A stretch of DNA of 64,000 bases from a virus. A program made the translations under genes and the position numbers. The notes beneath the pieces were generated by a model, which was not told where the DNA came from, did not search any database, and saw nothing but the letters and a program-made list of their open reading frames with translations. Numbering within the stretch: the first letter of the stretch is position 1; each line of letters starts with the position of its first letter. The stretch is taken from the IMG/VR virus record IMGVR_UViG_3300046703_000335, positions 88,336 through 152,335 of that record; one strand, given 5' to 3'. Shown piece by piece: positions 1-64,000 of the stretch.

Positions 1-2643
1 CCCTATCTCAACTACACCTTTATATAGCTCTGAAATTTGTAATAGTTCATCTTCTACATATATAATTCTATAATAAGAGGAGGTATCATCTTTTCGAATA
101 TAATCCCCGACCTGCACATAAGAACTCCATAGGGTATTTACTCCGGATATTGTTCGAGCATTTTGCACGAAAATAGCGAGACCACTATTATATACATAAT
201 TGGTTATTGCCCCCGACCCAGAAGAAGATACTATAGCTGAACCTTCTCCAATAATCTTACCATAAACATTATACCCAGAAGGAGTATAATCTATTGTATT
301 AAGAATTCCCTGATATGGAATAGTCTTGTAATAAAAATTATAAGGCATTTCAGTAGAAGCCACATAACTTTGAACAAATACGGGTACTTTAATAGGACCA
401 GTATAACTCGCTATTTCTATTTTTATTTTTGTAGGAAGCCAATCGTTGGTATAATCAGAACCTTCTAAGACTGGTAGCATATCATTTATACCAGGATCGA
501 TAGTTAGCATATCCCCCGAGCTATTAAATACAAAGGGTAATCCTAATATATAGTCGATGGGGGAAGCACCTACGACAGATGATACTGTAGCTATTTTTAT
601 AATAGGTTTATTACCGGTATCGATTGTATATTTACCGGATATTAGTGTTGCATCTACCATTATCATCTCATATGTATCAACAATTCCTCTACCCTGTTTT
701 GACATATCAAACATCTTAAGGGATTCAGATACCGAATAAGTCTCAACAGCGCTACCTGTATAAAGTCTTATTATTACTGGATGTTGAGGTTGAGATAGCA
801 ATGAATTTATAGTAATAATGCATGAGCTACTGGTTAAGTTAACATTAAATGACGTCAAGTCTGATAAAGCTGGAGAAATATCTACAGATTTTACTCCGAG
901 AATATAATATTGATTATACTTATAATTTGTTAAGGGGAGATTCACAATCCCACTTATAGCTGTTCGAGTCAAAACAAGTTCATGACCTATATCTGAGTTT
1001 TCTGTATAATTTCCGCCACAAAAATGCACCCTATCTGACATATTAATATCACCTGGGTACCCTATCTCACCAGAACTCGCCCCAAAATTAAGAAGCTCTC
1101 CTGCGTTATTAAACTTCAAATAGACATCATTATCTCTTGTAGCTATTGCTAAAGAGTCATTTTTATTTATCTCGATAAATTCTTTGGGGATATCACCGAA
1201 GCCACTTGATGAAGAATGATACTTAAAAGTAAATCCCATATACAGATCATAATTAGTACCCACTATAGAGCTATCTCCTGCTATAGTGATATTAATGCCA
1301 TCAGTAGTAACCCCAGTAACAGTGCCGTATGTATGTGAATAAAAACCCTCAACAGAGACTATTTCTCCAGCAGGAAATATTACTCTTGATGCTATAGTAA
1401 AAGTCCCTGCTACCCAAGTCCCTATATTCGATATCTGAACAACATTATTATTATGAATAACTTCTGAGTTGCAAAAAGCTCGACGTTTAAAAATGTTATT
1501 CTGGGTATTAGACCCTACACCAATATCCGGGATATTATCCCCGCTTGGGCTATTGAGTCGTTCTAACTTCATTAGTGTATTTCCACCAGAACAGGCATTA
1601 ACAGAACTACCCGTATACTTTTTGTATGTAGTGGTGAGCTCTCCTGCCAATAATTTACTAATCGTAGAATCTACCACGTTTTTAATATCATCAGAAATCA
1701 TAACACGATGCCGGACATCTACGATATCATCTTTATAGATGATATCTGCTATTTTATTATCAGGACGATCAGATCGATACCCTCCAAGATTCATTTCTTT
1801 TGTAACCATCGTATTATTGATGGTAGTAGCAATAAACCTACTATCTGAAAGAGCTCTTCTATACACTATAAACATAGGAATAGCATACACATACCCATCG
1901 ACAGTATTCAGATAACTTATACTCTCATCTGAGCCATCTCCCGCCACGTATAGACCGGGATCTGATGGACCAAACTTATGAAAGCTACTAAGAAGAGCAA
2001 GGTTAGTTCTTCCTCCGATAGGGATGATACCAGGATTATCCAAGATTTCTTTAGTACAATCAGATAAACCAGACACTTTTACAGATCTTATACGGTATTG
2101 AATTTGAACACGTTTAGTTGTCTCAGCACCTATAGCATCCCACTCAATCTCATTATCAGAATATGGTAGATTAACATTACCGTATTTATAAATAGGATCA
2201 TTAGTCCCAACTAATTTACGCCAAACTTCAAGAAATACAAAATTATTATTTTGATTAGCAGTCTCATCCAATAGTATTACGTTATTATCAAGAGTACTAC
2301 CTGGACCGAATCCTTGTACGAGTAAAGGCCACCCATTTACAATAGCATAGTTATTATTTAATGAAAACAATTTGAAAGATGTGGAAGTATAATTTGATGA
2401 GCATGCAATAGACCCAGTACGGGCATTAGATTCCGGTATATCTTGCAGAATATCATCTATGTGTAGCCATCCAGATGGTAATGACATTTTGGATAGATTC
2501 TGAATTTTTTCATTACCTATTTGATTTATTAAATTCCATTCAGATGTCAGGGGAGGATGCTTATATTGGAAAACAACATTGTCCAAGTTCCTATCCTTGA
2601 CATCTAAAACACGGTTCTGTTCATTACCAAAAAAATCTGACAT
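1..2643 (-). CDS. Baseplate/fibre scaffold protein, paralogue without propeller (3' end outside window)
   Basis: The frame is open from the ATG at 2643 to the left edge without a stop, so the end lies outside; 881 codons are visible. It parallels the 1468-residue protein: NLDNVVFQYKHPPL against FDKVVFQEGKPAL, LPSGWL, VNGWPLLV against VNGWPVYV, FLEVWR, then ETTKRVQIQYRIR, YAIPMFIVYRR and KDDIVDVRHR. In this copy only about 30 residues separate FLEVWR from ETTKRVQ; the propeller is absent. The remaining part is beta-rich with fibre-like strands. It probably forms part of the tail periphery or baseplate. The start is two bases after the preceding stop, without a clear ribosome site. Confidence 0.85.
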   Translation of the reverse strand, partial: MSDFFGNEQNRVLDVKDRNLDNVVFQYKHPPLTSEWNLINQIGNEKIQNLSKMSLPSGWLHIDDILQDIPESNARTGSIACSSNYTSTSFKLFSLNNNYAIVNGWPLLVQGFGPGSTLDNNVILLDETANQNNNFVFLEVWRKLVGTNDPIYKYGNVNLPYSDNEIEWDAIGAETTKRVQIQYRIRSVKVSGLSDCTKEILDNPGIIPIGGRTNLALLSSFHKFGPSDPGLYVAGDGSDESISYLNTVDGYVYAIPMFIVYRRALSDSRFIATTINNTMVTKEMNLGGYRSDRPDNKIADIIYKDDIVDVRHRVMISDDIKNVVDSTISKLLAGELTTTYKKYTGSSVNACSGGNTLMKLERLNSPSGDNIPDIGVGSNTQNNIFKRRAFCNSEVIHNNNVVQISNIGTWVAGTFTIASRVIFPAGEIVSVEGFYSHTYGTVTGVTTDGINITIAGDSSIVGTNYDLYMGFTFKYHSSSSGFGDIPKEFIEINKNDSLAIATRDNDVYLKFNNAGELLNFGASSGEIGYPGDINMSDRVHFCGGNYTENSDIGHELVLTRTAISGIVNLPLTNYKYNQYYILGVKSVDISPALSDLTSFNVNLTSSSCIITINSLLSQPQHPVIIRLYTGSAVETYSVSESLKMFDMSKQGRGIVDTYEMIMVDATLISGKYTIDTGNKPIIKIATVSSVVGASPIDYILGLPFVFNSSGDMLTIDPGINDMLPVLEGSDYTNDWLPTKIKIEIASYTGPIKVPVFVQSYVASTEMPYNFYYKTIPYQGILNTIDYTPSGYNVYGKIIGEGSAIVSSSGSGAITNYVYNSGLAIFVQNARTISGVNTLWSSYVQVGDYIRKDDTSSYYRIIYVEDELLQISELYKGVVEIG

Positions 2644-2645
2644 TG

Positions 2646-3617
2646 TTATTGCCGTTCTTCATTTTTAGTTATAAAGCTGTGTCTCATCATATCAAGAGGG
2701 TATAAAAGTTCTTGTTCAAAACGAGGCATCTTAAGAGCAAATAGAACAAGATTTTTATAATCCAATTTAATATCTTCGAACATATCTGCATTTATAAACC
2801 AGTTAGCAGGATATGATGTATTCTTTTTAAATATCTCATCAATATTGACAAAATTTGATAGCATCTTTAGTACATTTGATATTATTACTTTTATTTTATC
2901 AAAACTTTGTAGAATGTTTGGGATCAGCACAGTACTTACTACTTTTTTTTCTTCATCACAAACATCAAATAATGAGGAATTGAGCTTATGAGATAATCGA
3001 TCTATAGATCTTATAATCATATTTACATAAAATTCTACTCTTTCCCAATTTTCATCTTCTGCTACAGTACTTTTCATACTTTCAAGTATTCGCTGAGTAG
3101 GTTTAGCTCCCCACATAGTATTGACTAATCTACCACAAGATATCATCATTATATCTTCCCGGCAGACTTTCAAAGTTTCATTTATATCATGAAGTGCCTG
3201 AGCAAATTCTTTTATTTTTGTGATAAAGTTATCTGGAGCAAATGCTTTTTCAAGATCAAGCTTTACTGGGGTACTATCAGGAATTTCCTTAGATTGACTT
3301 ATTATCCTTATTGAAGAATCTAAGTCCTTCTTTAAAGTTGAAAGTATCGTATCAGAAAATTTAACATCTTTTCTCATGTATGCTTGTATAGATGTTGGAT
3401 TTGATATAGTAGATCCTTTAACAATAAGATCTTTTAATAAATGTGCTATCTTATCATATTCAGTATCCACGTCACTACAATCAATTATATCATGACCATT
3501 TATAGAAATATTTGATGTTTTTCCTATAGAATTCAAAGTGTAGGAAAAATCCCCCACTTTAAATTGTGCAAGAATATTACAATTGGCAACTTTAATGTTT
3601 CTTAACAAATGCTTCAT
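2646..3617 (-). CDS. Helical protein of unknown function
   Basis: The 323-residue protein is not recognised. The first 60 residues look beta-rich (QFKVGDFSYTLNSIGKTSNI); the rest is mainly helical with Leu/Ile-rich amphipathic helices such as LIPNILQSFDKIKVIISNVL. It contains several Cys without metal-binding spacing. It starts one base after the previous stop (TAAtATG) and ends two bases before the next start, so it is tightly coupled to both neighbours. Position suggests a tail-associated or assembly protein for the fibres, but nothing shows this directly. Confidence 0.8.
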   Translation of the reverse strand: MKHLLRNIKVANCNILAQFKVGDFSYTLNSIGKTSNISINGHDIIDCSDVDTEYDKIAHLLKDLIVKGSTISNPTSIQAYMRKDVKFSDTILSTLKKDLDSSIRIISQSKEIPDSTPVKLDLEKAFAPDNFITKIKEFAQALHDINETLKVCREDIMMISCGRLVNTMWGAKPTQRILESMKSTVAEDENWERVEFYVNMIIRSIDRLSHKLNSSLFDVCDEEKKVVSTVLIPNILQSFDKIKVIISNVLKMLSNFVNIDEIFKKNTSYPANWFINADMFEDIKLDYKNLVLFALKMPRFEQELLYPLDMMRHSFITKNEERQ

Positions 3618-3618
3618 A

Positions 3619-4206
3619 TTATGAAGTTATCCTAAAAATAACAGTAACACTCATTGTAGATGTCTTATTAATAACTGGAAAAGTTCTCCAATTAACCATA
3701 GTCCCCGATTGAATCTCCGCAGTAGCATCCCCACCAAAAAGCCCCATTTCAACTATAGGACCAACAGCCTCACCTTCACCAAACGTAACAGCATAATCTA
3801 CAATGTTCGTGTAGGCATTAGTGGGCTCACCAGTTTCCGGATGAACAAAGGTGGACATATCTATAGCTTTTCGATAAAATTCATTTTCCAAATATGTCTT
3901 TGATGTTGTAGGTGCAGGTGGGTCAAACAAATCCCATTCACCACTTCCACTACCTACTGCCAGGTATGAGATACCATTGTTAGGCTCTGAGCTGTTTTTA
4001 AGAAGACGAGCTATAAGGATGGATGCTGTATTCACTATGATATTAGAATGGCGATAGTCATAGATTAACTTACCATCCTGAGCCATATCATACACTTTTA
4101 GTATAAGTTCACCCTTTAACCCATGTACTACTTCTTTTTCCCTTAGAACAGGAGAAATCCTAAACATATTTAACATCCGTTTTGTCTTTTCCTTAAAGAA
4201 GCTCAT
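3619..4206 (-). CDS. Fibre/baseplate attachment-type protein
   Basis: The 195-residue protein follows a pattern common in phage tail-fibre attachment proteins: NIIVNTASILIARLLKN, then ISYLAVGSGSGEWD, then a Y-L-E-N-E-F-Y-R-K segment, then VEMGLFGGDA and a last strand after K-T-S-T. These correspond to the general form 'N-t-g... iaiGtGt... L..E..R... E-GLF... r..f..i.K'. A related start occurs in the 1104-residue protein. It probably joins a fibre to the baseplate; this is inference by pattern. A strong ribosome site (GAAGGATTTTTTATG) suggests good expression. The next gene follows at TAAtATG. Confidence 0.7.
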   Translation of the reverse strand: MSFFKEKTKRMLNMFRISPVLREKEVVHGLKGELILKVYDMAQDGKLIYDYRHSNIIVNTASILIARLLKNSSEPNNGISYLAVGSGSGEWDLFDPPAPTTSKTYLENEFYRKAIDMSTFVHPETGEPTNAYTNIVDYAVTFGEGEAVGPIVEMGLFGGDATAEIQSGTMVNWRTFPVINKTSTMSVTVIFRITS

Positions 4207-4253
4207 AAAAAATCCTTCTGATATTTTATCTTAAACCTTATAGATGGTAATTA

Positions 4254-4268
4254 GTATCAAGAGATTAT
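4254..4268 (-). promoter_or_regulatory. Copy of recurrent 15-base intergenic motif (before 195-residue gene)
   Basis: The minus strand reads ATAATCTCTTGATAC in the 74-base gap, 12 bases after the preceding stop and 47 bases before the ATG at 4206. It partly overlaps the palindrome ATTATTAATAAT at 4264-4275. Function is unknown. Confidence 0.5.
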
Positions 4269-4280
4269 TAATAATAGATT

Positions 4281-7200
4281 CTATACTATTGGTATAAACT
4301 GCTGAATCTCAGTCACTCGTGATAATTCATCATGCATTAATTCCCGTATTAATAACGTATTAATCTTATAGTTAGTATCATTCAAATGATACTGTGGGCG
4401 CTCCAGCACCGGATTAGATAATCTTCGTATATCATCCAATTGATCAGCTGTAAGGAGGATGAGCCCTCCAGGGTATGAAGTAGCAAGAACACTATCCAAT
4501 ATAGTCTCTGTAGATGTTACTATAGTACCAGAGAAACGTAATTCACGAATAGTTAAAGCATTCACATCCCAGAAAGGTATAAGAATATTATCCCCTATAT
4601 CATCCATCATATTAATCGGATCTTCTTGAATTAATCCAGAAGCTGTCAAATTAACTATGATAATATCCTGATCAAAATTTCTCCATTGTACTCGGTATTC
4701 TGCCTCACTATAAGATATATAAATGCCTGTGTCACCTGAAGGAATGGTATATACATCATAACCATCAAGAGTTCTTGGGTTAGCATACTCTACAGGACCA
4801 GTTATACCAAGATTAAGAGCTCCTACAGGACCTGTTATTCCTACTGCACCGGTATAACCCGCAGACCGTCCTTCAGCATCTATGATATAAGATGTCTTAA
4901 CGATGCCTGTTACACCTTTTGTTCTATTAGTAATATAGGTCTTACCATCTATAACAGACGGTTCTATATCATAATAAGAAACTGCTGGATGACCAATCCA
5001 TGGATTGTCAGGATTTCTTGGATATGGATCAGGATCTGGATCAATAAAATCTCTGCTATATCCATAAGGATATATCGAAACTTGTGCTCCAGTCAATCCA
5101 TAATTAAATCCTAATGCATTATTTATAAATAATTGACGATGTATATTACCATAGAGGCATCCTGTTTCACCATATCCTCCAGCAAGACCTACATCAACAG
5201 CATAAGTTTTACTACGTGTAAGAATATATTTATACTCACCTGATATACCCTTATATGGCCTACTAAACCTACCTGTCTGAAAGTCAATAATTTCAATAAG
5301 AGTACTATCAAGATCCTTATAAACAATCTGCCAATTACCTGTCGTTGTAGGACCTACCCACTCTCTGAAAGGAACATCTTTAATAGTAATTAAATCACCG
5401 ATATTCAAAGATCTGAAATTCACAGTTTTACTTTTAACTATATCAGACCCGTTAATAACAAATATATCCCCATACCGTATTTCTGAAGGGACTTGATTGA
5501 TAAAGTCAAGATAATCTGTTGTACGCATTTCACGATCGGGATAGTACTGATCGATATATGTAAATTTAAACGGTATAGAAGTACCTGTATCATCAATTGT
5601 AGCAAGAGGGGCATCATATCCCCCATTATTTTGTTCTACTATTTTGAGATCCGAATATAAATTTATCTTTTTTTTAGTAGTGAATTCACAAATACTATTA
5701 TAATCGATTATCCCAGAATTATCTGGTTCGATAATTGAAAATGAAGCTTTAAGATCCATACCCCCATCAAAATCAGGATCATAGGTATCTATCTCATTTG
5801 GAAGTAGAAATGTCTTATGGTGCCCATCATCCGTATAAGTCTTGGGAAAAATAGGTGTACCAGGACTTAATGTAGTTATTGCTGGAAGATTTTTATTCAG
5901 ATATTTATCATTAAGCACAACATTCTTATCTTTATCATATAGATATTCAGGGCTGTATATTAATCCATATCTATTTAAATTACTGGGTCCCTGATTAAAA
6001 GATGCTCTTCCTTTTCCTTTTTGGTAATCATTAAGTAGCATTCTCTCTGAATTAAGTACCGAAGAATTAGAAAGACTAAAAGCTCTATATCGATAGCCTA
6101 TTTTAAGTAGTTCCTCAAAATCCCAATAAGGCTGATCTGCTGCGTTAGGGTTCTGATCAACAAGTAGAGAATATCTATTTGAAGAATTGTATACCGTATC
6201 GGGGGTATATGAACTTGACCCATATAAAGAGTTATCATCTATTATAGGGGCATCAGGTACCATTAGGTAGTTTCTCTTTTGAGCTGTATAATAGTAATTA
6301 AACTTTATATAGCTATTAACCGGTAAAAGGAAATTAACTCGGATATGTCCTAATAATGGTCGAGTATCTGTCACACCACCTGGTTGATCCACAAATCTTA
6401 TTACTACATAAGAGTATTCTGCGTTAAGAATTGGAAGTCTGTTAGGAACTACACAAGTATCCTGAGCAAGATCTACTAACTCTATATAATAAATTTGGGT
6501 ATTATCCAGATAATTAGGGATGGTAATTACAATTGTATCACCATTCTCAACATTCACCCAATCAGAATCAATACTTTTAAGAGTAGACTTATTAAGATTC
6601 GTATCAATATTGATTACTTTTAATGTACCAGAAGAGATTATACTACCTACTTGTACATCTACCTCATCTGCAGTAGCAAGTTCCCCACGCTGATTAAGTA
6701 CTGGGAATTTATCCATTTGATAATCAAGATCATCACCATACAAGGTATTATTTGACACATCAAATGGCCATGATAGTCTTGGGACAACAGAACTTGTTCC
6801 TATAACTGTGAAGATACCCGGAAGATTACCCGGTGTAGGATTTGGAATTTCATTCCTTATTTGCCTGAGATAATAAACTTGTTCTGGATATCTCTTTGCA
6901 AAATAATAGTCTATTCTTAGATGACTATCAAATGGCGGTATAAAATTTAATCCTACAATACCTCCCCAAGGATCAAGAAACGTTACTGCATTGTGTATTG
7001 TCTTACCATTTAAATATACCACGATATCTGAAATTACTGCGGGGCTACCACTACTACCAAGCATGGGCAATAAAGGCATAATAAAGGTATTTGGGTCTGA
7101 GGATAGATAATACCATCCTCCTACATCAAAAGCTCCTTCAGGAGGATCTATAACCTCAAATTCATGGGTTATATTAAAAAAACCAGAAGTTAATTGAACA

Positions 7201-8927
7201 TCAGGCCATGTATAATATTTTCTGGAATCTTCATAATAGTTACTTAAAACGCAATTAGCTCTTTGATCACATAACTCTGTTTGAGTATCTATAGCTTGTA
7301 CGATCGATTCTGAAGAATCTTTTACAAGTTCTCCTGTCCTGTTTATTGCTATATTATAGTCTGCCCCAGGAGCCTGTATACCTGTATACCCAAATTCATT
7401 AATAAATACTTGTGTTGCTTCATTAATAGTCAGAGATCTTTCCGGATCATTTATTTGAAATTGCTCTGTAAATTTACCATTAATAGAAAGGCTGTACTTA
7501 TGAATATTGACATTTTTATAACTTATAGAATTTTCTTTTTTATAGAACTTTGAGGTTATATTTTTTACTACTGCTATCCCATTTTCTATAATAATATTAT
7601 ACCCCTCAGTGTAACCATCAGGGATAGCTTTTTCTTTTTTTACATATTCCTGAAAAGATGGCTTAGCTATAATATTCGAATCAAATTGCTTAAAATAATT
7701 CTGAGTTACTTCTTTAGGAATCACATAGAATTGAAAACTTTTAGTATACTTTTCTGCTTTAAAAGCTAATTCATTCCCTATTATTAAATCCTCTATCTCT
7801 ACCCTATATTCGCCAGTATAGTCTCGAGTATATGCAAGGGTATTATCATTGTAAACTATAAGACTACCATCAGTTAATACAATAATTTCTTCATCGAGAA
7901 AGATATCCGCTATAAAACCTGAATATCCCCAAGTAGAATCAATAATATCTGATGATACTGAAGAATCTTTTACAGCATAATATCTTATATCATCCCCTAT
8001 TGCGAAAATTTCTGGGGAAACAGGTTTATCGCCATCCTCATCCCGAATATATAAGAGAGTAGAAGAATTGTACACAAGGATAGTGCCATCAGTAAGATAG
8101 AATATCCCCGCTTCAAGATCGATTGCTGAAATAATCCCTGAAATCCACGTCTCTTCTGGGTCATCCTGAGCATATTTATATATTTTTTTTCCGAGATATG
8201 TGATCCGATAAATAAGGGATGTTCCATATACTTCATATTCCATATTTTGAGTTATATATGATGGCTTACATTTGCCAGTTCTATTAGCGAATTCATCTGT
8301 CCAAATCAATCGGGTATCATAGATGACATGAGCAGGCTTTATCAGATCAATAAAAAATTTTATATCCTCAAGCATGACTCCAACGGTATTTGAAGATTCT
8401 GCTTCATCCATAAGAATATCAAAGAACATTTTATGGGTATCTTTAAGAGTATATGCAGAACCTTCCTGTCGAAGATTGAGGTATACTTCTCTTAAAATAA
8501 CCGGTAATCCTAAGATGTCTGAAACCGATGATTCTATATTATCTTTACGACTACCTTTAAAAAAAGCATTTCTTATTTTTATCAAAAAATTTCTATAAGA
8601 GATATCATCAAGATTTTCATTTATGGCTCTATTACCAAGAAATAGAGAATCACCTAAAATCTGAAAAAGATACTCCGCTTTAGTTTCACTATGAAATTTG
8701 TCTTCATTAACATCTGAATTAGACATTTGTAATCGAGCAAATTCCTTAGCAACCGATCTAAAAAATTCTCCGAGATTTGTATTCTGATTTTTTGGATAAT
8801 TACTAGGCAAATTATTCAACATTCTTTGTTGAATAGATCGGGTAAGATTCAATAAATCCTTCTGATATTCTATACCAGATTTGAACCTTTGAGCGGAAGG
8901 TTTATATACAGTTTCAAGAGATGTCAT
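4281..8927 (-). CDS. Putative gpI-type baseplate wedge protein fused to long fibre region
   Basis: In the 1548-residue protein, residues 1-210 resemble tail protein I / wedge-type adaptors: MLNNLPSNYPKNQNTNLGEF, a helical stretch with FLIKIRNAFFKGSRKDN, and FFIDLIKPAHVIYDTRLIW. Two related modules stand in tandem at about 263-322 and 336-396 (GIFYLTDGTILVYNSSTLLY against IIVLTDGSLIVYNDNTLAYT). The rest is beta-rich. Near residues 1325-1390 there are TG-rich collagen-like stretches (GYTGAVGITGPVG). The start has GAGGTTTTTAAAGAATG. Wedge proteins of this type join fibres to the baseplate; the fused fibre part fits. The I-type assignment is inference. After the TAG a recurrent motif copy follows. 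Confidence 0.7.
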   Translation of the reverse strand: MTSLETVYKPSAQRFKSGIEYQKDLLNLTRSIQQRMLNNLPSNYPKNQNTNLGEFFRSVAKEFARLQMSNSDVNEDKFHSETKAEYLFQILGDSLFLGNRAINENLDDISYRNFLIKIRNAFFKGSRKDNIESSVSDILGLPVILREVYLNLRQEGSAYTLKDTHKMFFDILMDEAESSNTVGVMLEDIKFFIDLIKPAHVIYDTRLIWTDEFANRTGKCKPSYITQNMEYEVYGTSLIYRITYLGKKIYKYAQDDPEETWISGIISAIDLEAGIFYLTDGTILVYNSSTLLYIRDEDGDKPVSPEIFAIGDDIRYYAVKDSSVSSDIIDSTWGYSGFIADIFLDEEIIVLTDGSLIVYNDNTLAYTRDYTGEYRVEIEDLIIGNELAFKAEKYTKSFQFYVIPKEVTQNYFKQFDSNIIAKPSFQEYVKKEKAIPDGYTEGYNIIIENGIAVVKNITSKFYKKENSISYKNVNIHKYSLSINGKFTEQFQINDPERSLTINEATQVFINEFGYTGIQAPGADYNIAINRTGELVKDSSESIVQAIDTQTELCDQRANCVLSNYYEDSRKYYTWPDVQLTSGFFNITHEFEVIDPPEGAFDVGGWYYLSSDPNTFIMPLLPMLGSSGSPAVISDIVVYLNGKTIHNAVTFLDPWGGIVGLNFIPPFDSHLRIDYYFAKRYPEQVYYLRQIRNEIPNPTPGNLPGIFTVIGTSSVVPRLSWPFDVSNNTLYGDDLDYQMDKFPVLNQRGELATADEVDVQVGSIISSGTLKVINIDTNLNKSTLKSIDSDWVNVENGDTIVITIPNYLDNTQIYYIELVDLAQDTCVVPNRLPILNAEYSYVVIRFVDQPGGVTDTRPLLGHIRVNFLLPVNSYIKFNYYYTAQKRNYLMVPDAPIIDDNSLYGSSSYTPDTVYNSSNRYSLLVDQNPNAADQPYWDFEELLKIGYRYRAFSLSNSSVLNSERMLLNDYQKGKGRASFNQGPSNLNRYGLIYSPEYLYDKDKNVVLNDKYLNKNLPAITTLSPGTPIFPKTYTDDGHHKTFLLPNEIDTYDPDFDGGMDLKASFSIIEPDNSGIIDYNSICEFTTKKKINLYSDLKIVEQNNGGYDAPLATIDDTGTSIPFKFTYIDQYYPDREMRTTDYLDFINQVPSEIRYGDIFVINGSDIVKSKTVNFRSLNIGDLITIKDVPFREWVGPTTTGNWQIVYKDLDSTLIEIIDFQTGRFSRPYKGISGEYKYILTRSKTYAVDVGLAGGYGETGCLYGNIHRQLFINNALGFNYGLTGAQVSIYPYGYSRDFIDPDPDPYPRNPDNPWIGHPAVSYYDIEPSVIDGKTYITNRTKGVTGIVKTSYIIDAEGRSAGYTGAVGITGPVGALNLGITGPVEYANPRTLDGYDVYTIPSGDTGIYISYSEAEYRVQWRNFDQDIIIVNLTASGLIQEDPINMMDDIGDNILIPFWDVNALTIRELRFSGTIVTSTETILDSVLATSYPGGLILLTADQLDDIRRLSNPVLERPQYHLNDTNYKINTLLIRELMHDELSRVTEIQQFIPIV
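7740..8141. repeat. Diverged tandem duplication within the wedge-type gene
   Basis: Two 60-residue units (7962-8141 and 7740-7922) encode related sequences with the pattern L-T-D-G-[TS]-[IL]-x-V-Y-N and a later [AI]-I-G-[DN]-[DE]. They are visible at the protein level; DNA identity is low, so the duplication is old. Confidence 0.7.
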
Positions 8928-8930
8928 TCT

Positions 8931-9575
8931 TTAAAAACCTCTATCCAATAAAAATGCTGGTATTGGGTCTGCTTCAGCTCCCCGCATACCTGTAACTCCT
9001 TGTACACTAAAAGATTCTAAGCCTGTATAGCCTACCTTGCCCGTGACACCTTGAATACCCGTGATCCCGATACTACCAGTTTCACCTATCATCCCTGTGA
9101 TACCCTTATACCCTTCTTCGCCTTTATTACCTTGAGGAGTATAGTTACCATAACCATTATAAACTTCGATATCATTTTTAGTGAGGGCTTTAAATGCTTT
9201 AAGATTTGAACTACCATCCTGCTGCAGTTTTACCAATATCAGAGGCACTTTTCCAGATAAGTTATCAAAAACTTTTACATCCCCGAAACTTTTTTTATTA
9301 TAGGTGATGCTGGGTAAAACTTCTAACTGTTTTGTCTTATTAAGAACTATGAGTACATAGAGGATATCATTATAGTTATTAAATATTCTTCTTGATGTCC
9401 CCAGAACATATTGAAGAACAAGCTGTGCTACATCTACTCTAAAGCTACTAATTACTATCCACTTATTGTCAACAATTACAGAACCACCCTTTATAAAAAC
9501 AATGTTTTCACCATGTTCTCGGGTATCTTTAAGGGACGCAGAAAAATCTTTTTGATTCTTAGATAAAAAGGTCAT
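8931..9575 (-). CDS. Collagen-like tail protein, paralogue 2
   Basis: The 214-residue protein parallels the preceding one: GSVIVDNKWIVISS, then DILYVLIVLNKTKQ, then PLILVKLQQDGSS, followed by Gly-x-x repeats (about 148-205: GITGMIGETGSIGITGIQGV). It ends in about 15 residues rich in Pro and Leu. The pair is a clear duplication, now well diverged. It probably forms trimeric rods on the tail. No ribosome site precedes the ATG; the recurrent motif stands 12 bases upstream. The following gene starts after 3 bases. Confidence 0.85.
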   Translation of the reverse strand: MTFLSKNQKDFSASLKDTREHGENIVFIKGGSVIVDNKWIVISSFRVDVAQLVLQYVLGTSRRIFNNYNDILYVLIVLNKTKQLEVLPSITYNKKSFGDVKVFDNLSGKVPLILVKLQQDGSSNLKAFKALTKNDIEVYNGYGNYTPQGNKGEEGYKGITGMIGETGSIGITGIQGVTGKVGYTGLESFSVQGVTGMRGAEADPIPAFLLDRGF

Positions 9576-9587
9576 GTTAAGTATAAG

Positions 9588-9602
9588 TTATTAAGTGATT
9601 AT
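9588..9602 (-). promoter_or_regulatory. Copy of recurrent 15-base intergenic motif (between the two collagen-like genes)
   Basis: The minus strand reads ATAATCACTTAATAA, 6 bases after the TAG of the first collagen-like gene and 12 bases before the ATG at 9575. That start has no Shine-Dalgarno site. Function is unknown. Confidence 0.45.
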
Positions 9603-9608
9603 TATTAT

Positions 9609-10256
9609 CTACACCAGTACATCAAAGGGGATGTAAATATCCCAGTTTATACCTGTCATGCCTTTAAGTCCCTTATCCCCTAATTTTGCATTAACTAAAG
9701 GCCCTGAGCTACCTGTTCCTCCCACATAACCTGTATATCCTTTGAATCCCCTTAACCCTGTTATCCCTATCATCCCAGTTTCTCCGGATATGATACTATC
9801 TTCTCCTACAATTCCCTTAAGATTTTTATCTGCAATATTACCTGTACCTGAAAAGAAAATAATATTCTCGTTCTTTACTGGTTTATGCCCGTAGATGATA
9901 TCTAATGTACCATCTTGAACAAGAATCAATCCTATAAGAGGTAACGCAGTAAAAGTATCCGGGGGTGGTACTGCAGATAGAGTAGTAAAAAGAACATGAG
10001 TACCCTCAAGTACTGTTACCCCATTATTTGGATCTAAACAAATAAGGAGATATACTGCATAATTTCTGTCTTTAAAAAATCTTGTTCTATTTCCGACTAC
10101 GACACTTGTGATATAATCTCTGATTTTAAAAATAGTTCCGGAAAAATTGATCCAGGCATTATCTATGACGAAAGAACCTGCATTAATACGAATAGCATCG
10201 TTTGATAATATAGGAATAGATTCTGCTGATATTTTTTCTGATTTTTGTTTTAACAT
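9609..10256 (-). CDS. Collagen-like tail protein, paralogue 1
   Basis: I choose the ATG at 10256, which has AAGAGGCATTTTATG, over an earlier in-frame start at 10346 that would overlap the previous gene; this gives 215 residues. Residues 1-120 form a conserved attachment domain (GSFVIDNAWINFSGT, then YAVYLLICLDPNNG, then PLIGLILVQDG) shared with the following gene and, more weakly, with the 369-residue protein at 22 kb. Residues about 140-200 are Gly-x-x repeats with many TG (GETGMIGITGLRGFKGYTGY). Collagen-like triplets in phages usually build trimeric stalks. No head domain follows, only 10-15 residues. Function in fibre assembly is inferred. Confidence 0.85.
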   Translation of the reverse strand: MLKQKSEKISAESIPILSNDAIRINAGSFVIDNAWINFSGTIFKIRDYITSVVVGNRTRFFKDRNYAVYLLICLDPNNGVTVLEGTHVLFTTLSAVPPPDTFTALPLIGLILVQDGTLDIIYGHKPVKNENIIFFSGTGNIADKNLKGIVGEDSIISGETGMIGITGLRGFKGYTGYVGGTGSSGPLVNAKLGDKGLKGMTGINWDIYIPFDVLV

Positions 10257-10299
10257 AAAATGCCTCTTAATACGAAATTTATAGTATAAAAATGATCCA

Positions 10300-12498
10300 T
10301 TATATTTTATATTTAATCTTAATCCCGACATTATTACGAGAAGCATTTACTTTATCACTTAAATACATTAATATATCAGGTTCCGGGGCAATATCAGGTG
10401 TAGCTATCCCAGAAACAATAATATAGTGGACTTTTGTTTCTGAATCACTATTGAAAGAGCTACTGGCAACTAAAGTAACCGTATACTCTCCAGGTGAGCT
10501 ATAAAAATGTATAGGATTTTGTTCTGTTGAAAAATGAGAATCTCCAAAATCCCAATACCAGGATGAGATATTACCTTTTGATAGGTCAATAAATTGAGCT
10601 GATAAAGTTGAATATCCCGTCCTTGGTTCTGCAAAGAAATCTGCAGTAGAAAATACCGTTATATAATTAGTTTTTGTCTCAGTATCACTTGCTTCACTAT
10701 TATAGGCTATTAAAGTTACTGTGTAATTATTTGCATCTGTATATATATGCACTGGATTCTGTAGAGTAGAATGAAGGGAACCATCCCCAAAATCCCAATC
10801 CCAGAAAGTAGGCTCACCTAATGACTGATCTGTAAAATGCACTGTTAAATCTGCTGGGCCTACCTGGTTATTAGATGAAAAATCTGCTACCATATCAACT
10901 GATATATCGTGGGCGACAGTAGCTTCATTAGTCCCATCATTAACAATTAATATAACTGTATGTACTCCAGCTTGAGTATACACATGAATGGGATTTTGAT
11001 CTGTAGAATGAGAAGAGCCATCACCAAAGTTCCAATTCCATGATATAGGATGACCTAATGATTGATCTGTAAATTGCACTAATAAGTTAGCAGGCCCTGA
11101 TGAGGGGGTGCTAATAAAATCAGCTATTAGTGGGGGTGCTACGGTGATATAGTCGGGTTTTGTTTCAGTTGATGTGGAATAGCCATCTGAAACAATTAAA
11201 GAGACAGTATATATACCCGCATTTGTATAGCTATGAGCGGGATTTTCTATAAAAGAATGAGGAGTGGCATCCCCAAAATTCCAATCCCAAGTTGTAGGAG
11301 TACCAAAGGATGTGTCCGTAAATTGTACCGGGACACCCCCGGCAACTGATGTAGGTATACCATAAAAGTCTGCGAGTACAGATGCAGATATAGTTATGTA
11401 ATCAGGTTTTATTAGTGTGTCGTATTCAGTCATACTATGGGCAATTAAAGTAACTGTATACGTCCCTGGAGTGAGATAGATATGTGTGGGATTTTGAGCT
11501 GTAGAATGAAGGGATCCATCCCCAAAATCCCAGTCCCAGGAGGTAATTGTCCCGGTAGGTATACTTATATCAGTAAAAGATATAATATTACCTGTAAAAG
11601 CAGATAGAGGTGCACCATAAAACCCTACCAAGATAGAAAGTGTTATCTGTTCATTTCCTGACCAAGGAGACAAAAGTAACAAAGAGCTATTTACCGATCT
11701 CACTCTATAATAATATGTCCCGGTAGCAAGAACAAAATCAGAGATAGCTATAAGAGGGGTAGATATTGATACAGGTAATGGGAATGTTGGATTAGTATCC
11801 CTATCGATAATATAGCTATCAGCGTCTACAACAGCATTCCAACTTAAAGATATCTCATTTGTATCCCCTACTTGAGATACATTAAGATTTAAGGGGGTAG
11901 CAAGAGTATAACTCTCAATATAAACATTTGGTGGTGATGCTACATCTAAATAAGTTATCTCAAGAGCAGTCCTGTCACTATAAGAATAGATATCAAATTG
12001 ATTTAATCGAGAACCCCCCCAATTTAGGTCACCTAATACTGGAGGATCTGATAATCTTATATTCTCGTACCCAATTGATTTAAATTCATTTGTATTATAT
12101 AGAGCAGCTATTCTTACTGGTGACAAATTACTTATAAAAACACTAATAGAATTTATATCAGTAGTGATATTTAATTTAGAATATGTAAGTACTGGTATGG
12201 AAGCTGTATAGGGCTCAAATTCATATAAGGACAAATTATCTTGGAGATCTACTATCCATACCCAAAGTCTATTTGAATCTATAGATAGATCCAAATTTAA
12301 AGCAGCAGTAAGTACGTAACTTTTTACAATTAAAGCATCTAACTCATGACGAGAACCACCGTACTCTTTTAAAAATAATCTACTATACCCTAATTGTAAA
12401 GTCCATAGAGTACCCTTAGCAAGTATACCTTGAGGCTGGGATTCAATTCCCAAGGTACTTGCAGGATATTCAATTCTATCAGATGATGGTATACTCAT
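10300..12498 (-). CDS. Tail fibre with FN3 and five PKD domains, tail type B
   Basis: The 732-residue protein has an N-terminal beta-rich domain (1-200, not recognised). A fibronectin type III domain follows at about 202-288 (ISLSWNAVVDADSYIIDRDT, then YYYRVRSVN). Five PKD domains stand at about 291-373, 374-454, 456-535, 537-616 and 617-697, each with W-x-W-[DN]FGD and a Y-T-V-[TS]-L strand. The C-terminal 35 residues are the type B tail (ATPDIAP...NNVGIKIKYK) shared with the 117-residue protein. FN3 and PKD domains make extended stalks on extracellular proteins. Role: adsorption fibre or decoration, inferred. The start follows the previous stop by one base (TAAtATG). Confidence 0.87.
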   Translation of the reverse strand: MSIPSSDRIEYPASTLGIESQPQGILAKGTLWTLQLGYSRLFLKEYGGSRHELDALIVKSYVLTAALNLDLSIDSNRLWVWIVDLQDNLSLYEFEPYTASIPVLTYSKLNITTDINSISVFISNLSPVRIAALYNTNEFKSIGYENIRLSDPPVLGDLNWGGSRLNQFDIYSYSDRTALEITYLDVASPPNVYIESYTLATPLNLNVSQVGDTNEISLSWNAVVDADSYIIDRDTNPTFPLPVSISTPLIAISDFVLATGTYYYRVRSVNSSLLLLSPWSGNEQITLSILVGFYGAPLSAFTGNIISFTDISIPTGTITSWDWDFGDGSLHSTAQNPTHIYLTPGTYTVTLIAHSMTEYDTLIKPDYITISASVLADFYGIPTSVAGGVPVQFTDTSFGTPTTWDWNFGDATPHSFIENPAHSYTNAGIYTVSLIVSDGYSTSTETKPDYITVAPPLIADFISTPSSGPANLLVQFTDQSLGHPISWNWNFGDGSSHSTDQNPIHVYTQAGVHTVILIVNDGTNEATVAHDISVDMVADFSSNNQVGPADLTVHFTDQSLGEPTFWDWDFGDGSLHSTLQNPVHIYTDANNYTVTLIAYNSEASDTETKTNYITVFSTADFFAEPRTGYSTLSAQFIDLSKGNISSWYWDFGDSHFSTEQNPIHFYSSPGEYTVTLVASSSFNSDSETKVHYIIVSGIATPDIAPEPDILMYLSDKVNASRNNVGIKIKYKI

Positions 12499-12499
12499 A

Positions 12500-15400
12500 T
12501 TATGCTGTAAATTGAGTATAAGTATATGTTAATGTCATGCTTTTACCTGCATCCGCTGAATTAAAGAAAAAATCCCCGCTATTTGTAGAGAAGTACGTAC
12601 CAGCTGTAGGAGTGATAGCATAGAAGAATACACTACTTCCAAATAACCCTGTTGTACCTATATCTATATAAATACCCCCCAGAGCATTTACATATGTAGT
12701 AGCTAATCTAATTGTGGTAGTATTATAATTAATAGCATAATATGTTTTTCCTTCTTCAAGAGGATAATAAAGAGAACCAGGCGTTGTAGTAGTTGAAGAG
12801 GAATATAATGTTACTGGAGTCCCTGTAGGTATATTTGCCGCCATTGCTACTAAATCTGTTGCGGGAGTTATAGAAGCTGTTCTTTGAGTGGGTGCATACT
12901 GCGTATATGCCGTAATTCCTTCATATACTTCAGTAGTATAATCAGAAATATCGATATCTCTAAAATTTGGATCTGATGCTTCCGGAATAGTAATCTTATA
13001 TGGTACGGATACCGATATAGAAGCGCTATAACCCGTAACCACTATAGCCTTACAAAAAAATTGTTTAGCCTTCCATTGCAATGTTTGTAGATTGTCTTTT
13101 ATTTGATAAGGACCATGTACAATATTAAAACTTTCATTTAATACAAATTGAGTATCCCAAGAAGAGCCCGTAGCATTATTAAAATCCACTGTTAACCCAT
13201 TAACTAATGTATGTGTAGCTGTTTTAGGAATTTCTCTTGGAGTACTAACACTCTTAACCCATGCAGACCCATCCCACCCATAAGATATTGGATTTGGAAA
13301 TTTAGGGACAAATAGCATACTATTCCAAATAAAAATATTATTATCATTTCCATCTACGTCTATTTTACCCCTACGTAAAGCACCCAATGACCACCCAAAA
13401 TAAATTGATAGATATCCAGTTGAGCTACCTGTAGACAAACCCTGGACCGAAGAATTACCTACACCTATTGTATAGGTTTCGAGAGTAACATAATATCCTG
13501 ATGAGCTTTCTAAATAAATCATAAAAAATTTAGTACTACTAAGTTGAACATAGTGACTTATGGTATGACCCACATTAATACTTTTAGCAAATGTTTCTAC
13601 CTGTGAATAAGAGCCTGTTCCTTTACCGGTAACTGTGACAGTATATATAAAAGTAGCATTAGCCGTAGAAAAAATAATATTTGAAGTACCAGTAACTAAA
13701 GCACAGCTATAGCAAGTTATAGCTATTCGATACCATCCTATACCATCATCCAACACCCAAGCATTATCATTAACTTGACCATAAGCATCCCCTCCCTTAA
13801 GTACTCTCCCATTATAGGCATCTAATTGACCAGCACCTATATCATAGTATGTGGCGACCATACCTTCTAAAGCTTGCCCTACGCCACTAATATATTGTGT
13901 AGCTGTTAAGGTACTTATATTTATTCTTGATAAGCCTGTTGCATGCCCAGTCCATAAATATCCTGTGATAGGATCCATGCACATATCTTTTATTACAGAA
14001 GATATCATACCTGTGATGGTAAGTAAAACTGGATCTACAGTAGGTGTTGCAAAAGTATATTCATAGATGCCATCATTAGTAGCTATATACATCTTTAATG
14101 CTGTGTATACAGAAGATATTACTTTAGTAGATCCATTACCAAATTTACATAAAGCTTGTGATGTCTCAATTGTATTAAATGCCCACCGACATATATTATT
14201 AATTAGTCCTTTTCTACTTTGCTGTATGGAATAAATATAATTGCCATTTTTAGCTGTACCTCGTAGCATAGACGCAGATCCTAATAGATTATTATAAAAA
14301 TAAAATTCATTACCTATAACTGTATTAGTATTAGAAACATAATCCCCTTCAGCGTATTCGTTAGTACTACTTAAATAAAGAGGCATAACATAACCTGCTA
14401 TATCTACAGCCATGCTCAAATTATTTAGTACTGTAAAATAGGGAATGACAGTAGTATAATTCCAAGGCTCTAATTCAAGATTATATCTCCCGGTATTTTG
14501 ACGAGTAAAAGTATGATTACCTAATCCTTGTGTGGTCAGTGTTATATACGTGCCCGCCAAAGCATTAGCATATGAAGTAGCTAATCTTATATGTGTACTA
14601 TCTATACGAATTATATAATAATCTGTAAGTAATGCTAACGGTGAAGGAAGAGTATCAGTAGTAGTTATCCTATATATATCCCCGGTAGTAAAATCTTGAG
14701 CTATGGTAATCTGTGAATTACCTGTATTAACTGCTGTATAGGGGACAGTTTCATTTATTAAATCTGTAGCATCTCCAGTTTTTGCTATTCTTATTCTAGC
14801 AATAACAGGATATTTATTAGTAGGAGTACCTGATATAGTGGCAGTACCTTGAGAGGATGCTGGAAATGATGGATCACTAAATAAAAATGCGTCTCTTGTA
14901 CCTGGGTGTACAAAAATTCTAGCTACTGATGGTGCCAAACTTTTATTTTGAGAATAACCATAGATACTATACATATAACGATTCACTGGGGAACTAATAC
15001 TCCCATTTCTACCAAACACCGTAGAACCTATAGGCCCAACTATATCAGCTACAGCAAAATTTTTAAGTATAGCTTTAGATAATCGATGTCCATAATTATA
15101 GTATGTGTTCCAATCTGGAAAGTCAGCACCACTAACTTTATATAAATAGTTACAATATCTAGATATATTATTAGTATTTTCTGGAGGAAGAAAAGGAGTA
15201 AGTATAAAGCAATCAGATTGATCTTTTTGTCCAAAACGAATAATCCTGGTAAGCATCGCCTGTTTTAAAGCATATTCTACTGATCTATTATTTGGTGTAT
15301 TATACCCTATGCTAACATCAAGTAAAAAAAACACAGTATACTTGACATATAGGTATTGGTTAGTATTTTGGGTAATAGGGGTGGATAGTTGTATGAAAGA

Positions 15401-15814
15401 TACAAAATTAGGAACTGATGTTTCTTGACCCGCAAATTCAAATATTTTAATTCCTATTATATTAATAGTACGTGGGGCTCCAGGAGGAGCGAAGTTATTA
15501 TCACAATATTTACTAAGGACATTCCAATCGACATTAGATTGATATCCTACAGCAGCACCTGTAGCAATAATATTAAACATATTAGCTTTACCATACTTAC
15601 GATAATCATCAGATCCTATAGTGGAATCGGATAATAAGATAGCCATTGTATTTGTGTATACACTACTATCGGAACTGCTTACACTATAACCAGTCTTAAA
15701 TATCCATTCTATAAATACATCTGAAATAATATTCCATTGAGTGCCCTCTTGATCTATCTCACCCGTATCAGCATTAATTAACTTCCAGTCGTATTTACCT
15801 TTAAGTTTAAACAT
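12500..15814 (-). CDS. Large tail-fibre protein with propeller-like blades and repeated module
   Basis: The 1104-residue protein starts MFKLKGKYDWKLINADTGEI, followed by TQWNIISDVFIEWIF and NTMAILLSDS. This is the general form of an N-terminal virion-attachment domain that also appears in the 195-residue protein at 3.6-4.2 kb. Around residues 583-652 blades like KDMCMDPITGYLWTGHATGL resemble the Reg_prop/propeller type. A module ending TTTIRLATTYVNALGGIYI occurs near the C-terminus, with a second copy HIRLATSYANALAGTYITL near residue 410. The start has AGGTGAATAGATTATG. Likely a receptor-binding fibre; the exact target is unknown. It ends TAAtATG into the next gene. Confidence 0.8.
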   Translation of the reverse strand: MFKLKGKYDWKLINADTGEIDQEGTQWNIISDVFIEWIFKTGYSVSSSDSSVYTNTMAILLSDSTIGSDDYRKYGKANMFNIIATGAAVGYQSNVDWNVLSKYCDNNFAPPGAPRTINIIGIKIFEFAGQETSVPNFVSFIQLSTPITQNTNQYLYVKYTVFFLLDVSIGYNTPNNRSVEYALKQAMLTRIIRFGQKDQSDCFILTPFLPPENTNNISRYCNYLYKVSGADFPDWNTYYNYGHRLSKAILKNFAVADIVGPIGSTVFGRNGSISSPVNRYMYSIYGYSQNKSLAPSVARIFVHPGTRDAFLFSDPSFPASSQGTATISGTPTNKYPVIARIRIAKTGDATDLINETVPYTAVNTGNSQITIAQDFTTGDIYRITTTDTLPSPLALLTDYYIIRIDSTHIRLATSYANALAGTYITLTTQGLGNHTFTRQNTGRYNLELEPWNYTTVIPYFTVLNNLSMAVDIAGYVMPLYLSSTNEYAEGDYVSNTNTVIGNEFYFYNNLLGSASMLRGTAKNGNYIYSIQQSRKGLINNICRWAFNTIETSQALCKFGNGSTKVISSVYTALKMYIATNDGIYEYTFATPTVDPVLLTITGMISSVIKDMCMDPITGYLWTGHATGLSRINISTLTATQYISGVGQALEGMVATYYDIGAGQLDAYNGRVLKGGDAYGQVNDNAWVLDDGIGWYRIAITCYSCALVTGTSNIIFSTANATFIYTVTVTGKGTGSYSQVETFAKSINVGHTISHYVQLSSTKFFMIYLESSSGYYVTLETYTIGVGNSSVQGLSTGSSTGYLSIYFGWSLGALRRGKIDVDGNDNNIFIWNSMLFVPKFPNPISYGWDGSAWVKSVSTPREIPKTATHTLVNGLTVDFNNATGSSWDTQFVLNESFNIVHGPYQIKDNLQTLQWKAKQFFCKAIVVTGYSASISVSVPYKITIPEASDPNFRDIDISDYTTEVYEGITAYTQYAPTQRTASITPATDLVAMAANIPTGTPVTLYSSSTTTTPGSLYYPLEEGKTYYAINYNTTTIRLATTYVNALGGIYIDIGTTGLFGSSVFFYAITPTAGTYFSTNSGDFFFNSADAGKSMTLTYTYTQFTA

Positions 15815-15825
15815 AATCTATTCAC

Positions 15826-17163
15826 CTATGTGTTAGTAATTGTTATATACACTTTATAACCTGATGCTATGGCATTAGTTAATGAGTTATCTGATTGAAA
15901 CGTTTTAGTTTCTTCATACTCAGCCGTCTTTAATAAAGATATTTGATAACCAGAGGCTATGGCATTAGTTAATGAGTTATCTGATTGAAATGTTTTAGTT
16001 TCTTCATATTCAGCCGTCTTTAATAAAGATACTTGATAACCTGAAGCTAATGCATTAACTATAGAATTGTCCTTAGCAGTTACATTGTAAATATTATCAG
16101 CTAAGGTAATTAATGCAGGAAAACTAAATATATATATTTGCTGATAATTTACTGGGTCTGTAATAAATGGCATAGTAAATAAATGAGTATGCACCGTACA
16201 ACGCAAGTACTTCAAACCAACAGTCCCTATCCAGGGAACAACCCTATATGCAAGATAATATGCATTAATGTGCGGAATTGTATATGTAGCTTCTACGGTA
16301 TAGGTACCAGAATTATATTTAAGTAAATCATATGTGACTTCTCCATATGCATATGGAAGATTAATCCCAGCAATATCCGGCAGTATTATATAAGGTTGAC
16401 TATTTATAAAACAAAAATCAGGAGTATTTAAAGGATATTCATTACTTGTAAGTAAATTATAAGATGTGTATCCCGCAGATAAAGCAACTACAACAGAATT
16501 TTCAGGATCATTATTTAAAGTAATGTTACTTACTGAAATATTTATATTAGGTAAATAATCCCATGTTAATTCATTAGTGGGATCAAACATACGGATATAA
16601 CTAATACTGTCTTTTTTATAGGACAAATATATTTTATTGGTACTTACATCATAATATGCTTCGGGTTCTTCCCCGGTATTTAATCGATATTCATAATCAT
16701 CCCATACCCAATTAGACCCTGATAATATCTGCTTTCTTATATAGACATAATACCCCGTATGTTCAACCTCTTCAATTCTTGTAATAGATGAATTACCTGA
16801 TTGTACATATGCCAATACAATAAAAGTAGCAGCTTGAGCCATAGTCAAGATATTAGCAATATGCAATATACCAACATTATCAGAATAAACTACCTGATAG
16901 GTATTAGGAGAGGCAGTTAATGTACCAGCTCCCCATGTAACAGAAGACCCATTAATAGTCCCTGAACCAGCTTCAATATTTACTATAAAAGAGGGGGCTG
17001 TAAATGTTATACGAGAAAAGGAACTTTTTCCTGTAGTTAAAAATTTTGTATAAAAAATCATTTGCTGCCCAGTAGGCCCTACTATGATACTAGGATGACT
17101 ATCAGGTCTCCTGTTATCCGTATCAAAAGTGATCTTTTGAGTTGTAGAAGGTAGATATGCCAT
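15826..17163 (-). CDS. Fibre-region protein with C-terminal 30-residue tandem repeats
   Basis: The 445-residue protein is beta-rich and not recognised. The N-terminal two thirds have Tyr/Ser/Thr-rich strands with little Lys, like a propeller or fibre domain. The C-terminal end carries a 30-residue repeat, SLLKTAEYEETKTFQSDNSL plus TNAIASGYQI, in two nearly identical copies with partial copies on both sides. A degenerate copy, ENSVVVALSAGYTSYNLL...EY, occurs near residues 225-245. The repeats are the youngest-looking in the window. The function is unknown; its place between PKD fibres points to adsorption. No ribosome site is seen; the recurrent motif stands upstream. Confidence 0.8.
   Translation of the reverse strand: MAYLPSTTQKITFDTDNRRPDSHPSIIVGPTGQQMIFYTKFLTTGKSSFSRITFTAPSFIVNIEAGSGTINGSSVTWGAGTLTASPNTYQVVYSDNVGILHIANILTMAQAATFIVLAYVQSGNSSITRIEEVEHTGYYVYIRKQILSGSNWVWDDYEYRLNTGEEPEAYYDVSTNKIYLSYKKDSISYIRMFDPTNELTWDYLPNINISVSNITLNNDPENSVVVALSAGYTSYNLLTSNEYPLNTPDFCFINSQPYIILPDIAGINLPYAYGEVTYDLLKYNSGTYTVEATYTIPHINAYYLAYRVVPWIGTVGLKYLRCTVHTHLFTMPFITDPVNYQQIYIFSFPALITLADNIYNVTAKDNSIVNALASGYQVSLLKTAEYEETKTFQSDNSLTNAIASGYQISLLKTAEYEETKTFQSDNSLTNAIASGYKVYITITNT
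15861..16040. repeat. 90-base tandem repeat inside the 445-residue gene
   Basis: Two copies of a 90-base unit stand at 15861-15950 and 15951-16040 with only a few base differences, followed by a partial third copy from 16041. The period is a whole number of codons (30 residues), so copy number can change without a frameshift. Confidence 0.9.
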
Positions 17164-17215
17164 AGATATTTTACCAAAGCACTAAATTTTTATTATTACA
17201 AGCCCTATAAACTAT

Positions 17216-17230
17216 ATACTAATAGATTAT
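17216..17230 (-). promoter_or_regulatory. Copy of recurrent 15-base intergenic motif (before 445-residue gene)
   Basis: The minus strand reads ATAATCTATTAGTAT in the 82-base gap, 15 bases after the stop of the single-PKD gene and 52 bases before the ATG at 17163. The next gene has no clear Shine-Dalgarno site. Function is unknown. Confidence 0.5.
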
Positions 17231-17245
17231 TATATTAAGGGATAA

Positions 17246-17575
17246 TTAATCGAATATAAGCGAGGGACCTTGAACCCTGGTAAATCCTCCTCCATTTTCA
17301 ATTGTAGAAGAGATCTCTGAAGTATTCTGCGTAGCAATAGTTATATACTGCGCTTTAGAAATTGAGTCATTCAATAACCCTTCATAGGCAATAAGAGACA
17401 CAGTATAATTACCATAATAGTTGTATGTATGTGAAGGATTCTGATCCGTTGAATGTGGGCTACCATCCCCAAAATCCCAATCCCACGAAGTTATCTCTCC
17501 AATAGAAAGATCAGTAAATTGGACGGTAAAAGGGATATAACCAGAAGTTTTATCAGCAGTGAAATTTGCAACCAT
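17246..17575 (-). CDS. Single-PKD protein with C-terminal tail type A
   Basis: The 109-residue protein holds one PKD domain (about 1-85: SWDWDFGDGSPHSTDQNPSH, then YGNYTVSLIAYEG) and ends GGGFTRVQGPSLIFD. This tail matches the end of the preceding 803-residue fibre (GTGFVRELGPTLIFD). Its PKD is also very close to the last PKD domains of that protein, so a local duplication is likely. It starts 9 bases after the fibre stop without a strong ribosome site. It may cap or replace the last unit of the fibre. An 82-base gap with a copy of the recurrent motif follows. Confidence 0.8.
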   Translation of the reverse strand: MVANFTADKTSGYIPFTVQFTDLSIGEITSWDWDFGDGSPHSTDQNPSHTYNYYGNYTVSLIAYEGLLNDSISKAQYITIATQNTSEISSTIENGGGFTRVQGPSLIFD

Positions 17576-17584
17576 GATATACTT

Positions 17585-19996
17585 TCAATCGAATATTAAA
17601 GTGGGACCCAATTCTCTTACAAATCCAGTCCCGGATTCTTCTAACCTAATATTTATGTAGTGTTCTTTTATTACTCTATTATAGGTAATACCATCCGAGA
17701 CTGTCAATATAACTGTATAAATTCCCTGACTATAATAAGCATGCACAGGATTCTGATCCGTAGAATGAGAAGAACCATCCCCGAAATCCCAATCCCAAAT
17801 AGAAACAATCCCAATAGATAAATCTGTAAATTGTATAGGAGTACTTATAAATCCTATTCTTGGGTCACCTATAAAATCAGCAACAATATTTCCGGATACA
17901 TAAATATAATCTATTTTTGTCTCAGAATCGCTACTCGAAGTATTTGAAGCTGTTAAACTAACTGTATAGTATCCTGCTACCGTATATAAATGAATAGGAT
18001 TCTGATCCGTAGAATGAAGAGATCCATCACCAAAATCCCAATCCCACGAAGTAGGACCACCTATAGATAAATCTGTAAATTGTACAGACATTCCTGGAAC
18101 ACCACTTCTGGGGATAGCTGAAAAATCAGATAGCATATTTACAGTTATATATCCAGGTTTTGTAATAGTATCTGAAGTAACCCCACGAGTACTTATCAAA
18201 GTAACCGAATAAACTCCTGCTATCTCATACAGATGGGTAGGATTCTGGTCCGTAGAATGAAGAGAACCATCTCCGAAATCCCAATCCCAACTTGTAGGAT
18301 CACCTATAGATAAATCTGTAAATTGTACTGAAAGTTCTGCGAAACCTGATGTTATATCAGCGCTAAAATCTGCTACAATTATTATTGTGGACTCTGTCTC
18401 ATAAGCACCCATATCTGGAGGTGATTTTCTTAGAATGCCTATGATATCATCAATAGGGGTATTCGCGTTAATTAACCCTGTCGCATAAGATGGGGAAGTA
18501 TTTAGGAGTCTCAGTGGATAAGGGGGAACTCCTTCAAACTGAGGATTTGCAGTTATTTCTGTTGGATCAAGTGCTATTGGGTCACCATTATTCGCGTAAT
18601 TGTATCCTGCAGCATTATTGTTACTATGAATAAATGTATGTATGTTGCTTGGATTTTCAATATATAGATCAAGATACAATCCTAATCCTGAATCAACGAT
18701 ATTATTGAAAATTAAAAATGATTCAATGTAACCACTTGAATCATCCGCATAAACATAAACTGCATTTGTGCTTGCACCCAGATTATAAAAAGTATTGTTA
18801 ATAACATTTACATTCATTATCTCAGAATAATACTCAATATCCATGCAAGTGAAATCTGTTGCATTATTCATAAAAACATTATTAAATATATTAACAAATC
18901 CTGGGCAATTATCTACAATAAAATACATCACCCCATCAAAAGTATTTTTATAGACACTGATTGGAACAATTGTACCAGATATTGTTATACTTGATGTCCC
19001 CGTATTACTTACAAATTGATTATTTCTTATCGAAATAGATTCTGTACAACCACCATCTATATAAATTGGGTCACTAAAATTTCTGAAAGTATTATCATAG
19101 ATATCTTTTAAAGGATTGATAAAGGATTGGTATGCAGTCTGATTAAGTCCTTCTATATCTAAATTTCGGGGAGTTAATCCTACGAATGCCTCAGAATGAA
19201 GACTCCATGATTTCTGACTCCCATAACTGGTTATGATAGCGCCATTAAAATTAAAACCATTATATATCTTGTCACCATTAACTACTGTAGGTTCTGTGAT
19301 AGTTGAAGATACATATATAACATCTGAATTGATAATGTCTGTATTATAGCTTCTCCCTACAGCGCCAACTTCCTCACTTACAACTACAGTACCATCAGGG
19401 GAGGGGTTCACCTCGTATATTGCAATTTTAGGTGGTGTTCCTAATGCAAATAAACTTGACCAACTATTAACACTATGGGTATCCGTAGCATATTTAGTGC
19501 CGTCCACATAAAATTCTATAGTTGTCGCAGTAATCAAAAAAGTATATAACCGGCTTACTCCTGAAGTAAATTTAGGAAATGTGGCTAATACCGTAGCTCC
19601 CTTAAGTATCTGGCATGTGTAGGGTATTACTGGATTACCTGGGAGTAAATCTGCTGATGAGATAGTACTAAAAGAATAGTTCCCCAAATAAAAACGTGTT
19701 GGACCAAATACTGTACCTGATGTAGCTACATAGAATCCAGGAAAAATCGCATAAGTAGTAAGGTCTTTTTGTGTAATTGTGCAGCTTATCGCAACAGCTT
19801 GATCTATAATTGGAAATGGAGGAATCCGTACAGGACTGAAAGTTACATCATAACTGGTATTAGTAACAGTTACATTTATAGGTGTAAATTCATAACCTTG
19901 TAATTGCTTGGCTAACCTGTTAAGTGATAATGCTGCATTTTCTTCAGTATTATATGGGAAAGTCTCCGTACCAGTATCTTTTATATAATAAGCCAT
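17585..19996 (-). CDS. Tail fibre with beta-helix (choice-of-anchor-Q type) and three PKD domains
   Basis: The 803-residue protein begins with a jellyroll-like region (about 40-200, with LYTFLITATTIEFYVDGTKY). A right-handed parallel beta-helix follows at about 230-533, with Asn-rich rungs such as SISIRNNQFVSNTG, VNIFNNVFMNNA and NVNVINNTFYNLG. It closes with TSPSYATGL...PPDMGAYE, the end signature of choice-of-anchor-Q / pectate-lyase-like surface proteins. Three PKD domains stand at about 541-620, 621-701 and 704-784 (SWDWDFGDGSLHSTDQNP). The last 16 residues, GTGFVRELGPTLIFD, form tail type A, shared with the next gene. Beta-helices can bind or cut polysaccharide; no catalytic set is visible. 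Domain choice suggests uptake from bacterial surface proteins. Likely an adsorption fibre. Confidence 0.87.
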   Translation of the reverse strand: MAYYIKDTGTETFPYNTEENAALSLNRLAKQLQGYEFTPINVTVTNTSYDVTFSPVRIPPFPIIDQAVAISCTITQKDLTTYAIFPGFYVATSGTVFGPTRFYLGNYSFSTISSADLLPGNPVIPYTCQILKGATVLATFPKFTSGVSRLYTFLITATTIEFYVDGTKYATDTHSVNSWSSLFALGTPPKIAIYEVNPSPDGTVVVSEEVGAVGRSYNTDIINSDVIYVSSTITEPTVVNGDKIYNGFNFNGAIITSYGSQKSWSLHSEAFVGLTPRNLDIEGLNQTAYQSFINPLKDIYDNTFRNFSDPIYIDGGCTESISIRNNQFVSNTGTSSITISGTIVPISVYKNTFDGVMYFIVDNCPGFVNIFNNVFMNNATDFTCMDIEYYSEIMNVNVINNTFYNLGASTNAVYVYADDSSGYIESFLIFNNIVDSGLGLYLDLYIENPSNIHTFIHSNNNAAGYNYANNGDPIALDPTEITANPQFEGVPPYPLRLLNTSPSYATGLINANTPIDDIIGILRKSPPDMGAYETESTIIIVADFSADITSGFAELSVQFTDLSIGDPTSWDWDFGDGSLHSTDQNPTHLYEIAGVYSVTLISTRGVTSDTITKPGYITVNMLSDFSAIPRSGVPGMSVQFTDLSIGGPTSWDWDFGDGSLHSTDQNPIHLYTVAGYYTVSLTASNTSSSDSETKIDYIYVSGNIVADFIGDPRIGFISTPIQFTDLSIGIVSIWDWDFGDGSSHSTDQNPVHAYYSQGIYTVILTVSDGITYNRVIKEHYINIRLEESGTGFVRELGPTLIFD

Positions 19997-20020
19997 TAAA
20001 TTTGCACCAATCTTAAATTT

Positions 20021-20374
20021 TTATCTTGTCACTCTTTTTATCTCTATCCCAACATTCCTTTTGTTAACAATACCTATACCCCATAAATACACTTTTTGTT
20101 GCAGTATCGGCGCTATATCATATGTAGCACTACTATTAACTTGGATATAGCCATTTTTTACTGTTGTATTTTGATCCCCTGTATAAGATATAGTTAATGT
20201 TACTGTATATATCCCTGGATGAGAATAATAGTGTGTTGGATTTCTTTCTGAAGAAAAATGTTTATCCCCAAAGTTCCATAACCAATTTTCAATAATACCT
20301 GTGGAATTATCTATAAAATGCACAGTTAACGTTGATGTGCCATTTCTTGGGGAACCTGTAAAATCAGCCTGCAT
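20021..20374 (-). CDS. Single-PKD protein with C-terminal tail type B
   Basis: The 117-residue protein is one PKD domain (residues 2-80: WLWNFGDKHFSSERNPTHYY, then PGIYTVTLTISY) plus a 35-residue tail. The tail reads ATYDIAP...YLWGIGIVNKRNVGIEIKRV and resembles the end of the 732-residue protein at 10.3-12.5 kb (ATPDIAP...YLSDKVNASRNNVGIKIKYK). The shared end may dock both proteins to the same partner. No strong ribosome site is visible; it starts 25 bases after the previous stop. A role as the terminal piece of a fibre is inference. Confidence 0.8.
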   Translation of the reverse strand: MQADFTGSPRNGTSTLTVHFIDNSTGIIENWLWNFGDKHFSSERNPTHYYSHPGIYTVTLTISYTGDQNTTVKNGYIQVNSSATYDIAPILQQKVYLWGIGIVNKRNVGIEIKRVTR

Positions 20375-20399
20375 AAAAAGTCATCTCATTTGAAGTTTT

Positions 20400-20912
20400 T
20401 TATATCTTGTCTAAAGTCATATTTATACCTACAGTATAAGACCCATAGTCAAGGTAATTATGAGAGATAGATCGACCAGTTGCTCCATGAGTATCTCCTA
20501 AATCCCATTGCATTCCGGTATATTGATATCCGGTAGGAGCTAAACTATTATCATCAAGATATACTAATAAGGGTTTTTCTCCTCTTAAGGGTTCTCCAGA
20601 AAAATCCATTTTACCAAGAACCACAAGATGGCTGTCTATATCATCTATCTTATACCAATCATTACCATTATTCATAATAGAAAAAATAACTTTATGATAT
20701 CCATAAGTACGGTATGTGTGCTTTGGTTTTGGGATGTCACTATTAGTACCATCTCCAAAATCCCAATAAAACTTTTTAGGCTCAAAACTTAATCCAGTAT
20801 ACCCAAATACATATTCTGATGGTATAACATCTATTATAGGAAAGCTCTCAGATATTAAGCCACCCGTGTCAGGATCAATTTTACTAATTAATACTATACC
20901 AGTCTCAGCCAT
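20400..20912 (-). CDS. Two-PKD-domain fibre protein
   Basis: The 170-residue protein consists of two PKD-like domains: about 23-99 (FYWDFGDGTNSDIPKPKHTY, then GYHKVIFSIMNNG) and about 100-166 (MQWDLGDTHGATGR, then YGSYTVGINMTLDK). PKD domains are Ig-like stalk modules of surface proteins. It has a good ribosome site (GAGAGGTTTACCATG). It lacks the C-terminal tail peptide seen in the following 117-residue protein. With its neighbours it looks like one piece of a longer fibre spread over several genes. A structural stalk role is the simplest reading; no binding site can be named. Confidence 0.8.
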   Translation of the reverse strand: MAETGIVLISKIDPDTGGLISESFPIIDVIPSEYVFGYTGLSFEPKKFYWDFGDGTNSDIPKPKHTYRTYGYHKVIFSIMNNGNDWYKIDDIDSHLVVLGKMDFSGEPLRGEKPLLVYLDDNSLAPTGYQYTGMQWDLGDTHGATGRSISHNYLDYGSYTVGINMTLDKI

Positions 20913-20937
20913 GGTAAACCTCTCTTATACCTTCTAT

Positions 20938-21594
20938 TTACAGAGTACCAAGATACCCCGCTTTACCTCTACCTTCAGCATAATAGGAAGCTATGTCTTT
21001 ATTAACCGCCCATATTCTTAATTCATCCATTTTCATAGTACTATTAAGTAATATATCAGTCCCGGTACCAGAGAATGTTATAGGGCTACTATTCTCAAAT
21101 CTTATAACTTCAAGTTCTTTCAAATAATAGGAAAAACTTCCTACATACATTTTTCCAGTATATCTGTTAAAACCAATAAACGCCCAATTACCTGGTTCAG
21201 CTACTTTATTTTTGGATCTAAAGATATTATCATTATCCTCAAATACCAGATGAAAAGACTGATCAAGATATAATCTCCAGTAACATCCTGAAATTGTATC
21301 AAAAGATTGTGCTACGATGAAATCCGGAATGGGGATGTATGTGTCAACAATTATATAGCTACTTTTAGTAACTGAGTATTGATCTGCATTCGTTTGAGCT
21401 ATTAAAATTACATCATATTCCCCAGGATAATAATAAGTATGGTTTATTGTCTGAAGATCACTTCCCTCAACAATAATACCATCTCCGAAAATCCATTTTC
21501 TATGTACTATAGTCAAATCCGTAGGATCATTAAAAGTCGTAGATAGATATCCAGATCCTGTCCTGTATGTTGCAACTATGTCCGGTTGTGTCAT
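20938..21594 (-). CDS. PKD domain plus LamG second half
   Basis: The 218-residue protein has a PKD domain at about 4-85 (HRKWIFGDGIIVEGSD, then YYYPGEYDVILIAQT). From about 88 it reads like the second half of a LamG/concanavalin jellyroll: YWRLYLDQSFHLVFEDND, GNWAFIGFNRYTGKMYVGSF and MKMDELRIWAVNKD. The complementary first half lies in the preceding gene, whose stop is 5 bases upstream of this ATG. The two halves may associate, or the second half may stand alone. No ribosome site is evident, so translation is probably coupled. The role is likely a tail-fibre head that binds surface glycans; this is inference. Confidence 0.82.
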   Translation of the reverse strand: MTQPDIVATYRTGSGYLSTTFNDPTDLTIVHRKWIFGDGIIVEGSDLQTINHTYYYPGEYDVILIAQTNADQYSVTKSSYIIVDTYIPIPDFIVAQSFDTISGCYWRLYLDQSFHLVFEDNDNIFRSKNKVAEPGNWAFIGFNRYTGKMYVGSFSYYLKELEVIRFENSSPITFSGTGTDILLNSTMKMDELRIWAVNKDIASYYAEGRGKAGYLGTL

Positions 21595-21599
21595 ATTAT

Positions 21600-22709
21600 T
21601 TATGCTATCGTTATTTGTTCAGATTTTATATGAGATCCTGCTGAGTTAGTCGCTGTCAATTTAACCACATATATTCCAGTAGATCCAAAAGAGTGTGTTA
21701 TTATTCCAGAGTTATAAATATACCCATCAATATCCCATGTAAGTGTCTTTGGTAAATACAACGAAGCATCCATAAATCTTATAGGGTATCCTACTATACC
21801 AGTATAAGTTTCATAAATAAAATCAGCTATTGGGGATTGATTAACATTTATCCATGCCTGTATAGTTCCTGTAAATCCGATATATTTATTATTACGATAT
21901 CCGGATATCCCTCCACGATACTGTATACTGTGACAATTATCTATGATGCCTTCTTCAAGAGTAAGAACTGATTGACCTTGATCAATTATCTCTATAGAAG
22001 TACTTGACCCAGTTTCGTTATTAAAAATTATCCCTGTTAATCCTGCTCCAGTTGCACCCCACACAAGATCTCTTTCGTAAGAAGAATAATCAGTTAAATT
22101 TACATCATTAGTTTTAAATTTCAGATAAAGCAAGAGATCTAAATTTTGATATACTCCTGTTTCTCCTTGGATACCTGTAGATCCCATCATACCCACACAA
22201 GTGTCCCCTTGGATACCTGTATACCCAATTGGGCCTTCTATACCAGTATAACCCTGATAACCTGTATACCCGTAAAATCCTGTATCACCTACTTTACCTT
22301 GAGCACCTCTATCACCTTGTATAAATTCCGAAGTAATCGCAAAGGTGGACATTTTTGAATATAAATTTATCTTTTTTACTTCAAAACTGGATAAAGATTG
22401 CTGGAGTATAAACTGTCCAATAGGTAGGGCATTAGTTAAAGCATCACTATCGCATGAATCTATGTATGATACAGATTTCTTAACTGTATCAAAGATAAAT
22501 TTTCCAGTATCTATAGAATAATAGATATTTACAGCGGCATAATATCTTTTTTCCATTGGGATAATAAAAAAAGATTGTTGTCTCAATGGTAAAACAATAT
22601 TTACAATAGATACAATCTTATTATTATATAGTACATTTCCTATATTAATTATATAATCTATAGAGCCGTCAAAATTTTTACGCTCGAATATGTTATTTGC
22701 ATTATCCAT
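21600..22709 (-). CDS. Collagen-like fibre protein with LamG first half and PKD domain
   Basis: The 369-residue protein has four parts. Residues 1-120 form an N-terminal domain similar to those of two further collagen-like proteins (8.9-10.3 kb). Residues about 132-186 are Gly-x-Tyr repeats such as GFYGYTGYQGYTGIEGPIG. About 188-292 resemble the first half of a LamG/concanavalin-like jellyroll (LLLYLKFKTNDVNLTDYSS, then FTGTIQAWINVNQ). About 294-368 form a PKD domain (TLTWDIDGYIYNSG, then GIYVVKLTATNSAG). The LamG second half is missing here but appears in the next gene. Collagen-like stretches form trimeric stalks; LamG domains often bind sugars. The start has only a weak GGAAA site. The gene belongs to the adsorption block. 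Confidence 0.85.
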   Translation of the reverse strand: MDNANNIFERKNFDGSIDYIINIGNVLYNNKIVSIVNIVLPLRQQSFFIIPMEKRYYAAVNIYYSIDTGKFIFDTVKKSVSYIDSCDSDALTNALPIGQFILQQSLSSFEVKKINLYSKMSTFAITSEFIQGDRGAQGKVGDTGFYGYTGYQGYTGIEGPIGYTGIQGDTCVGMMGSTGIQGETGVYQNLDLLLYLKFKTNDVNLTDYSSYERDLVWGATGAGLTGIIFNNETGSSTSIEIIDQGQSVLTLEEGIIDNCHSIQYRGGISGYRNNKYIGFTGTIQAWINVNQSPIADFIYETYTGIVGYPIRFMDASLYLPKTLTWDIDGYIYNSGIITHSFGSTGIYVVKLTATNSAGSHIKSEQITIA

Positions 22710-22715
22710 AAGATA

Positions 22716-25700
22716 TTATTTCCGAACAATAGGCTTATTAATTAGTCTATACATCGCTATTGATGTATCAACATTTTCTACATATCCTGGAAGATATTCT
22801 GTACCGGTATCCTCATAAAATCCAGTTTTGTTTTCATTTCTTGCTCTATAAGTTTTACTAAATATAACCAGTATAAGCTCCCCCCTCAAGAAAGGATACG
22901 TCATTTTAGATCTTATTCGAGCCAAAAATGGTATAAAAACTTTTCTCGGTGTAGATATAGTAAGATCTTCACAATGAGATATAATATCAGAAGAACATTC
23001 CCTATAATATGGTCTACCTAACTTATCCCCCACATTATTGGGTTGAGAAAAAGTAAGATCATCCCCTACATATTGAGAAACTATAGCGGGTAATTTCACA
23101 AAACCCGTATCAATTCTGAAGTTAGAAAAATCAAGATCATCTACATTAGAAAAAAAGTTATCATTAAATACTTCATCCGAATTAACTGGGATATGTTCTG
23201 CTGGTACAGCATAGGGTTCCCCGGGAATAAGATCACTGGATCCCGTTCCTAAATTTGTAATATAGACAAAATCTGAATTTTTAATAATCTCAACGGTCAT
23301 CTCACTCGGTAAATTAGCTACAGACTGGTAAGGAACATATTTATAAAAGACCGATGAGACCGGGGTATTGGTGATACCCGGAAGAGTGTTTAACTTAATC
23401 AAAAGAGGAATAAGAATAGTACCTGATGTAACTGACTTTCTACCATCAAAAGTCAATACAATAATAGATGTCCCTAAACCTGTAACACTGGCAATAGGTA
23501 TCATTGAATAATAATCTACACCAGTAGAAGGTTTATACCATGCATACTGCTGCATAGTATTATCTCGTACATTACAAGAACTTATACCCAAAATTGAGCC
23601 ATTAACTAACCCACTCGGTACGCCAGGACCATCTATTATAGAAATAGTAGCATTTGACCCACCGATAGTACTGGCTTGATATAGAACACCTACATACATG
23701 CCTGAAACTGCTCTGGATGCAATATTGAAATTTGCGGAGAAAGAAGTCCTTAGAGCTTCCTGATTTTCACCAGTTGCCTTTACCGTAATACCTATATTTG
23801 GATTAGTCCCTCCAACTGCATCACCAGTAACAATAGCTTCCAGAACAACTTCAACAACAGAATTTCCAGGAATAGTAAAAGCAGGATCAAGATATATAAC
23901 CAAGTTGCTTGTATCGGAGTCCTCCCGATCTCTCATAGTGAGATTATTCTGATAATCAATCCCAACTTTATAAACTGATCCATTTACATTTTTAATCGAT
24001 TGTACCCCATAAACTGCATATCCATTAATATTTTTAGGAATACGCAGAATATCTGTCACAACAGTAGTCTTAAGATAATAATGGTAGATAACCAAAGAGC
24101 CTTTATACTGCTGACCCTTAAACTTTTTAAAACCCCTTTGATAATCTTGATCACTATGAATTTCATACCCAACCAAGTCATATAGAGCTCGATCATCCGG
24201 ATTATCTTGAATAATTTTTGCAGAATATAATTCAGTATAATCATGGTATCCCGGGACATTTTCAGGTAATTCTTCCAGGATCTTTATAGGTATTCTGGAA
24301 TTTATACCATTGAAATATATTGAGGTATTTGGATTACTCGACACTGGTCTATATTTTATTGCAATAGGATTCTGTGGAACTCTACTAAGACCTACCTTAG
24401 AATAATCCATATAATTTGCTGTTATAACATAAGTCACACCTTCAAGATCTCCCCCGGCAGGAGCAAAATTATCTTCAATATGAAAAATAACTTTATTTGT
24501 ACCATATCCTTCGAAAGTTCCATTTACTGGTTCATTAGTAAGTACTCCATCTCGACTTATATATGCTGAATAATATGAGGGATCATTATGGTATAATCCT
24601 ATATCGATAGGACCAAAAGTTAATTCTGCAGTAGTTATTTGGATATTAGGGTCAAGGATTTTTTGATCTGCCACGATAACAGCTGCAGAAGATACTCCTC
24701 CTCTTACTAAGTTCTGGTTATCTGTGATACCCGTATAAGTATCTACCATCATCATAATAGTACCATATTGAAGACCCTGCTGATCTTTATCACTCAAATT
24801 AGTATTGAGCGTATTAGCTAATAGCTTTTCAAGATTTTTTTCCAGGAAATAGCTATAGGATTGGATATTTATCTGTCTACGAATATCAACGATATCATCC
24901 TGGATAATATGGTTGTATGTCAATCCATCCGGTCTTATTGCCCCGATATTAAAATCTGTAGAGCCATTTATATTGCTATCTACATTAAATGCTGCTGAAT
25001 TTCTTCTGGTAACAAAAAACATAGGAATAGCCCAACTATACCCGTCATAGGTGCTACGGCATCTTGAACGCCATAATCCATAATCACCATTCTCTTCACC
25101 CATATTTACAAAAGTATAACTGCCTGCATCATTAGAATTAAGATTAGGACCAAGGCTATATACAAAATCATGACCAATACCAGCTTCAGTATATATGTAA
25201 GGGTCAACTCCTTCAGCTATTCTTATTCGATATTGAATTTGAACTCGTTTAGTAGTTTCCGTACCAACTTGAGGATCAATGATATTATCAGGGAGATATT
25301 CTTCCGCACCAGAAAGTACGTTACCTTCAGGATATATTCTTCCTACAGATTTTGTTATTAAATCTGTATCCTGAGTTTCAGCAGACCCATTCGAATAATA
25401 TGCTATATACCCGTCTGATCCGCAGAACCATCCCTTATTAGTCTCAAATAGAAATGCATCTTTAAGGTCAGCACCGATACCTAATTCAAGTATTGTCCAT
25501 TTAGCCCCACTATTGCTACTATACAATACGATACCATAATCACCAGCAATCCATACTTTATCTTCAACTGAAAAGGATATTTGAGCTGGAGTAATGCTAG
25601 AAAAACTTCCATAAGATGGTCTAAAATCAGAAGGCTGACCAAAGGGTTCATAATCTATAGCTGCTTCAAAAACCCTCACCTTTTCACGTTCACTGTTCGG

Positions 25701-27122
25701 TAAAGATGCATCAGATAGTTTATAAGGGCTGAGTATCTGATTGATTGCATTTCTAAGCTCTTCCGAATTTGCATACTGATCGAGATCAAGAACATTAATG
25801 TAATTGATATTATCCTGTACTCCTGAATATTCCAAAACAAGTGAATTTGGATACGTATTTGGAGAAATCTTATATATAAGATTTTTAAAGAAATTTCTGG
25901 AGCTAGGGTAAACAGCAATAGTGAATTTTATAGCAAACTCACGCTTGATATAAACTTTATTTAGTTTGTTAACTCTATCCGGAAATATCTCAGATATAGT
26001 CTTATATGCACCATTGTACCAGATTCTATCTGACATCTCAGACCATGAAAAGCCACTATCAGAAGTACGGAAAATTCTTCCATCATCAGAAGATGCTACT
26101 CCATCATTTAAATTAAAAAATGCCATAGAAGTAATATTTGAAGTTATAGTAACACCTAATGCCACATTAATCATATTAAATCTCTGCCAGATATTACCTC
26201 CATCTTTTGTCATAAGGAGAGTGCCCTTATCTCCGGAAGCCCATCCTACAGCGACATCATAGAAGTATATAGTGCTAAGATTTTCAGTAACACTTGAAGT
26301 CTGTGACGAGAGTACAAAATTTGTACCATCTATAGATAGAAGAATAGTTCCATTATCCCCTACTATACAGACATTCTGGTCATTTATAATAAAAATATTA
26401 TTCAAATTATCTACTATTGGAGTTTCAATAGAAAACCATGTTTCTCCCCCATCCAATGTCTTGATAATCACACCACCATTACCAACAGCATATCCCAAGT
26501 AAAGATCAAAAAAACTTACCTTATTAAATTTAACATTAACTGGGGTCTCAATAGATATCCAATTTATTCCCCCGTCAATAGTTTTAAGAATGGTACCAGT
26601 ATCTCCTACAGCCCAGCCAATATTTTCATTATACATCCAGATACCATTAAGAGTACTTACTTTAGATATAGGCTGCGGTTTTGCAACTCCTTCTAATGAT
26701 TCTGATGTAGTGCCCTGAGGAGAAACTATAGATCTCCAAACTTCAAGAAATACTCCATCTACTCTAGCACCCGATCGTATAGAATCATCAAAAGCGACAT
26801 TATTGACATGACGTAATGGAGTATTGGTATTAGTAACATATACAGGCCATCCATTTACCATAGCCACTTCAGGTTTGGCACCATTTGGATCCTGAGTATA
26901 GAAGCTATTATTAAAATCATTAGAGGTATAAACCGGTCGATAGCTTAACCAACCCGAGGGGAGATGAGCTGTAGATTTCCGGGTAAGTATCTCTTGAAAT
27001 TCTTGAGCATTATTGAGCTCAACATCTAATGCAGGTTTACCCTCTTGAAAAACGACTTTATCAAAAGCATACCCTAAACCCTCATAAGAGGTTGAGATGT
27101 CTTCTCCATGGTTAATAGCCAT
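22716..27122 (-). CDS. Baseplate/fibre scaffold protein with inserted YCF48-like Asp-box propeller
   Basis: The 1468-residue protein has a scaffold shared with the gene at the left edge. Residues 20-135 contain VVFQEGKPALDVELN, LPSGWL, VNGWPVYV and FLEVWR; residues about 622-770 contain ETTKRVQIQYRIR, WAIPMFFVTRR and QDDIVDIRRQ. Between them stand blades of the YCF48/BNR type: GWAVGDTGTILKTIDGGINW, GYAVGNGGVIIKTLDGGETW and three more (about 155-365). Two further blades, VWIAGDYGIVLYSSNSGAKW and GWFCGSDGYIAYYSNGS, stand at about 520-580. This totals seven blades with a 140-residue insert after blade five. Asp-box propellers often bind or cleave glycans; no sialidase active-site set was recognised. 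A receptor-binding or decoration role at the baseplate is inference. Confidence 0.85.
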   Translation of the reverse strand: MAINHGEDISTSYEGLGYAFDKVVFQEGKPALDVELNNAQEFQEILTRKSTAHLPSGWLSYRPVYTSNDFNNSFYTQDPNGAKPEVAMVNGWPVYVTNTNTPLRHVNNVAFDDSIRSGARVDGVFLEVWRSIVSPQGTTSESLEGVAKPQPISKVSTLNGIWMYNENIGWAVGDTGTILKTIDGGINWISIETPVNVKFNKVSFFDLYLGYAVGNGGVIIKTLDGGETWFSIETPIVDNLNNIFIINDQNVCIVGDNGTILLSIDGTNFVLSSQTSSVTENLSTIYFYDVAVGWASGDKGTLLMTKDGGNIWQRFNMINVALGVTITSNITSMAFFNLNDGVASSDDGRIFRTSDSGFSWSEMSDRIWYNGAYKTISEIFPDRVNKLNKVYIKREFAIKFTIAVYPSSRNFFKNLIYKISPNTYPNSLVLEYSGVQDNINYINVLDLDQYANSEELRNAINQILSPYKLSDASLPNSEREKVRVFEAAIDYEPFGQPSDFRPSYGSFSSITPAQISFSVEDKVWIAGDYGIVLYSSNSGAKWTILELGIGADLKDAFLFETNKGWFCGSDGYIAYYSNGSAETQDTDLITKSVGRIYPEGNVLSGAEEYLPDNIIDPQVGTETTKRVQIQYRIRIAEGVDPYIYTEAGIGHDFVYSLGPNLNSNDAGSYTFVNMGEENGDYGLWRSRCRSTYDGYSWAIPMFFVTRRNSAAFNVDSNINGSTDFNIGAIRPDGLTYNHIIQDDIVDIRRQINIQSYSYFLEKNLEKLLANTLNTNLSDKDQQGLQYGTIMMMVDTYTGITDNQNLVRGGVSSAAVIVADQKILDPNIQITTAELTFGPIDIGLYHNDPSYYSAYISRDGVLTNEPVNGTFEGYGTNKVIFHIEDNFAPAGGDLEGVTYVITANYMDYSKVGLSRVPQNPIAIKYRPVSSNPNTSIYFNGINSRIPIKILEELPENVPGYHDYTELYSAKIIQDNPDDRALYDLVGYEIHSDQDYQRGFKKFKGQQYKGSLVIYHYYLKTTVVTDILRIPKNINGYAVYGVQSIKNVNGSVYKVGIDYQNNLTMRDREDSDTSNLVIYLDPAFTIPGNSVVEVVLEAIVTGDAVGGTNPNIGITVKATGENQEALRTSFSANFNIASRAVSGMYVGVLYQASTIGGSNATISIIDGPGVPSGLVNGSILGISSCNVRDNTMQQYAWYKPSTGVDYYSMIPIASVTGLGTSIIVLTFDGRKSVTSGTILIPLLIKLNTLPGITNTPVSSVFYKYVPYQSVANLPSEMTVEIIKNSDFVYITNLGTGSSDLIPGEPYAVPAEHIPVNSDEVFNDNFFSNVDDLDFSNFRIDTGFVKLPAIVSQYVGDDLTFSQPNNVGDKLGRPYYRECSSDIISHCEDLTISTPRKVFIPFLARIRSKMTYPFLRGELILVIFSKTYRARNENKTGFYEDTGTEYLPGYVENVDTSIAMYRLINKPIVRK

Positions 27123-27125
27123 ACG

Positions 27126-30100
27126 TTAAAATCCCCGTTTGTTTACTTTTTCATCAATAATTTCTATATCCCTCAGACTAATATTATCTATATCAAGATA
27201 TTCTATTTCAGAGGTGTCTAAATCACCAACTGGATTTTCATCTGCTGGATAATATGTGAAATATGAAACTTTATAGAATTTAGTTTGAGGAGGTGCACCA
27301 TCCGTAGTACTTACTATGATTTTTCCATCTGATTGAATATAAGCTCTTCCCGCTCCCTTTGATACATCTATGGGTGAAGACACAAGAGTGAGAGGAATAT
27401 TGTTTTCATAAACTCCTCTGAAATAATTTGGGTCTCCGCCATTATCCGATGTCTTATAAGTTAGAACTTTATCAATACTCCTATAAGATGTTATACCTGA
27501 AGCACTGGCTTTATTATACGTCTCAAATGTAGCATAGCCAACGGGGTCAAGTGGGATAAAAGAGCCATTCCTTTTCATCATTCGAGTAAAAGGTATTCTG
27601 ATATCCTTCACACCATCAACACCACGTACAACACCTGACACAGAACTTTGTGTTAATGTCTCTCCCATTTTAAGTCGTGAAACATAGTTTGAAATAGCGG
27701 TCACAATTCTTGACTTAAGAAGATTAATATCAGTACCAGTTTTTCGTACTATTACAAAACTTATATCCGCAAAATTTCTTATAGATTGTTTAGTAATAAC
27801 ATCGCCACAAGCATGCTTCATTATATCAATTTTTGCCTGAACTTGCTGTATTAAATTATTAGTAATAAAAGTTACATTAAAATTCTCACTAGCCCTATAT
27901 GAAACAGCTACTCTGTCTCCATGTCTTATCTTACTATGATATAAAAGTTCAAGGTAAGTATATGCAATATCACTCCCCAGATCAATAGCATAATCTATAT
28001 CTTTTAGATAGGCAGTCCCGCCACCTATAGGAGTAACGACTATTGAAGCAGCATCTACTCCTTTTAAAACCAATTTTGCTGGAGTATCATAGAGCATATC
28101 ATGCTCTTCATTTGATATAGTAATAAATTCCTGGATATTATCGGATTCATTAAAAAAGAATTTCACAGCATCTTTAGCAATACTTGAATTACCATTGAGT
28201 ATAGGGTCTTCATATTTTACCAAGCGATATTTTGATGTATCAATAGTTGCTCCTGCAGAAGTAGTTACAGACACTATTGAGTCTACTGGCTGCTGAGAAA
28301 GAACCAGCATATTTGAACTTCTATATAAATATGCTACTTCAACTATATCAAAAGTAGCCAAACCTATATTTAAATTCTGCTGATTTTTATCTAATAAAAT
28401 TGTGTCACCTTCCCCAATTATTTGTAGGTTAGATAAAGAATAATCTTTTCCTCGTGTAATATTTCTTACTTTATTTACTGCCACTATTGGATTATCTACG
28501 CTAACTTTTTGATTCTTACTTCTTAATCTGAAATCTGTTGCATCCGAGATATAAAATGTTTCCCCGACTTTATTACCGTAGGAATCAGTTGGGTATTCAT
28601 AGCTAAAAGCAACTTGATCAACCATTTGCATAAACTTAGTACCTCTAACATGCACATCAACCTTACCACCTATGTGACGATTATCTACAGGATCATAATC
28701 CCTCATCATTAGAGAATCCCCAGCTATTTCCACTCGTGCCTGTACAACCCCAGGAACATCCATAGCTGTTGAATTATACCCACCTTCTGTTCCTGAATCA
28801 TATTCTAATTTTGCAACTTTTATCCTATCTGTAAGCTGCTGATTTGTCTCCCTATCATTACCATATCTTGTTGGAATTTCATTTATGACTCGTAAACTCG
28901 GAGAAACGTTTAATGCAACAGTGATAGCTTCTGCTGGGACATCCCCTGATTTCCCTGGTGATTGGGCTACTATATCTGTTTGAATCTCATAACGCTTCAA
29001 TGTAGGATTATAATAAGTATCTGGGTTAGCTGCGCTTAGTATCTTAGTACCTACTACTGCAAAAGATATTGAACCAATACTACTGCTATAATCAGGGGCT
29101 GTTGATACAATGGTATTATCGGCGATTATAATATCATTTGTAGGACGAATCTCTGTATAGAAAAGTACTAATCCAGTGGATTTAGTAGATCCTTTTCTTT
29201 CAAGATTATAGTTAGAAGCATATTTATTAAACTGTTCATCTATAAGTAATTGAAGATTACTCGAATCGGTAAGACCAAGAGCTGCTGCTAAAGCTCTCTT
29301 ACGAGGATTAGTAGAAATTGGGTCACTTATACCATCCCCATCAGCATCATCAAAAGCTATTAGAGTATCTAAAGATAAACACGAGAAAATAAAATCCTGG
29401 ATAACATATACTTTTTCAAATTCAAGAGCCACAGGATCAGAAATATCTCGGATAACTGATCCTGGAACAATATTAATCTGATCATTATTGACCATCATCT
29501 CTCTTGATATAGAGAAAAGAATATCACTCCTGGATCTTTTAGGTAAATTTTGATAATCAGTTGTATATGTAAGAAACTGTCCTTCTAATTCTTGAGAATA
29601 TGGGCTCTCTACTAATTGATTTAGAGCTTTATCAAAAGTTCTCACTGTTGTTACTATATAGTATATGATATCACTACTGATTGTTTGACCATCTGATAAA
29701 AAGATATTTGATATTTTATTTTGTTGGACTAATTTAGCCAATACAGTTTTATCTAAATTAAATGTATAGTATTCAGTAGAAACTTGATTACTTCTTGTAG
29801 TAGTTACCGTGATATTATTGACAGTATCCTCGTAAGATGTGGTATTCAATAGCACATCTTCAGTTTCTGATTCATCCACATTTGTAATAGGAACATCATT
29901 CATAAGTACATATTCTGTACCAGGAACCATACTCATATAAAAGTTACAACCAGAAAAATCATTATCAAGATTAAGTACAATACTGGAAGAAGGTATAAGA
30001 ATTTTTAAATAATCTTTATATCTTCTCATCTTAATACCTGTAACAGGATTAGCAGATGCAGTGATATTATTCTCTGTAGTTATATTCGCAATAATCCTGG

Positions 30101-30485
30101 AATATACACTGGAATCTAAAACTTCTCCGATATGTGAGATTACGTTATTTACCTTATACGCCTTGAAATCGATAGTAAGCACGTCATCAACTAATAGCTC
30201 AAAAATACCTTCAGAAAAAAATGACCAAGGAATAGAGGTAACAACTGTATTTGATGTCCCTATACCCATATTATCAGTGGATTCTATGGACCAAATCCCA
30301 GGAACTCCTCCACGATCAATTTTATATCGATATTTTACTATGATTATTGTGCCCTGTTCAATTTCCCCGGGGACAACTGGGACATATCCTGATATAGTCT
30401 GTATGAGAGCATCAGAATAATAAACCTGATCCCCTGTGGCAGACCAGTTCGTTTTAGGATATAAGATTATAGGTGCAGGAATCAT
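27126..30485 (-). CDS. Baseplate J-like wedge protein (gp6 / gpJ type)
   Basis: The 1119-residue protein carries the conserved baseplate-J core at about 510-615: SPGKSGDVPAEAITVAL, then GNDRETNQQLTDRIKVAKLE, then GGYNSTAMDVPGVVQARVEI and a closing GGKVDVHVRG strand. J/gp6 subunits form the wedge ring that joins the baseplate and drives its change of shape. Before the core, about 379-388 read DDADGDGISD, a calcium-loop pattern (D380, D382, D384, D388) like thrombospondin type 3 or EF-hand loops. The large N-terminal part is beta-rich and not recognised. A stretch near 920-975 resembles the helical C-terminal J domain (CGDVITKQSIRNFADISFVI). The gene starts three bases after the previous stop. 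Confidence 0.87.
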   Translation of the reverse strand: MIPAPIILYPKTNWSATGDQVYYSDALIQTISGYVPVVPGEIEQGTIIIVKYRYKIDRGGVPGIWSIESTDNMGIGTSNTVVTSIPWSFFSEGIFELLVDDVLTIDFKAYKVNNVISHIGEVLDSSVYSRIIANITTENNITASANPVTGIKMRRYKDYLKILIPSSSIVLNLDNDFSGCNFYMSMVPGTEYVLMNDVPITNVDESETEDVLLNTTSYEDTVNNITVTTTRSNQVSTEYYTFNLDKTVLAKLVQQNKISNIFLSDGQTISSDIIYYIVTTVRTFDKALNQLVESPYSQELEGQFLTYTTDYQNLPKRSRSDILFSISREMMVNNDQINIVPGSVIRDISDPVALEFEKVYVIQDFIFSCLSLDTLIAFDDADGDGISDPISTNPRKRALAAALGLTDSSNLQLLIDEQFNKYASNYNLERKGSTKSTGLVLFYTEIRPTNDIIIADNTIVSTAPDYSSSIGSISFAVVGTKILSAANPDTYYNPTLKRYEIQTDIVAQSPGKSGDVPAEAITVALNVSPSLRVINEIPTRYGNDRETNQQLTDRIKVAKLEYDSGTEGGYNSTAMDVPGVVQARVEIAGDSLMMRDYDPVDNRHIGGKVDVHVRGTKFMQMVDQVAFSYEYPTDSYGNKVGETFYISDATDFRLRSKNQKVSVDNPIVAVNKVRNITRGKDYSLSNLQIIGEGDTILLDKNQQNLNIGLATFDIVEVAYLYRSSNMLVLSQQPVDSIVSVTTSAGATIDTSKYRLVKYEDPILNGNSSIAKDAVKFFFNESDNIQEFITISNEEHDMLYDTPAKLVLKGVDAASIVVTPIGGGTAYLKDIDYAIDLGSDIAYTYLELLYHSKIRHGDRVAVSYRASENFNVTFITNNLIQQVQAKIDIMKHACGDVITKQSIRNFADISFVIVRKTGTDINLLKSRIVTAISNYVSRLKMGETLTQSSVSGVVRGVDGVKDIRIPFTRMMKRNGSFIPLDPVGYATFETYNKASASGITSYRSIDKVLTYKTSDNGGDPNYFRGVYENNIPLTLVSSPIDVSKGAGRAYIQSDGKIIVSTTDGAPPQTKFYKVSYFTYYPADENPVGDLDTSEIEYLDIDNISLRDIEIIDEKVNKRGF

Positions 30486-30488
30486 ACG

Positions 30489-31235
30489 TTAATAAACCAA
30501 TCGTTGTCTTGTAAGGGCATTCATACTCAAATATTGTGAGTATTCTATTGGATTGTTACTCTGTGATGTAAATGTCACTGTAACCAATATCAAAGTTGGG
30601 TCGTCAGTTTCAGTTATATCAATTTTTAAAAGCTTACCAAAAAGCTCCCCAGGTTCAAATTTTCTCCCAGAAGCTTGCATTTGCTTTTGGACAGTTCTAA
30701 GCTTATCTATAGCAGAACTTATCTGTTCACGAATTCGAGTATATAAAAGTTGTCTATCAGATATCTTTGTACCAATCAAGGAATAAAGATCTGTACCATA
30801 CCATGAATGAAAAACATTAGAAGAAATCTTTGTAATTATAATTTTTTCTAACTGCTGAAGAAGTAATATCTCTTTGGATATTACTTCGATATCCCCACGC
30901 CCATTAATTAGCAAGTCATCGACAGTTTTCACACCAAGACATTTCGGGCAGGTATCTGATAAAGTCACATATAAGAATTCTATGATAGGATCAAAGTTCT
31001 TAATCTTATTATTAAATTCGATATTTGAAGTAACTATAAGAGTCATTGCCTGTCGAATACTCTTAATAGTATACGTCGAATATGGATATACAACCCCATT
31101 TATGCGAACCCTTAAGGAAGTAGCTGATGCCAGGGGGTATGGTAAATATACCGTCTTCCTGTCCATTTCAAGCTGCGCCCGAGCCCATAAAATCTTATGA
31201 TCACAATAATTTTGTAGTTTAACATCGTATGACAT
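30489..31235 (-). CDS. Putative baseplate wedge protein in gp25/gpW position
   Basis: The 248-residue protein lies immediately before the J/gp6-like gene, the usual place of the gp25/gpW wedge subunit. The second half fits that type loosely: WYGTDLYSLIGTKI, then a helix TRIREQISSAIDKLRTVQKQ, then strands KLLKIDITETDDPTLILVTV. The first half is an added domain with a CPKCLG Cys pair (a single CxxC, too little for a full zinc ribbon by itself). gp25-like proteins link wedge and sheath and start sheath assembly; here the role is inferred from synteny and pattern. No clear ribosome site is seen before the ATG; the recurrent motif stands just upstream. Confidence 0.6.
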   Translation of the reverse strand: MSYDVKLQNYCDHKILWARAQLEMDRKTVYLPYPLASATSLRVRINGVVYPYSTYTIKSIRQAMTLIVTSNIEFNNKIKNFDPIIEFLYVTLSDTCPKCLGVKTVDDLLINGRGDIEVISKEILLLQQLEKIIITKISSNVFHSWYGTDLYSLIGTKISDRQLLYTRIREQISSAIDKLRTVQKQMQASGRKFEPGELFGKLLKIDITETDDPTLILVTVTFTSQSNNPIEYSQYLSMNALTRQRLVY

Positions 31236-31250
31236 AATAATTAGCCGAAG

Positions 31251-31265
31251 ATAATAAGAGATTAT
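31251..31265 (-). promoter_or_regulatory. Copy of recurrent 15-base intergenic motif (before gp25-position gene)
   Basis: The minus strand reads ATAATCTCTTATTAT directly after the preceding stop. It stands 15 bases before the ATG at 31235, whose start has no clear Shine-Dalgarno site. This copy also forms a 5-bp inverted repeat (ATAAT/ATTAT). Function is unknown. Confidence 0.5.
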
Positions 31266-31267
31266 TA

Positions 31268-32701
31268 TTAGCTCGACAAAACATCCCGAGTAGTTCTAGT
31301 TTTTTTCTCAAGAATGTCTGTTTGCATATCCACGGTGGGTGTCCCAGTTTTAGGATCAAGTTCAGATCTTTTTACAAAGACTCTGTTGCCATTAACATCC
31401 TTTGTAGCGACCTCATCACAAAAAGGTATATCCCCCCCATATTTCCTACGGACTTTCTCACGAACACAATCTTCGATATTTGTATCCCGATCATATAAGA
31501 ATGTTTTTGGGAATTTCGTGAATAGTGCTATTTTTCTTAGATATTTACCACTTGTCCTAATAAATTTATCATCAAGATTCTCAACACCTAATTGAAGCTT
31601 ATCTTTAATATTCGAGATATTCTGATTAACACCTATATTTATTGTAAAATTATTACTAGAGACACTCTCAAGTGTTGTATGCTCTACTTTATTTTCAGCT
31701 ACAAAAGATTTTGAGATTTCATTCGCAGAATTTACAAGACCATCTACAACAGAATTCCCTATACCTTTTATCCCTCTAACAAGATCGATTGTCATTTTAA
31801 CATTAGATATAAGCTTATCCAGACTACCTGAAAAATTCTGCAATTTTATAAGTATATCCTTTTTATGCGGGATAGCATCCACGTACTTATCCTGTAGATT
31901 GTCTACATCATATGGTCCAAAATATATAGATATATCTCTAAAAACTGTTGTATAAAAACCTTCCTCCATTTGATCTAACGGAGTGGGTTTATATGTGTCT
32001 TGTAGTATATCAGCAAACTTCTTAACAGAATTCTTTTTATCATAATAAATAGTGCTATACCTATCAAAATAATTATTCTGGAATTTTATATAAGAATCCA
32101 CCGTAAAATTATCTGGTATAGCTGTAACTATGGATTTAAATTCAAGAAGATTTTGATATAAAGATTTTATTTTATCAAGATTTTTTACAGAATCATTATA
32201 TTCTTGCTGATTTTCTTTTATGTTATCCTGATATTCTTCAATAGATTTTTGGACAGATTCCAGCGTTGCTTCCAAATGCGATTTTTTTAGTCTCATCTTA
32301 CTTAAGGTATCATGATATTCCTCTATCTCATCTTGTAATGATCCATATTTATTTCGGAGTAAATTGATAGTTCTTAAAAAAGTTATATTTGGGATATTAG
32401 GAAGCATAGCTTCTTCAATAGGAACAGCACTCATTGCAGGCTCTGAGACAGTGCTCGGTACTATATCATCTGAAGATACTGCATTAAAAACAGGATAATT
32501 TACATCAATACCATTATTTGTTAAAAAGGATAGAAAGTCTTCCCTTACTACTAATATATGCCTATTAATATCTTCTATTCTTTTTTTTAATATTCTAATT
32601 CTATCTTCATGATACTCTTTCTGAGTCTTAGCAATTGTCATCAGTTCCTGAATATCAGCAATACTATTAGCTTTTACATACGTATCTTTTCTTCTTCTCA
32701 T
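31268..32701 (-). CDS. Coiled-coil baseplate-region protein of unknown function
   Basis: The 477-residue protein is not recognised. Residues about 10-60 and 110-190 are strongly helical and charged (for example QDEIEEYHDTLSKMRLKKSH), predicting coiled coils. Residues about 300-350 include a hydrophobic helix, VRGIKGIGNSVVDGLVNSA. The C-terminal 100 residues are basic and polar with two Cys. The start follows the previous stop by three bases, with GGGG as a weak ribosome site. It stands in the baseplate block, so a wedge-linked or chaperone role is possible but not shown. After its TAA a copy of the recurrent intergenic motif appears. Confidence 0.8.
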   Translation of the reverse strand: MRRRKDTYVKANSIADIQELMTIAKTQKEYHEDRIRILKKRIEDINRHILVVREDFLSFLTNNGIDVNYPVFNAVSSDDIVPSTVSEPAMSAVPIEEAMLPNIPNITFLRTINLLRNKYGSLQDEIEEYHDTLSKMRLKKSHLEATLESVQKSIEEYQDNIKENQQEYNDSVKNLDKIKSLYQNLLEFKSIVTAIPDNFTVDSYIKFQNNYFDRYSTIYYDKKNSVKKFADILQDTYKPTPLDQMEEGFYTTVFRDISIYFGPYDVDNLQDKYVDAIPHKKDILIKLQNFSGSLDKLISNVKMTIDLVRGIKGIGNSVVDGLVNSANEISKSFVAENKVEHTTLESVSSNNFTINIGVNQNISNIKDKLQLGVENLDDKFIRTSGKYLRKIALFTKFPKTFLYDRDTNIEDCVREKVRRKYGGDIPFCDEVATKDVNGNRVFVKRSELDPKTGTPTVDMQTDILEKKTRTTRDVLSS

Positions 32702-32704
32702 ATT

Positions 32705-34462
32705 TTACCCCAAGCCAAGCATTTTTAAAAGAGTGGAAATAGCCTTCCCAGTATCCTCATATTTTTTCTTTAATCCTTCTGCACTATTTTCTGGAACAAT
32801 TTCTTTTAATCTATTGGGATCATCTAAATTTGGAATACCATATAGGAGTATTAATCCCAACATTATTCCCTTTTCATTAAAAGTAGCTATCGGAGAATTT
32901 TTTTCAACTTTCCCTGCATTTTTTAAATAATCATTTAAAGATTTACTATCTTTTGGAGTTTCTTTAGTAGAAGTACCGGAATTACAAGCCTTATTAAAGC
33001 GGTCTACAAATCCTCTCATACCCCCCTTTTCAAGAGGTAGATTTAAAACCATGAATGTCCCACGCATACTAAAAGATGCCAATCGAGCTACAAGATTTTT
33101 TATCTTTTCCGTCACAGCCAATAAGTCTTCAACTTTTTCTCCATAAAACTTAAGATAATCATTTATAGCATCGCTTCCTGTACTTACTAAACCCAAGAGC
33201 TTATCTGTAAGAGCATCAAGATTATTAAACATTCCGTCTACTTGTTTCCCTAACATTCTTCTCACGGTAACGGATTGCCAATCCCCCTCAAGATCAAAGG
33301 GGGATAATAACTCTCCACTTATTGATAAATTCATATATTTTTTAAGTTCTGATATTGGGATACATTCCATAGGGACATTTGCTAAAACCTGGGGAGTAGC
33401 TATTGGACTACTTATAGATTTTAAATAAGGATGCTCTTCAAGATAATCATCCCCAAAGACAGAATAAATCTTATATAAATAATTGGTCTCTTGCTTAATA
33501 TCAAAATCTATATAGCTATATGATGGTCTTAATGGATTGTATTTTTGCTTTAAAATTGGATCATCATTAGTAAATACATAATCGGGTACATCAACCCCAT
33601 CTAAATTAAAAATAACTGGTATAGCCCCTAAATTACTTTTACGATAGACATAAAAAGATCCAACGGGTGTTTCAGGAGATTCCCACACCAACTTAACACC
33701 AAGAGTCATTATCCCATTTTTATTATAAAAACCTGGAGTAGCTTTAAATTTTTGAGCAGGCGATGGGTAAGGGATTTTAAACCCAAAAAGGCTAGATAAC
33801 TTTTTAAAGTTATCCAATAAATTTCTCAAATAATCTGGATCATCTACACCACCAAGCATAGCTATTATAACGCCACCAACCTTATCTGCTTCTACAAATT
33901 TTGGTGCATCAGAATCTGTACTACTTAAACAAGTAGCATTCACTCGAGTAATAAATTCCTGGTATCCCCCAAAAGTAGGAATACTATATTTAGGGAAAGT
34001 CTTATCAAAATCAGGAGTAATAAGACTTGAGTAAATTCCTGTGGAAACTAATGAGTTAATAAATTCTTTTAAAACTTTAGCTAACTGTTTAATTGCAAAC
34101 TTTATAAGACCTGATGTAGAAATAACGTTACCACTTAACAATCTGATAATTTTTAGTAATAATGTAATTGTTTCAGTTATCTTATCTAAAGTCTTGAAAA
34201 AATTCTCTGCACCTTTTACCGTAGTGTCTATACCGTCTAAAGAGAGTGATATTGTCCAGTTATTCCAGCTATCCCCCGATGTACCCCCTGTTATACCACT
34301 TGAGATATCCTCACGTTTAGTAATCTGAGGATTTATCGTAGCAGATATCTTTTGAGATGGTTTAAGGATATATTCTTGTACAGTAATTGTAGGAACATCA
34401 AAATCCTCCAATTTAGGCTTTACAAAATCAGGTACTATATCATATTTAATTCTTACCGACAT
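32705..34462 (-). CDS. Baseplate-associated protein with internal duplication
   Basis: I choose the ATG at 34462, which has AAAGGATATTAAAA in front, over the TTG at 34480; this gives 585 residues. The protein appears internally duplicated. Residues about 85-220 and 410-545 share a helical stretch, then GGYQEFITRVNATC against GGMRGFVDRFNKAC, and later NKNGIMTLGVKLVW (about 248-261) against NEKGIMLGLILLYG. Between the halves stands a FN3-like segment (VKLVWESPETPVGSFYVYRK), suggesting an Ig-like domain. No enzyme motif is seen. The position between the giant protein and the wedge genes suggests a baseplate component. It ends TAAaatATG into the next gene. Confidence 0.8.
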   Translation of the reverse strand: MSVRIKYDIVPDFVKPKLEDFDVPTITVQEYILKPSQKISATINPQITKREDISSGITGGTSGDSWNNWTISLSLDGIDTTVKGAENFFKTLDKITETITLLLKIIRLLSGNVISTSGLIKFAIKQLAKVLKEFINSLVSTGIYSSLITPDFDKTFPKYSIPTFGGYQEFITRVNATCLSSTDSDAPKFVEADKVGGVIIAMLGGVDDPDYLRNLLDNFKKLSSLFGFKIPYPSPAQKFKATPGFYNKNGIMTLGVKLVWESPETPVGSFYVYRKSNLGAIPVIFNLDGVDVPDYVFTNDDPILKQKYNPLRPSYSYIDFDIKQETNYLYKIYSVFGDDYLEEHPYLKSISSPIATPQVLANVPMECIPISELKKYMNLSISGELLSPFDLEGDWQSVTVRRMLGKQVDGMFNNLDALTDKLLGLVSTGSDAINDYLKFYGEKVEDLLAVTEKIKNLVARLASFSMRGTFMVLNLPLEKGGMRGFVDRFNKACNSGTSTKETPKDSKSLNDYLKNAGKVEKNSPIATFNEKGIMLGLILLYGIPNLDDPNRLKEIVPENSAEGLKKKYEDTGKAISTLLKMLGLG

Positions 34463-34652
34463 TTTTAATATCCTTTTCAATAGCTTTACAAAGTCTATTT
34501 AAGGCAGGAGCGAACATCTCAGAAATACCCTGTGATTTACCGGCTTCTATCATTATCCAGCCAGGTTCTTCTACGATATCTGACCCAGAGTCTCGATGTC
34601 CAAGTTCCCCTTCTCTATAGCATTCTTCAGCATGTTCGCTCGTTGATCGCAT
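34446..34652 (-). CDS. Small overlapping gene of unknown function (68 residues)
   Basis: The frame is open from 34685, but the ATG at 34652 has a textbook ribosome site (CACAAGGAGTTTGGATG), so I place the start there; this gives 68 residues. The first 82 bases overlap the end of the 3401-residue gene in another frame, and the last 17 bases overlap the start of the following gene. It fills an otherwise empty stretch of about 90 bases. The protein is charged in its first half (EHAEECYREGELGHRDSGSD) and has a short amphipathic C-terminal helix. No family is recognised. The ribosome site and gap-filling position support a real gene. Confidence 0.65.
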   Translation of the reverse strand: MRSTSEHAEECYREGELGHRDSGSDIVEEPGWIMIEAGKSQGISEMFAPALNRLCKAIEKDIKNVGKN

Positions 34653-37600
34653 CCAAACTCCTTGTGAAATTTCATATAAAGCCAAAGATATTTATTAGAT
34701 ACTATAGCCTCATTAATTACTGAACTTTTAATCTGATTATAACGTCCTGTACGTAAATAACCCAAAAAGTTGTTTAAATCTATTGCAGTTGGATTATTCT
34801 CATTATAATTTTCTGGGGTATAGTAATCATACATAAGATTACCTTGAGAATCCCTCCAAGGCATTCCCAAACGTTCTTTAATATAATTATATTGTATGTG
34901 AAGATTATGGTCTGATATCTGTACAAATTTAATATCCCCCAGAATACCAAAATAAACATGGGCTGGAGTATTATTGGATACAAGACTATATCCTTCTGAA
35001 TTCAATCTCCCAGTATCCACAGATGAAATCTCTATGGGAAGAACATCACAGAATAAAAATCCTGTAGAATAATTGCCCTTAATAGAATTAATAAATGCAT
35101 GGAGATCTGTATTACTCGAAAGTGCTTTTGTATATGTATTGAATGAGATCACTGTGATATTACTATCAGAAACGTTAATTGTCGCTTTAGGAGTCATATT
35201 CAAAACTTTAAAAGCAACTATATCATGTAATCTTGCTCCCAGGTATGTTCCATCCACGTTTATCGAACTTGATAAATTCAAAAGTCTATCAGATGCATAG
35301 TATCTATAGCTATCTGAAAGTACCGTACTATTAAATAAGGGTGTAAATATAGCATCAGGATAAGGTTTTATAGATCTTAAAAAGTCAGATAAAAAACCTA
35401 TATTAATACCTGCAAGACTATATGCTGGTAAGGTATATGTGCCTCGATATGCTATATCATATTTAATTATTATTCTGTCTCGAGTTCTGGGAATAACGTA
35501 TGTTACATTATTAACAGTATAATTAGATCCTGATAAATGTCGTATCTTAATTTGTATGGCAGTATATCTTTGTGCACCGATATACATACTAAGATTAGTA
35601 CCTACCGTACTTACTATCCTGTCAAAAAATGAAGGCAAAAGATACTTACTCATAGACCCGGACAATCCATGACTACCAGGATCAAGGACTGCTTCTACAA
35701 GGGAATCCGCTATCTCTGGAGCCAATGCCGCATTTATACTATTTGTTAAACCATCAATAGTTCTATTACTAATTTCGTTAAAGAAGAAAGTACGTTCATA
35801 CTTGTAGTTTAAATTCCAATCGCAAGAAGCACTCAAAGTATCCGTTCCATCATCTACCGTAATATTAGATGCTGTGAATTGATAATTAGAAGCGGGTTTA
35901 ATTTGTAATACATTTTCATCTTTCAGCATAATATTATCAGTTATAGATAATGGTACATTAGCATGAAAATTAGGAAGATAACTATATTCAAAATATCCGG
36001 GATTAAACTTATCCTCACGAGTGAACTTAAGATTAGCATAAAACCATTTATTGACAATATTATTATTGTTTATTCTATTTACAAGATCAGCTATACTTTC
36101 CTTATCTGGAGCCATAGCATGCCCGGATCCTGCTAATGGTAACCCGTATCCTAAGGTTTTAACGGGCTGACCAAGATCGGATGCCTTAATAAAATCTACA
36201 GAAGAACTTTTAAAATATAACCAGTTATCCTTAACTTCATACTGAGCATTATAATCCCAGCTATATATATCAAAAGCTATAATATCTTTTCTGAACCCTT
36301 GAGGGACATTACTCAATGTATCAATATAAGCTGCCTCTGGATCTCCTATGGTAAACTTATGAGTTTCCCCATAGCTATATCTTTCTTCCTTAATATTTAT
36401 TCGATGCTTTATATTACCCTTAAGAATAATATTATTAAGCTTCCACCCAATTAACTGATTGTTCTTATATAATACCGTACCATCAGACATATCTACGGTA
36501 AATGACTTGATAATTGGAACAAATGCAGTTTCAAACTCAGAGCTCTTATATTTACCTTCTACTTCTGAATTACCAATTAATTTAGCGGTAAAAAATGCCC
36601 GGTTACCATTATCATCAACTTCTCCTGATGCATTAAATTTAGTTAGAACAATAGCTTCAACAAGTTCATTGATAGTACTATATTTTCGAAGATTATATGT
36701 TGCGCTATTACTTTCAGATCCATTAATCCTTGTAAGAATTAACTCTTTAAGTGCCCCAACAACTGGGCTATCTTCTACAACTTTTATCTGATTATATTGT
36801 TCCTCTGTAATTGGTTTGTTATTGTCTATTAAATCCAGGATTTCTTGTGGAGTCATATAACTCTTGTAGTCTCCTGAATCAAAATCTGAGAATGATACAG
36901 ACCATTCAAAACCATCTATACAACTTAGTTCGATAATCTCTCTATTATTAATTACATTCCATTTACCAGACACTGGTATACCCTCTATAGCGGCTTTATT
37001 TGGATTACCATTAGATGTGTACATTGGAAAGGAAAACACAGCATTTTTTATACTGGATATCGTTCTACTATTGGAATCTTTCCCACTTATTGCTTCAATA
37101 TACGTATCTACATATACAGTTGTTACCCAATCAAATCCTACAGGTAAAATATTGACATTTGTTAGAATATATGAAGTAGTTAAACCACTTTTAGGTTCAG
37201 CCTCATATACTGAAGATGCTGATAAAAGATTCTCTCCTAAATAAATGAAGCTATTAATCTCATCACATATCTCAGCCAAAGTTTTAAATGATCCATCTAT
37301 TTTTTGAAATGAAAATGTAAAAATATCAGAGATAGTGGTATCTTTATATATAACTTTTCCATCAACAATAAGATTATAGAAAATTATATCCAGCTTCTTT
37401 ATCTTAGCACTATCCGTATATATACGATAATAAAATTGATCTGTATTTTTATCTACAGAACTATAGATATTATTCGTAGAAATATATGGAATTGCAAAAA
37501 ATTCCTTAGCAGAAACATAATCTGAAGTACTTATAAAAAGATCTGATGTACGAGATCTATTAGCTGTGGGTACTGTGCTATGAAACAAATAAGTGTTATT

Positions 37601-40600
37601 TATTTCACTAGACAACTCAAATATAGTCTTATATGCATTTGAATTACTGCCTATGATATATAATTTAAATGTACTATAAAATGTCTCTTCATTAAAATCA
37701 TAAGCTAATGTTAATACCTTTCCCCCGGTATTATCAAAGAAGACGCCATATCTAAAATTAGCTTTATTGTAAGGATCATTTAAAGTTATAGACAATCCTG
37801 GGGTACCATATTTTAATAGATAATAATTCCCTAAATAAGATATATTAAATCCTGGGAGCTCTCTTATCTCATGTGTATAGATTCTATCCTCTACATTTTT
37901 GTTAAGAAAAAGCACTCTTGGATCAGATGCTCTATGGTCAGCCACATTAGTAGATACAAGTTGGAGGCCATTAATGGAGTCAATAGGTTGATTACTTAGA
38001 AGTACAGTCTTTGATAGCACGTCATTTTCGGTGTAGGTGAAAACATTATCTGTTAAAAATAATTTTATTCCCTCATAACTATGACTTGATATTTCCGAAC
38101 AAATATTATTTATAGTCTTATAGGATATAGTTGGAATACCTCCTATATCTATCTTATCATATAAATAAAATACCCACGCTATTCCTGGTACAATTTGATT
38201 AGGATTATCTTTCCTAATTAGATCAAAAATAATCTTAATATATTTGCCATCATAATTAGAAGATACAGTAACCAAGGGGGAAACTACTGTATAAACAGAT
38301 TGGTCTGCCAAGGACATCTTAATAATTGGTATCTCTACTAATCCTACAGTCATAACTTTTGAATTAGTATCATACATCTGTCTTACTAACTGCTGGTATA
38401 ATATCCCTTGTTCAATACTCATGACCCATCTTATATAATTGTTCTTCCAGTTATAGTTATTGTTTTCATTTAGATTGTAGTAAAAAAGTAGTTTACTATA
38501 AAAAGTGTTATACAAATTCCAAGCATAAAGGGTTTGATTATATGTGGTAGCAATCTCTGGAGAAGCATTATTTTCAGCATGAACAAGATCAGGATAAAGG
38601 GTTCTAAAAACAGGACCAGCAGTATCTACTAAAAATCTTAATTGCTTTTCATAAGTAAGTATTCGTACTCTCAATATATCAGAGATACCTGAAGTAGTAC
38701 CCCCATCAGGCATTGCCAGATAATCCTGATATTTACTATTTTTACGATTAAGGTCACCATTGTCAAAAGCCCGAGCTATCTTGTCATTATAGCTATATAA
38801 ATCTCTTACAATGAGCTCCTCAGTCTGCCAAGCTTGCTTTTCAAGAAGCAATCTTTTATAGATATTTTCAGGATCATAAAAATTCTCGTATACCTTTTCT
38901 TCATTATAACCATAATCACCGATAATGGGTTCTTCTCCGCCATCTGCAAACTTAAAAATCCAATCTCTATCTTTAGCTCTAATAACTATACCTTGATAGT
39001 ACCCATCTTTACTCTCTGCATCGTATATATTTTCTAAAGATAAATAAAAATATCTGAAGAACCCCTTAGAGGTATCTTCCTTTATATCATAGATGATTAT
39101 CGGAGGTGCTGGTAAAGGCATTGGTATCTTAGCCTTTTCAGTAAAATCATATCTTAAGGCATCCAGAACATCATCGATATTTCGTTCTTCTTTAAATGTT
39201 AACTTTGATAAATCTACGGTGCCAAGTTCTTCCCAATCCTTTTCAGAATCCCTCTTTATCAGAACTTTAAAATTTTTTGTGGACTCTTTAATAAAAGGAA
39301 ATAGCAGCTTTACCAGAGCAGCACTAAAAGGTTTCCTTATCCTACGGGTATTATTTGCAAGTCTTTCTACAGCATCCCCATAAGCTGTAGCTCCAAGACT
39401 CCCATAGTCATCAAACATTGGAAAATCTTCTTTATCCTGACGAGTAATTACAATACGATATCCTTCTGGAGAAAGAGCATCTACAAAGGTATCAAGAGGA
39501 AGTAATCCAAATGTATTGGGGTTTTCTGACGTCTGTACTTGTTTATCAACTATATTATAAGTCTTTATTCCCTTATCAGAAAAAGGCTTATTAGTAAGAA
39601 TATATTCATACGTTTTATTATCCGGAGATTCTATACTCGATATAGTATAAGTATTTTTAAAATCTTCTATAATAACTTTATCCCCTACATTTACTACACG
39701 TAAAAATGTATAGTTATTTGGAGTAAAAGATCTATCAGCTATAGGGACATTAACAACATAATCATCAACTAATTTATTATTTGTAGCTATTGAGTCATCT
39801 TTCCAAATAGTAAAAGATAGGTCAGATGTCCTATTCCAATAAGGTCGCTCAGATTTAATTACTCCTACAGTTATTATCTTATTCTTATCATTCTTATATG
39901 TTACATTACAACAGTATACTTCATTAAAAGATAGAAATCCTTTTTCAAATCTATGATAATAATCTGGAGCTTGATCACTATACCCTATAGGGAAATATTC
40001 TGAAAATCCATTATTAATCTGAGCGATATCTATATCTTTAGTGAGAGTATAATCTTCTGTTTCTACATACTGATCCTCTATGCTATAGTAATCGTTTACT
40101 TTACCAACTGCATTACTGTGCCCGAACTTAAATCCAAGACCAAGCTGCATCTCAGCACTTAACCCTCGAAGTCTCTGTTTATACCATTTGAAAAATCTCA
40201 AATAAAGTTGTTTCTTAATATATTCATCTTGTAGGAGATAATAAATATCCGCTACACCTCCTCCATAATTTGGAGTAGAGTTATTGGTTGCCCCACTATC
40301 ATTACCTTGACCGCCAACAGCTGCTTTTTGTTCTATGAGCTGTTCTATTTGAGGCACGGTAACTATTTCAGAGAAGCTTCTTTCAGTAAGCTTCTGTATA
40401 TAAAATTGATCTATATTCTGATATTCAAAATAAACGTCCAAACGATACCCTATAGGAAGAGCAGTTACAAATCGACAAGAACATGTTATTGGGTCACCTT
40501 CATTTTCAAATAAATTATCAAGACCCATATAATTAAGGATATATCGATCTAAAGATGCCACAGGAGTAGTTAATTCTACCACGCCATTAGTAATAGCATA

Positions 40601-43600
40601 GTCTGTGTTTACTTCTAATCTTCTCTCATTAAGATTCCCAATAGGTATGAAGGAACTAACATCTACAGTAGCATATATAGTTTGATTCCCTGAAATACCT
40701 TCTCCTAACAATGCAGTGAGATGCGTATAATCCCATTTTCCTAAACCAAATGTATCCTGATTTTTAAGTATGGTGGTGAAAGGAAAAATAGTGCTTGAAA
40801 CAACAGAGGATATATTTGGGATAATAGAAGCAGCTAAATCATACAAATCATTTGTATCAGAATACTGAATGATAGTTTCTTTTTTTAGCTCATTACCAGA
40901 AGGATCAAATAAAAGTTCTTTTATAGAAATATTGTTCGATGTAATATATACATCAAATGTACCTATGCATCCAAGGGGAACTTTATAATTAATATCAAAA
41001 GCACCAACTGCTAAGGGGATATAACTTGGTAAATTTATGTATTGATCATCAGTACTCTTCAGTGCGTACTTATCAAAAGCATCATTAAGAATATCAATAA
41101 AGTTATTATCTACTGTTATATTAAAAGGCCTATCCCCAGATATATAGGATTCTATTCTCTTGATAGCCTCAAAAAGCAATCCAAAATTATCGTAATTTGC
41201 GTATTTTAGGGAAATCTCCTTAGTATTGAAATTATCAACTACTTCTTTAAAGTATATCTGATCAACAGCCACTTTAACCATAGCACTTCCGGTATGCTTA
41301 TACGGTGCTGTATATGTAAATTGAACTTGAGGTTGTGGTCCAGAAGTAGTTAATACTACTGGGATCTTACTGATTTTTACATACCCTGAATAAGTCTGGA
41401 CTTTTACCCCTGAATCAATTTCAGAATTCAAAAGTAATTCAAAGTTATCTACATTTTGTATTACTCCCTGAACCTGATATATATAGCTATTACCAATATT
41501 CAGGATAGTTCCTACTCTAATGTTATCCTTAAGATCTCCAGAAAATTTTAATCGTGATGTACTATGATCTACACCAATAAGGAGACTAACCATATCCAGC
41601 CATTCTGGTGAAGTACTTATATATTTATAAGGTGCTACCATATTTTCATTTATAGTACTGTATAAAGTTACTATAGTACCTTTATCGGGTACATACACAG
41701 TACTCTTTACCATACTTAAAAACATTCTACTACTTATTTTATTAATAAAGGCAATTAGCATACCATGCGCAAAATAAGTAGACAGATCAGCATCAGTTAT
41801 TGTAAACTCATTTTTTCCACTAAAGAGTTCTAAAAGTGTATATTTAAAAAGATCAGGAGTAGTATTAAATGTATACGGAAGATTTATAGGATTTTGATCT
41901 TCGAAAGGTATCAAAGTATCTGGACTCCAAGTACCCTTTCCGAGATAATATTCTTCTCTGTTAGCATGAGTTATGGTGAAAGGATTATATTCCGGAACAT
42001 CTATATATGGTATGCTTGCTTTGAATGTGGATTTGGTAGACTGAATAGCTTTTGCTAATGTATAAATATCTGAATAATCTTTGATTAAATATTTATAAGG
42101 CACAGGATTCTTAATACCAGAAATATATTCATCAAGAACTATTGAATCTTTTACAAAAAGTACTTTAGCACTCCCTTCAAATCCTATAGGGGATTCGTAT
42201 CTTAATGTAAATGCAGGCTGAGCTGTATCATTAAGAATAAGTTTTCTTGCCGGTAGAGTTGTAATTCCTTCCGTATAAACTGGGAGAATAGAATATTTTA
42301 TATTGGAAGTCAGAGAGGATCTGAGATTTGGGTAAATAGTTACAGTAGTTTTTGTGCCGTTAGTTGTTACCAAATTTATTGTGTATATCTCTTGATCATT
42401 AACCAATAATAACCCTTCTTTCTTCAAATTTGTATTTAAAAAAAGAGGACCTCCATCCAGAATTATAAACCCAGAGTCTATTGGTATGGTAGTATCTACT
42501 TTAACATCTTCTGACATAGTTTGCCAGGTAATTTGATCATCAAATATCGAGAACACAGGATCAATAGCTGTCTCAGAAAAAGTACCATAAATCTCTATTT
42601 TTGTAGTTTGATTATTAAAGGATACATTTCTTAAGACATAGTAATTTAATGATTGAGGGTCATTATTAGCCACCTGAAGAATAGTACCTGCTTTAAGAGA
42701 ATCTGTTTTATCATAACCCTCTATCAGAAATGAATCATCCCCCGCATTTATTACTGTAGATATAAGTAAAATTGGGGCATAGGGGAGGATATCTGATTCA
42801 TATGTATAAGATCCTACAACAATATCATCACTCGATAATGCTATACTGTTTACTGTGGAATCTAACTCTATCAATTTTTTGATGTCATCATATTTTGCAC
42901 CATTGACATCAAAAATTTTATTGGTCCCTTTTACTCCGATACTTAAGATATTCTCAGGAGTAATACTCCCTAAAAATTTATAGTTAGCGGTAATTTTATC
43001 ACTATCAAACAATATCTTTTTTGGTACAGATACTGAAGGATTATTAACTTTAAACAGCAATCTCTTGCTTCCAATATCATTTTGAGAAAAAGTAAATACA
43101 TCATCAATTATAGTATATGAATAGTTAATACTTTTATCTATACTACGAGCTATACAGTTTATCTGCGCCATAGGAGTATAAGAAGCTCGTATCTCAACAG
43201 TAATTTCCTCCGAGGGTAGCATATCAATATACCCTGTGATATATGACATATTAAAATCTATACCTTCAACAAGTATCCTTGTTAAAGTTACTTGACTTCC
43301 TGAATCACTTAGCTTATTATATTTTTTCGACAGTACTAAGGAATTAATTACTAATGGATAGCTATTAAGGCGTAAAGTCTTTAGTTCAACTTTCTCATCC
43401 TTTATATCATCACCTTCTACATAATAAGACAATAGAACGGTCTCATCAATCTTAGTAGGCTTACTAAGCGCAAATGCTCCCGATTCTGGATCAATAGTAA
43501 AGTCTATATCACGAAGCAAATTATTGGAATCTGTATCTTCATAATACACAGTGTAATCTATTCCTTTTAATCCCGATACTCCAGGAATAACCAAATTGTT

Positions 43601-44776
43601 GAAATCATTTACATTCTCCTTTTTAACTCCGGTTATTACACTAATACCATCCCATATGAGTTTTTTAGGATATGTTAAAGTATCTATTAAAGCTTCATGA
43701 TTACTGTGCTCAACAAAAGTAAGCATACCCGCACCATCATTAGACACATATTCTGAATTCTTTATTTTTTCCGATCCAGCTACTTTTATGGAAAAATCAT
43801 CTGTAGACAAAATATCCTGGACAGGTCTTACTACTACAGTATCCCCCTCTATTGTCTTTTTATCAATAGTAATATTACCATTAAATGTGGTACTTATCTT
43901 ACTGACTTGAACTTCATCTTCCATACTATCTAAAAATTTTATATAAGCAACTTTTCTCTCTTCATATGGAGGAATAGGGTATAAGATCTCTGAGCTATTT
44001 GTATAATTGATAAAATAATCTTTAACTTCTACCGCTTTTTTAGGCTCCTCACCATTTTTACCTATGAAAACTTGAAGACTACTATGTGGGTAGGGTATCG
44101 GACTCAAAGAGATATCAAAAACTGGTGAAGTATTATTAGCAACTAATGTCTTAGTAGTACTTAATACTGTAGCAATATCAGGCTTCTTCTTTGATGTACC
44201 ATTTTGAAATTTAAGAGTTACTCCAGTATCAAGATTAAAATTACCAGATGGAGCTATAACAGGATCAAGCATCTGTATACCAGTAATTCCCCACTCGCTA
44301 TTATCCTTGTTATATATAATATTAGTATCTGCATGCTCATATTTTACACTATCAAGATATATCTTTTCTATGGAACAGCTACCTGACTGCACATCTGGGT
44401 CAGAGTTATTTTCTTTTGTATACTTTTCAATAATGAAAATATTTGTTCCATCTATACCTGTTACAGTGTATGCAGTTCTATCAATGTCAAGTTTTATTTT
44501 ATCATTATGAGATAGATTCTGAGCTCCTGTATACTCTCTAATAACATCACTATTCTGAATAAATGTTCCATATCCACTAAGGTCATTGCCTATTAAGGAG
44601 GACTGAATCAAATATTCTTTATTTATCCCTGTTTCACCAGTCTTTACAGTAGGGTCATCACCGGGATTAACTTCTATAGTTCTTGTAGAAGATGCATTTT
44701 TAATACTGACACGCGCACCACGAACTACAGTATCGTCAAGATAAAGCGAATTTAAATTAAAAATTTCTGATCCCAT
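34571..44776 (-). CDS. Giant baseplate-type structural protein (3401 residues)
   Basis: This single open frame of 3401 codons encodes a mainly beta-rich protein with no enzyme motif noticed. It carries recurring domains. Three related units near residues 854-912, 1149-1209 and 1259-1319 start like FTLRYESPIGFEGSAKVLF, VQFTYTAPYKHTGSAMVKV and FDINYKVPLGCIGTFDVYI, and each ends in a helix rich in Leu/Ile. Later there are several segments of the type KTIxxLxxEI (for example YKTIFELSSEINN and YKTINNICSEISS). The gene lies between the spike and wedge genes, so a baseplate or long tail-fibre connector is likely. The start has GAAGGAAATATAATG. Its last 82 bases overlap a small gene in another frame. 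Exact function is unknown. Confidence 0.9.
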   Translation of the reverse strand: MGSEIFNLNSLYLDDTVVRGARVSIKNASSTRTIEVNPGDDPTVKTGETGINKEYLIQSSLIGNDLSGYGTFIQNSDVIREYTGAQNLSHNDKIKLDIDRTAYTVTGIDGTNIFIIEKYTKENNSDPDVQSGSCSIEKIYLDSVKYEHADTNIIYNKDNSEWGITGIQMLDPVIAPSGNFNLDTGVTLKFQNGTSKKKPDIATVLSTTKTLVANNTSPVFDISLSPIPYPHSSLQVFIGKNGEEPKKAVEVKDYFINYTNSSEILYPIPPYEERKVAYIKFLDSMEDEVQVSKISTTFNGNITIDKKTIEGDTVVVRPVQDILSTDDFSIKVAGSEKIKNSEYVSNDGAGMLTFVEHSNHEALIDTLTYPKKLIWDGISVITGVKKENVNDFNNLVIPGVSGLKGIDYTVYYEDTDSNNLLRDIDFTIDPESGAFALSKPTKIDETVLLSYYVEGDDIKDEKVELKTLRLNSYPLVINSLVLSKKYNKLSDSGSQVTLTRILVEGIDFNMSYITGYIDMLPSEEITVEIRASYTPMAQINCIARSIDKSINYSYTIIDDVFTFSQNDIGSKRLLFKVNNPSVSVPKKILFDSDKITANYKFLGSITPENILSIGVKGTNKIFDVNGAKYDDIKKLIELDSTVNSIALSSDDIVVGSYTYESDILPYAPILLISTVINAGDDSFLIEGYDKTDSLKAGTILQVANNDPQSLNYYVLRNVSFNNQTTKIEIYGTFSETAIDPVFSIFDDQITWQTMSEDVKVDTTIPIDSGFIILDGGPLFLNTNLKKEGLLLVNDQEIYTINLVTTNGTKTTVTIYPNLRSSLTSNIKYSILPVYTEGITTLPARKLILNDTAQPAFTLRYESPIGFEGSAKVLFVKDSIVLDEYISGIKNPVPYKYLIKDYSDIYTLAKAIQSTKSTFKASIPYIDVPEYNPFTITHANREEYYLGKGTWSPDTLIPFEDQNPINLPYTFNTTPDLFKYTLLELFSGKNEFTITDADLSTYFAHGMLIAFINKISSRMFLSMVKSTVYVPDKGTIVTLYSTINENMVAPYKYISTSPEWLDMVSLLIGVDHSTSRLKFSGDLKDNIRVGTILNIGNSYIYQVQGVIQNVDNFELLLNSEIDSGVKVQTYSGYVKISKIPVVLTTSGPQPQVQFTYTAPYKHTGSAMVKVAVDQIYFKEVVDNFNTKEISLKYANYDNFGLLFEAIKRIESYISGDRPFNITVDNNFIDILNDAFDKYALKSTDDQYINLPSYIPLAVGAFDINYKVPLGCIGTFDVYITSNNISIKELLFDPSGNELKKETIIQYSDTNDLYDLAASIIPNISSVVSSTIFPFTTILKNQDTFGLGKWDYTHLTALLGEGISGNQTIYATVDVSSFIPIGNLNERRLEVNTDYAITNGVVELTTPVASLDRYILNYMGLDNLFENEGDPITCSCRFVTALPIGYRLDVYFEYQNIDQFYIQKLTERSFSEIVTVPQIEQLIEQKAAVGGQGNDSGATNNSTPNYGGGVADIYYLLQDEYIKKQLYLRFFKWYKQRLRGLSAEMQLGLGFKFGHSNAVGKVNDYYSIEDQYVETEDYTLTKDIDIAQINNGFSEYFPIGYSDQAPDYYHRFEKGFLSFNEVYCCNVTYKNDKNKIITVGVIKSERPYWNRTSDLSFTIWKDDSIATNNKLVDDYVVNVPIADRSFTPNNYTFLRVVNVGDKVIIEDFKNTYTISSIESPDNKTYEYILTNKPFSDKGIKTYNIVDKQVQTSENPNTFGLLPLDTFVDALSPEGYRIVITRQDKEDFPMFDDYGSLGATAYGDAVERLANNTRRIRKPFSAALVKLLFPFIKESTKNFKVLIKRDSEKDWEELGTVDLSKLTFKEERNIDDVLDALRYDFTEKAKIPMPLPAPPIIIYDIKEDTSKGFFRYFYLSLENIYDAESKDGYYQGIVIRAKDRDWIFKFADGGEEPIIGDYGYNEEKVYENFYDPENIYKRLLLEKQAWQTEELIVRDLYSYNDKIARAFDNGDLNRKNSKYQDYLAMPDGGTTSGISDILRVRILTYEKQLRFLVDTAGPVFRTLYPDLVHAENNASPEIATTYNQTLYAWNLYNTFYSKLLFYYNLNENNNYNWKNNYIRWVMSIEQGILYQQLVRQMYDTNSKVMTVGLVEIPIIKMSLADQSVYTVVSPLVTVSSNYDGKYIKIIFDLIRKDNPNQIVPGIAWVFYLYDKIDIGGIPTISYKTINNICSEISSHSYEGIKLFLTDNVFTYTENDVLSKTVLLSNQPIDSINGLQLVSTNVADHRASDPRVLFLNKNVEDRIYTHEIRELPGFNISYLGNYYLLKYGTPGLSITLNDPYNKANFRYGVFFDNTGGKVLTLAYDFNEETFYSTFKLYIIGSNSNAYKTIFELSSEINNTYLFHSTVPTANRSRTSDLFISTSDYVSAKEFFAIPYISTNNIYSSVDKNTDQFYYRIYTDSAKIKKLDIIFYNLIVDGKVIYKDTTISDIFTFSFQKIDGSFKTLAEICDEINSFIYLGENLLSASSVYEAEPKSGLTTSYILTNVNILPVGFDWVTTVYVDTYIEAISGKDSNSRTISSIKNAVFSFPMYTSNGNPNKAAIEGIPVSGKWNVINNREIIELSCIDGFEWSVSFSDFDSGDYKSYMTPQEILDLIDNNKPITEEQYNQIKVVEDSPVVGALKELILTRINGSESNSATYNLRKYSTINELVEAIVLTKFNASGEVDDNGNRAFFTAKLIGNSEVEGKYKSSEFETAFVPIIKSFTVDMSDGTVLYKNNQLIGWKLNNIILKGNIKHRINIKEERYSYGETHKFTIGDPEAAYIDTLSNVPQGFRKDIIAFDIYSWDYNAQYEVKDNWLYFKSSSVDFIKASDLGQPVKTLGYGLPLAGSGHAMAPDKESIADLVNRINNNNIVNKWFYANLKFTREDKFNPGYFEYSYLPNFHANVPLSITDNIMLKDENVLQIKPASNYQFTASNITVDDGTDTLSASCDWNLNYKYERTFFFNEISNRTIDGLTNSINAALAPEIADSLVEAVLDPGSHGLSGSMSKYLLPSFFDRIVSTVGTNLSMYIGAQRYTAIQIKIRHLSGSNYTVNNVTYVIPRTRDRIIIKYDIAYRGTYTLPAYSLAGINIGFLSDFLRSIKPYPDAIFTPLFNSTVLSDSYRYYASDRLLNLSSSINVDGTYLGARLHDIVAFKVLNMTPKATINVSDSNITVISFNTYTKALSSNTDLHAFINSIKGNYSTGFLFCDVLPIEISSVDTGRLNSEGYSLVSNNTPAHVYFGILGDIKFVQISDHNLHIQYNYIKERLGMPWRDSQGNLMYDYYTPENYNENNPTAIDLNNFLGYLRTGRYNQIKSSVINEAIVSNKYLWLYMKFHKEFGCDQRANMLKNAIEKGNLDIETLGQIS

Positions 44777-44786
44777 TATATTTCCT

Positions 44787-45404
44787 TCAATTTATCTTAG
44801 TAAACAATGAGGGTATCCCTATTACTGCCACAGGACCTACTGGAGGAACCGGGGCTATAACACCAGTCACTATGACCGTAAAATGTACTGAAGATTTAAG
44901 ATGATTAACAATACCAAAAGATATTGATTCACATAAATTAGCTGCATCTCTTCCTGTTAGTTGCTTAGATACCATTAATGAGTACATCAGGTTAGATAAT
45001 GTACTAACATTAACAGCTGTAAAACTCCCTATGCCACCACCAAGTGCTATACCCGCAGCAGTGCCCGATAATACCATCCCCATAAGAATTTGAGACAAAC
45101 CATTTGATATTGAATCAAATAATTTTTTTATATCTCGCCCATTTAATCTTTTAGAAGCGGCTTTACTTAACATTAAACCACTCATAACTGTGGGAACTAA
45201 TCCAGTTACAGCCATACTATTTATATTACCTATAGGACCTGCAGTTCCATTAAGTGTACAAGAAACTAAATTAGGTGTTACAAGATAAGTCGCTACAGAA
45301 GTACTCACGGCATCCACTAATTTAATAGCATCCCTTCCTGTTAACCTATTTAAGGATAGGAACCCCTGTATTGATGATGATATTGCTTTAGATACTACTG
45401 GCAT
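44787..45404 (-). CDS. Small virion protein with three internal repeats
   Basis: The 205-residue protein is not recognised as a known family. It holds three related units of about 64 residues, each with an S-x-x-L-[TN]GRD motif and a following amphipathic helix: NRLTGRDAIKLVDAVSTSVA (about 19-38), KRLNGRDIKKLFDSISNGL (about 85-103) and KQLTGRDAANLCESISFGIV (about 147-166). Gly/Pro/Val-rich stretches such as GPIGN, GGGIGS and PVPPVGPVAVIG link them. Its start overlaps the spike stop (TAATG), so it is probably translated together with the spike. A protein with three like units next to a trimeric spike could sit as a pseudo-threefold adaptor; this is speculation. Confidence 0.8.
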   Translation of the reverse strand: MPVVSKAISSSIQGFLSLNRLTGRDAIKLVDAVSTSVATYLVTPNLVSCTLNGTAGPIGNINSMAVTGLVPTVMSGLMLSKAASKRLNGRDIKKLFDSISNGLSQILMGMVLSGTAAGIALGGGIGSFTAVNVSTLSNLMYSLMVSKQLTGRDAANLCESISFGIVNHLKSSVHFTVIVTGVIAPVPPVGPVAVIGIPSLFTKIN

Positions 45405-47422
45405 TACATGCTAGCCTTTGCAGTAGAAGAGCCCTTTAAGGGTGCACCCGTAATATAATCATTATGAGTGCGACTAGTTATAATACCCCCCAGGTTACCC
45501 AATCTACCATTCAAGTTTATCGATCCCCCAGTTATATTAATAGTTGCTGCCTTAGAAGTTTCAATTCCAATATTCAAACTTGCTCCTATAGTAGCTCTAC
45601 CTGCTCTTGTACTGAGACCAACATTACCTGAAGTAGTACTAAGAGTAACATTTCCTGCTCTTGTATTCGCGGTAAAGTTACCCGAATTAGTAGTAAAGCT
45701 ACGATTTCCTACTCCTGTAATTTCTTCTTGGATACTACCTGTCAAAATCTTTAACTTCTTATTACCAACATTAGTAATCTCTTCCAGAATATCACCCCTG
45801 ATAGATTTTATAGTTAGTTCAGAATTTCCGCTATTAATAAAGGTTTTTCGATTACCAAAACTCTCATTTTTTTCTTTAGTAACTTTTTCAGTAAAAGCAT
45901 CTCCAACTATAACATTATATCCTGATCCAATACTAATAGTAGATGCTCCACTTACTCTTTCTACCCGGGCACCCTTTACTGCTAATTTATCTGAACCATT
46001 GATTATGGTTTCACGAGTGGATTCCACTTCCACACGCTCATTACCACCAATCTTTTCAATCTTATAATACTTCCTGACACTATCTAATTTTTTATCTTTT
46101 TTATCGAAGTCATATAAATCGGGTGATAATTCAGATCCATACATAAAAAATACAGAGCTACTTGTTCTAATGTCCATACTTCGATTACTATAAGGGTTAC
46201 CATCACGCTCATTATGTGATCCAATCTGCCACCTTATACCTCCGACAGTATCTAAATCCCATGAATTAGCATACCGAGAATCCTGTCCCCATACTTCCTT
46301 CTTACTCCCACGAGCAAGAATGGACATTGACCTACCTTTACCTAATCCTCCGCCTGTAGCAGCAGGAAGATGTTGAAAGAAGTGCCCTTCTTTATCTATA
46401 CCTAAGTATGCCCCTAATGAAGGACTGGTTTTATTTGGCTTAAATAGAGTAATAGCAGAAGCAAAATTATCTATACCGTCCCCGGACACTGGCTCAAATG
46501 AAAAATTTCCTGAATTATCATCGGGATCTGTAAAAAGAACAGGCCTTAAAACTCTACCATAATTCCCATTATTTGGATTATTACCTATAAAGTTACCTAA
46601 TGAAAATATAGCAACAGGTTTTCGAATAGTTTTATTAGAACTATAGTTAACATCATTTATAGGTTTTACTCCAAAATCCCTATCATCTACTTCAAGAAGA
46701 TATTCCACTAAATATGGGTCAGAGGCCCCATCAGAATTCTGAGGTCTTATTACGAAAGTGTCTTTACCATTAACTCTTACATCCTTAAAAGCATTAGGTA
46801 TCTCATCAATCTCAATAGGACTTATGCTGTTACGCCGGACTATCCCAGCATTTCTCCAGATACCACTACTAAACACATAATTGTTAAGAGAAGTATTAAT
46901 GATAGAATTATCTTCAGGTCTTAATACAAAGCTATTTCCACAACTATCATCCACTTTAAAGTAATCACCCAATAAAACTTCTATACCTTCAGTAGAACAT
47001 AATGATACCCAGCCTTCCTTTAATTTTCTCATACGGAAAAAAAGTTCATTCTTTTCCTGAATTTTTACATCATCGGACCATACTTCCACATTTCTATTTT
47101 CTAATCCAAGTACGTAATTTGGTAAATAAGTTATTGGAAAATAATCTCCTGATTGACGTGCCACTAAAATAATTGAACCCTCTTCTGGGGTAGCTTGTAT
47201 AAAGCTATGGGTTCCTGAAAAAGGCTGGGAAATATCAATTATTATACCTGACCCATACCCCTTTCTAAAGTCAACGTACATTTTTTGTCTATCAACATCA
47301 ACTTTTTTTACATCCCCAATTAAAAAAGTTAAATCTTCTTGACCCCTGGCACTTGGAGAGGGTATCTCATTAGGAGCTATTTTTCTACCGGGTAAGTTAA
47401 AGTACCCTTTAGATGTTCTCAT
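45404..47422 (-). CDS. Baseplate central spike protein (gp5 / gpV type, no lysozyme domain)
   Basis: The 672-residue protein has an N-terminal OB-fold-like part (about 30-110, with GDVKKVDVDRQKMYVDFRKG and a later GSIILVARQSGDYFPITYL). A central part has no lysozyme motif. A C-terminal region of repeated short strands (about 465-650) carries GNKKLKILTGSIQEEITGVG, GNFTANTRAGNVTLSTTSGN and related units, the signature of a trimeric beta-helical needle. The end, SRTHNDYITGAPLKGSS, resembles gpV-type tips. The spike would pierce the outer envelope. Unlike T4 gp5 it carries no lysozyme. It starts two bases after the hub stop and ends in a TAATG overlap with the next gene. Confidence 0.87.
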   Translation of the reverse strand: MRTSKGYFNLPGRKIAPNEIPSPSARGQEDLTFLIGDVKKVDVDRQKMYVDFRKGYGSGIIIDISQPFSGTHSFIQATPEEGSIILVARQSGDYFPITYLPNYVLGLENRNVEVWSDDVKIQEKNELFFRMRKLKEGWVSLCSTEGIEVLLGDYFKVDDSCGNSFVLRPEDNSIINTSLNNYVFSSGIWRNAGIVRRNSISPIEIDEIPNAFKDVRVNGKDTFVIRPQNSDGASDPYLVEYLLEVDDRDFGVKPINDVNYSSNKTIRKPVAIFSLGNFIGNNPNNGNYGRVLRPVLFTDPDDNSGNFSFEPVSGDGIDNFASAITLFKPNKTSPSLGAYLGIDKEGHFFQHLPAATGGGLGKGRSMSILARGSKKEVWGQDSRYANSWDLDTVGGIRWQIGSHNERDGNPYSNRSMDIRTSSSVFFMYGSELSPDLYDFDKKDKKLDSVRKYYKIEKIGGNERVEVESTRETIINGSDKLAVKGARVERVSGASTISIGSGYNVIVGDAFTEKVTKEKNESFGNRKTFINSGNSELTIKSIRGDILEEITNVGNKKLKILTGSIQEEITGVGNRSFTTNSGNFTANTRAGNVTLSTTSGNVGLSTRAGRATIGASLNIGIETSKAATINITGGSINLNGRLGNLGGIITSRTHNDYITGAPLKGSSTAKASM

Positions 47423-47424
47423 AT

Positions 47425-49881
47425 CTACCCACTATATGTTGAATATTTTTGATTATCTTCTAATAGACTTTCATCTACCGTACTAATTGGAACATCCATT
47501 AATATCTTTGTGGCATTATCCACATTATTAATCGCAGCTATCCCTGTTTTATTATTCATACTTTCATAAAAATAAGGATTAGACTGTGAATTTTGTTGCT
47601 GCTTTACATCCTCAAGTGTACTATAGATATTATCCATTTTATCTTTAGACTTTTGAATAGTAACTTCTTCTTGTTCATTAGTTGCAGTAGGATTACTAGC
47701 TACGCTATTCTGTATATCATTATTAGCCTCACTACTAACTCCATAAGATGTTGCTTCACGTATCCCTGAGCTATTTAATATGGAGCTCACTTCCTGATCT
47801 TTTACATCAATAAAGTTTGTAGTATCTCGCATCTTACCATCTTTTGTAATTACAAGATTAGCTCCGTAAGGAAAAGCACCCATATGTCGGTACCCAAGCT
47901 TATCCGTAAATGGGACACTTTCATCAGTTAGCATAACAAGTTCATTAGAAGTATATGTAGCCCCATCACCAGCATCTTTAATTTGATCCTGAGTCCTCTG
48001 TTTTACATTAGCTCGATCGATTTTCCATAACCCCAATAACCCCGGGCCATCATAAACTCCATTTTGAGCTGATATTAATTGTTTTTTCCAATCATTTATA
48101 GTTTTATCTAAATCTTTAGGCTGCTTGCCTTTTTCAGATATAGCACTAATTTTATCTTTTAATGCTGCAGTATTTATATTTCCGTCATTTATCAACTTAG
48201 CTATCTCAGCTTCTCTATCTCGCAGCACACAAGAATAGAGTACATCCCCTAGCTGAGATCCTGGCACACCACTATTACCATCATCAAAAACTTTTTCTCT
48301 TCTAAATTGTAAGGTTAACTCAGTGACTGCAGAAGAACCATATGTAAAATTATGATTAATACCGGTTACATAATAAAAAGTATCTATATGCTCAAGATAC
48401 ACTGGATAACCAAGTCTCATCTCTGGTCTTAACGGGATAGAAACACTCCCAGTATATGCCTGACCATTCTTTCTAGCCATCTCAGCCACAGCTATCATTT
48501 TAAGCTGTTTTGCGTTCATACCGTATGGCACGTTAAGCTGTTCTGATCTTATCCCATATCTTTTAATTGAATCAAAATCAGCGTGAAAACCTATAGCCTC
48601 AAGGGAAGGCAGTGATTGATATAAAGGACCAGTAACAGTTAGGTAATTTATAATTGAATTTGAATCAAAAGAAGAATTATAGTTAATAATCTCATCCGGC
48701 CCTACACGATAGTATGGTACTTTACCTGAAGCTACATCAAGATTATAAAAAGGTGGCTTAAATACTATCTCCCCATTAGTATCTACAAAAAATTCCATGA
48801 AAACTTTTTCGCATATAGTTGTAGCTATTTCCAATTTTGAATAAATTGTAGGTTCAGCACCCGAGCCAAATAATTCAAACATACCATAGGGTTGAACTCT
48901 TGCCAATATCCCAAAATCTAAATCTAATTTTGCTCTTCTATCTGCTTGCTGACCCAGTGATGCTTCTTTAGGATCAAGAAAAGACAGCATTGAATCACTG
49001 ACAGTCTTAAAGTCTATGGGACCCCGTAATCCATACATTCTCAGAGGGATTTTTTCTAATTGTTTTCTTATAAGATCGGGATTATCATCCGCAGATACTC
49101 CCAAACCAAAACGATCATTCCAGTAATCTATAACAAGGCTTGATAAAGGGCCAAAAGTATCTCTTGTAGGAATCAATGAATCAGGAAAAATGCCAGTCTG
49201 TGACCATTTAGGAAATATAAAATTATAATGCAAAGCAGAACCATTAGTAGCATGCTGAGCAAAAAAGGAATCTACAAATAAAGAGTATATTATCTCCCAT
49301 GCAGACATTTTTTCAAATGTTGAAGGAAATCTTATTTGTGGGGCTCCTCCAAAAAAGGCATCCTGAACACTTGGATTTAGTGTGATTTTCTGGTATTTCC
49401 ACCAGCATAAAAAATCTTCACAAGTAATACTTATAGTATAATTACCATCAGAATAACTTTCTTGTACATTAGTTATCATACCCCAGAATACTGGATAGTA
49501 TCTCGGTACATAGTTATACTCTGGTTCAAGAAATCTACCTTTCATGTATATTTTTACTTCCATCATAGGCATAAAAAATGGCACTCTTGTTCCATTTGGT
49601 AGAGTTATATAATAATCCTCATGTATTCCTTTATATATAGGTGCTATAACTTCAATAGTCGCTCTGGATGCTCCGGGGGGAGATATTGCTGCACTGACAT
49701 TAATAGAAGATATTCCTCCCCTTATATCGATACTTTGAGTTGATTTAGCCTCCATTGGAGATAATACTCTTGATGTCAAAGCTCCATTTATGATAACAAA
49801 TGCATCTGGAGCTATCTTTAGAACATTTCTTCGATAATTAAACTCATCAAGAGTAAACAATCCTGATTGAACATTTGCCAT
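47425..49881 (-). CDS. Baseplate hub protein (gp27 / gpD type)
   Basis: The 818-residue protein has the pattern of hub proteins that hold the spike. An early beta region (GISSINVSAAISPPGASRAT, about 55-75) is followed by FWGMITNVQESYSDGNYTIS (about 132-151) with a Trp-rich end, and a later domain with RLGYPVYLEHIDTFYYVTGI and HNFTYGSSAVTELTLQFRRE (about 489-529), which is how the second tube-like domain of gp27/gpD proteins usually reads. About 280 more residues form a charged, helical and probably flexible C-terminal extension, which is unusual. The place directly before the spike gene agrees. The start has GGAATTAACATAATG. The assignment is by pattern and synteny. Confidence 0.82.
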   Translation of the reverse strand: MANVQSGLFTLDEFNYRRNVLKIAPDAFVIINGALTSRVLSPMEAKSTQSIDIRGGISSINVSAAISPPGASRATIEVIAPIYKGIHEDYYITLPNGTRVPFFMPMMEVKIYMKGRFLEPEYNYVPRYYPVFWGMITNVQESYSDGNYTISITCEDFLCWWKYQKITLNPSVQDAFFGGAPQIRFPSTFEKMSAWEIIYSLFVDSFFAQHATNGSALHYNFIFPKWSQTGIFPDSLIPTRDTFGPLSSLVIDYWNDRFGLGVSADDNPDLIRKQLEKIPLRMYGLRGPIDFKTVSDSMLSFLDPKEASLGQQADRRAKLDLDFGILARVQPYGMFELFGSGAEPTIYSKLEIATTICEKVFMEFFVDTNGEIVFKPPFYNLDVASGKVPYYRVGPDEIINYNSSFDSNSIINYLTVTGPLYQSLPSLEAIGFHADFDSIKRYGIRSEQLNVPYGMNAKQLKMIAVAEMARKNGQAYTGSVSIPLRPEMRLGYPVYLEHIDTFYYVTGINHNFTYGSSAVTELTLQFRREKVFDDGNSGVPGSQLGDVLYSCVLRDREAEIAKLINDGNINTAALKDKISAISEKGKQPKDLDKTINDWKKQLISAQNGVYDGPGLLGLWKIDRANVKQRTQDQIKDAGDGATYTSNELVMLTDESVPFTDKLGYRHMGAFPYGANLVITKDGKMRDTTNFIDVKDQEVSSILNSSGIREATSYGVSSEANNDIQNSVASNPTATNEQEEVTIQKSKDKMDNIYSTLEDVKQQQNSQSNPYFYESMNNKTGIAAINNVDNATKILMDVPISTVDESLLEDNQKYSTYSG

Positions 49882-49905
49882 TATGTTAATTCCTTAAAAT
49901 TATCA

Positions 49906-51348
49906 TTAAATAGATATTTCATGCTCATTTACCACGCCAGGAGCAGAATGCTTAGCTATAAGTTGTAAAAAATCAAGTCTAATTGGATCAACTATTGGAG
50001 CACTAATAGCTCTATTATGTAATGTTCTCCACATGTCATCTAAGATAGGATTAACTTGAAACTCTACACAATCTAAATAGTTTGATGCTAAAGGATTAAT
50101 TATTCTTGCTCCAAAGTCACAATGCTGAGGGTACATCCCATTATCTGTACCTTCATGACCTATAACTGAGCCTACACTAACTGTAGCCCCCACTACAAGG
50201 ACTATGCTATTTATATCTAAATGATAATATCGCACATATAAGGAGGTACCTCTAAAATTTGTAGATACTATTATATAATTTGAACCTCCATATAAAGTAC
50301 TTTTCTGCACTTTCCAAACAGTGCCATCAGTAGCAGAATAAACTGTACCTGTGTGAGTTCTAAAATCACATTTCATATTAGGATCACCATGAGGTTCTCC
50401 ATCTCTCCACCCACGAGTTATTCTAAAGATACCAGGACCTATGGGTGAAACGCCATTTTCTAATGGATCCCCAAAAAACTTTTTTTCATCTGAATACTCT
50501 CTTGTTGTATAATCATAAAGAGTTGGATCCTTAGCATCACTCAAAGGAAAATAAGAATTAAGTTCATTCTGGTCTAAACCAAGAATCGGTGTAAATCCTA
50601 CATTCTCCCCCTGTAAACTTATATGGACTTGATTATCCAGTTGGTTATCCTCCATAGAAACATGTCCTTCCACACCTGGATATAGTATACCAAAACTTGA
50701 TACTATAAACTCAAAACTATACTCCATTTTATAGGGGCTGGTTGCAAGATCATTAAGAGTAAAGGTACTAAAGGATCCTATATAAGTTGAGCCATCGTAT
50801 TCAATCTTAATACTGTCCATAACATTTATTACTCTACTAGTACCATCTTTAAATAAGGATGGGTTAGATGCACCATCTAAAAAATACCAGCCATTATTCT
50901 TAAATAATCCTGTGATATCCATAACATTGACAAAACTCGGAGACCCTCTTCTATATTTGTTAGTTAAACCACCATTATTATTGAGATAAAAATAAAAAGC
51001 AGCTGATACCCCCGAAGCTGATATCGTAGCTTGTTGATTTCCCCAAGCTGTTGTCACCCAACCACGCCTAGTATACGTGTTACCTAATACTTGCTGCTGT
51101 CCGATAGTCATATCACGAGGATTAATAAACAGTGTTAAAGTAGCCACATCATAACTTAGATATGAATTATATATCGATATTGTAAATTCCTTATGATCCG
51201 CTGGAATGTTAGCAGCAGTTCTTAGATTTGTTGTATCAGTTTCCAAGGTACTATTTACAACAGAATTATAAAATAAACTACCACCCTGTCTATTTTGTAA
51301 TGCTAACAGAACTTCTTTTGTTGCTGTATATTTTTGATTTTCTATCAT
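49906..51348 (-). CDS. Hub-type protein with a degenerate M23 peptidase domain
   Basis: The 480-residue protein joins a tail domain shared with the preceding gene (residues about 60-225) to an M23/LytM-like domain (about 300-440). M23 landmarks are visible: THTGTVYSATDGTVWKV, then YVRYYHLDINS (H376, the YGHL position), then QHCDFGARIINP (the HxH region). Key ligands differ. The residue four before D328 is N324 instead of His, and the last motif is H409-C-D411 instead of HxH. The fold is probably kept, while zinc binding and peptidoglycan hydrolysis are doubtful, although a shifted site using H320 cannot be excluded. In phages such domains usually sit at the tail tip and open the cell wall. 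The start is the TAATG overlap with the upstream gene. Confidence 0.8.
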   Translation of the reverse strand: MIENQKYTATKEVLLALQNRQGGSLFYNSVVNSTLETDTTNLRTAANIPADHKEFTISIYNSYLSYDVATLTLFINPRDMTIGQQQVLGNTYTRRGWVTTAWGNQQATISASGVSAAFYFYLNNNGGLTNKYRRGSPSFVNVMDITGLFKNNGWYFLDGASNPSLFKDGTSRVINVMDSIKIEYDGSTYIGSFSTFTLNDLATSPYKMEYSFEFIVSSFGILYPGVEGHVSMEDNQLDNQVHISLQGENVGFTPILGLDQNELNSYFPLSDAKDPTLYDYTTREYSDEKKFFGDPLENGVSPIGPGIFRITRGWRDGEPHGDPNMKCDFRTHTGTVYSATDGTVWKVQKSTLYGGSNYIIVSTNFRGTSLYVRYYHLDINSIVLVVGATVSVGSVIGHEGTDNGMYPQHCDFGARIINPLASNYLDCVEFQVNPILDDMWRTLHNRAISAPIVDPIRLDFLQLIAKHSAPGVVNEHEISI

Positions 51349-52202
51349 TATCCTATTGTCCAGATAGTTTTTTCAGACTTAAATACAGTACTATAAATTA
51401 ATCTATAGGGATTTGCTGAATCTTCCGTTATATCAAAGGATTCAAAATGCCCTAAAAAAGTTACATAATCAAAACTTATTCGATTATATAATCTTTCTCG
51501 AATCATACCTCGTCTAGGATGATTCCCTATAAAAGAAGGATTTTGATTTAAGTATCTATTCATTATGGCAAATTCCGCAACCTCCCGTTCAGATGAGGGG
51601 GAATTTGACATTGTATAACCATTGTCTTCTTGATATAAATAACCGTTTATTCTATATATGTTAATAAGCGCTCTAAGAAATTGATATGACTCAGAGACAC
51701 TCCTACCAAGAACAGTTAAGCCTTTATACTGATTTGGATATTTAGGATCATTAGGATTAAGTTTAAAATTAAAAGAATAAGTTGAACCTGAAAAATTTAT
51801 TGAATCTAAATCATCTCCCCAATGTTCTTCTACCCATCTTGTCATTGTATTGTATCTATTAACAATTTTTGATGAGCTTATTACTAAAGATTCTGGATTT
51901 GGGGTAAGTTTAAGAGATTCTATGGTAGACCCATCCTCTAATTCAATATGAACCGGTTTAATATTGGAATCTACATAATCAATAATCATTGGAATTTCAT
52001 CGGTTACTTTTCTTACATAAGGGGGTTGAAATTCCACAATATTAGCTGATTGGTTTTCTACTTTCCAATTCTTAGTAGGACCTAGAATATTAACGTTTTC
52101 GAAACCCTCAGTTGTATAAAGCTGTGGCAATGTTTTAGCCATTATATACTTTTCAAAAAAAGCTGGAGTTATGTTAGCTATTGTTGTATTATCTTCAGCC
52201 AT
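51348..52202 (-). CDS. Baseplate hub / tail-tip protein (paralogue of the next gene)
   Basis: The 284-residue protein follows the tape measure. Two segments match the next protein: NPESLVISS...TRWVEEHWG...INFSGSTYSFNF, and near the end YVTFLGHFESF...NPYRLIYSTVFKSEKTI. They correspond to NPRDMTIGQ...RRGWVTTAWG...ISASGVSAAFYF and to STYIGSFSTF...SPYKMEYSFEF in the 480-residue protein. The pair therefore shares one beta-rich tail domain. The place after the tape measure and before gp27/gp5-like genes suggests a tube-initiator or hub layer, as T4 gp48 and gp54 form; this is inference from synteny. Its stop overlaps the next start (TAATG), so translation is likely coupled. Confidence 0.75.
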   Translation of the reverse strand: MAEDNTTIANITPAFFEKYIMAKTLPQLYTTEGFENVNILGPTKNWKVENQSANIVEFQPPYVRKVTDEIPMIIDYVDSNIKPVHIELEDGSTIESLKLTPNPESLVISSSKIVNRYNTMTRWVEEHWGDDLDSINFSGSTYSFNFKLNPNDPKYPNQYKGLTVLGRSVSESYQFLRALINIYRINGYLYQEDNGYTMSNSPSSEREVAEFAIMNRYLNQNPSFIGNHPRRGMIRERLYNRISFDYVTFLGHFESFDITEDSANPYRLIYSTVFKSEKTIWTIG

Positions 52203-52210
52203 ATTTCACT

Positions 52211-55200
52211 CTATCTTCTTTTCTGTTTTTCGAAGTACATTCTCTCAAATGCTTGCTCAATAGCAGGTCTTATACTTTTTAGAAATTCTTCCGGATTACC
52301 ACTTACTGATCCTATATTAATATTAACAGGAATGCTGGGAGCGATAGCCCCTTGGGATCTACCAGGGCTAAGAGAGCTCAACATATTAGCTGCAGCGGTA
52401 CCTGCAAATGCCCCAAGATCCCCGCTGATACCTGATGACATATTACGAGCATTTACTACTACATCTCCTTTACTTAACAGAGCATAACCACCTGAAGATG
52501 ATTTATAATCTTTATTAGGTGTAACAGGCTGAGTATCCGTTATCTTATTATTATCATTGGTAGTATCTTTATTTTTTTTGGATAAAAATAATTCTACTTG
52601 TTTCGTAGAATATTGCAGATAACCTTTTTGGTATGCAAAGTCTTTCTGCATTACATCCGCTTCTTTTTCCAACTTAAGAGCTTTTTTATCATCACCTTTA
52701 CCTCTTACAGAGGCAGCTTCATCTCTTTTTTGTGTTATAGCTTCCTCAGCAGCCCTTTTTTCTTCAAATATCTTCCTTGCTTTATCTAAAGCAGCATCAG
52801 AAGCTGAACCAATAAGTTGGCCCCCTATATCTGATCCATGTTCCTTCTTTAACACATCTCCCAGATGAGCAGCGTTCTTAGTTAATCTATCAATCTCTTT
52901 TTGATATTCTTCTTGCTTTTTAACATCAGTTGTTTCTGCCTTACCTGCTTCCAAGACTTTTATATCCGCACCAATTTCTTTTAATCCCTTATAGTAGATA
53001 TCTTTACTTGGATCCTTTAATATTGCTTTTTCTTTATCTGTAGCCTGTAAAAAACTAAAAATAGATCCTACTGTCTTAGCAGTACTTACAGCTGCCAAAG
53101 CAGCATCCTTTTGAATATCATTACTTGATAATATATACTTTGCATTTTCAGCAGATATACCAATAAAATCTTCAATAGATTTTGTGTTATTTACAAGATC
53201 ATCTAATCTCTTATCCTGAGCTTCCATTCCATCATCATTTACTTTAGATACATTATTTAATTCAGTTAATGTAATTTTATCAATGTTCTTTTGAAGATTC
53301 TCATACCCTCCTGAAACTAAATCCTGTACAGCCTGGGGATACTTATCCAAATAAGCCATGACTTGCTTTATATCTTTACTATTCACTTTAGCGTATGTCA
53401 ATAGGCCTGATCTTATAGATTCCATATCCATTTGACCAGTTTTCATACCATCTTGAATAACCTTTTGAAATCTCTCTTGAAATCCCTTTTTATTCTCGGG
53501 AGATACATTATCTACCATCTTTTGAACATCTTTACCCATTTGAAGGATACCAACTCTTGACGTCTGAAGATGACCAAGCATTTTTCTAGCAAATTCTTCT
53601 GATACTCCCATAACAGTTTTCATATGCTCTATGGCGGCACGGTCATCAGCAAATATATCCAGACCTCCCTGCTTTTTCATTTCACTAAAATATTTACTTA
53701 ATTTAGAACCGGCATCCTTAGAAAGCATCTCTAAATATTCTGCCATATTTAAAGCATTAGATTTAGCAGCATGGTCAGCCATAGCAAATGTTTTTTGCAA
53801 AGTATCACGTAAATTTTCTTCTGCTGATACCTCATTTTCCAATTTAGCTATTACTGCTTGATCCGCTTTACTGCCTTTACTTTTTTCCTCTTCTATCTTT
53901 TTTCTTTTATCTTCTAAAGCTTTGTTATGTTCCTGTATAGCTGCCCCTGTTTCAGCTGCCATTTTTTGAAAATCTTTTCTATAAGATTCTACTCCACCAG
54001 ACATTTCCATGAAAGCAATTTTTTGATTAGAACTCATATTACCAAATAAATTGGTCATTTCCTGTGCCTGCTTCTGAGCATCCTTAAAACCCATGGCACC
54101 TTGTTTTTGAAAATTCTTAAGATTATTAGAAGCTACATCCATAAATTTACCATAATAACTTAGAGCTTCTGCAGCGGCATAAGTAGCTTGATAAAATTTT
54201 TGTGATTGTATCCCGGCAATAGAAGCATCATAAGATAGAACTTTAAAACTTTTTGAAGCTTCATCAACAGTAGACTTAAGATCAGTCATCTGTTCCCCTA
54301 ACATAGCCCCAGCTTCATCCATAGAAACACCAAAATCGAAACTTACCTTTGCAGCATCTTCTGTAAGAGCACTATATCCCCCCGCTATATTCTGCATTAC
54401 TCCCTGAAGACTCATACCTGCTTCTGAAATCCCTTTAAACATCCCAAGAATATCTTCAGACTTCAAACCATATTTAAGATTTCTCTTAACATCAAAGATA
54501 GAATCAGTAAATGTCTTCATAGACTTACTAACATCTTTCATCAATACTGTAGGTCCTTGAAGTTGAGTAAATGTCTTATTAAATCCTTTTAAAAATTTAT
54601 CTAATTCATTAACAGCTTTAGCAATAGCTACTACTGCGGAAATGATAAGTCCTATCCATCCTAATTTACCTAATGAATTTAATGCTGTGCCAAGCATCTT
54701 CATCATATTACCTGCACCCAAAGCACTTTTACCAGTAACCCCCATTATCTCGTTAAGCTTACCTAACTCTTTTGAAGCTTCACCATGAGATTTAACTGCC
54801 CCCATTCTCTCCCCAAAACTTGATTTTGTACTAAAGAGTGTTTTAAGACTACTTACTTGCTCAGATCTTAAACTTACACCTTTTCGAGCTTGAGCAGCAC
54901 CTTGACTACGGGTTATCTCCCCCATTTTATTCTTAGCAAATCTTTTTGGGTCCGTCAATCCCGTAGCACTTTTAGTAAGATCTCCTACCATCGGAGTTGC
55001 TTCCTCTGAGACATTTCTTTTTAAAAATTCTCCCTGTATCTTATGCATCTCCTCAAGTTGACCCAGTTTTTCCTTTAAATCCTTAGCTTCTTCTTTACCT
55101 AATGTCCCACTTTTTTCCTGAATATCAAATTGTTGCCTCATAATATCAAGGCGCTCTTGTGTAGCATTATTAAGAGCTTTAGTACTTCCTATTTTGCTAC

Positions 55201-55705
55201 TATCTATTTTACTAAGAGCTTCAAAAGTATCTGCTAAAAGTTCAGCATTTCCCCTTAATTTCTTAGACTCTTTAATCGAACCTACTAAACTTTTTTCAAA
55301 TGCCTCAACAGATTTGCTAGCCTCATCCAATTCATGGTGGAGAGCATTTAGCCTCTTTTTATTATCTGTATAGTCTTTAGAATTTTTCTTATTATCCTTC
55401 TTAAGATCTTTCTGTACTTTTAAAAGCTTTAATTCTTCTTCTTTAAGCTTTTTATGAAGTTTACCACTTTTCTTTAAATTATCATTACTATGTATTATGC
55501 TACTAGCAAGTTTCTGCTCTTTATCCATAAGATCTTTTTGAGCAGTAGCTGCTGCTGAAAGAGCATCCGTGTATTTTTTACGAACACTTATGCTATAAAG
55601 CATAGTACTATTAAGATCTTTCTCTCTTGCTAATAGGTTAACTTGCTTATCAGCTAATTCTTGATATTTTTTTATTTCGGCATCGATATTACTTAGATCA
55701 GCCAT
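52211..55705 (-). CDS. Tape measure protein
   Basis: The 1164-residue protein is almost wholly helical. Residues 1-230 are long charged coiled coils. About 347-366 form a hydrophobic segment (WIGLIISAVVAIAKAV) of the type that tape measure proteins insert into the host membrane. The end has NIGSVSGNPEEFLKSIRPAI followed by a basic tail, common in this family. Tape measure proteins set tail length inside the tube and are ejected with the DNA. Using the usual ratio of about 0.15 nm per residue, the tail would be roughly 170 nm; this is inference. No lytic domain such as lysozyme or M23 is seen inside it. GAAGGA stands before the ATG; the gene overlaps the previous one by 8 bases. Confidence 0.92.
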   Translation of the reverse strand: MADLSNIDAEIKKYQELADKQVNLLAREKDLNSTMLYSISVRKKYTDALSAAATAQKDLMDKEQKLASSIIHSNDNLKKSGKLHKKLKEEELKLLKVQKDLKKDNKKNSKDYTDNKKRLNALHHELDEASKSVEAFEKSLVGSIKESKKLRGNAELLADTFEALSKIDSSKIGSTKALNNATQERLDIMRQQFDIQEKSGTLGKEEAKDLKEKLGQLEEMHKIQGEFLKRNVSEEATPMVGDLTKSATGLTDPKRFAKNKMGEITRSQGAAQARKGVSLRSEQVSSLKTLFSTKSSFGERMGAVKSHGEASKELGKLNEIMGVTGKSALGAGNMMKMLGTALNSLGKLGWIGLIISAVVAIAKAVNELDKFLKGFNKTFTQLQGPTVLMKDVSKSMKTFTDSIFDVKRNLKYGLKSEDILGMFKGISEAGMSLQGVMQNIAGGYSALTEDAAKVSFDFGVSMDEAGAMLGEQMTDLKSTVDEASKSFKVLSYDASIAGIQSQKFYQATYAAAEALSYYGKFMDVASNNLKNFQKQGAMGFKDAQKQAQEMTNLFGNMSSNQKIAFMEMSGGVESYRKDFQKMAAETGAAIQEHNKALEDKRKKIEEEKSKGSKADQAVIAKLENEVSAEENLRDTLQKTFAMADHAAKSNALNMAEYLEMLSKDAGSKLSKYFSEMKKQGGLDIFADDRAAIEHMKTVMGVSEEFARKMLGHLQTSRVGILQMGKDVQKMVDNVSPENKKGFQERFQKVIQDGMKTGQMDMESIRSGLLTYAKVNSKDIKQVMAYLDKYPQAVQDLVSGGYENLQKNIDKITLTELNNVSKVNDDGMEAQDKRLDDLVNNTKSIEDFIGISAENAKYILSSNDIQKDAALAAVSTAKTVGSIFSFLQATDKEKAILKDPSKDIYYKGLKEIGADIKVLEAGKAETTDVKKQEEYQKEIDRLTKNAAHLGDVLKKEHGSDIGGQLIGSASDAALDKARKIFEEKRAAEEAITQKRDEAASVRGKGDDKKALKLEKEADVMQKDFAYQKGYLQYSTKQVELFLSKKNKDTTNDNNKITDTQPVTPNKDYKSSSGGYALLSKGDVVVNARNMSSGISGDLGAFAGTAAANMLSSLSPGRSQGAIAPSIPVNINIGSVSGNPEEFLKSIRPAIEQAFERMYFEKQKRR

Positions 55706-56768
55706 TTACTTTTTCCTTCATCTCAGGTCTGATAATCCGGGTGCTTAACTTTTTGTACACCCGTTCTTTAGTCTCAGCATCTTCTTTACCTGCCATGTAT
55801 GCCCGGTTCTCTGATCTAATTTTATTTTGTTCTAATATCTTATTAAGTTCTTGAGAAGATATTGGTTTAGAAGGTTCTAGTAAATCCAAATCTGACTCCG
55901 TTATCTTCTTACGGAAAGCTTGCTGTTTATCTATAACACTCTGCTTAACTGCCTCAGCTCTCCCCTTTTGATCTTCTATCCATTGATCTATGTATAAATC
56001 ATGCTTGTCCTTTTTACCATCCATTTGGCGATAAAGCTCTTTCACCAAATCCTCACGAGATACTAATGGAGCTGTCCAAGTCTCCCTCTTTTTCTCATTT
56101 TCCTCTACTCTTTTTCTATCATGCCCATATTTAAGTATTTCATCTCTAAGCTCTTTACGTTCCTCAACATGCTTTTCATAGTTCTTAGAAAGCATCTTTG
56201 CGCTTTTATAATTCGAAGCACCAACGATGAGAAGAGTGTTATTTAAGTTACTTCCATATTCCTCTTCCTCATCTAATCTTTTATTAATACTAATCCAATT
56301 CTCAATCACACTATTAATCCCTATAAGATCTATTCCTCCCATACCAACAAAGGAAGACCTGTTATATGGATCTAACACAGACCAAAGATATCTCGATCGG
56401 GGGGAATAGCTAAACCCCTCAAGAAAATTTATGGAATCAGTATAAGTTTGATTCAGCTCATTAATTGCTTCAACTATTCGAAGCATAAACAAAGCTGAGG
56501 AATTCTTATATAGCTCTACTATCTTAGAGATATTCTCATTTCTTTTTTCTAATAAGCTAATTCCATCTATTGATACCGTACAAAAAGCTAAACTAAGAAA
56601 ATTAAACTTCTCTCTATCTTTATTAGAACAGAGCATCTGCATATGCTGATATTCTCTATCTGATATATTTTTTATTAATAGATCATGACCATTATATGAA
56701 ATTCTAACAGATAAAAATCCAAAAGTTATTATCCGCTCTATATTTTCATAGGCATCTTTAACTTTCAT
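55698..56768 (-). CDS. Protein of unknown function in the second chaperone position
   Basis: The 356-residue protein starts one base after the preceding stop and overlaps the tape-measure start by 8 bases (ATGGCTGA), so its translation is probably coupled to both neighbours. The N-terminal half is a mixed domain with SIDG and a hydrophobic SSALFMLRIVEAINELN helix. The C-terminal half (about 195-356) is strongly charged and helical, with many Lys, Glu and Arg. By position it may be the second tape-measure chaperone or a tail-initiation protein, as two genes commonly stand between tube and tape measure. No diagnostic motif is seen. A modest AGGTAG site precedes the ATG. Confidence 0.75.
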   Translation of the reverse strand: MKVKDAYENIERIITFGFLSVRISYNGHDLLIKNISDREYQHMQMLCSNKDREKFNFLSLAFCTVSIDGISLLEKRNENISKIVELYKNSSALFMLRIVEAINELNQTYTDSINFLEGFSYSPRSRYLWSVLDPYNRSSFVGMGGIDLIGINSVIENWISINKRLDEEEEYGSNLNNTLLIVGASNYKSAKMLSKNYEKHVEERKELRDEILKYGHDRKRVEENEKKRETWTAPLVSREDLVKELYRQMDGKKDKHDLYIDQWIEDQKGRAEAVKQSVIDKQQAFRKKITESDLDLLEPSKPISSQELNKILEQNKIRSENRAYMAGKEDAETKERVYKKLSTRIIRPEMKEKVNG

Positions 56769-56769
56769 G

Positions 56770-57351
56770 TCAATCTACCTGACTTAAATCATCTTCTTTT
56801 TCTTCTATCTTTTTAAAGACTATTGGTGCATCTTCGGATATAGATTCTTCCTGAGATTCAAATACTTCAGGTTCTTTATTCTCAGTTTTTTTATTCTTCT
56901 CTTCTTTCTCCATCTTTTCTCTTTCTTCTTTTCTCTGCTCCGGAGTCTTATACCACTGGAACTCTACCTCAGTATTAAGACGAGTGTCTGTTTCATCTTT
57001 AAAATCGATATAAACTTCAAAAAGCTTTTCTACAATCTTAGGAGGAAGCTTTTTTAAAATCTCTCTGATATATATAGCTTTTTCTTTTGTTGTAACTTTA
57101 TCCCCTTCTGTTATTTCTACAATAGGGGGAAAACTTTCACCGTCAATACTAATAAGAGCATATGATAATACTTTTGCTCTTGTCTTCTCATAATAGGATA
57201 TAGGATCATCCCCTTCATCAGGATATGCATTTATCATTTGATCCTGTTCGTAGTTAAGAAGAGCAATTTCAAATGAAATACCACTAATAACAGCCTTTTT
57301 CTTGAAAGTAAGTTTTTCTTCCAAAGATTTTATGACATCAGATAATGACAT
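56770..57351 (-). CDS. Putative tail assembly chaperone
   Basis: The 193-residue protein lies between tail tube and tape measure, the standard place of the tail assembly chaperone. Residues 1-125 look like a folded mixed domain (it starts MSLSDVIKSLEEKLTFKKKA); residues about 130-193 are highly charged and Glu/Lys-rich, likely flexible. In many phages the chaperone gene makes a second, longer product by frameshifting. Here the next gene begins one base after this TGA stop with its own ATG. Reaching it would need a +1 shift, while the visible A-rich stretch near the end (AATAAAAAAACTGAG) would favour -1, so two separate proteins are more likely. The start has a strong AAGGAG site. The role rests on position. 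Confidence 0.65.
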   Translation of the reverse strand: MSLSDVIKSLEEKLTFKKKAVISGISFEIALLNYEQDQMINAYPDEGDDPISYYEKTRAKVLSYALISIDGESFPPIVEITEGDKVTTKEKAIYIREILKKLPPKIVEKLFEVYIDFKDETDTRLNTEVEFQWYKTPEQRKEEREKMEKEEKNKKTENKEPEVFESQEESISEDAPIVFKKIEEKEDDLSQVD

Positions 57352-57497
57352 GAGTATCTCCTTATGTGGGATATATTTTTATATACAAATAGGTAGAATA
57401 ATACAAGGTCTGTACAAAAAGAGGGATATAGATATAAAGATATTATTTTATATATGAAAAAATGTGATATATATTATTTTATTTAAATGTAAAGTAA
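57352..57497. other. Largest intergenic gap in the cluster, AT-rich
   Basis: Together with the hairpin this makes a 170-base gap between tail tube and chaperone-position genes, the longest non-coding stretch in the window. It contains runs such as TATATAAAATAATATC on the minus strand and ends with the strong ribosome site AAGGAGATACTC before the next ATG. A promoter for the tape-measure and baseplate genes would be expected here, but I cannot fix one. No small gene was seen. Confidence 0.5.
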
Positions 57498-57514
57498 GTC
57501 TCCCTCTTGGAGAC
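57498..57514 (-). terminator. Stem-loop after the tail tube gene (possible terminator)
   Basis: The minus strand reads GTCTCC-AAGAG-GGAGAC, a perfect 6-bp stem with a 5-base loop, 7 bases after the tube TAA. It is followed by TTACTTTACATTT, which is T-rich but not a clean T tract. It may be an intrinsic terminator, an RNA-processing site, or a 3' stabilising hairpin for an abundant messenger. It is the only clear GC-containing hairpin noticed in the gaps. Confidence 0.5.
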
Positions 57515-57521
57515 CTGACCT

Positions 57522-58232
57522 TTAAGAAAGTGCTATTCCACCACTAGGCTTACCTGTAGTTTGAGCTCCTACAAATGAGTTGTGCTCCGGATTTGCAATT
57601 CTTGATACTGCATTCATATTGAAATAATCACCAAGTTCAATATAATCATTACTGGTACTTGCAACAATGTCAGTCACATTAACTGTAACATTCTCTTGTA
57701 CAAGTGCCGCATCTGCTGCATAAGAAATACCATAATCAGAGATCCAACAGCCTTCATAGTACGTTAGGATAGCATCTAACTCACCATTAAGCCCTTTGGC
57801 TGTGATACCCGGAGCGCCATTACCTCCAGTGATAACTGCTGGAAGACGGCTTATAACCACTTCCTGAACAATATCAAAGGGCCATTTGTGGTGACGAAGA
57901 GATCTCACAATACCATCGACACCACCCTTATATCCGAATACCTGAAAAATCATTGACAGATATTGGGCGGTACGTGTGATACCAAGAGTCATAGGCTCTG
58001 TAGCACCAGGAACCAACTCAGCAATATGGTCACCAAAACCTATACCACGAACAGGTTCGATGGTACGGGATTCAGCCGGGTCAAATGTAGCAAGGACTCC
58101 GATCTGAAAAGCCGTACTCTGGTCACCATCAGCTGGGATAGCATAAATTTTATTTTTAGAACTTATGACCGAAGCGGTTTCGGGAGTAACACCTAACCGA
58201 TGGACATAAGTATCTCTATCTCTAGCTGCCAT
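57522..58232 (-). CDS. Tail tube protein
   Basis: The 236-residue protein follows the sheath by one gene, the usual tube position. It starts MAARDRDTYVHRLGVTPETA and contains ATFDPAESRTIEPVRGIGFG, then VPGATEPMTLGITRTAQYL, a pattern seen in contractile-tail tube subunits, where a beta-barrel core forms hexameric rings around the DNA channel. Length fits the family (about 140-250 residues). The very strong site AAGGAGAAATAAATTATG fits high expression of a major structural protein. A stem-loop stands directly after the TAA stop, followed by a 170-base gap, so this gene may end a transcript. Similarity is by pattern and synteny, without alignment. Confidence 0.85.
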   Translation of the reverse strand: MAARDRDTYVHRLGVTPETASVISSKNKIYAIPADGDQSTAFQIGVLATFDPAESRTIEPVRGIGFGDHIAELVPGATEPMTLGITRTAQYLSMIFQVFGYKGGVDGIVRSLRHHKWPFDIVQEVVISRLPAVITGGNGAPGITAKGLNGELDAILTYYEGCWISDYGISYAADAALVQENVTVNVTDIVASTSNDYIELGDYFNMNAVSRIANPEHNSFVGAQTTGKPSGGIALS

Positions 58233-58255
58233 AATTTATTTCTCCTTATAGTTAA

Positions 58256-59218
58256 TTACGAAAAGAGTCTGCTAAGTTTTGCAGCTTCACCTGCATCAAG
58301 CTCAACTTCATCCAGGGATGACATAAGTTCGATACCTTCAATAACAGAAGATGCAGCATCTTTCTCTTCTTTTTCAGCCTTTTCAGCTTTATCTTCTTCC
58401 TCTTTAGCCTCTTCCAATTTCTCTTCGGCTTTCTTAAGATCGTCCTGAGCTTGTTCAACCAACTTTTCGGCTTCTTCCTCTTTCTTTTCAGCTATCTGCT
58501 CAATTTTTTCTTCAGCCTCATCAGAAGCGCTTTTTTCTTTTTTCTTAGTTTTCTTAGCCTTCTGATCTTTCTCTAAAGTTTTAAGAAGCTCTTTATTTTT
58601 CTTTTCTTCTCTCGTCTTAGCAATGTCAGCCCCGGTAGCAGCTTCTTTCTTAACTGCTCCATGAGACTTCTCTACCATACCTGAATTAATGGATTTCTCA
58701 ATGTCAGGAGCCTGTTCCTTCTTAAGAGTAGGAGCTAAAGTAGGCTTATGTGTACCATCAGGAATTTGCTCTTTGTCGAGATGTCTTCCTGTGTCACAGC
58801 AGACACTCTTATTCATACCAACAACATCACGTAGTAAATTATCGACAACTGCTTTAGATGCTTGTTTACACCAAAACATCCCAGCTGTTTTTTCTGAAGC
58901 TTCTACAGACATGGGCATCTCCCCTTCTTTTTTGATTATAATGACTTTTGGTTTTTCATCACTACCAGGAAGATCCAAAGGCTCATTCACTGGAACACCA
59001 GTTGGTATTATACCCTGTAAAGGCCCTGGGCCTTTATCACACATGCATGCATCAAACTCTTCAGATTCAAAGTCCCCAGAAAGAATACCTGTGAACTTAT
59101 CATCAGCCATCTTATTCAAGACATAAGACATTGCCTTAAGATCACGATTATACGGCGTGTGACTGGCAAAGACGCTTGATAAGCTCTCCAATCTTTTTGC
59201 TAATGCTATACGATCCAT
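58256..59218 (-). CDS. Lys/Glu-rich coiled-coil protein between sheath and tube
   Basis: The 320-residue protein is not recognised. Residues 1-60 look like a helical domain, followed by a Cys-containing part (C58, C60, C117, C140, C141) with Gly/Pro-rich stretches around GPGPLQGIIPTGVPVNEPLD. Residues about 200-290 are almost only Lys, Glu, Ala and Asp with heptad-like spacing, predicting a long charged coiled coil. The last 30 residues are acidic. The start has a strong AAGGAG site (AAGGAGATTTATATTATG). Its place between the two major tail genes suggests a late virion or assembly protein, possibly a scaffold or chaperone for sheath or tube. The function is unknown; the low-complexity region makes remote homology unreliable. 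Confidence 0.85.
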   Translation of the reverse strand: MDRIALAKRLESLSSVFASHTPYNRDLKAMSYVLNKMADDKFTGILSGDFESEEFDACMCDKGPGPLQGIIPTGVPVNEPLDLPGSDEKPKVIIIKKEGEMPMSVEASEKTAGMFWCKQASKAVVDNLLRDVVGMNKSVCCDTGRHLDKEQIPDGTHKPTLAPTLKKEQAPDIEKSINSGMVEKSHGAVKKEAATGADIAKTREEKKNKELLKTLEKDQKAKKTKKKEKSASDEAEEKIEQIAEKKEEEAEKLVEQAQDDLKKAEEKLEEAKEEEDKAEKAEKEEKDAASSVIEGIELMSSLDEVELDAGEAAKLSRLFS

Positions 59219-59263
59219 AATATAAATCTCCTTATAATAGTTGTTTTCTACTGTTGTTCTTAA

Positions 59264-62197
59264 TTAAAGGCTCTGTCTCAGATTCAAAGTCACTACAATC
59301 CAATTCAAAGGAAATACTGGGCTGTAATATGCCTCTACATCAAGAGTACTAGGATCTTGTTGATTCTGAGTTACGTTAATACCCGTAAAATCAACAATGA
59401 GCTCTTTTTGCTTCAGTGACTTAAAATATGACCCGACAGAATCTCTGACCTGAGACTGCATCTTTGGAAGATTCTTGGAACCAATGAATCTATCAAGAGA
59501 TCTTCTAATACCCTGCTGAACAAAGTGCTTAACTTCTACTATTCTAGGATCTCTCGTTAAAGCTGTTGAAGTATCAGATGTCAGATAGAAAAGAATCTTT
59601 ATAACAGGAGCCTGTTCTTCAAGAACTGTACATCCAGCATTGGCAACAAGAGCTGCATTAACGCTATCCAATCTCCGATATAGTCTCTTAAATCCAACAA
59701 TTGTAGAATTGGTTAAAGGAGTTGCTATATCAGAAACTTGAGATACATCTCGTCCAGCAACAGCAGCAGCTATTATTGAACCATCAACGACATATTCCAC
59801 TTCATTTCCATACGCATCCACGATACCTATAATCGCTCCATCAGGATAAATAGGAGTGAGTTTTTCAGTTTTAAGATTCTGGACCATTTGAATAACCTGG
59901 TCCGATGTCGTACCTACTGAAAAACCAAAGATACTCGTTCTCTCATTCTTATACCGTATACTTGACTGTATAGCATTTGAAGTCTTAAGATAACTGATAA
60001 CTTCTGAATTAGTTGTCAAAGGTTGCATCAATGAAGGTCTCAAACCATTAGGTAAAGGTTCATTGAAAGCATCAATACCTGAGATGTAATCTGCAACAGA
60101 AGCATCCGTACCATTAGCACTACGTTTAATCTGCTTCAAGGCCACTGCCTGAGCACCATTTAAAAATGCTAAGTTAGCAGCTACAGTCAGTTTATTATTA
60201 ATGTCCATAGGGCCATAATACTTTGTAACATCTCTCATGTTAGTCAAGAATCGTGTTGTATAATCTGTTTTTACCTTATCAAAGGAAACATAATACAAAT
60301 CACCAACTGCTGGCTCATTACCAGATTTTACATAAGTATCAATGATCACAGTGTCATCAGTATTATCAGGTGTTCCACCGCTTGTTGTAGGAACTGCTAA
60401 ATTGACACCAGGGATTACTCTAACATTACTTACTGAAGCAGTAATGTAAAGTTTTTGTGTGGCATCTGACACGGTAGGATCACCTATATCATATCTTACT
60501 AAAGTACCCGCACCAGGATTAAAAGTTCCGGTATCACCAGAGAAAGTAATACGTAATCCTGTTGTAGGATCAACATATGTCTTACCACAATAACCAATAT
60601 TTTGATTATATGTAGTAACTGAACCAGTTCTTCCAGGAAGTGTGAATCCTGTACCAAGAAGTGAAGTAACTGTAAAAGCACCCGCACCATCAAAAGTAAA
60701 TATTACACGTTCAACTGACCCTTTAAGAGGATCAATTTGAAAATTAGGGGTACCTGAACCAGAGTAAATTGGAGTAACTGTCCCACTGATATATTTAACT
60801 TCAAGTGCAGTACCACTTACTCTTGACGTTATAGTATACTTACCAATACCTGCACCACCAGGTACTTTATTGGTCATTGTCCACTTATCATCCAGAAGGA
60901 GATTTTCGAAGTATGTTACGAAAACTATTTCTTCAGTAGGTTGATCAGGAGACACCGTAAATGTAATCATATTGCCAGATATTTTTGAAACGGTTTTTGG
61001 TCCAGCTGTATAAGCTGCTGCCCAGTCAGTTCCAATATAAGCAATAATGTTTGCGGGATCTTCTGTCCATACACCTAAACCTGATCCATCAACTGGCATC
61101 GTAGGAAGTGCAAAAGATTTATTACCTGCAAGATTGATCTGCTCTCCATTAGTATTAACTTGGATAACCCCACCTACTGTATAAGGACTTGCTGGAGAAG
61201 CAACTCTTCCATATACACGTGTATCGGTAAGTGATACTGATACATTATTTATAAGAGGTACGGATCCTGCGGTAAACAAACCTTGAGCAGCATTGAAGGA
61301 ATTTCCCCAATGAATTCTATTATTACCTGCAAGCACACAATCATCACCAATTGAGAAGTCATTAGTATCTTGACTTAAACCAACCTTAACCAGTTGCTCA
61401 ACAATTGATGCTGGAAGAATATCATATGTATCCTGCCAGGTATTTGTGAAGTAGGTAACAGTTAAAACTGATGAGACTGCAGGAGTATTTTGAAGTACAA
61501 ACATTGCATCTGAACCATTAAGATGCGTAACCGGTACTTCTACACCGTTTACCTTAACTTGAAATACTCTTACCTGACGTTCATACTCATCACCGATGAT
61601 TAATGGGTCGGGGTTAAATAAGATAGTAGTCGTACCATTGATGTCGGAATCAACTGCTGATCTTCCACCATTATCACCCTTTACAATACGATCACTTTTT
61701 ACTTTGAAACTATTAGTAATACCATCTACTTGGACAGAAATGTCCTCATTTTCAATAAAGGTATCACGACGTTTGAAGTAGTAATTAGCTCTTACTTCAT
61801 CACCCACTGCTGGGATCTGAACAAGAGTAACTTCACCAGTAAGACCATTTACAGAGTTAACTGCAACATTAAATCCGTTAATTGAAACTATAACACTTCC
61901 AGGAGTAGTGGCTACTTTACCGCTACCATCACCAGTTACGATTGGTTTATTCTCGACTACAAATGTATTCTCCATACCCGTGAATTGAGTACTGACATCT
62001 TCGTCAAGTATAAGATTATCAGAAATTGCTGATGAACCTCTTACCATTTCAAAGTTGCCAATACGAACAGTTTCAGCGGACACGCCCACAAAGGCTGGTA
62101 TACGTATATCACCAGCTGCAGTAGTTCCAGCAGCTTCAGTGTTAGTTCTAGCGTATACACCTGGAAATACGAAACTTTCTAAAGGTCCTATTGCCAT
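59264..62197 (-). CDS. Tail sheath protein
   Basis: The 977-residue protein opens with MAIGPLESFVFPGVYARTNT; FPGVY near the N-terminus is typical of contractile sheath proteins. The C-terminal 150 residues show the conserved sheath domain: GCTVLEEQAPVIKILFYLTS, then RIVEVKHFVQQGIRRSLDRF, then VEAYYSPVFPLNWIVVTLNL. Sheath subunits stack around the tube and contract to drive it through the envelope. The protein is longer than common sheaths (about 400-700 residues). The extra length is in residues about 60-600, where two related beta-rich modules stand in tandem (about 66-143 and 152-250), probably surface decorations. A strong AAGGAG site stands 8 bases before the ATG. The gene is followed by the coiled-coil and tube genes. 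Confidence 0.95.
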   Translation of the reverse strand: MAIGPLESFVFPGVYARTNTEAAGTTAAGDIRIPAFVGVSAETVRIGNFEMVRGSSAISDNLILDEDVSTQFTGMENTFVVENKPIVTGDGSGKVATTPGSVIVSINGFNVAVNSVNGLTGEVTLVQIPAVGDEVRANYYFKRRDTFIENEDISVQVDGITNSFKVKSDRIVKGDNGGRSAVDSDINGTTTILFNPDPLIIGDEYERQVRVFQVKVNGVEVPVTHLNGSDAMFVLQNTPAVSSVLTVTYFTNTWQDTYDILPASIVEQLVKVGLSQDTNDFSIGDDCVLAGNNRIHWGNSFNAAQGLFTAGSVPLINNVSVSLTDTRVYGRVASPASPYTVGGVIQVNTNGEQINLAGNKSFALPTMPVDGSGLGVWTEDPANIIAYIGTDWAAAYTAGPKTVSKISGNMITFTVSPDQPTEEIVFVTYFENLLLDDKWTMTNKVPGGAGIGKYTITSRVSGTALEVKYISGTVTPIYSGSGTPNFQIDPLKGSVERVIFTFDGAGAFTVTSLLGTGFTLPGRTGSVTTYNQNIGYCGKTYVDPTTGLRITFSGDTGTFNPGAGTLVRYDIGDPTVSDATQKLYITASVSNVRVIPGVNLAVPTTSGGTPDNTDDTVIIDTYVKSGNEPAVGDLYYVSFDKVKTDYTTRFLTNMRDVTKYYGPMDINNKLTVAANLAFLNGAQAVALKQIKRSANGTDASVADYISGIDAFNEPLPNGLRPSLMQPLTTNSEVISYLKTSNAIQSSIRYKNERTSIFGFSVGTTSDQVIQMVQNLKTEKLTPIYPDGAIIGIVDAYGNEVEYVVDGSIIAAAVAGRDVSQVSDIATPLTNSTIVGFKRLYRRLDSVNAALVANAGCTVLEEQAPVIKILFYLTSDTSTALTRDPRIVEVKHFVQQGIRRSLDRFIGSKNLPKMQSQVRDSVGSYFKSLKQKELIVDFTGINVTQNQQDPSTLDVEAYYSPVFPLNWIVVTLNLRQSL

Positions 62198-62241
62198 GTG
62201 TCGTTCTCCTTTTTATACCGTAAATATTTTTTCATTGATCT

Positions 62242-62249
62242 TATTTATA
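62242..62249 (-). promoter_or_regulatory. Candidate late promoter box TATAAATA before the sheath gene
   Basis: The minus strand reads TATAAATA in the 139-base gap upstream of the sheath gene, about 45 bases before its ATG. This equals the T4 late promoter -10 consensus. The gap is very AT-rich, so a chance match is quite possible. The rest of the gap holds no convincing gene. Confidence 0.3.
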
Positions 62250-62336
62250 TTTTTAAAATTCTTTATATAAGATTTATTCATATTATTTAATGTGTATATT
62301 AGAAGAGTATTACCAACGACACCAGGACCTGCAATA

Positions 62337-62816
62337 TCAACCTTCTGTAATTGCTCCAGATGATTCAAACTGTGGTATACCCTTTTTTACTCTATCTGAT
62401 CTATGCTCCTGTAATGCTTCTGAATATTCTTTTCTTAACGTTCGTTCCTTATTATCTCCCAAGTGCATTATCGGACTATACTTACCATCCTGATCCTTGG
62501 GGATATTAACCTGCTCAGGAGTCTTACCCTTCCATCTCTTCTGCTGCCTAGCCTCATACCGGCTCTTCCATCTCTCATCGTAACCTTCCCATCTCTTTTC
62601 AGATACTTTACCTACGACTTTGTCAATCTCTTTACGAGTAACTATCGTATCTGTTTTAGGATTTAAGTCACTATGCACCCCGAATAAAGAAGCCACTTTT
62701 CGTTCTGAAACCGTCCCACATCTTTTACAGGATTGCTCCGCATCCCTATCTTTATATGGCACTAATTCTTCAAACTCATGACCACAGCCCACACACTTAA
62801 ATTCATACAACGGCAT
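62337..62816 (-). CDS. FmdB-like zinc-ribbon protein
   Basis: The 159-residue protein starts MPLYEFKCVGCGHEFEELV and has two CxxC pairs, C8/C11 and C30/C33, in the spacing of the FmdB / CxxC_CxxC_SSSS zinc-ribbon family. Family members are small putative regulatory or nucleic-acid-binding proteins whose role is poorly known. The remaining 120 residues are strongly charged, with many Lys, Arg and Glu (for example around RKEIDKVVGKVSEKRWEGYD), and no second domain is recognised. The ATG has a TAGGAG site 6-7 bases upstream. It lies in the late structural block between the neck candidate and the sheath, so it may be a small virion or assembly protein or a late regulator. The zinc ribbon is seen directly; the role is unknown. 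Confidence 0.8.
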   Translation of the reverse strand: MPLYEFKCVGCGHEFEELVPYKDRDAEQSCKRCGTVSERKVASLFGVHSDLNPKTDTIVTRKEIDKVVGKVSEKRWEGYDERWKSRYEARQQKRWKGKTPEQVNIPKDQDGKYSPIMHLGDNKERTLRKEYSEALQEHRSDRVKKGIPQFESSGAITEG

Positions 62817-62846
62817 AAATACTCCTATCTTATGTTATATATGATC

Positions 62847-62871
62847 TATTAATAGAATTCGTATTAATAGA
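62847..62871. repeat. Tandem TATTAATAGA direct repeat, 15-base period
   Basis: TATTAATAGA occurs at 62847-62856 and again at 62862-62871, so the copies are spaced 15 bases apart. The core TATTAATA is palindromic. The pair sits in the 96-base gap before the FmdB-like gene and overlaps the recurrent intergenic motif. It could be an operator or a promoter element; in AT-rich DNA chance is not excluded. Confidence 0.4.
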
Positions 62872-62875
62872 TTAT
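62861..62875 (-). promoter_or_regulatory. Copy of recurrent 15-base intergenic motif (upstream of FmdB-like gene)
   Basis: On the minus strand this reads ATAATCTATTAATAC. It matches four other gap motifs in the window. It lies 44 bases before the ATG at 62816 and about 37 bases after the stop of the preceding gene. A second partial copy of its core follows immediately downstream. Function is unknown; a promoter element or RNA signal are both possible. Confidence 0.5.
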
Positions 62876-62912
62876 CACCACTTAATGGGGTATATCATAC
62901 ACACCATGGATA

Positions 62913-64000
62913 CTAAAAATATCTAGGATAACCAATTTTGGGATAGGATACCTCAAAGATTGTGCTACTGGGCTTTAGCATCAATTCAAGTATTCTTCCC
63001 TGATTTGTTACGATATAACTCTTATTAGTTACATATCTGTAAATTTTAGTATCAAAATCTACAATCTCAGTCAGGAATGGAATAAACTTTTTCCATTCTG
63101 TCATAATCTGAATATTTATACCATGCCTATAGTATAAATCACCTGTATTCTCATCATATGGTTCCTCTGTTTCACCCGTTGCATCCATCTCTTCAATAGT
63201 CAAACCTTCATCTATTAATAATAAACGGCGGTTTCCCCATATATCTTCTATTAGATGATCTGTAAGATTTGCCAGCTGCTGCGGGTCACGTGCCACTACA
63301 TCAATATCAAAATTCATTTTATAGTGCCCACTATTCATATTTGCAGCAGCTTCCCGCTGAGGATATACAATAACGACTACTTTATCTCCCACAGTTATTT
63401 CATTACTAAAAGAGAGAATCACCCCAGGAAGAGCCTCATTCACATAATGAAATTCACTGGGTATATTAAAAGGACCCATAGTGCTGCCTACCCAGCGATA
63501 ATTTGCATATAGGGTTGTATTAGCATCAAGAGGCTGTAAAAAAGTTATAAGACCATTTTGATCAATTGTATAGTCGATACCTTTTTCGAGATATAACTTA
63601 GTACTAACATCCATTTTTTTAGTGTAAAGCATATCAAAGTCACCATATAAATTTCCATTTAATAACTGTGCTGTAGGCTCCATACCTGTGGTTCTATCTA
63701 TAACTTTTTCATTTTTAACAACATAAAATGGATCAATCACAAATTGCGTAGGAGATATTATCTCAATGTAATACCTTCCCGGAGGAGTTAAATTACTATA
63801 ATAATAAGACACTAAAAGCTGACTACCTAATACTGGGGCCATAGGCAAAGAAAACACACCACTGACACCATCTAAGAATTCTGGAAGTACTGATTGACCA
63901 TCTAATAGAACCGAGATCTGCCGGAAATTATCAGCTACTAGCGTATTATTATACCCCGATAATACTGGCTTTCTTGGGATCTTAAAAAATCTATTAGTCC
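62913..64000 (-). CDS. Putative neck / tail-terminator-type virion protein (5' end outside window)
   Basis: The reading frame stays open to the right edge of the window, so the start lies beyond it and about 362 residues are visible. A GTG at 63857 is an internal codon, because the upstream frame continues with coherent protein sequence. No enzyme motif is visible. The first part has beta-rich modules of the type V-L-DG-x-V followed by L-x-x-AP and Y-Y-Y. The second half has FDIDVVARDPQQLANLTDHL followed by W-G-N-R-R and a segment LLIDEGLTIEEM, which resembles the layout of tail-terminator or neck proteins that cap the tail tube. The position directly before the sheath region fits that role. 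The assignment is inference from position and general pattern; another head-tail connector is possible. The gene ends with TAG, followed by a 96-base gap. Confidence 0.55.
   Translation of the reverse strand, partial: TNRFFKIPRKPVLSGYNNTLVADNFRQISVLLDGQSVLPEFLDGVSGVFSLPMAPVLGSQLLVSYYYSNLTPPGRYYIEIISPTQFVIDPFYVVKNEKVIDRTTGMEPTAQLLNGNLYGDFDMLYTKKMDVSTKLYLEKGIDYTIDQNGLITFLQPLDANTTLYANYRWVGSTMGPFNIPSEFHYVNEALPGVILSFSNEITVGDKVVVIVYPQREAAANMNSGHYKMNFDIDVVARDPQQLANLTDHLIEDIWGNRRLLLIDEGLTIEEMDATGETEEPYDENTGDLYYRHGINIQIMTEWKKFIPFLTEIVDFDTKIYRYVTNKSYIVTNQGRILELMLKPSSTIFEVSYPKIGYPRYF

Follow-up and report, generated by a model that had tools for sequence, protein, structure and literature searches.

Two adjacent genes of a large uncultured phage, here called A and B, each encode about one half of a single compact domain of the LamG-like, sugar-binding type, and our comparisons indicate that their products are likely two subunits of one baseplate-adjacent tail-fibre assembly that would build this domain together. 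Domains are usually regarded as units that neither evolution nor annotation divides. In this case a domain of about 230 residues is shared out between two genes throughout a family of large uncultured phages, with the cut always in the same loop and a PKD domain at each cut end. Searched as single proteins, A and B gave no LamG match in Pfam or PHROGs and only PKD and collagen were matched, which is a warning that annotation pipelines miss such domains.

Gene pair, neighbourhood and relatives

The window, by which we mean the whole 64,000-nt stretch of DNA that was analysed, comes from a virus record of 210,408 bp, and all genes discussed are on its minus strand. Both open reading frames lie where the initial annotation had placed them. 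Gene A (369 aa, 21600-22709) encodes a conserved fibre N-terminal module (residues 1-125, 22335-22709), a collagen-like Gly-X-Y repeat (residues 131-186, 22152-22319; Pfam Collagen at 30.8 bits and PHROG tail-fibre families), the N-terminal half of the LamG-like domain (residues 188-291, 21837-22148), and a PKD domain after the break (residues 292-369 plus the stop codon, 21600-21836). The N-terminal module is kept in all relatives and, from its position beside the baseplate genes, probably serves in baseplate attachment. A gap of 5 nt (21595-21599) separates the stop of A from the start of gene B (218 aa, 20938-21594), which encodes a PKD domain before the break (residues 1-85, 21340-21594) and then the C-terminal half of the LamG-like domain (residues 91-218, starting at about residue 90; 20941-21324). 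No terminator-like site was found between A and B or elsewhere in the region, and promoter-like sites around the two genes were not above chance.

Reading in the direction of transcription, the pair comes immediately after baseplate genes. These include a baseplate gene at 27126-30485 (Baseplate_J, 47.6 bits), and a 1468-aa baseplate-adjacent protein is encoded at 22716-27122 (YCF48-like repeats, PF14870, 70.8 bits). Repeats of the YCF48 type (photosystem II assembly factor) are an unexpected module for a phage structural protein.

Relatives were sought with A, with B, with alignments of both, and with the 1468-aa neighbour protein. The same arrangement was found in 17 virus records (that of the window included) and in one MAG contig; the 17 records represent 15 distinct viruses, given the near duplicates 3300028837/3300008516 and 3300009082/3300027792. 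When the joined-domain profile was run over whole records, both halves were found wherever either was present, with no extra and no intact copies. The G006 record gave one A half as two pieces side by side, and the A half of the Altiarchaeales bin is divided between the ends of contigs. Neither half was detected by this profile in more distant viruses, such as L029, L034 and L036, in which the 1468-aa protein has a relative. Even the most divergent members, with pairwise identities as low as 28% in the A half and 23% in the B half, have the break in the identical loop and PKD to either side of it. Contig WJJK01000007.1 (L106) comes from a bin that bears the label Candidatus Altiarchaeales. Its version of the tail-fibre region is about 45% identical, and the contig belongs either to a virus infecting this archaeon or to a phage and was binned wrongly.

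The split may also belong to a larger pattern, in which a single long fibre is divided at PKD linkers into the whole downstream series (A, B, a two-PKD protein and later proteins), the LamG split being one joint among several. This reading extends our best explanation and does not exclude it. In most relatives the gene after B encodes two PKD domains, and in L100 an 874-aa protein fuses the B half, a further LamG-like domain and a C-terminal GPDIIFS motif, but a fusion of A with B was not found. We give such a long fibre a real, though lesser, chance of being correct.

Profile evidence for a single domain

The view that A and B together build one LamG-like domain was assessed on joined sequences, in which WINVNQ led directly to the LamG strand of B, the intervening stretch having been removed. 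Laminin_G_3 matched these joined halves across the junction, with E values of 0.043 in the window and 0.0083 in the relative L005, and Pfam gave no Laminin_G_3 match to the halves in swapped order. For ten relatives joined at a slightly different point, Laminin_G_3 was found in 2/10 joined sequences and in no swapped one. The joined sequences scored at most 16.7 bits, under the Laminin_G_3 gathering cut-off of 27.6 bits, and for this reason we call the domain LamG-like and do not file it as a member of PF13385. Because the Pfam matches fell under the curated cut-off, profile-profile comparison with hhalign was used.

The joined profile aligned collinearly with intact LamG domains of the same viruses (probability 81). 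On this template the halves alone were complementary and did not overlap, with A on columns 3-52 and B on columns 60-188. Against a 34-sequence LamG profile, drawn from viruses and from genomes of a GTDB-based collection, the joined profile reached a probability of 94.7 (score 55.6), the B half alone 87.7 (score 40.9, columns 125-230), and the A half alone 6.4 (score 21.5). In swapped order, the halves matched both templates solely as two separate hits, weak ones with the same-virus template. A PDB sequence search with the joined and the swapped profiles returned no match.

These results uphold the proposal of the initial annotation that one LamG-like domain is split over two adjacent genes. 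Its further claim, that joining WINVNQ to the part before YWRLYL gives a complete LamG order, agrees with an alignment that is gap-free at the junction, where no piece is missing: the series PKD-stop-start-PKD sits within one loop, between the strands AWINV and FIVAQS. Intact LamG profiles align on both sides of the break and across the junction, and the opposing possibility of two unrelated, self-complete domains is contradicted by this collinear and complementary match.

As a control, the alignment columns of the A half were shuffled 100 times and compared with the two LamG templates. The true N-half scored above all 100 shuffles with both templates (55.5 against a maximum of 53.3, and 40.8 against a maximum of 33.5), the margin with the deep, 34-sequence profile being modest. 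With both halves shuffled, scores did not exceed 25.1 and 20.7. The match of the A half is short, consisting chiefly of the GTIQAWINV strand with the 34-sequence profile and of columns 3-52 with the same-virus template. Since the C-half of B matches LamG unaided, the case for the A half rests on this shorter match. We regard the LamG-like character of the B half as secure, and the identification of the A half with the N-terminal part of LamG as well supported by the profile comparisons.

Structure predictions

AlphaFold was run on A and B singly, with alignments of 8 sequences. The N-terminal module and the PKD domain of A reached pLDDT values mostly of 60-91, and the PKD domain of B reached 83-95. 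Residues 118-290 of A, which hold the collagen repeat and the LamG half, remained below 50 when folded alone; this low confidence may be caused by the shallow alignment, and the region includes the collagen repeat. The LamG half of B was predicted as strands in a half-sandwich with moderate pLDDT (69-86), and its last strand region reached 39-62. The structure check proposed in the initial annotation, applied to the single proteins, gave a confident PKD domain in B, no confident fold for the LamG half of A and moderate confidence for that of B. This pattern fits a split domain, which we count as weak evidence because the alignment was shallow. A Foldseek search with B against PDB and BFVD returned no LamG fold; PKD, TCR/Ig and fibronectin folds dominated, with poor superposition, and the search gave no information on the LamG half.

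It is conceivable that the C-part of B is a shortened, self-sufficient LamG-like domain and that the segment in A, a small domain of its own or a linker, just looks like the first LamG strands. In favour of this are the LamG match of the B half on its own, its pLDDT of mostly 70-86, and the weakness of the A half alone with the two templates (6.4 and 13.7 per cent). However, the A half adds more to the score than any shuffled N-half, aligns exactly to the part of the template that is absent from B, and is always found with B. The low values in the last strand region of B, as though partner strands were missing, also speak against a self-sufficient domain, and we consider this explanation unlikely.

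PKD domains and peptides at the break

The PKD domains that the initial annotation had placed on each side of the break were confirmed, for B by Pfam and for A by predicted structure. The domain in B scored 33.8 bits (PKD_4), above the cut-off of 27. That in A scored 21.4 bits, under the same cut-off, and is assigned to PKD by its predicted fold, which matched solved PKD domains with a Foldseek probability of 1.00 and a target TM of up to 0.79. Every member found has the A half followed by PKD, and PKD followed by the B half. Pfam matched no intein in either protein, and the sequences at the break are PKD domains and not intein halves, which argues against a split intein with trans-splicing.

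The short peptides at the two breakpoints (SPIADFI and IPIPDFI) had been considered similar, and a sign of PKD insertion plus gene fission. This part of the initial annotation did not survive the comparison with relatives, from which the resemblance is absent, and the peptides give no evidence for insertion or fission. SPIADF is the first PKD strand and PIPDFIVAQS the LamG strand after the break (predicted strand 90-99 of B), which in relatives reads FIIMQS, LIMAKS or VIAEG. Not being conserved, the breakpoint peptide was ruled out as a duplication scar.

Separate chains and assembly in trans

In most members A and B are adjacent genes. Among the neighbouring pairs the gap ranges from 2 to 16 nt, B occurs in all three frames relative to A, and B has its own start codon in every adjacent pair. 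The halves lie apart in three relatives: in L027 two other genes stand between them and the B half ends an 834-aa protein; in L102 a 139-aa gene intervenes and the B half ends a 401-aa protein; and in L100 the B half is inside the 874-aa protein, apart from A. A single A-B chain, produced at the 5-nt junction by readthrough of the stop codon or by a frameshift and giving an intact domain in the virion, seems to us very unlikely. The narrow gap in the window, the lack of a terminator-like site between the genes, and the placement of B in the frame of A in two relatives (L055 and L057) would allow it, but L057 has a second in-frame stop, and in L027, L100 and L102 genes or unrelated domains separate the halves. 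Together with the varying gaps and frames and the start codon of B, this excludes readthrough or frameshifting as a conserved mechanism and makes separate chains the simplest explanation.

Completion of the jellyroll in trans, which the initial annotation had raised as a possibility, is the most likely reading, given that the halves stay paired even when other genes separate them. A and B probably assemble physically in this way. As we envisage it, A would be anchored near the baseplate through its N-terminal module and collagen-like stalk, and would present the first LamG strands. These would end at FTGTIQAWINV, the chain being cut in the loop right after. B would supply the remaining strands, from FIVAQS...YWRLYLDQ to MDELRIW. 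The PKD pair at the ends of the cut loop would probably lie side by side and act as a clamp, holding the chains so that the split jellyroll closes. The finished LamG-like domain could have a surface-binding (lectin-like) function or form a joint in the fibre.

In L027, L100 and L102, B carries extra domains at the cut loop that are, by sequence appearance, beta-helix-like, glycine-rich/Ig-like or FnIII-like. That these extra N-terminal domains are attached at the cut loop points to the cut as a site where modules can be added. A more speculative and on balance doubtful extension is that the cut loop is a purpose-built joint, with the PKD-clamped split jellyroll as a heterodimeric snap connector and the N-terminus of B as a graft point for receptor-binding modules. 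If this were true, the fibre could branch or change specificity with the LamG domain untouched. A natural split domain with a candidate clamp would be useful for understanding fibre assembly, and possibly as a two-part connector for protein engineering.

Selection and origin of the split

Both halves are under purifying selection, with dN/dS (omega) of 0.08-0.30 for the A half and 0.16-0.30 for the B half. A and B thus behave as a split gene, that is, as two conserved open reading frames under selection for one protein unit. It is hardly tenable that recombination between PKD repeats broke a once intact LamG gene and left the two segments as decaying remnants: such repeats are abundant in the region and could promote recombination, but the omega values and the retention of both halves over large divergence in 15 distinct viruses contradict decay.

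A mirror-tree correlation of 0.85 between the halves was rejected as evidence of pairing, because the N-terminal module of A correlates with the B half at 0.90 and the value therefore reflects shared ancestry only.

No relatives of A or B were present among 50,697 phage records (cultured phages) at E <= 0.01. The intact single-gene form, which the initial annotation had suggested looking for in related phages, was not found in the viral contigs, phage records and species genomes covered by our searches, whose sensitivity is limited, and every member already carries both PKD domains and the break. PKD insertion plus gene fission is a reasonable history, which no intact form among the genomes searched supports.

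Other features of the fibre region

Otherwise different proteins of the window (17246-17575 and 17585-19996) end in a common motif, e.g., GTGFVRELGPTLIFD / GGGFTRVQGPSLIFD. C-terminal motifs of this type are also present in L004, L005, L051, L055, L057, L100-L102 and L106, and may be an assembly or attachment tag. A second C-terminal motif, ATYDIAPxxxxxxYLxGxGIxxKxxVGIEIK-like, follows a PKD domain on otherwise differing proteins (20021-20374 and the end of the 10300-12498 protein in the window; 8491-9828 and 9855-12236 in L005). The 445-aa protein at 15826-17163 of the window has a near-identical tandem repeat at its C-terminus (LLKTAEYEETKTFQSDNSLTNAIASGYQ).

When the window was compared with L003, L004, L005, L051 and L053, the gene set downstream of window position 20400 was found to vary even where A and B are 98% identical (window vs. 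L003), as in a swappable receptor-binding cassette. Accessory genes inside the fibre region include, to judge from their sequences, a papain-like peptidase (L101, 8807-9709) and small glycosyltransferase-like proteins (L027, 17127-17651; L026, 17232-17822).

Comparison with known systems

LamG3 domains associated with tail fibres have been reported in jumbo phages (PMC7824862). Once the halves of A and B are joined, their strand order and motifs resemble those of Laminin_G_3 and other concanavalin A-like LamG domains (PF13385). They differ in that the domain is interrupted by PKD-stop-start-PKD in one loop and divided over two genes, its single sequences falling under the Pfam cut-off. The domains at the cut ends resemble PKD (PF18911/PF00801) in sequence and predicted fold; here, however, they are paired at the cut ends of a split domain, where they would act as a clamp.

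Split phage genes whose products reassemble include Aeh1 NrdA, gp43A/gp43B of phage 25 and the T4 topoisomerase gp39/gp60, and activity has been demonstrated for the split products of nrdA and gene 43 (PMC2988022). A and B share with these the partition of a contiguous coding region into two genes, with products that would have to come together. The Aeh1, phage 25 and T4 examples are, however, enzymes split by homing endonucleases or intercistronic sequence, and their intact relatives are known. In A and B the break lies inside a small beta-sandwich of a structural protein with PKD at both cut ends, the junction contains no endonuclease, and an intact relative was not found in the sequences searched. 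Nor did we find, in the open-licence literature, a report of a single small beta-sandwich domain divided between two genes whose cut ends both carry PKD.

Completion of a beta-sandwich with strands of a second polypeptide is familiar from donor-strand complementation in chaperone-usher pili and TasA fibres. In those systems like subunits donate a single strand to one another, whereas A and B are two different proteins, each of which would contribute about half of the domain.

Follow-up and report, generated by a model that had tools for sequence, protein, structure and literature searches.

In a canonical M23 peptidase the zinc ligands are the His and Asp of a first motif, given as H(x)nD, together with the second His of a last motif, HxH; the other His of HxH, and one located some 30 residues before it, are on the side of the water (PMC9662197, a review). 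In the same review a degenerate M23 fold, or LytM factor, is one that lacks the catalytic motifs and/or the zinc, and roles in binding or activation have been described for degenerate domains (PMC9662197, PMC5053510). The degenerate Csd2 is described in PMC5053510 as having lost the first His from both motifs and as not binding metal. For Csd1 the same paper describes a zinc held by a His nine residues ahead of the Asp, so on this account a longer His-to-Asp spacing is no obstacle to ligation. Tails of phages can carry the fold as well: gp13 of phi29 is treated in the review as a tail-associated hydrolase (PMC9662197).

The M23-like domain considered here is encoded in a stretch of 64,000 nucleotides (the window), one part of a virus record of 210,408 bases, and belongs to a 480-aa protein that gives the single match to PF01551 at E 0.001 in the whole record. 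The coordinates originally predicted for its gene are correct; it is on the minus strand, in the following company.

52211-55705: tape-measure-like gene (PHROG 1686, E 0.0017)
51348..52202, minus strand: 284-aa tail protein, upstream, a homologue of the 480-aa protein's N-terminal domain
49906..51348, minus strand: 480-aa baseplate/tail-tip protein, with an N-terminal tail domain and a C-terminal M23-like domain
47425..49881, minus strand: 818-aa hub-like protein, downstream (PHROG 400 'tail protein', 2.4e-8; YQBQ match below cut-off)
45404..47422, minus strand: 672-aa spike with a gp5-like C-terminus (Pfam and PHROGs matches)

The gene is real. With tape-measure-like, hub-like and spike genes around it, it is placed in a tail/baseplate module, as a virion-associated peptidoglycan hydrolase would be. 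A gene at 59264-62197 matches annotated tail sheaths, and in relatives the counterpart of the 480-aa protein has the same two neighbours, the 284-aa protein on one side and the hub on the other.

Within the tail module the M23 domain is the sole wall-enzyme candidate found. The spike had been expected to lack a lysozyme domain, and none is seen in Pfam, where its sole match, below cut-off, is to the gp5 C-terminal trimerisation domain; its residues 435-630 do match phrog_430 ('baseplate hub subunit and tail lysozyme'), at profile positions 384-578 only, which we take to be the C-terminal part of that profile. In the tape measure, the hub and a 3401-aa protein no wall-enzyme match over cut-off was found either. 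A match of the tape measure to PF01425 'Amidase' is below cut-off (E 0.034; 13.6 bits vs 27) and is likely due to chance. [The 3401-aa protein, encoded downstream of the spike (window 34571-44776, minus strand), gave no Pfam match at E 0.1.] The whole record was searched for four wall-enzyme families, M23, SLT, phage lysozyme and Amidase_2, the last two giving no match. One SLT gene is present, outside the window:

L174 1345-2154 (at ~33.8 kb in the window's own record), minus strand: 269-aa protein with an SLT match and a hydrophobic N-terminal stretch

It adjoins frames read by eye as a glycosyltransferase and a nucleotide kinase, and its product is possibly a lysis enzyme.

The 480-aa protein itself falls into three parts.

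50539..51348, minus strand: N-terminal domain, residues 1-270, homologous to the adjoining 284-aa protein
50437..50538, minus strand: fast-evolving linker, residues 271-304 (34 codons)
50014..50436, minus strand: M23-like domain, residues 305-445, from PF01551 and AlphaFold2

The relatives' counterparts of the 480-aa and 284-aa genes both match one profile. Two adjoining tail genes (51348-52202 and 49906-51348) are thus seen to have a homologous domain, with a swappable enzyme domain borne by one of them. The linker evolves fast: its dN/dS (NG86) is 0.92 in comparison with the closest relative, L001, and 0.83 in comparison with L002. The corresponding values are 0.054 and 0.092 for the N-terminal domain, and 0.045 and 0.178 for the M23 domain. 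The M23-like domain is evolving under purifying selection.

The PF01551 match covers residues 327-415 (E 1.6e-7; 31.8 bits vs a cut-off of 28.7), and the distant family members L030 and L083 score below that cut-off. AlphaFold2, given 35 sequences and residues 285-462, returned a model with pLDDT 90.5 and pTM 0.86, its weakest blocks being residues 285-304 (63, 72) and 315-324 (74), the latter, with the H320 loop, having the lowest confidence within the core; the full-length protein with 5 sequences gave pLDDT 35. The domain is predicted to have the M23 beta-sheet fold. Its model resembles M23 peptidases and LytM factors alike, with VIA Z values up to 11.5, a value given both by 3nyy (rmsd 3.6 over 133 residues) and by DipM. 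The fold is no proof of activity, since the similar structures include the inactive LytM factors DipM, EnvC and SpoIIQ.

The family has nine distinct members: the window's own 480-aa protein; L001, L002, L003 and L004, found with it (and 95, 78, 60 and 55% identical to it); and L024, L030, L052 and L083, found with the hub-like 818-aa protein, which served as query for distant relatives. The M23 domains of these relatives are 31-94% identical to that of the window, and the nine thus include near kin (L001 at 94%). They were aligned with 26 other viral M23 domains to give 35 rows, in which the residues of the site fall as follows.

50389..50391, minus strand: H320, proposed first metal ligand, invariant in 9/9
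50377..50385, minus strand: D322-P323-N324 insertion, absent in 6/9 family members
50371..50373, minus strand: K326, in place of the Gly of HxGxD; K in 9/9, G in 26/26 others
50365..50367, minus strand: D328, proposed second metal ligand, invariant in 35/35 rows
50221..50223, minus strand: H376, catalytic His of Y-x-H, invariant in 35/35 rows
50122..50124, minus strand: H409, catalytic His that opens the last motif, invariant in 35/35 rows, a count that partly reflects the choice of rows since L139, which is without this His, was left out
50116..50118, minus strand: D411, Asp at the position of the zinc-ligand His (HxD); D in 9/9

N324, D328, H376, H409, C410 and D411 are the residues that the original prediction took them to be. 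What it made of the first of these does not stand. N324, four residues ahead of D328, had been read as the first-motif His changed to Asn, and that reading was an ungapped one: D322-P323-N324 align as an insertion missing from L003, L004, L024, L030, L052 and L083. Lying in that insertion, and with H320 invariant, N324 does not correspond to the first-motif His and is ruled out as a changed ligand. The H320 column has His in 25 of the other 26 viral domains and a gap in the remaining one. Six members space the first motif as H-x4-D and the other three, the window's protein, L001 and L002, as H-x7-D; the window's H320-x7-D328 has the form H(x)nD. H332 was also considered as a ligand and is ruled out, being Ser in L003 and L030.

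The last motif is as had been claimed, HxD (H409-C410-D411 in the window) in place of HxH, in all nine members; the D411 column is His in 25 of the 26 others. The retention of H376, also claimed, is borne out, and its position is that of the catalytic His some 30 residues ahead of the last motif in M23 enzymes. [In L046 and L055, for which regex motif tags (HxH in the former, none in the latter) are unreliable, the alignment gives HxD. Cys410 as a required ligand is ruled out by Val in L052.] With HxH replaced by HxD the domain is classed as an M23-fold variant, not as a canonical M23 peptidase. Set beside the definition of a degenerate LytM factor, in which catalytic motifs and/or zinc are missing, one of its two motifs is altered and both catalytic His residues, H376 and H409, are kept in every member. 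The claim that expected zinc ligands had been lost therefore survives in part: one position has changed, from His to Asp, and the first ligand would be supplied by H320.

Twenty-two columns are invariant among the nine aligned domains. All five site residues (H320, D328, H376, H409 and D411) are among these 22 of the 175 positions of the model, for which p is ~2e-5 if positions are treated as exchangeable, which they are not quite. Other family invariants, K326, R330, E399, D402 and Y406, are unlike the residues usual in other M23 domains (the R330 column, for instance, has Arg in one of the 26). K326 and R330 are probably on the same face of a strand as D328, and H409 and D411 are on one predicted strand, two residues apart.

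HxD is rare. Among 55 viral M23 loci, found with a query from which the last motif was omitted and read by eye (several are near copies), the last motif is HxH in 53, HxD in one (L105) and lacks its first His in one (L139); 33 of the 55 were prepared for alignment and 26 used, L139 not being among them. In a tree of the 35 domains, built without the columns of the last motif, the nine members are on one side of a single branch (100/100), and the Asp/His state requires two changes, the second at L105. On this tree HxD arose at least twice. A pattern scan of IMG/VR for the GTD...HxD signature gave 8 stretches, every one on contigs of known members; the pattern is not exhaustive, since two of those already known, L002 and L024, escaped it. 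A scan of genome contigs with an M23 pattern found no relative, and such scans do miss members, since L083, which is in the scanned collection, carries the domain. Profile A6 matched 11 of 82 genomes of one phylum, all 11 with HxH by eye. In the same genomes the pattern GPHxH occurs in 75 and GPHxD in one, there in a frame not read as M23 (the reversed-pattern control gave 4). A match to Phaeobacter phage MD18 (E 0.6) was dropped as weak. No description of an HxD M23 domain was recognised in a literature search; one of the papers it returned, PMC8841776, contains 'HxD' a single time.

The relationship to described M23 domains is mixed. With the M23B/LytM-type enzymes (LytM, EnpA, ShyA, Pgp3, lysostaphin) the domain shares the Pfam match, the predicted fold, the His and Asp of the first motif, the Y-x-H motif and the His at the start of the last motif. 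It differs in having HxD where they have HxH, in its H-x4-D or H-x7-D spacing instead of their H-x3-D, and in the invariant K326, R330, E399, D402 and Y406. Like phi29 gp13 (3csq), to which the model compares with VIA Z 10.5 and an rmsd of 3.4 over 125 residues, it is an M23 fold inside a tail protein, although the tail protein is another one and so is the gene neighbourhood. The fold is also shared with the degenerate LytM factors Csd2, EnvC and DipM, and an altered metal site with Csd2, but the window family keeps the catalytic His whereas Csd2 lacks the leading His of each motif (PMC5053510). In L105 the M23 domain is in a long tape-measure-like frame and has HLD for HLH in an otherwise canonical motif. 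There HxD arose independently and, unlike in the window family, the first motif is the canonical HxGxD, so L105 has no equivalent of K326. [An M23 match in a long frame of a 469 kb record, L087 (the record of L064), has none of the usual motifs by eye.]

What occupies the same place in related baseplates bears on function. The hub profile identified 41 loci, 39 of them viral and 2 on genome contigs. A gene encoding the N-terminal domain could be located in 37, giving 31 distinct slot proteins counting that of the window; the census omits L050, L060, L066 and L079, on whose stretches the slot gene was not found. [L060 (= L033) does hold a C-terminal piece, without a Pfam wall-enzyme match.] Nine of the 31 have the HxD M23 domain (below the Pfam cut-off in L030 and L083), four have SLT over cut-off (L051, L053 = L029, L059 and L061), one, L056 (= L031), has Tlde1 over cut-off and also matches YkuD weakly, and one, L074, has VanY over cut-off. 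Recognised wall-enzyme families thus occupy the slot in 15 of 31 proteins, or in a larger number when weak matches are included: L062 matches SLT, and L057/L076 match PF18013, phage tail lysozyme, all below cut-off only. No Pfam wall-enzyme match was found in 14 of the 31, including the long-tailed L058 and L063 and the fragment L075, and no slot protein among the 31 has a canonical HxH M23 domain. The usual catalytic motifs of the SLT, Tlde1 and VanY slot enzymes look intact in their sequences. To our knowledge a Tlde1/YkuD domain is unusual in a tail protein. Tunturiibacter phage Tunturi_5, a distant one, encodes the N-terminal domain in a gene that has no M23 domain and adjoins an annotated 'lytic tail protein'. 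[The tail module of this lineage is also present, as L083, on a contig binned as Candidatus Altiarchaeales, which is either a binning error or an archaeal virus.]

An unusual but working enzyme is a likelier reading of the domain than a dead remnant, and on balance we lean towards a wall peptidase whose metal site is His-Asp-Asp. Judging from what is conserved, H320 and D328, of a first motif whose loop is lengthened, would hold a divalent metal together with D411. H376 and H409 would activate the attacking water, by analogy with canonical M23 enzymes. At infection, while the tail tip crosses the wall, the domain would cleave the peptides of the wall. Asp is a common zinc ligand in general, and a possible chemical parallel is provided by the HDAC-class zinc deacetylases, with an Asp-His-Asp site and two His residues as catalytic bases. 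No M23 structure in which Asp takes this ligand position is known to us. A fuller version, to which we give slightly less than even weight, is of an active M23-fold peptidase in which charged residues were fixed along with the His-Asp-Asp site, the metal may be one other than zinc (Fe or Mn, for example), the variant is that of one phage lineage, and the slot swaps at least four Pfam wall-enzyme families.

The invariance of K326, at a position where Gly is otherwise universal in the alignment, leaves room for a metal-free account. K326 and R330, the side chains of which probably face the site, could neutralise its acids without metal, replacing the charge of the metal, and the M23 fold of such a pseudoenzyme would bind peptidoglycan or organise the tip. 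The unusual invariants R330, E399, D402 and Y406 would fit with this, as would the binding and activating roles known for degenerate M23 domains and the presence of DipM, EnvC and SpoIIQ among the structures similar to the model. However, both catalytic His residues are invariant here and Csd2 has lost one of them (PMC5053510); the slot of related phages holds recognisable wall enzymes; and the degenerate L087, without discernible motifs, shows a different pattern. We regard the pseudoenzyme as the chief competing reading, less likely than the metal-site enzyme but well worth keeping in mind. Of the two possibilities raised in the original prediction, a wall-binding remnant is disfavoured by the invariant catalytic His residues, the low dN/dS of the domain against L001 (0.045) and the wall enzymes in the relatives' slot, and a metal bound in another way, which would be by H320, D328 and D411, is the better-supported alternative. 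Simple decay with the loss of several zinc ligands, to which the change of HxH to HxD and an Asn four residues ahead of D328 had seemed to point, is very improbable given the placing of N324 in an insertion, the invariant H320, the same low dN/dS and the retention of the other site residues in all nine members. Activity could instead be directed at something other than the wall, with the metallopeptidase processing a virion protein or cutting a surface peptide, for example. Substrate is not readable from sequence, and the family's charged residues near the site do suggest an altered one, but the recognised domains that otherwise fill the slot belong to peptidoglycan-acting families and we consider such a target improbable.

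Two motifs, HxH among them, serve to recognise M23 enzymes and to tell active members from degenerate ones. If the domain is indeed a wall peptidase with a His-Asp-Asp site, the fixation of HxD together with both catalytic His residues would show that the HxH rule can miss working enzymes. The natural series from HxH through HxD to motifs lost would allow a test of how complete a metal site is required for the chemistry. Potentially the baseplate slot, with its SLT, Tlde1/YkuD, VanY or M23 domain, could also serve as a guide to how uncultured phages are matched to the walls of their hosts.
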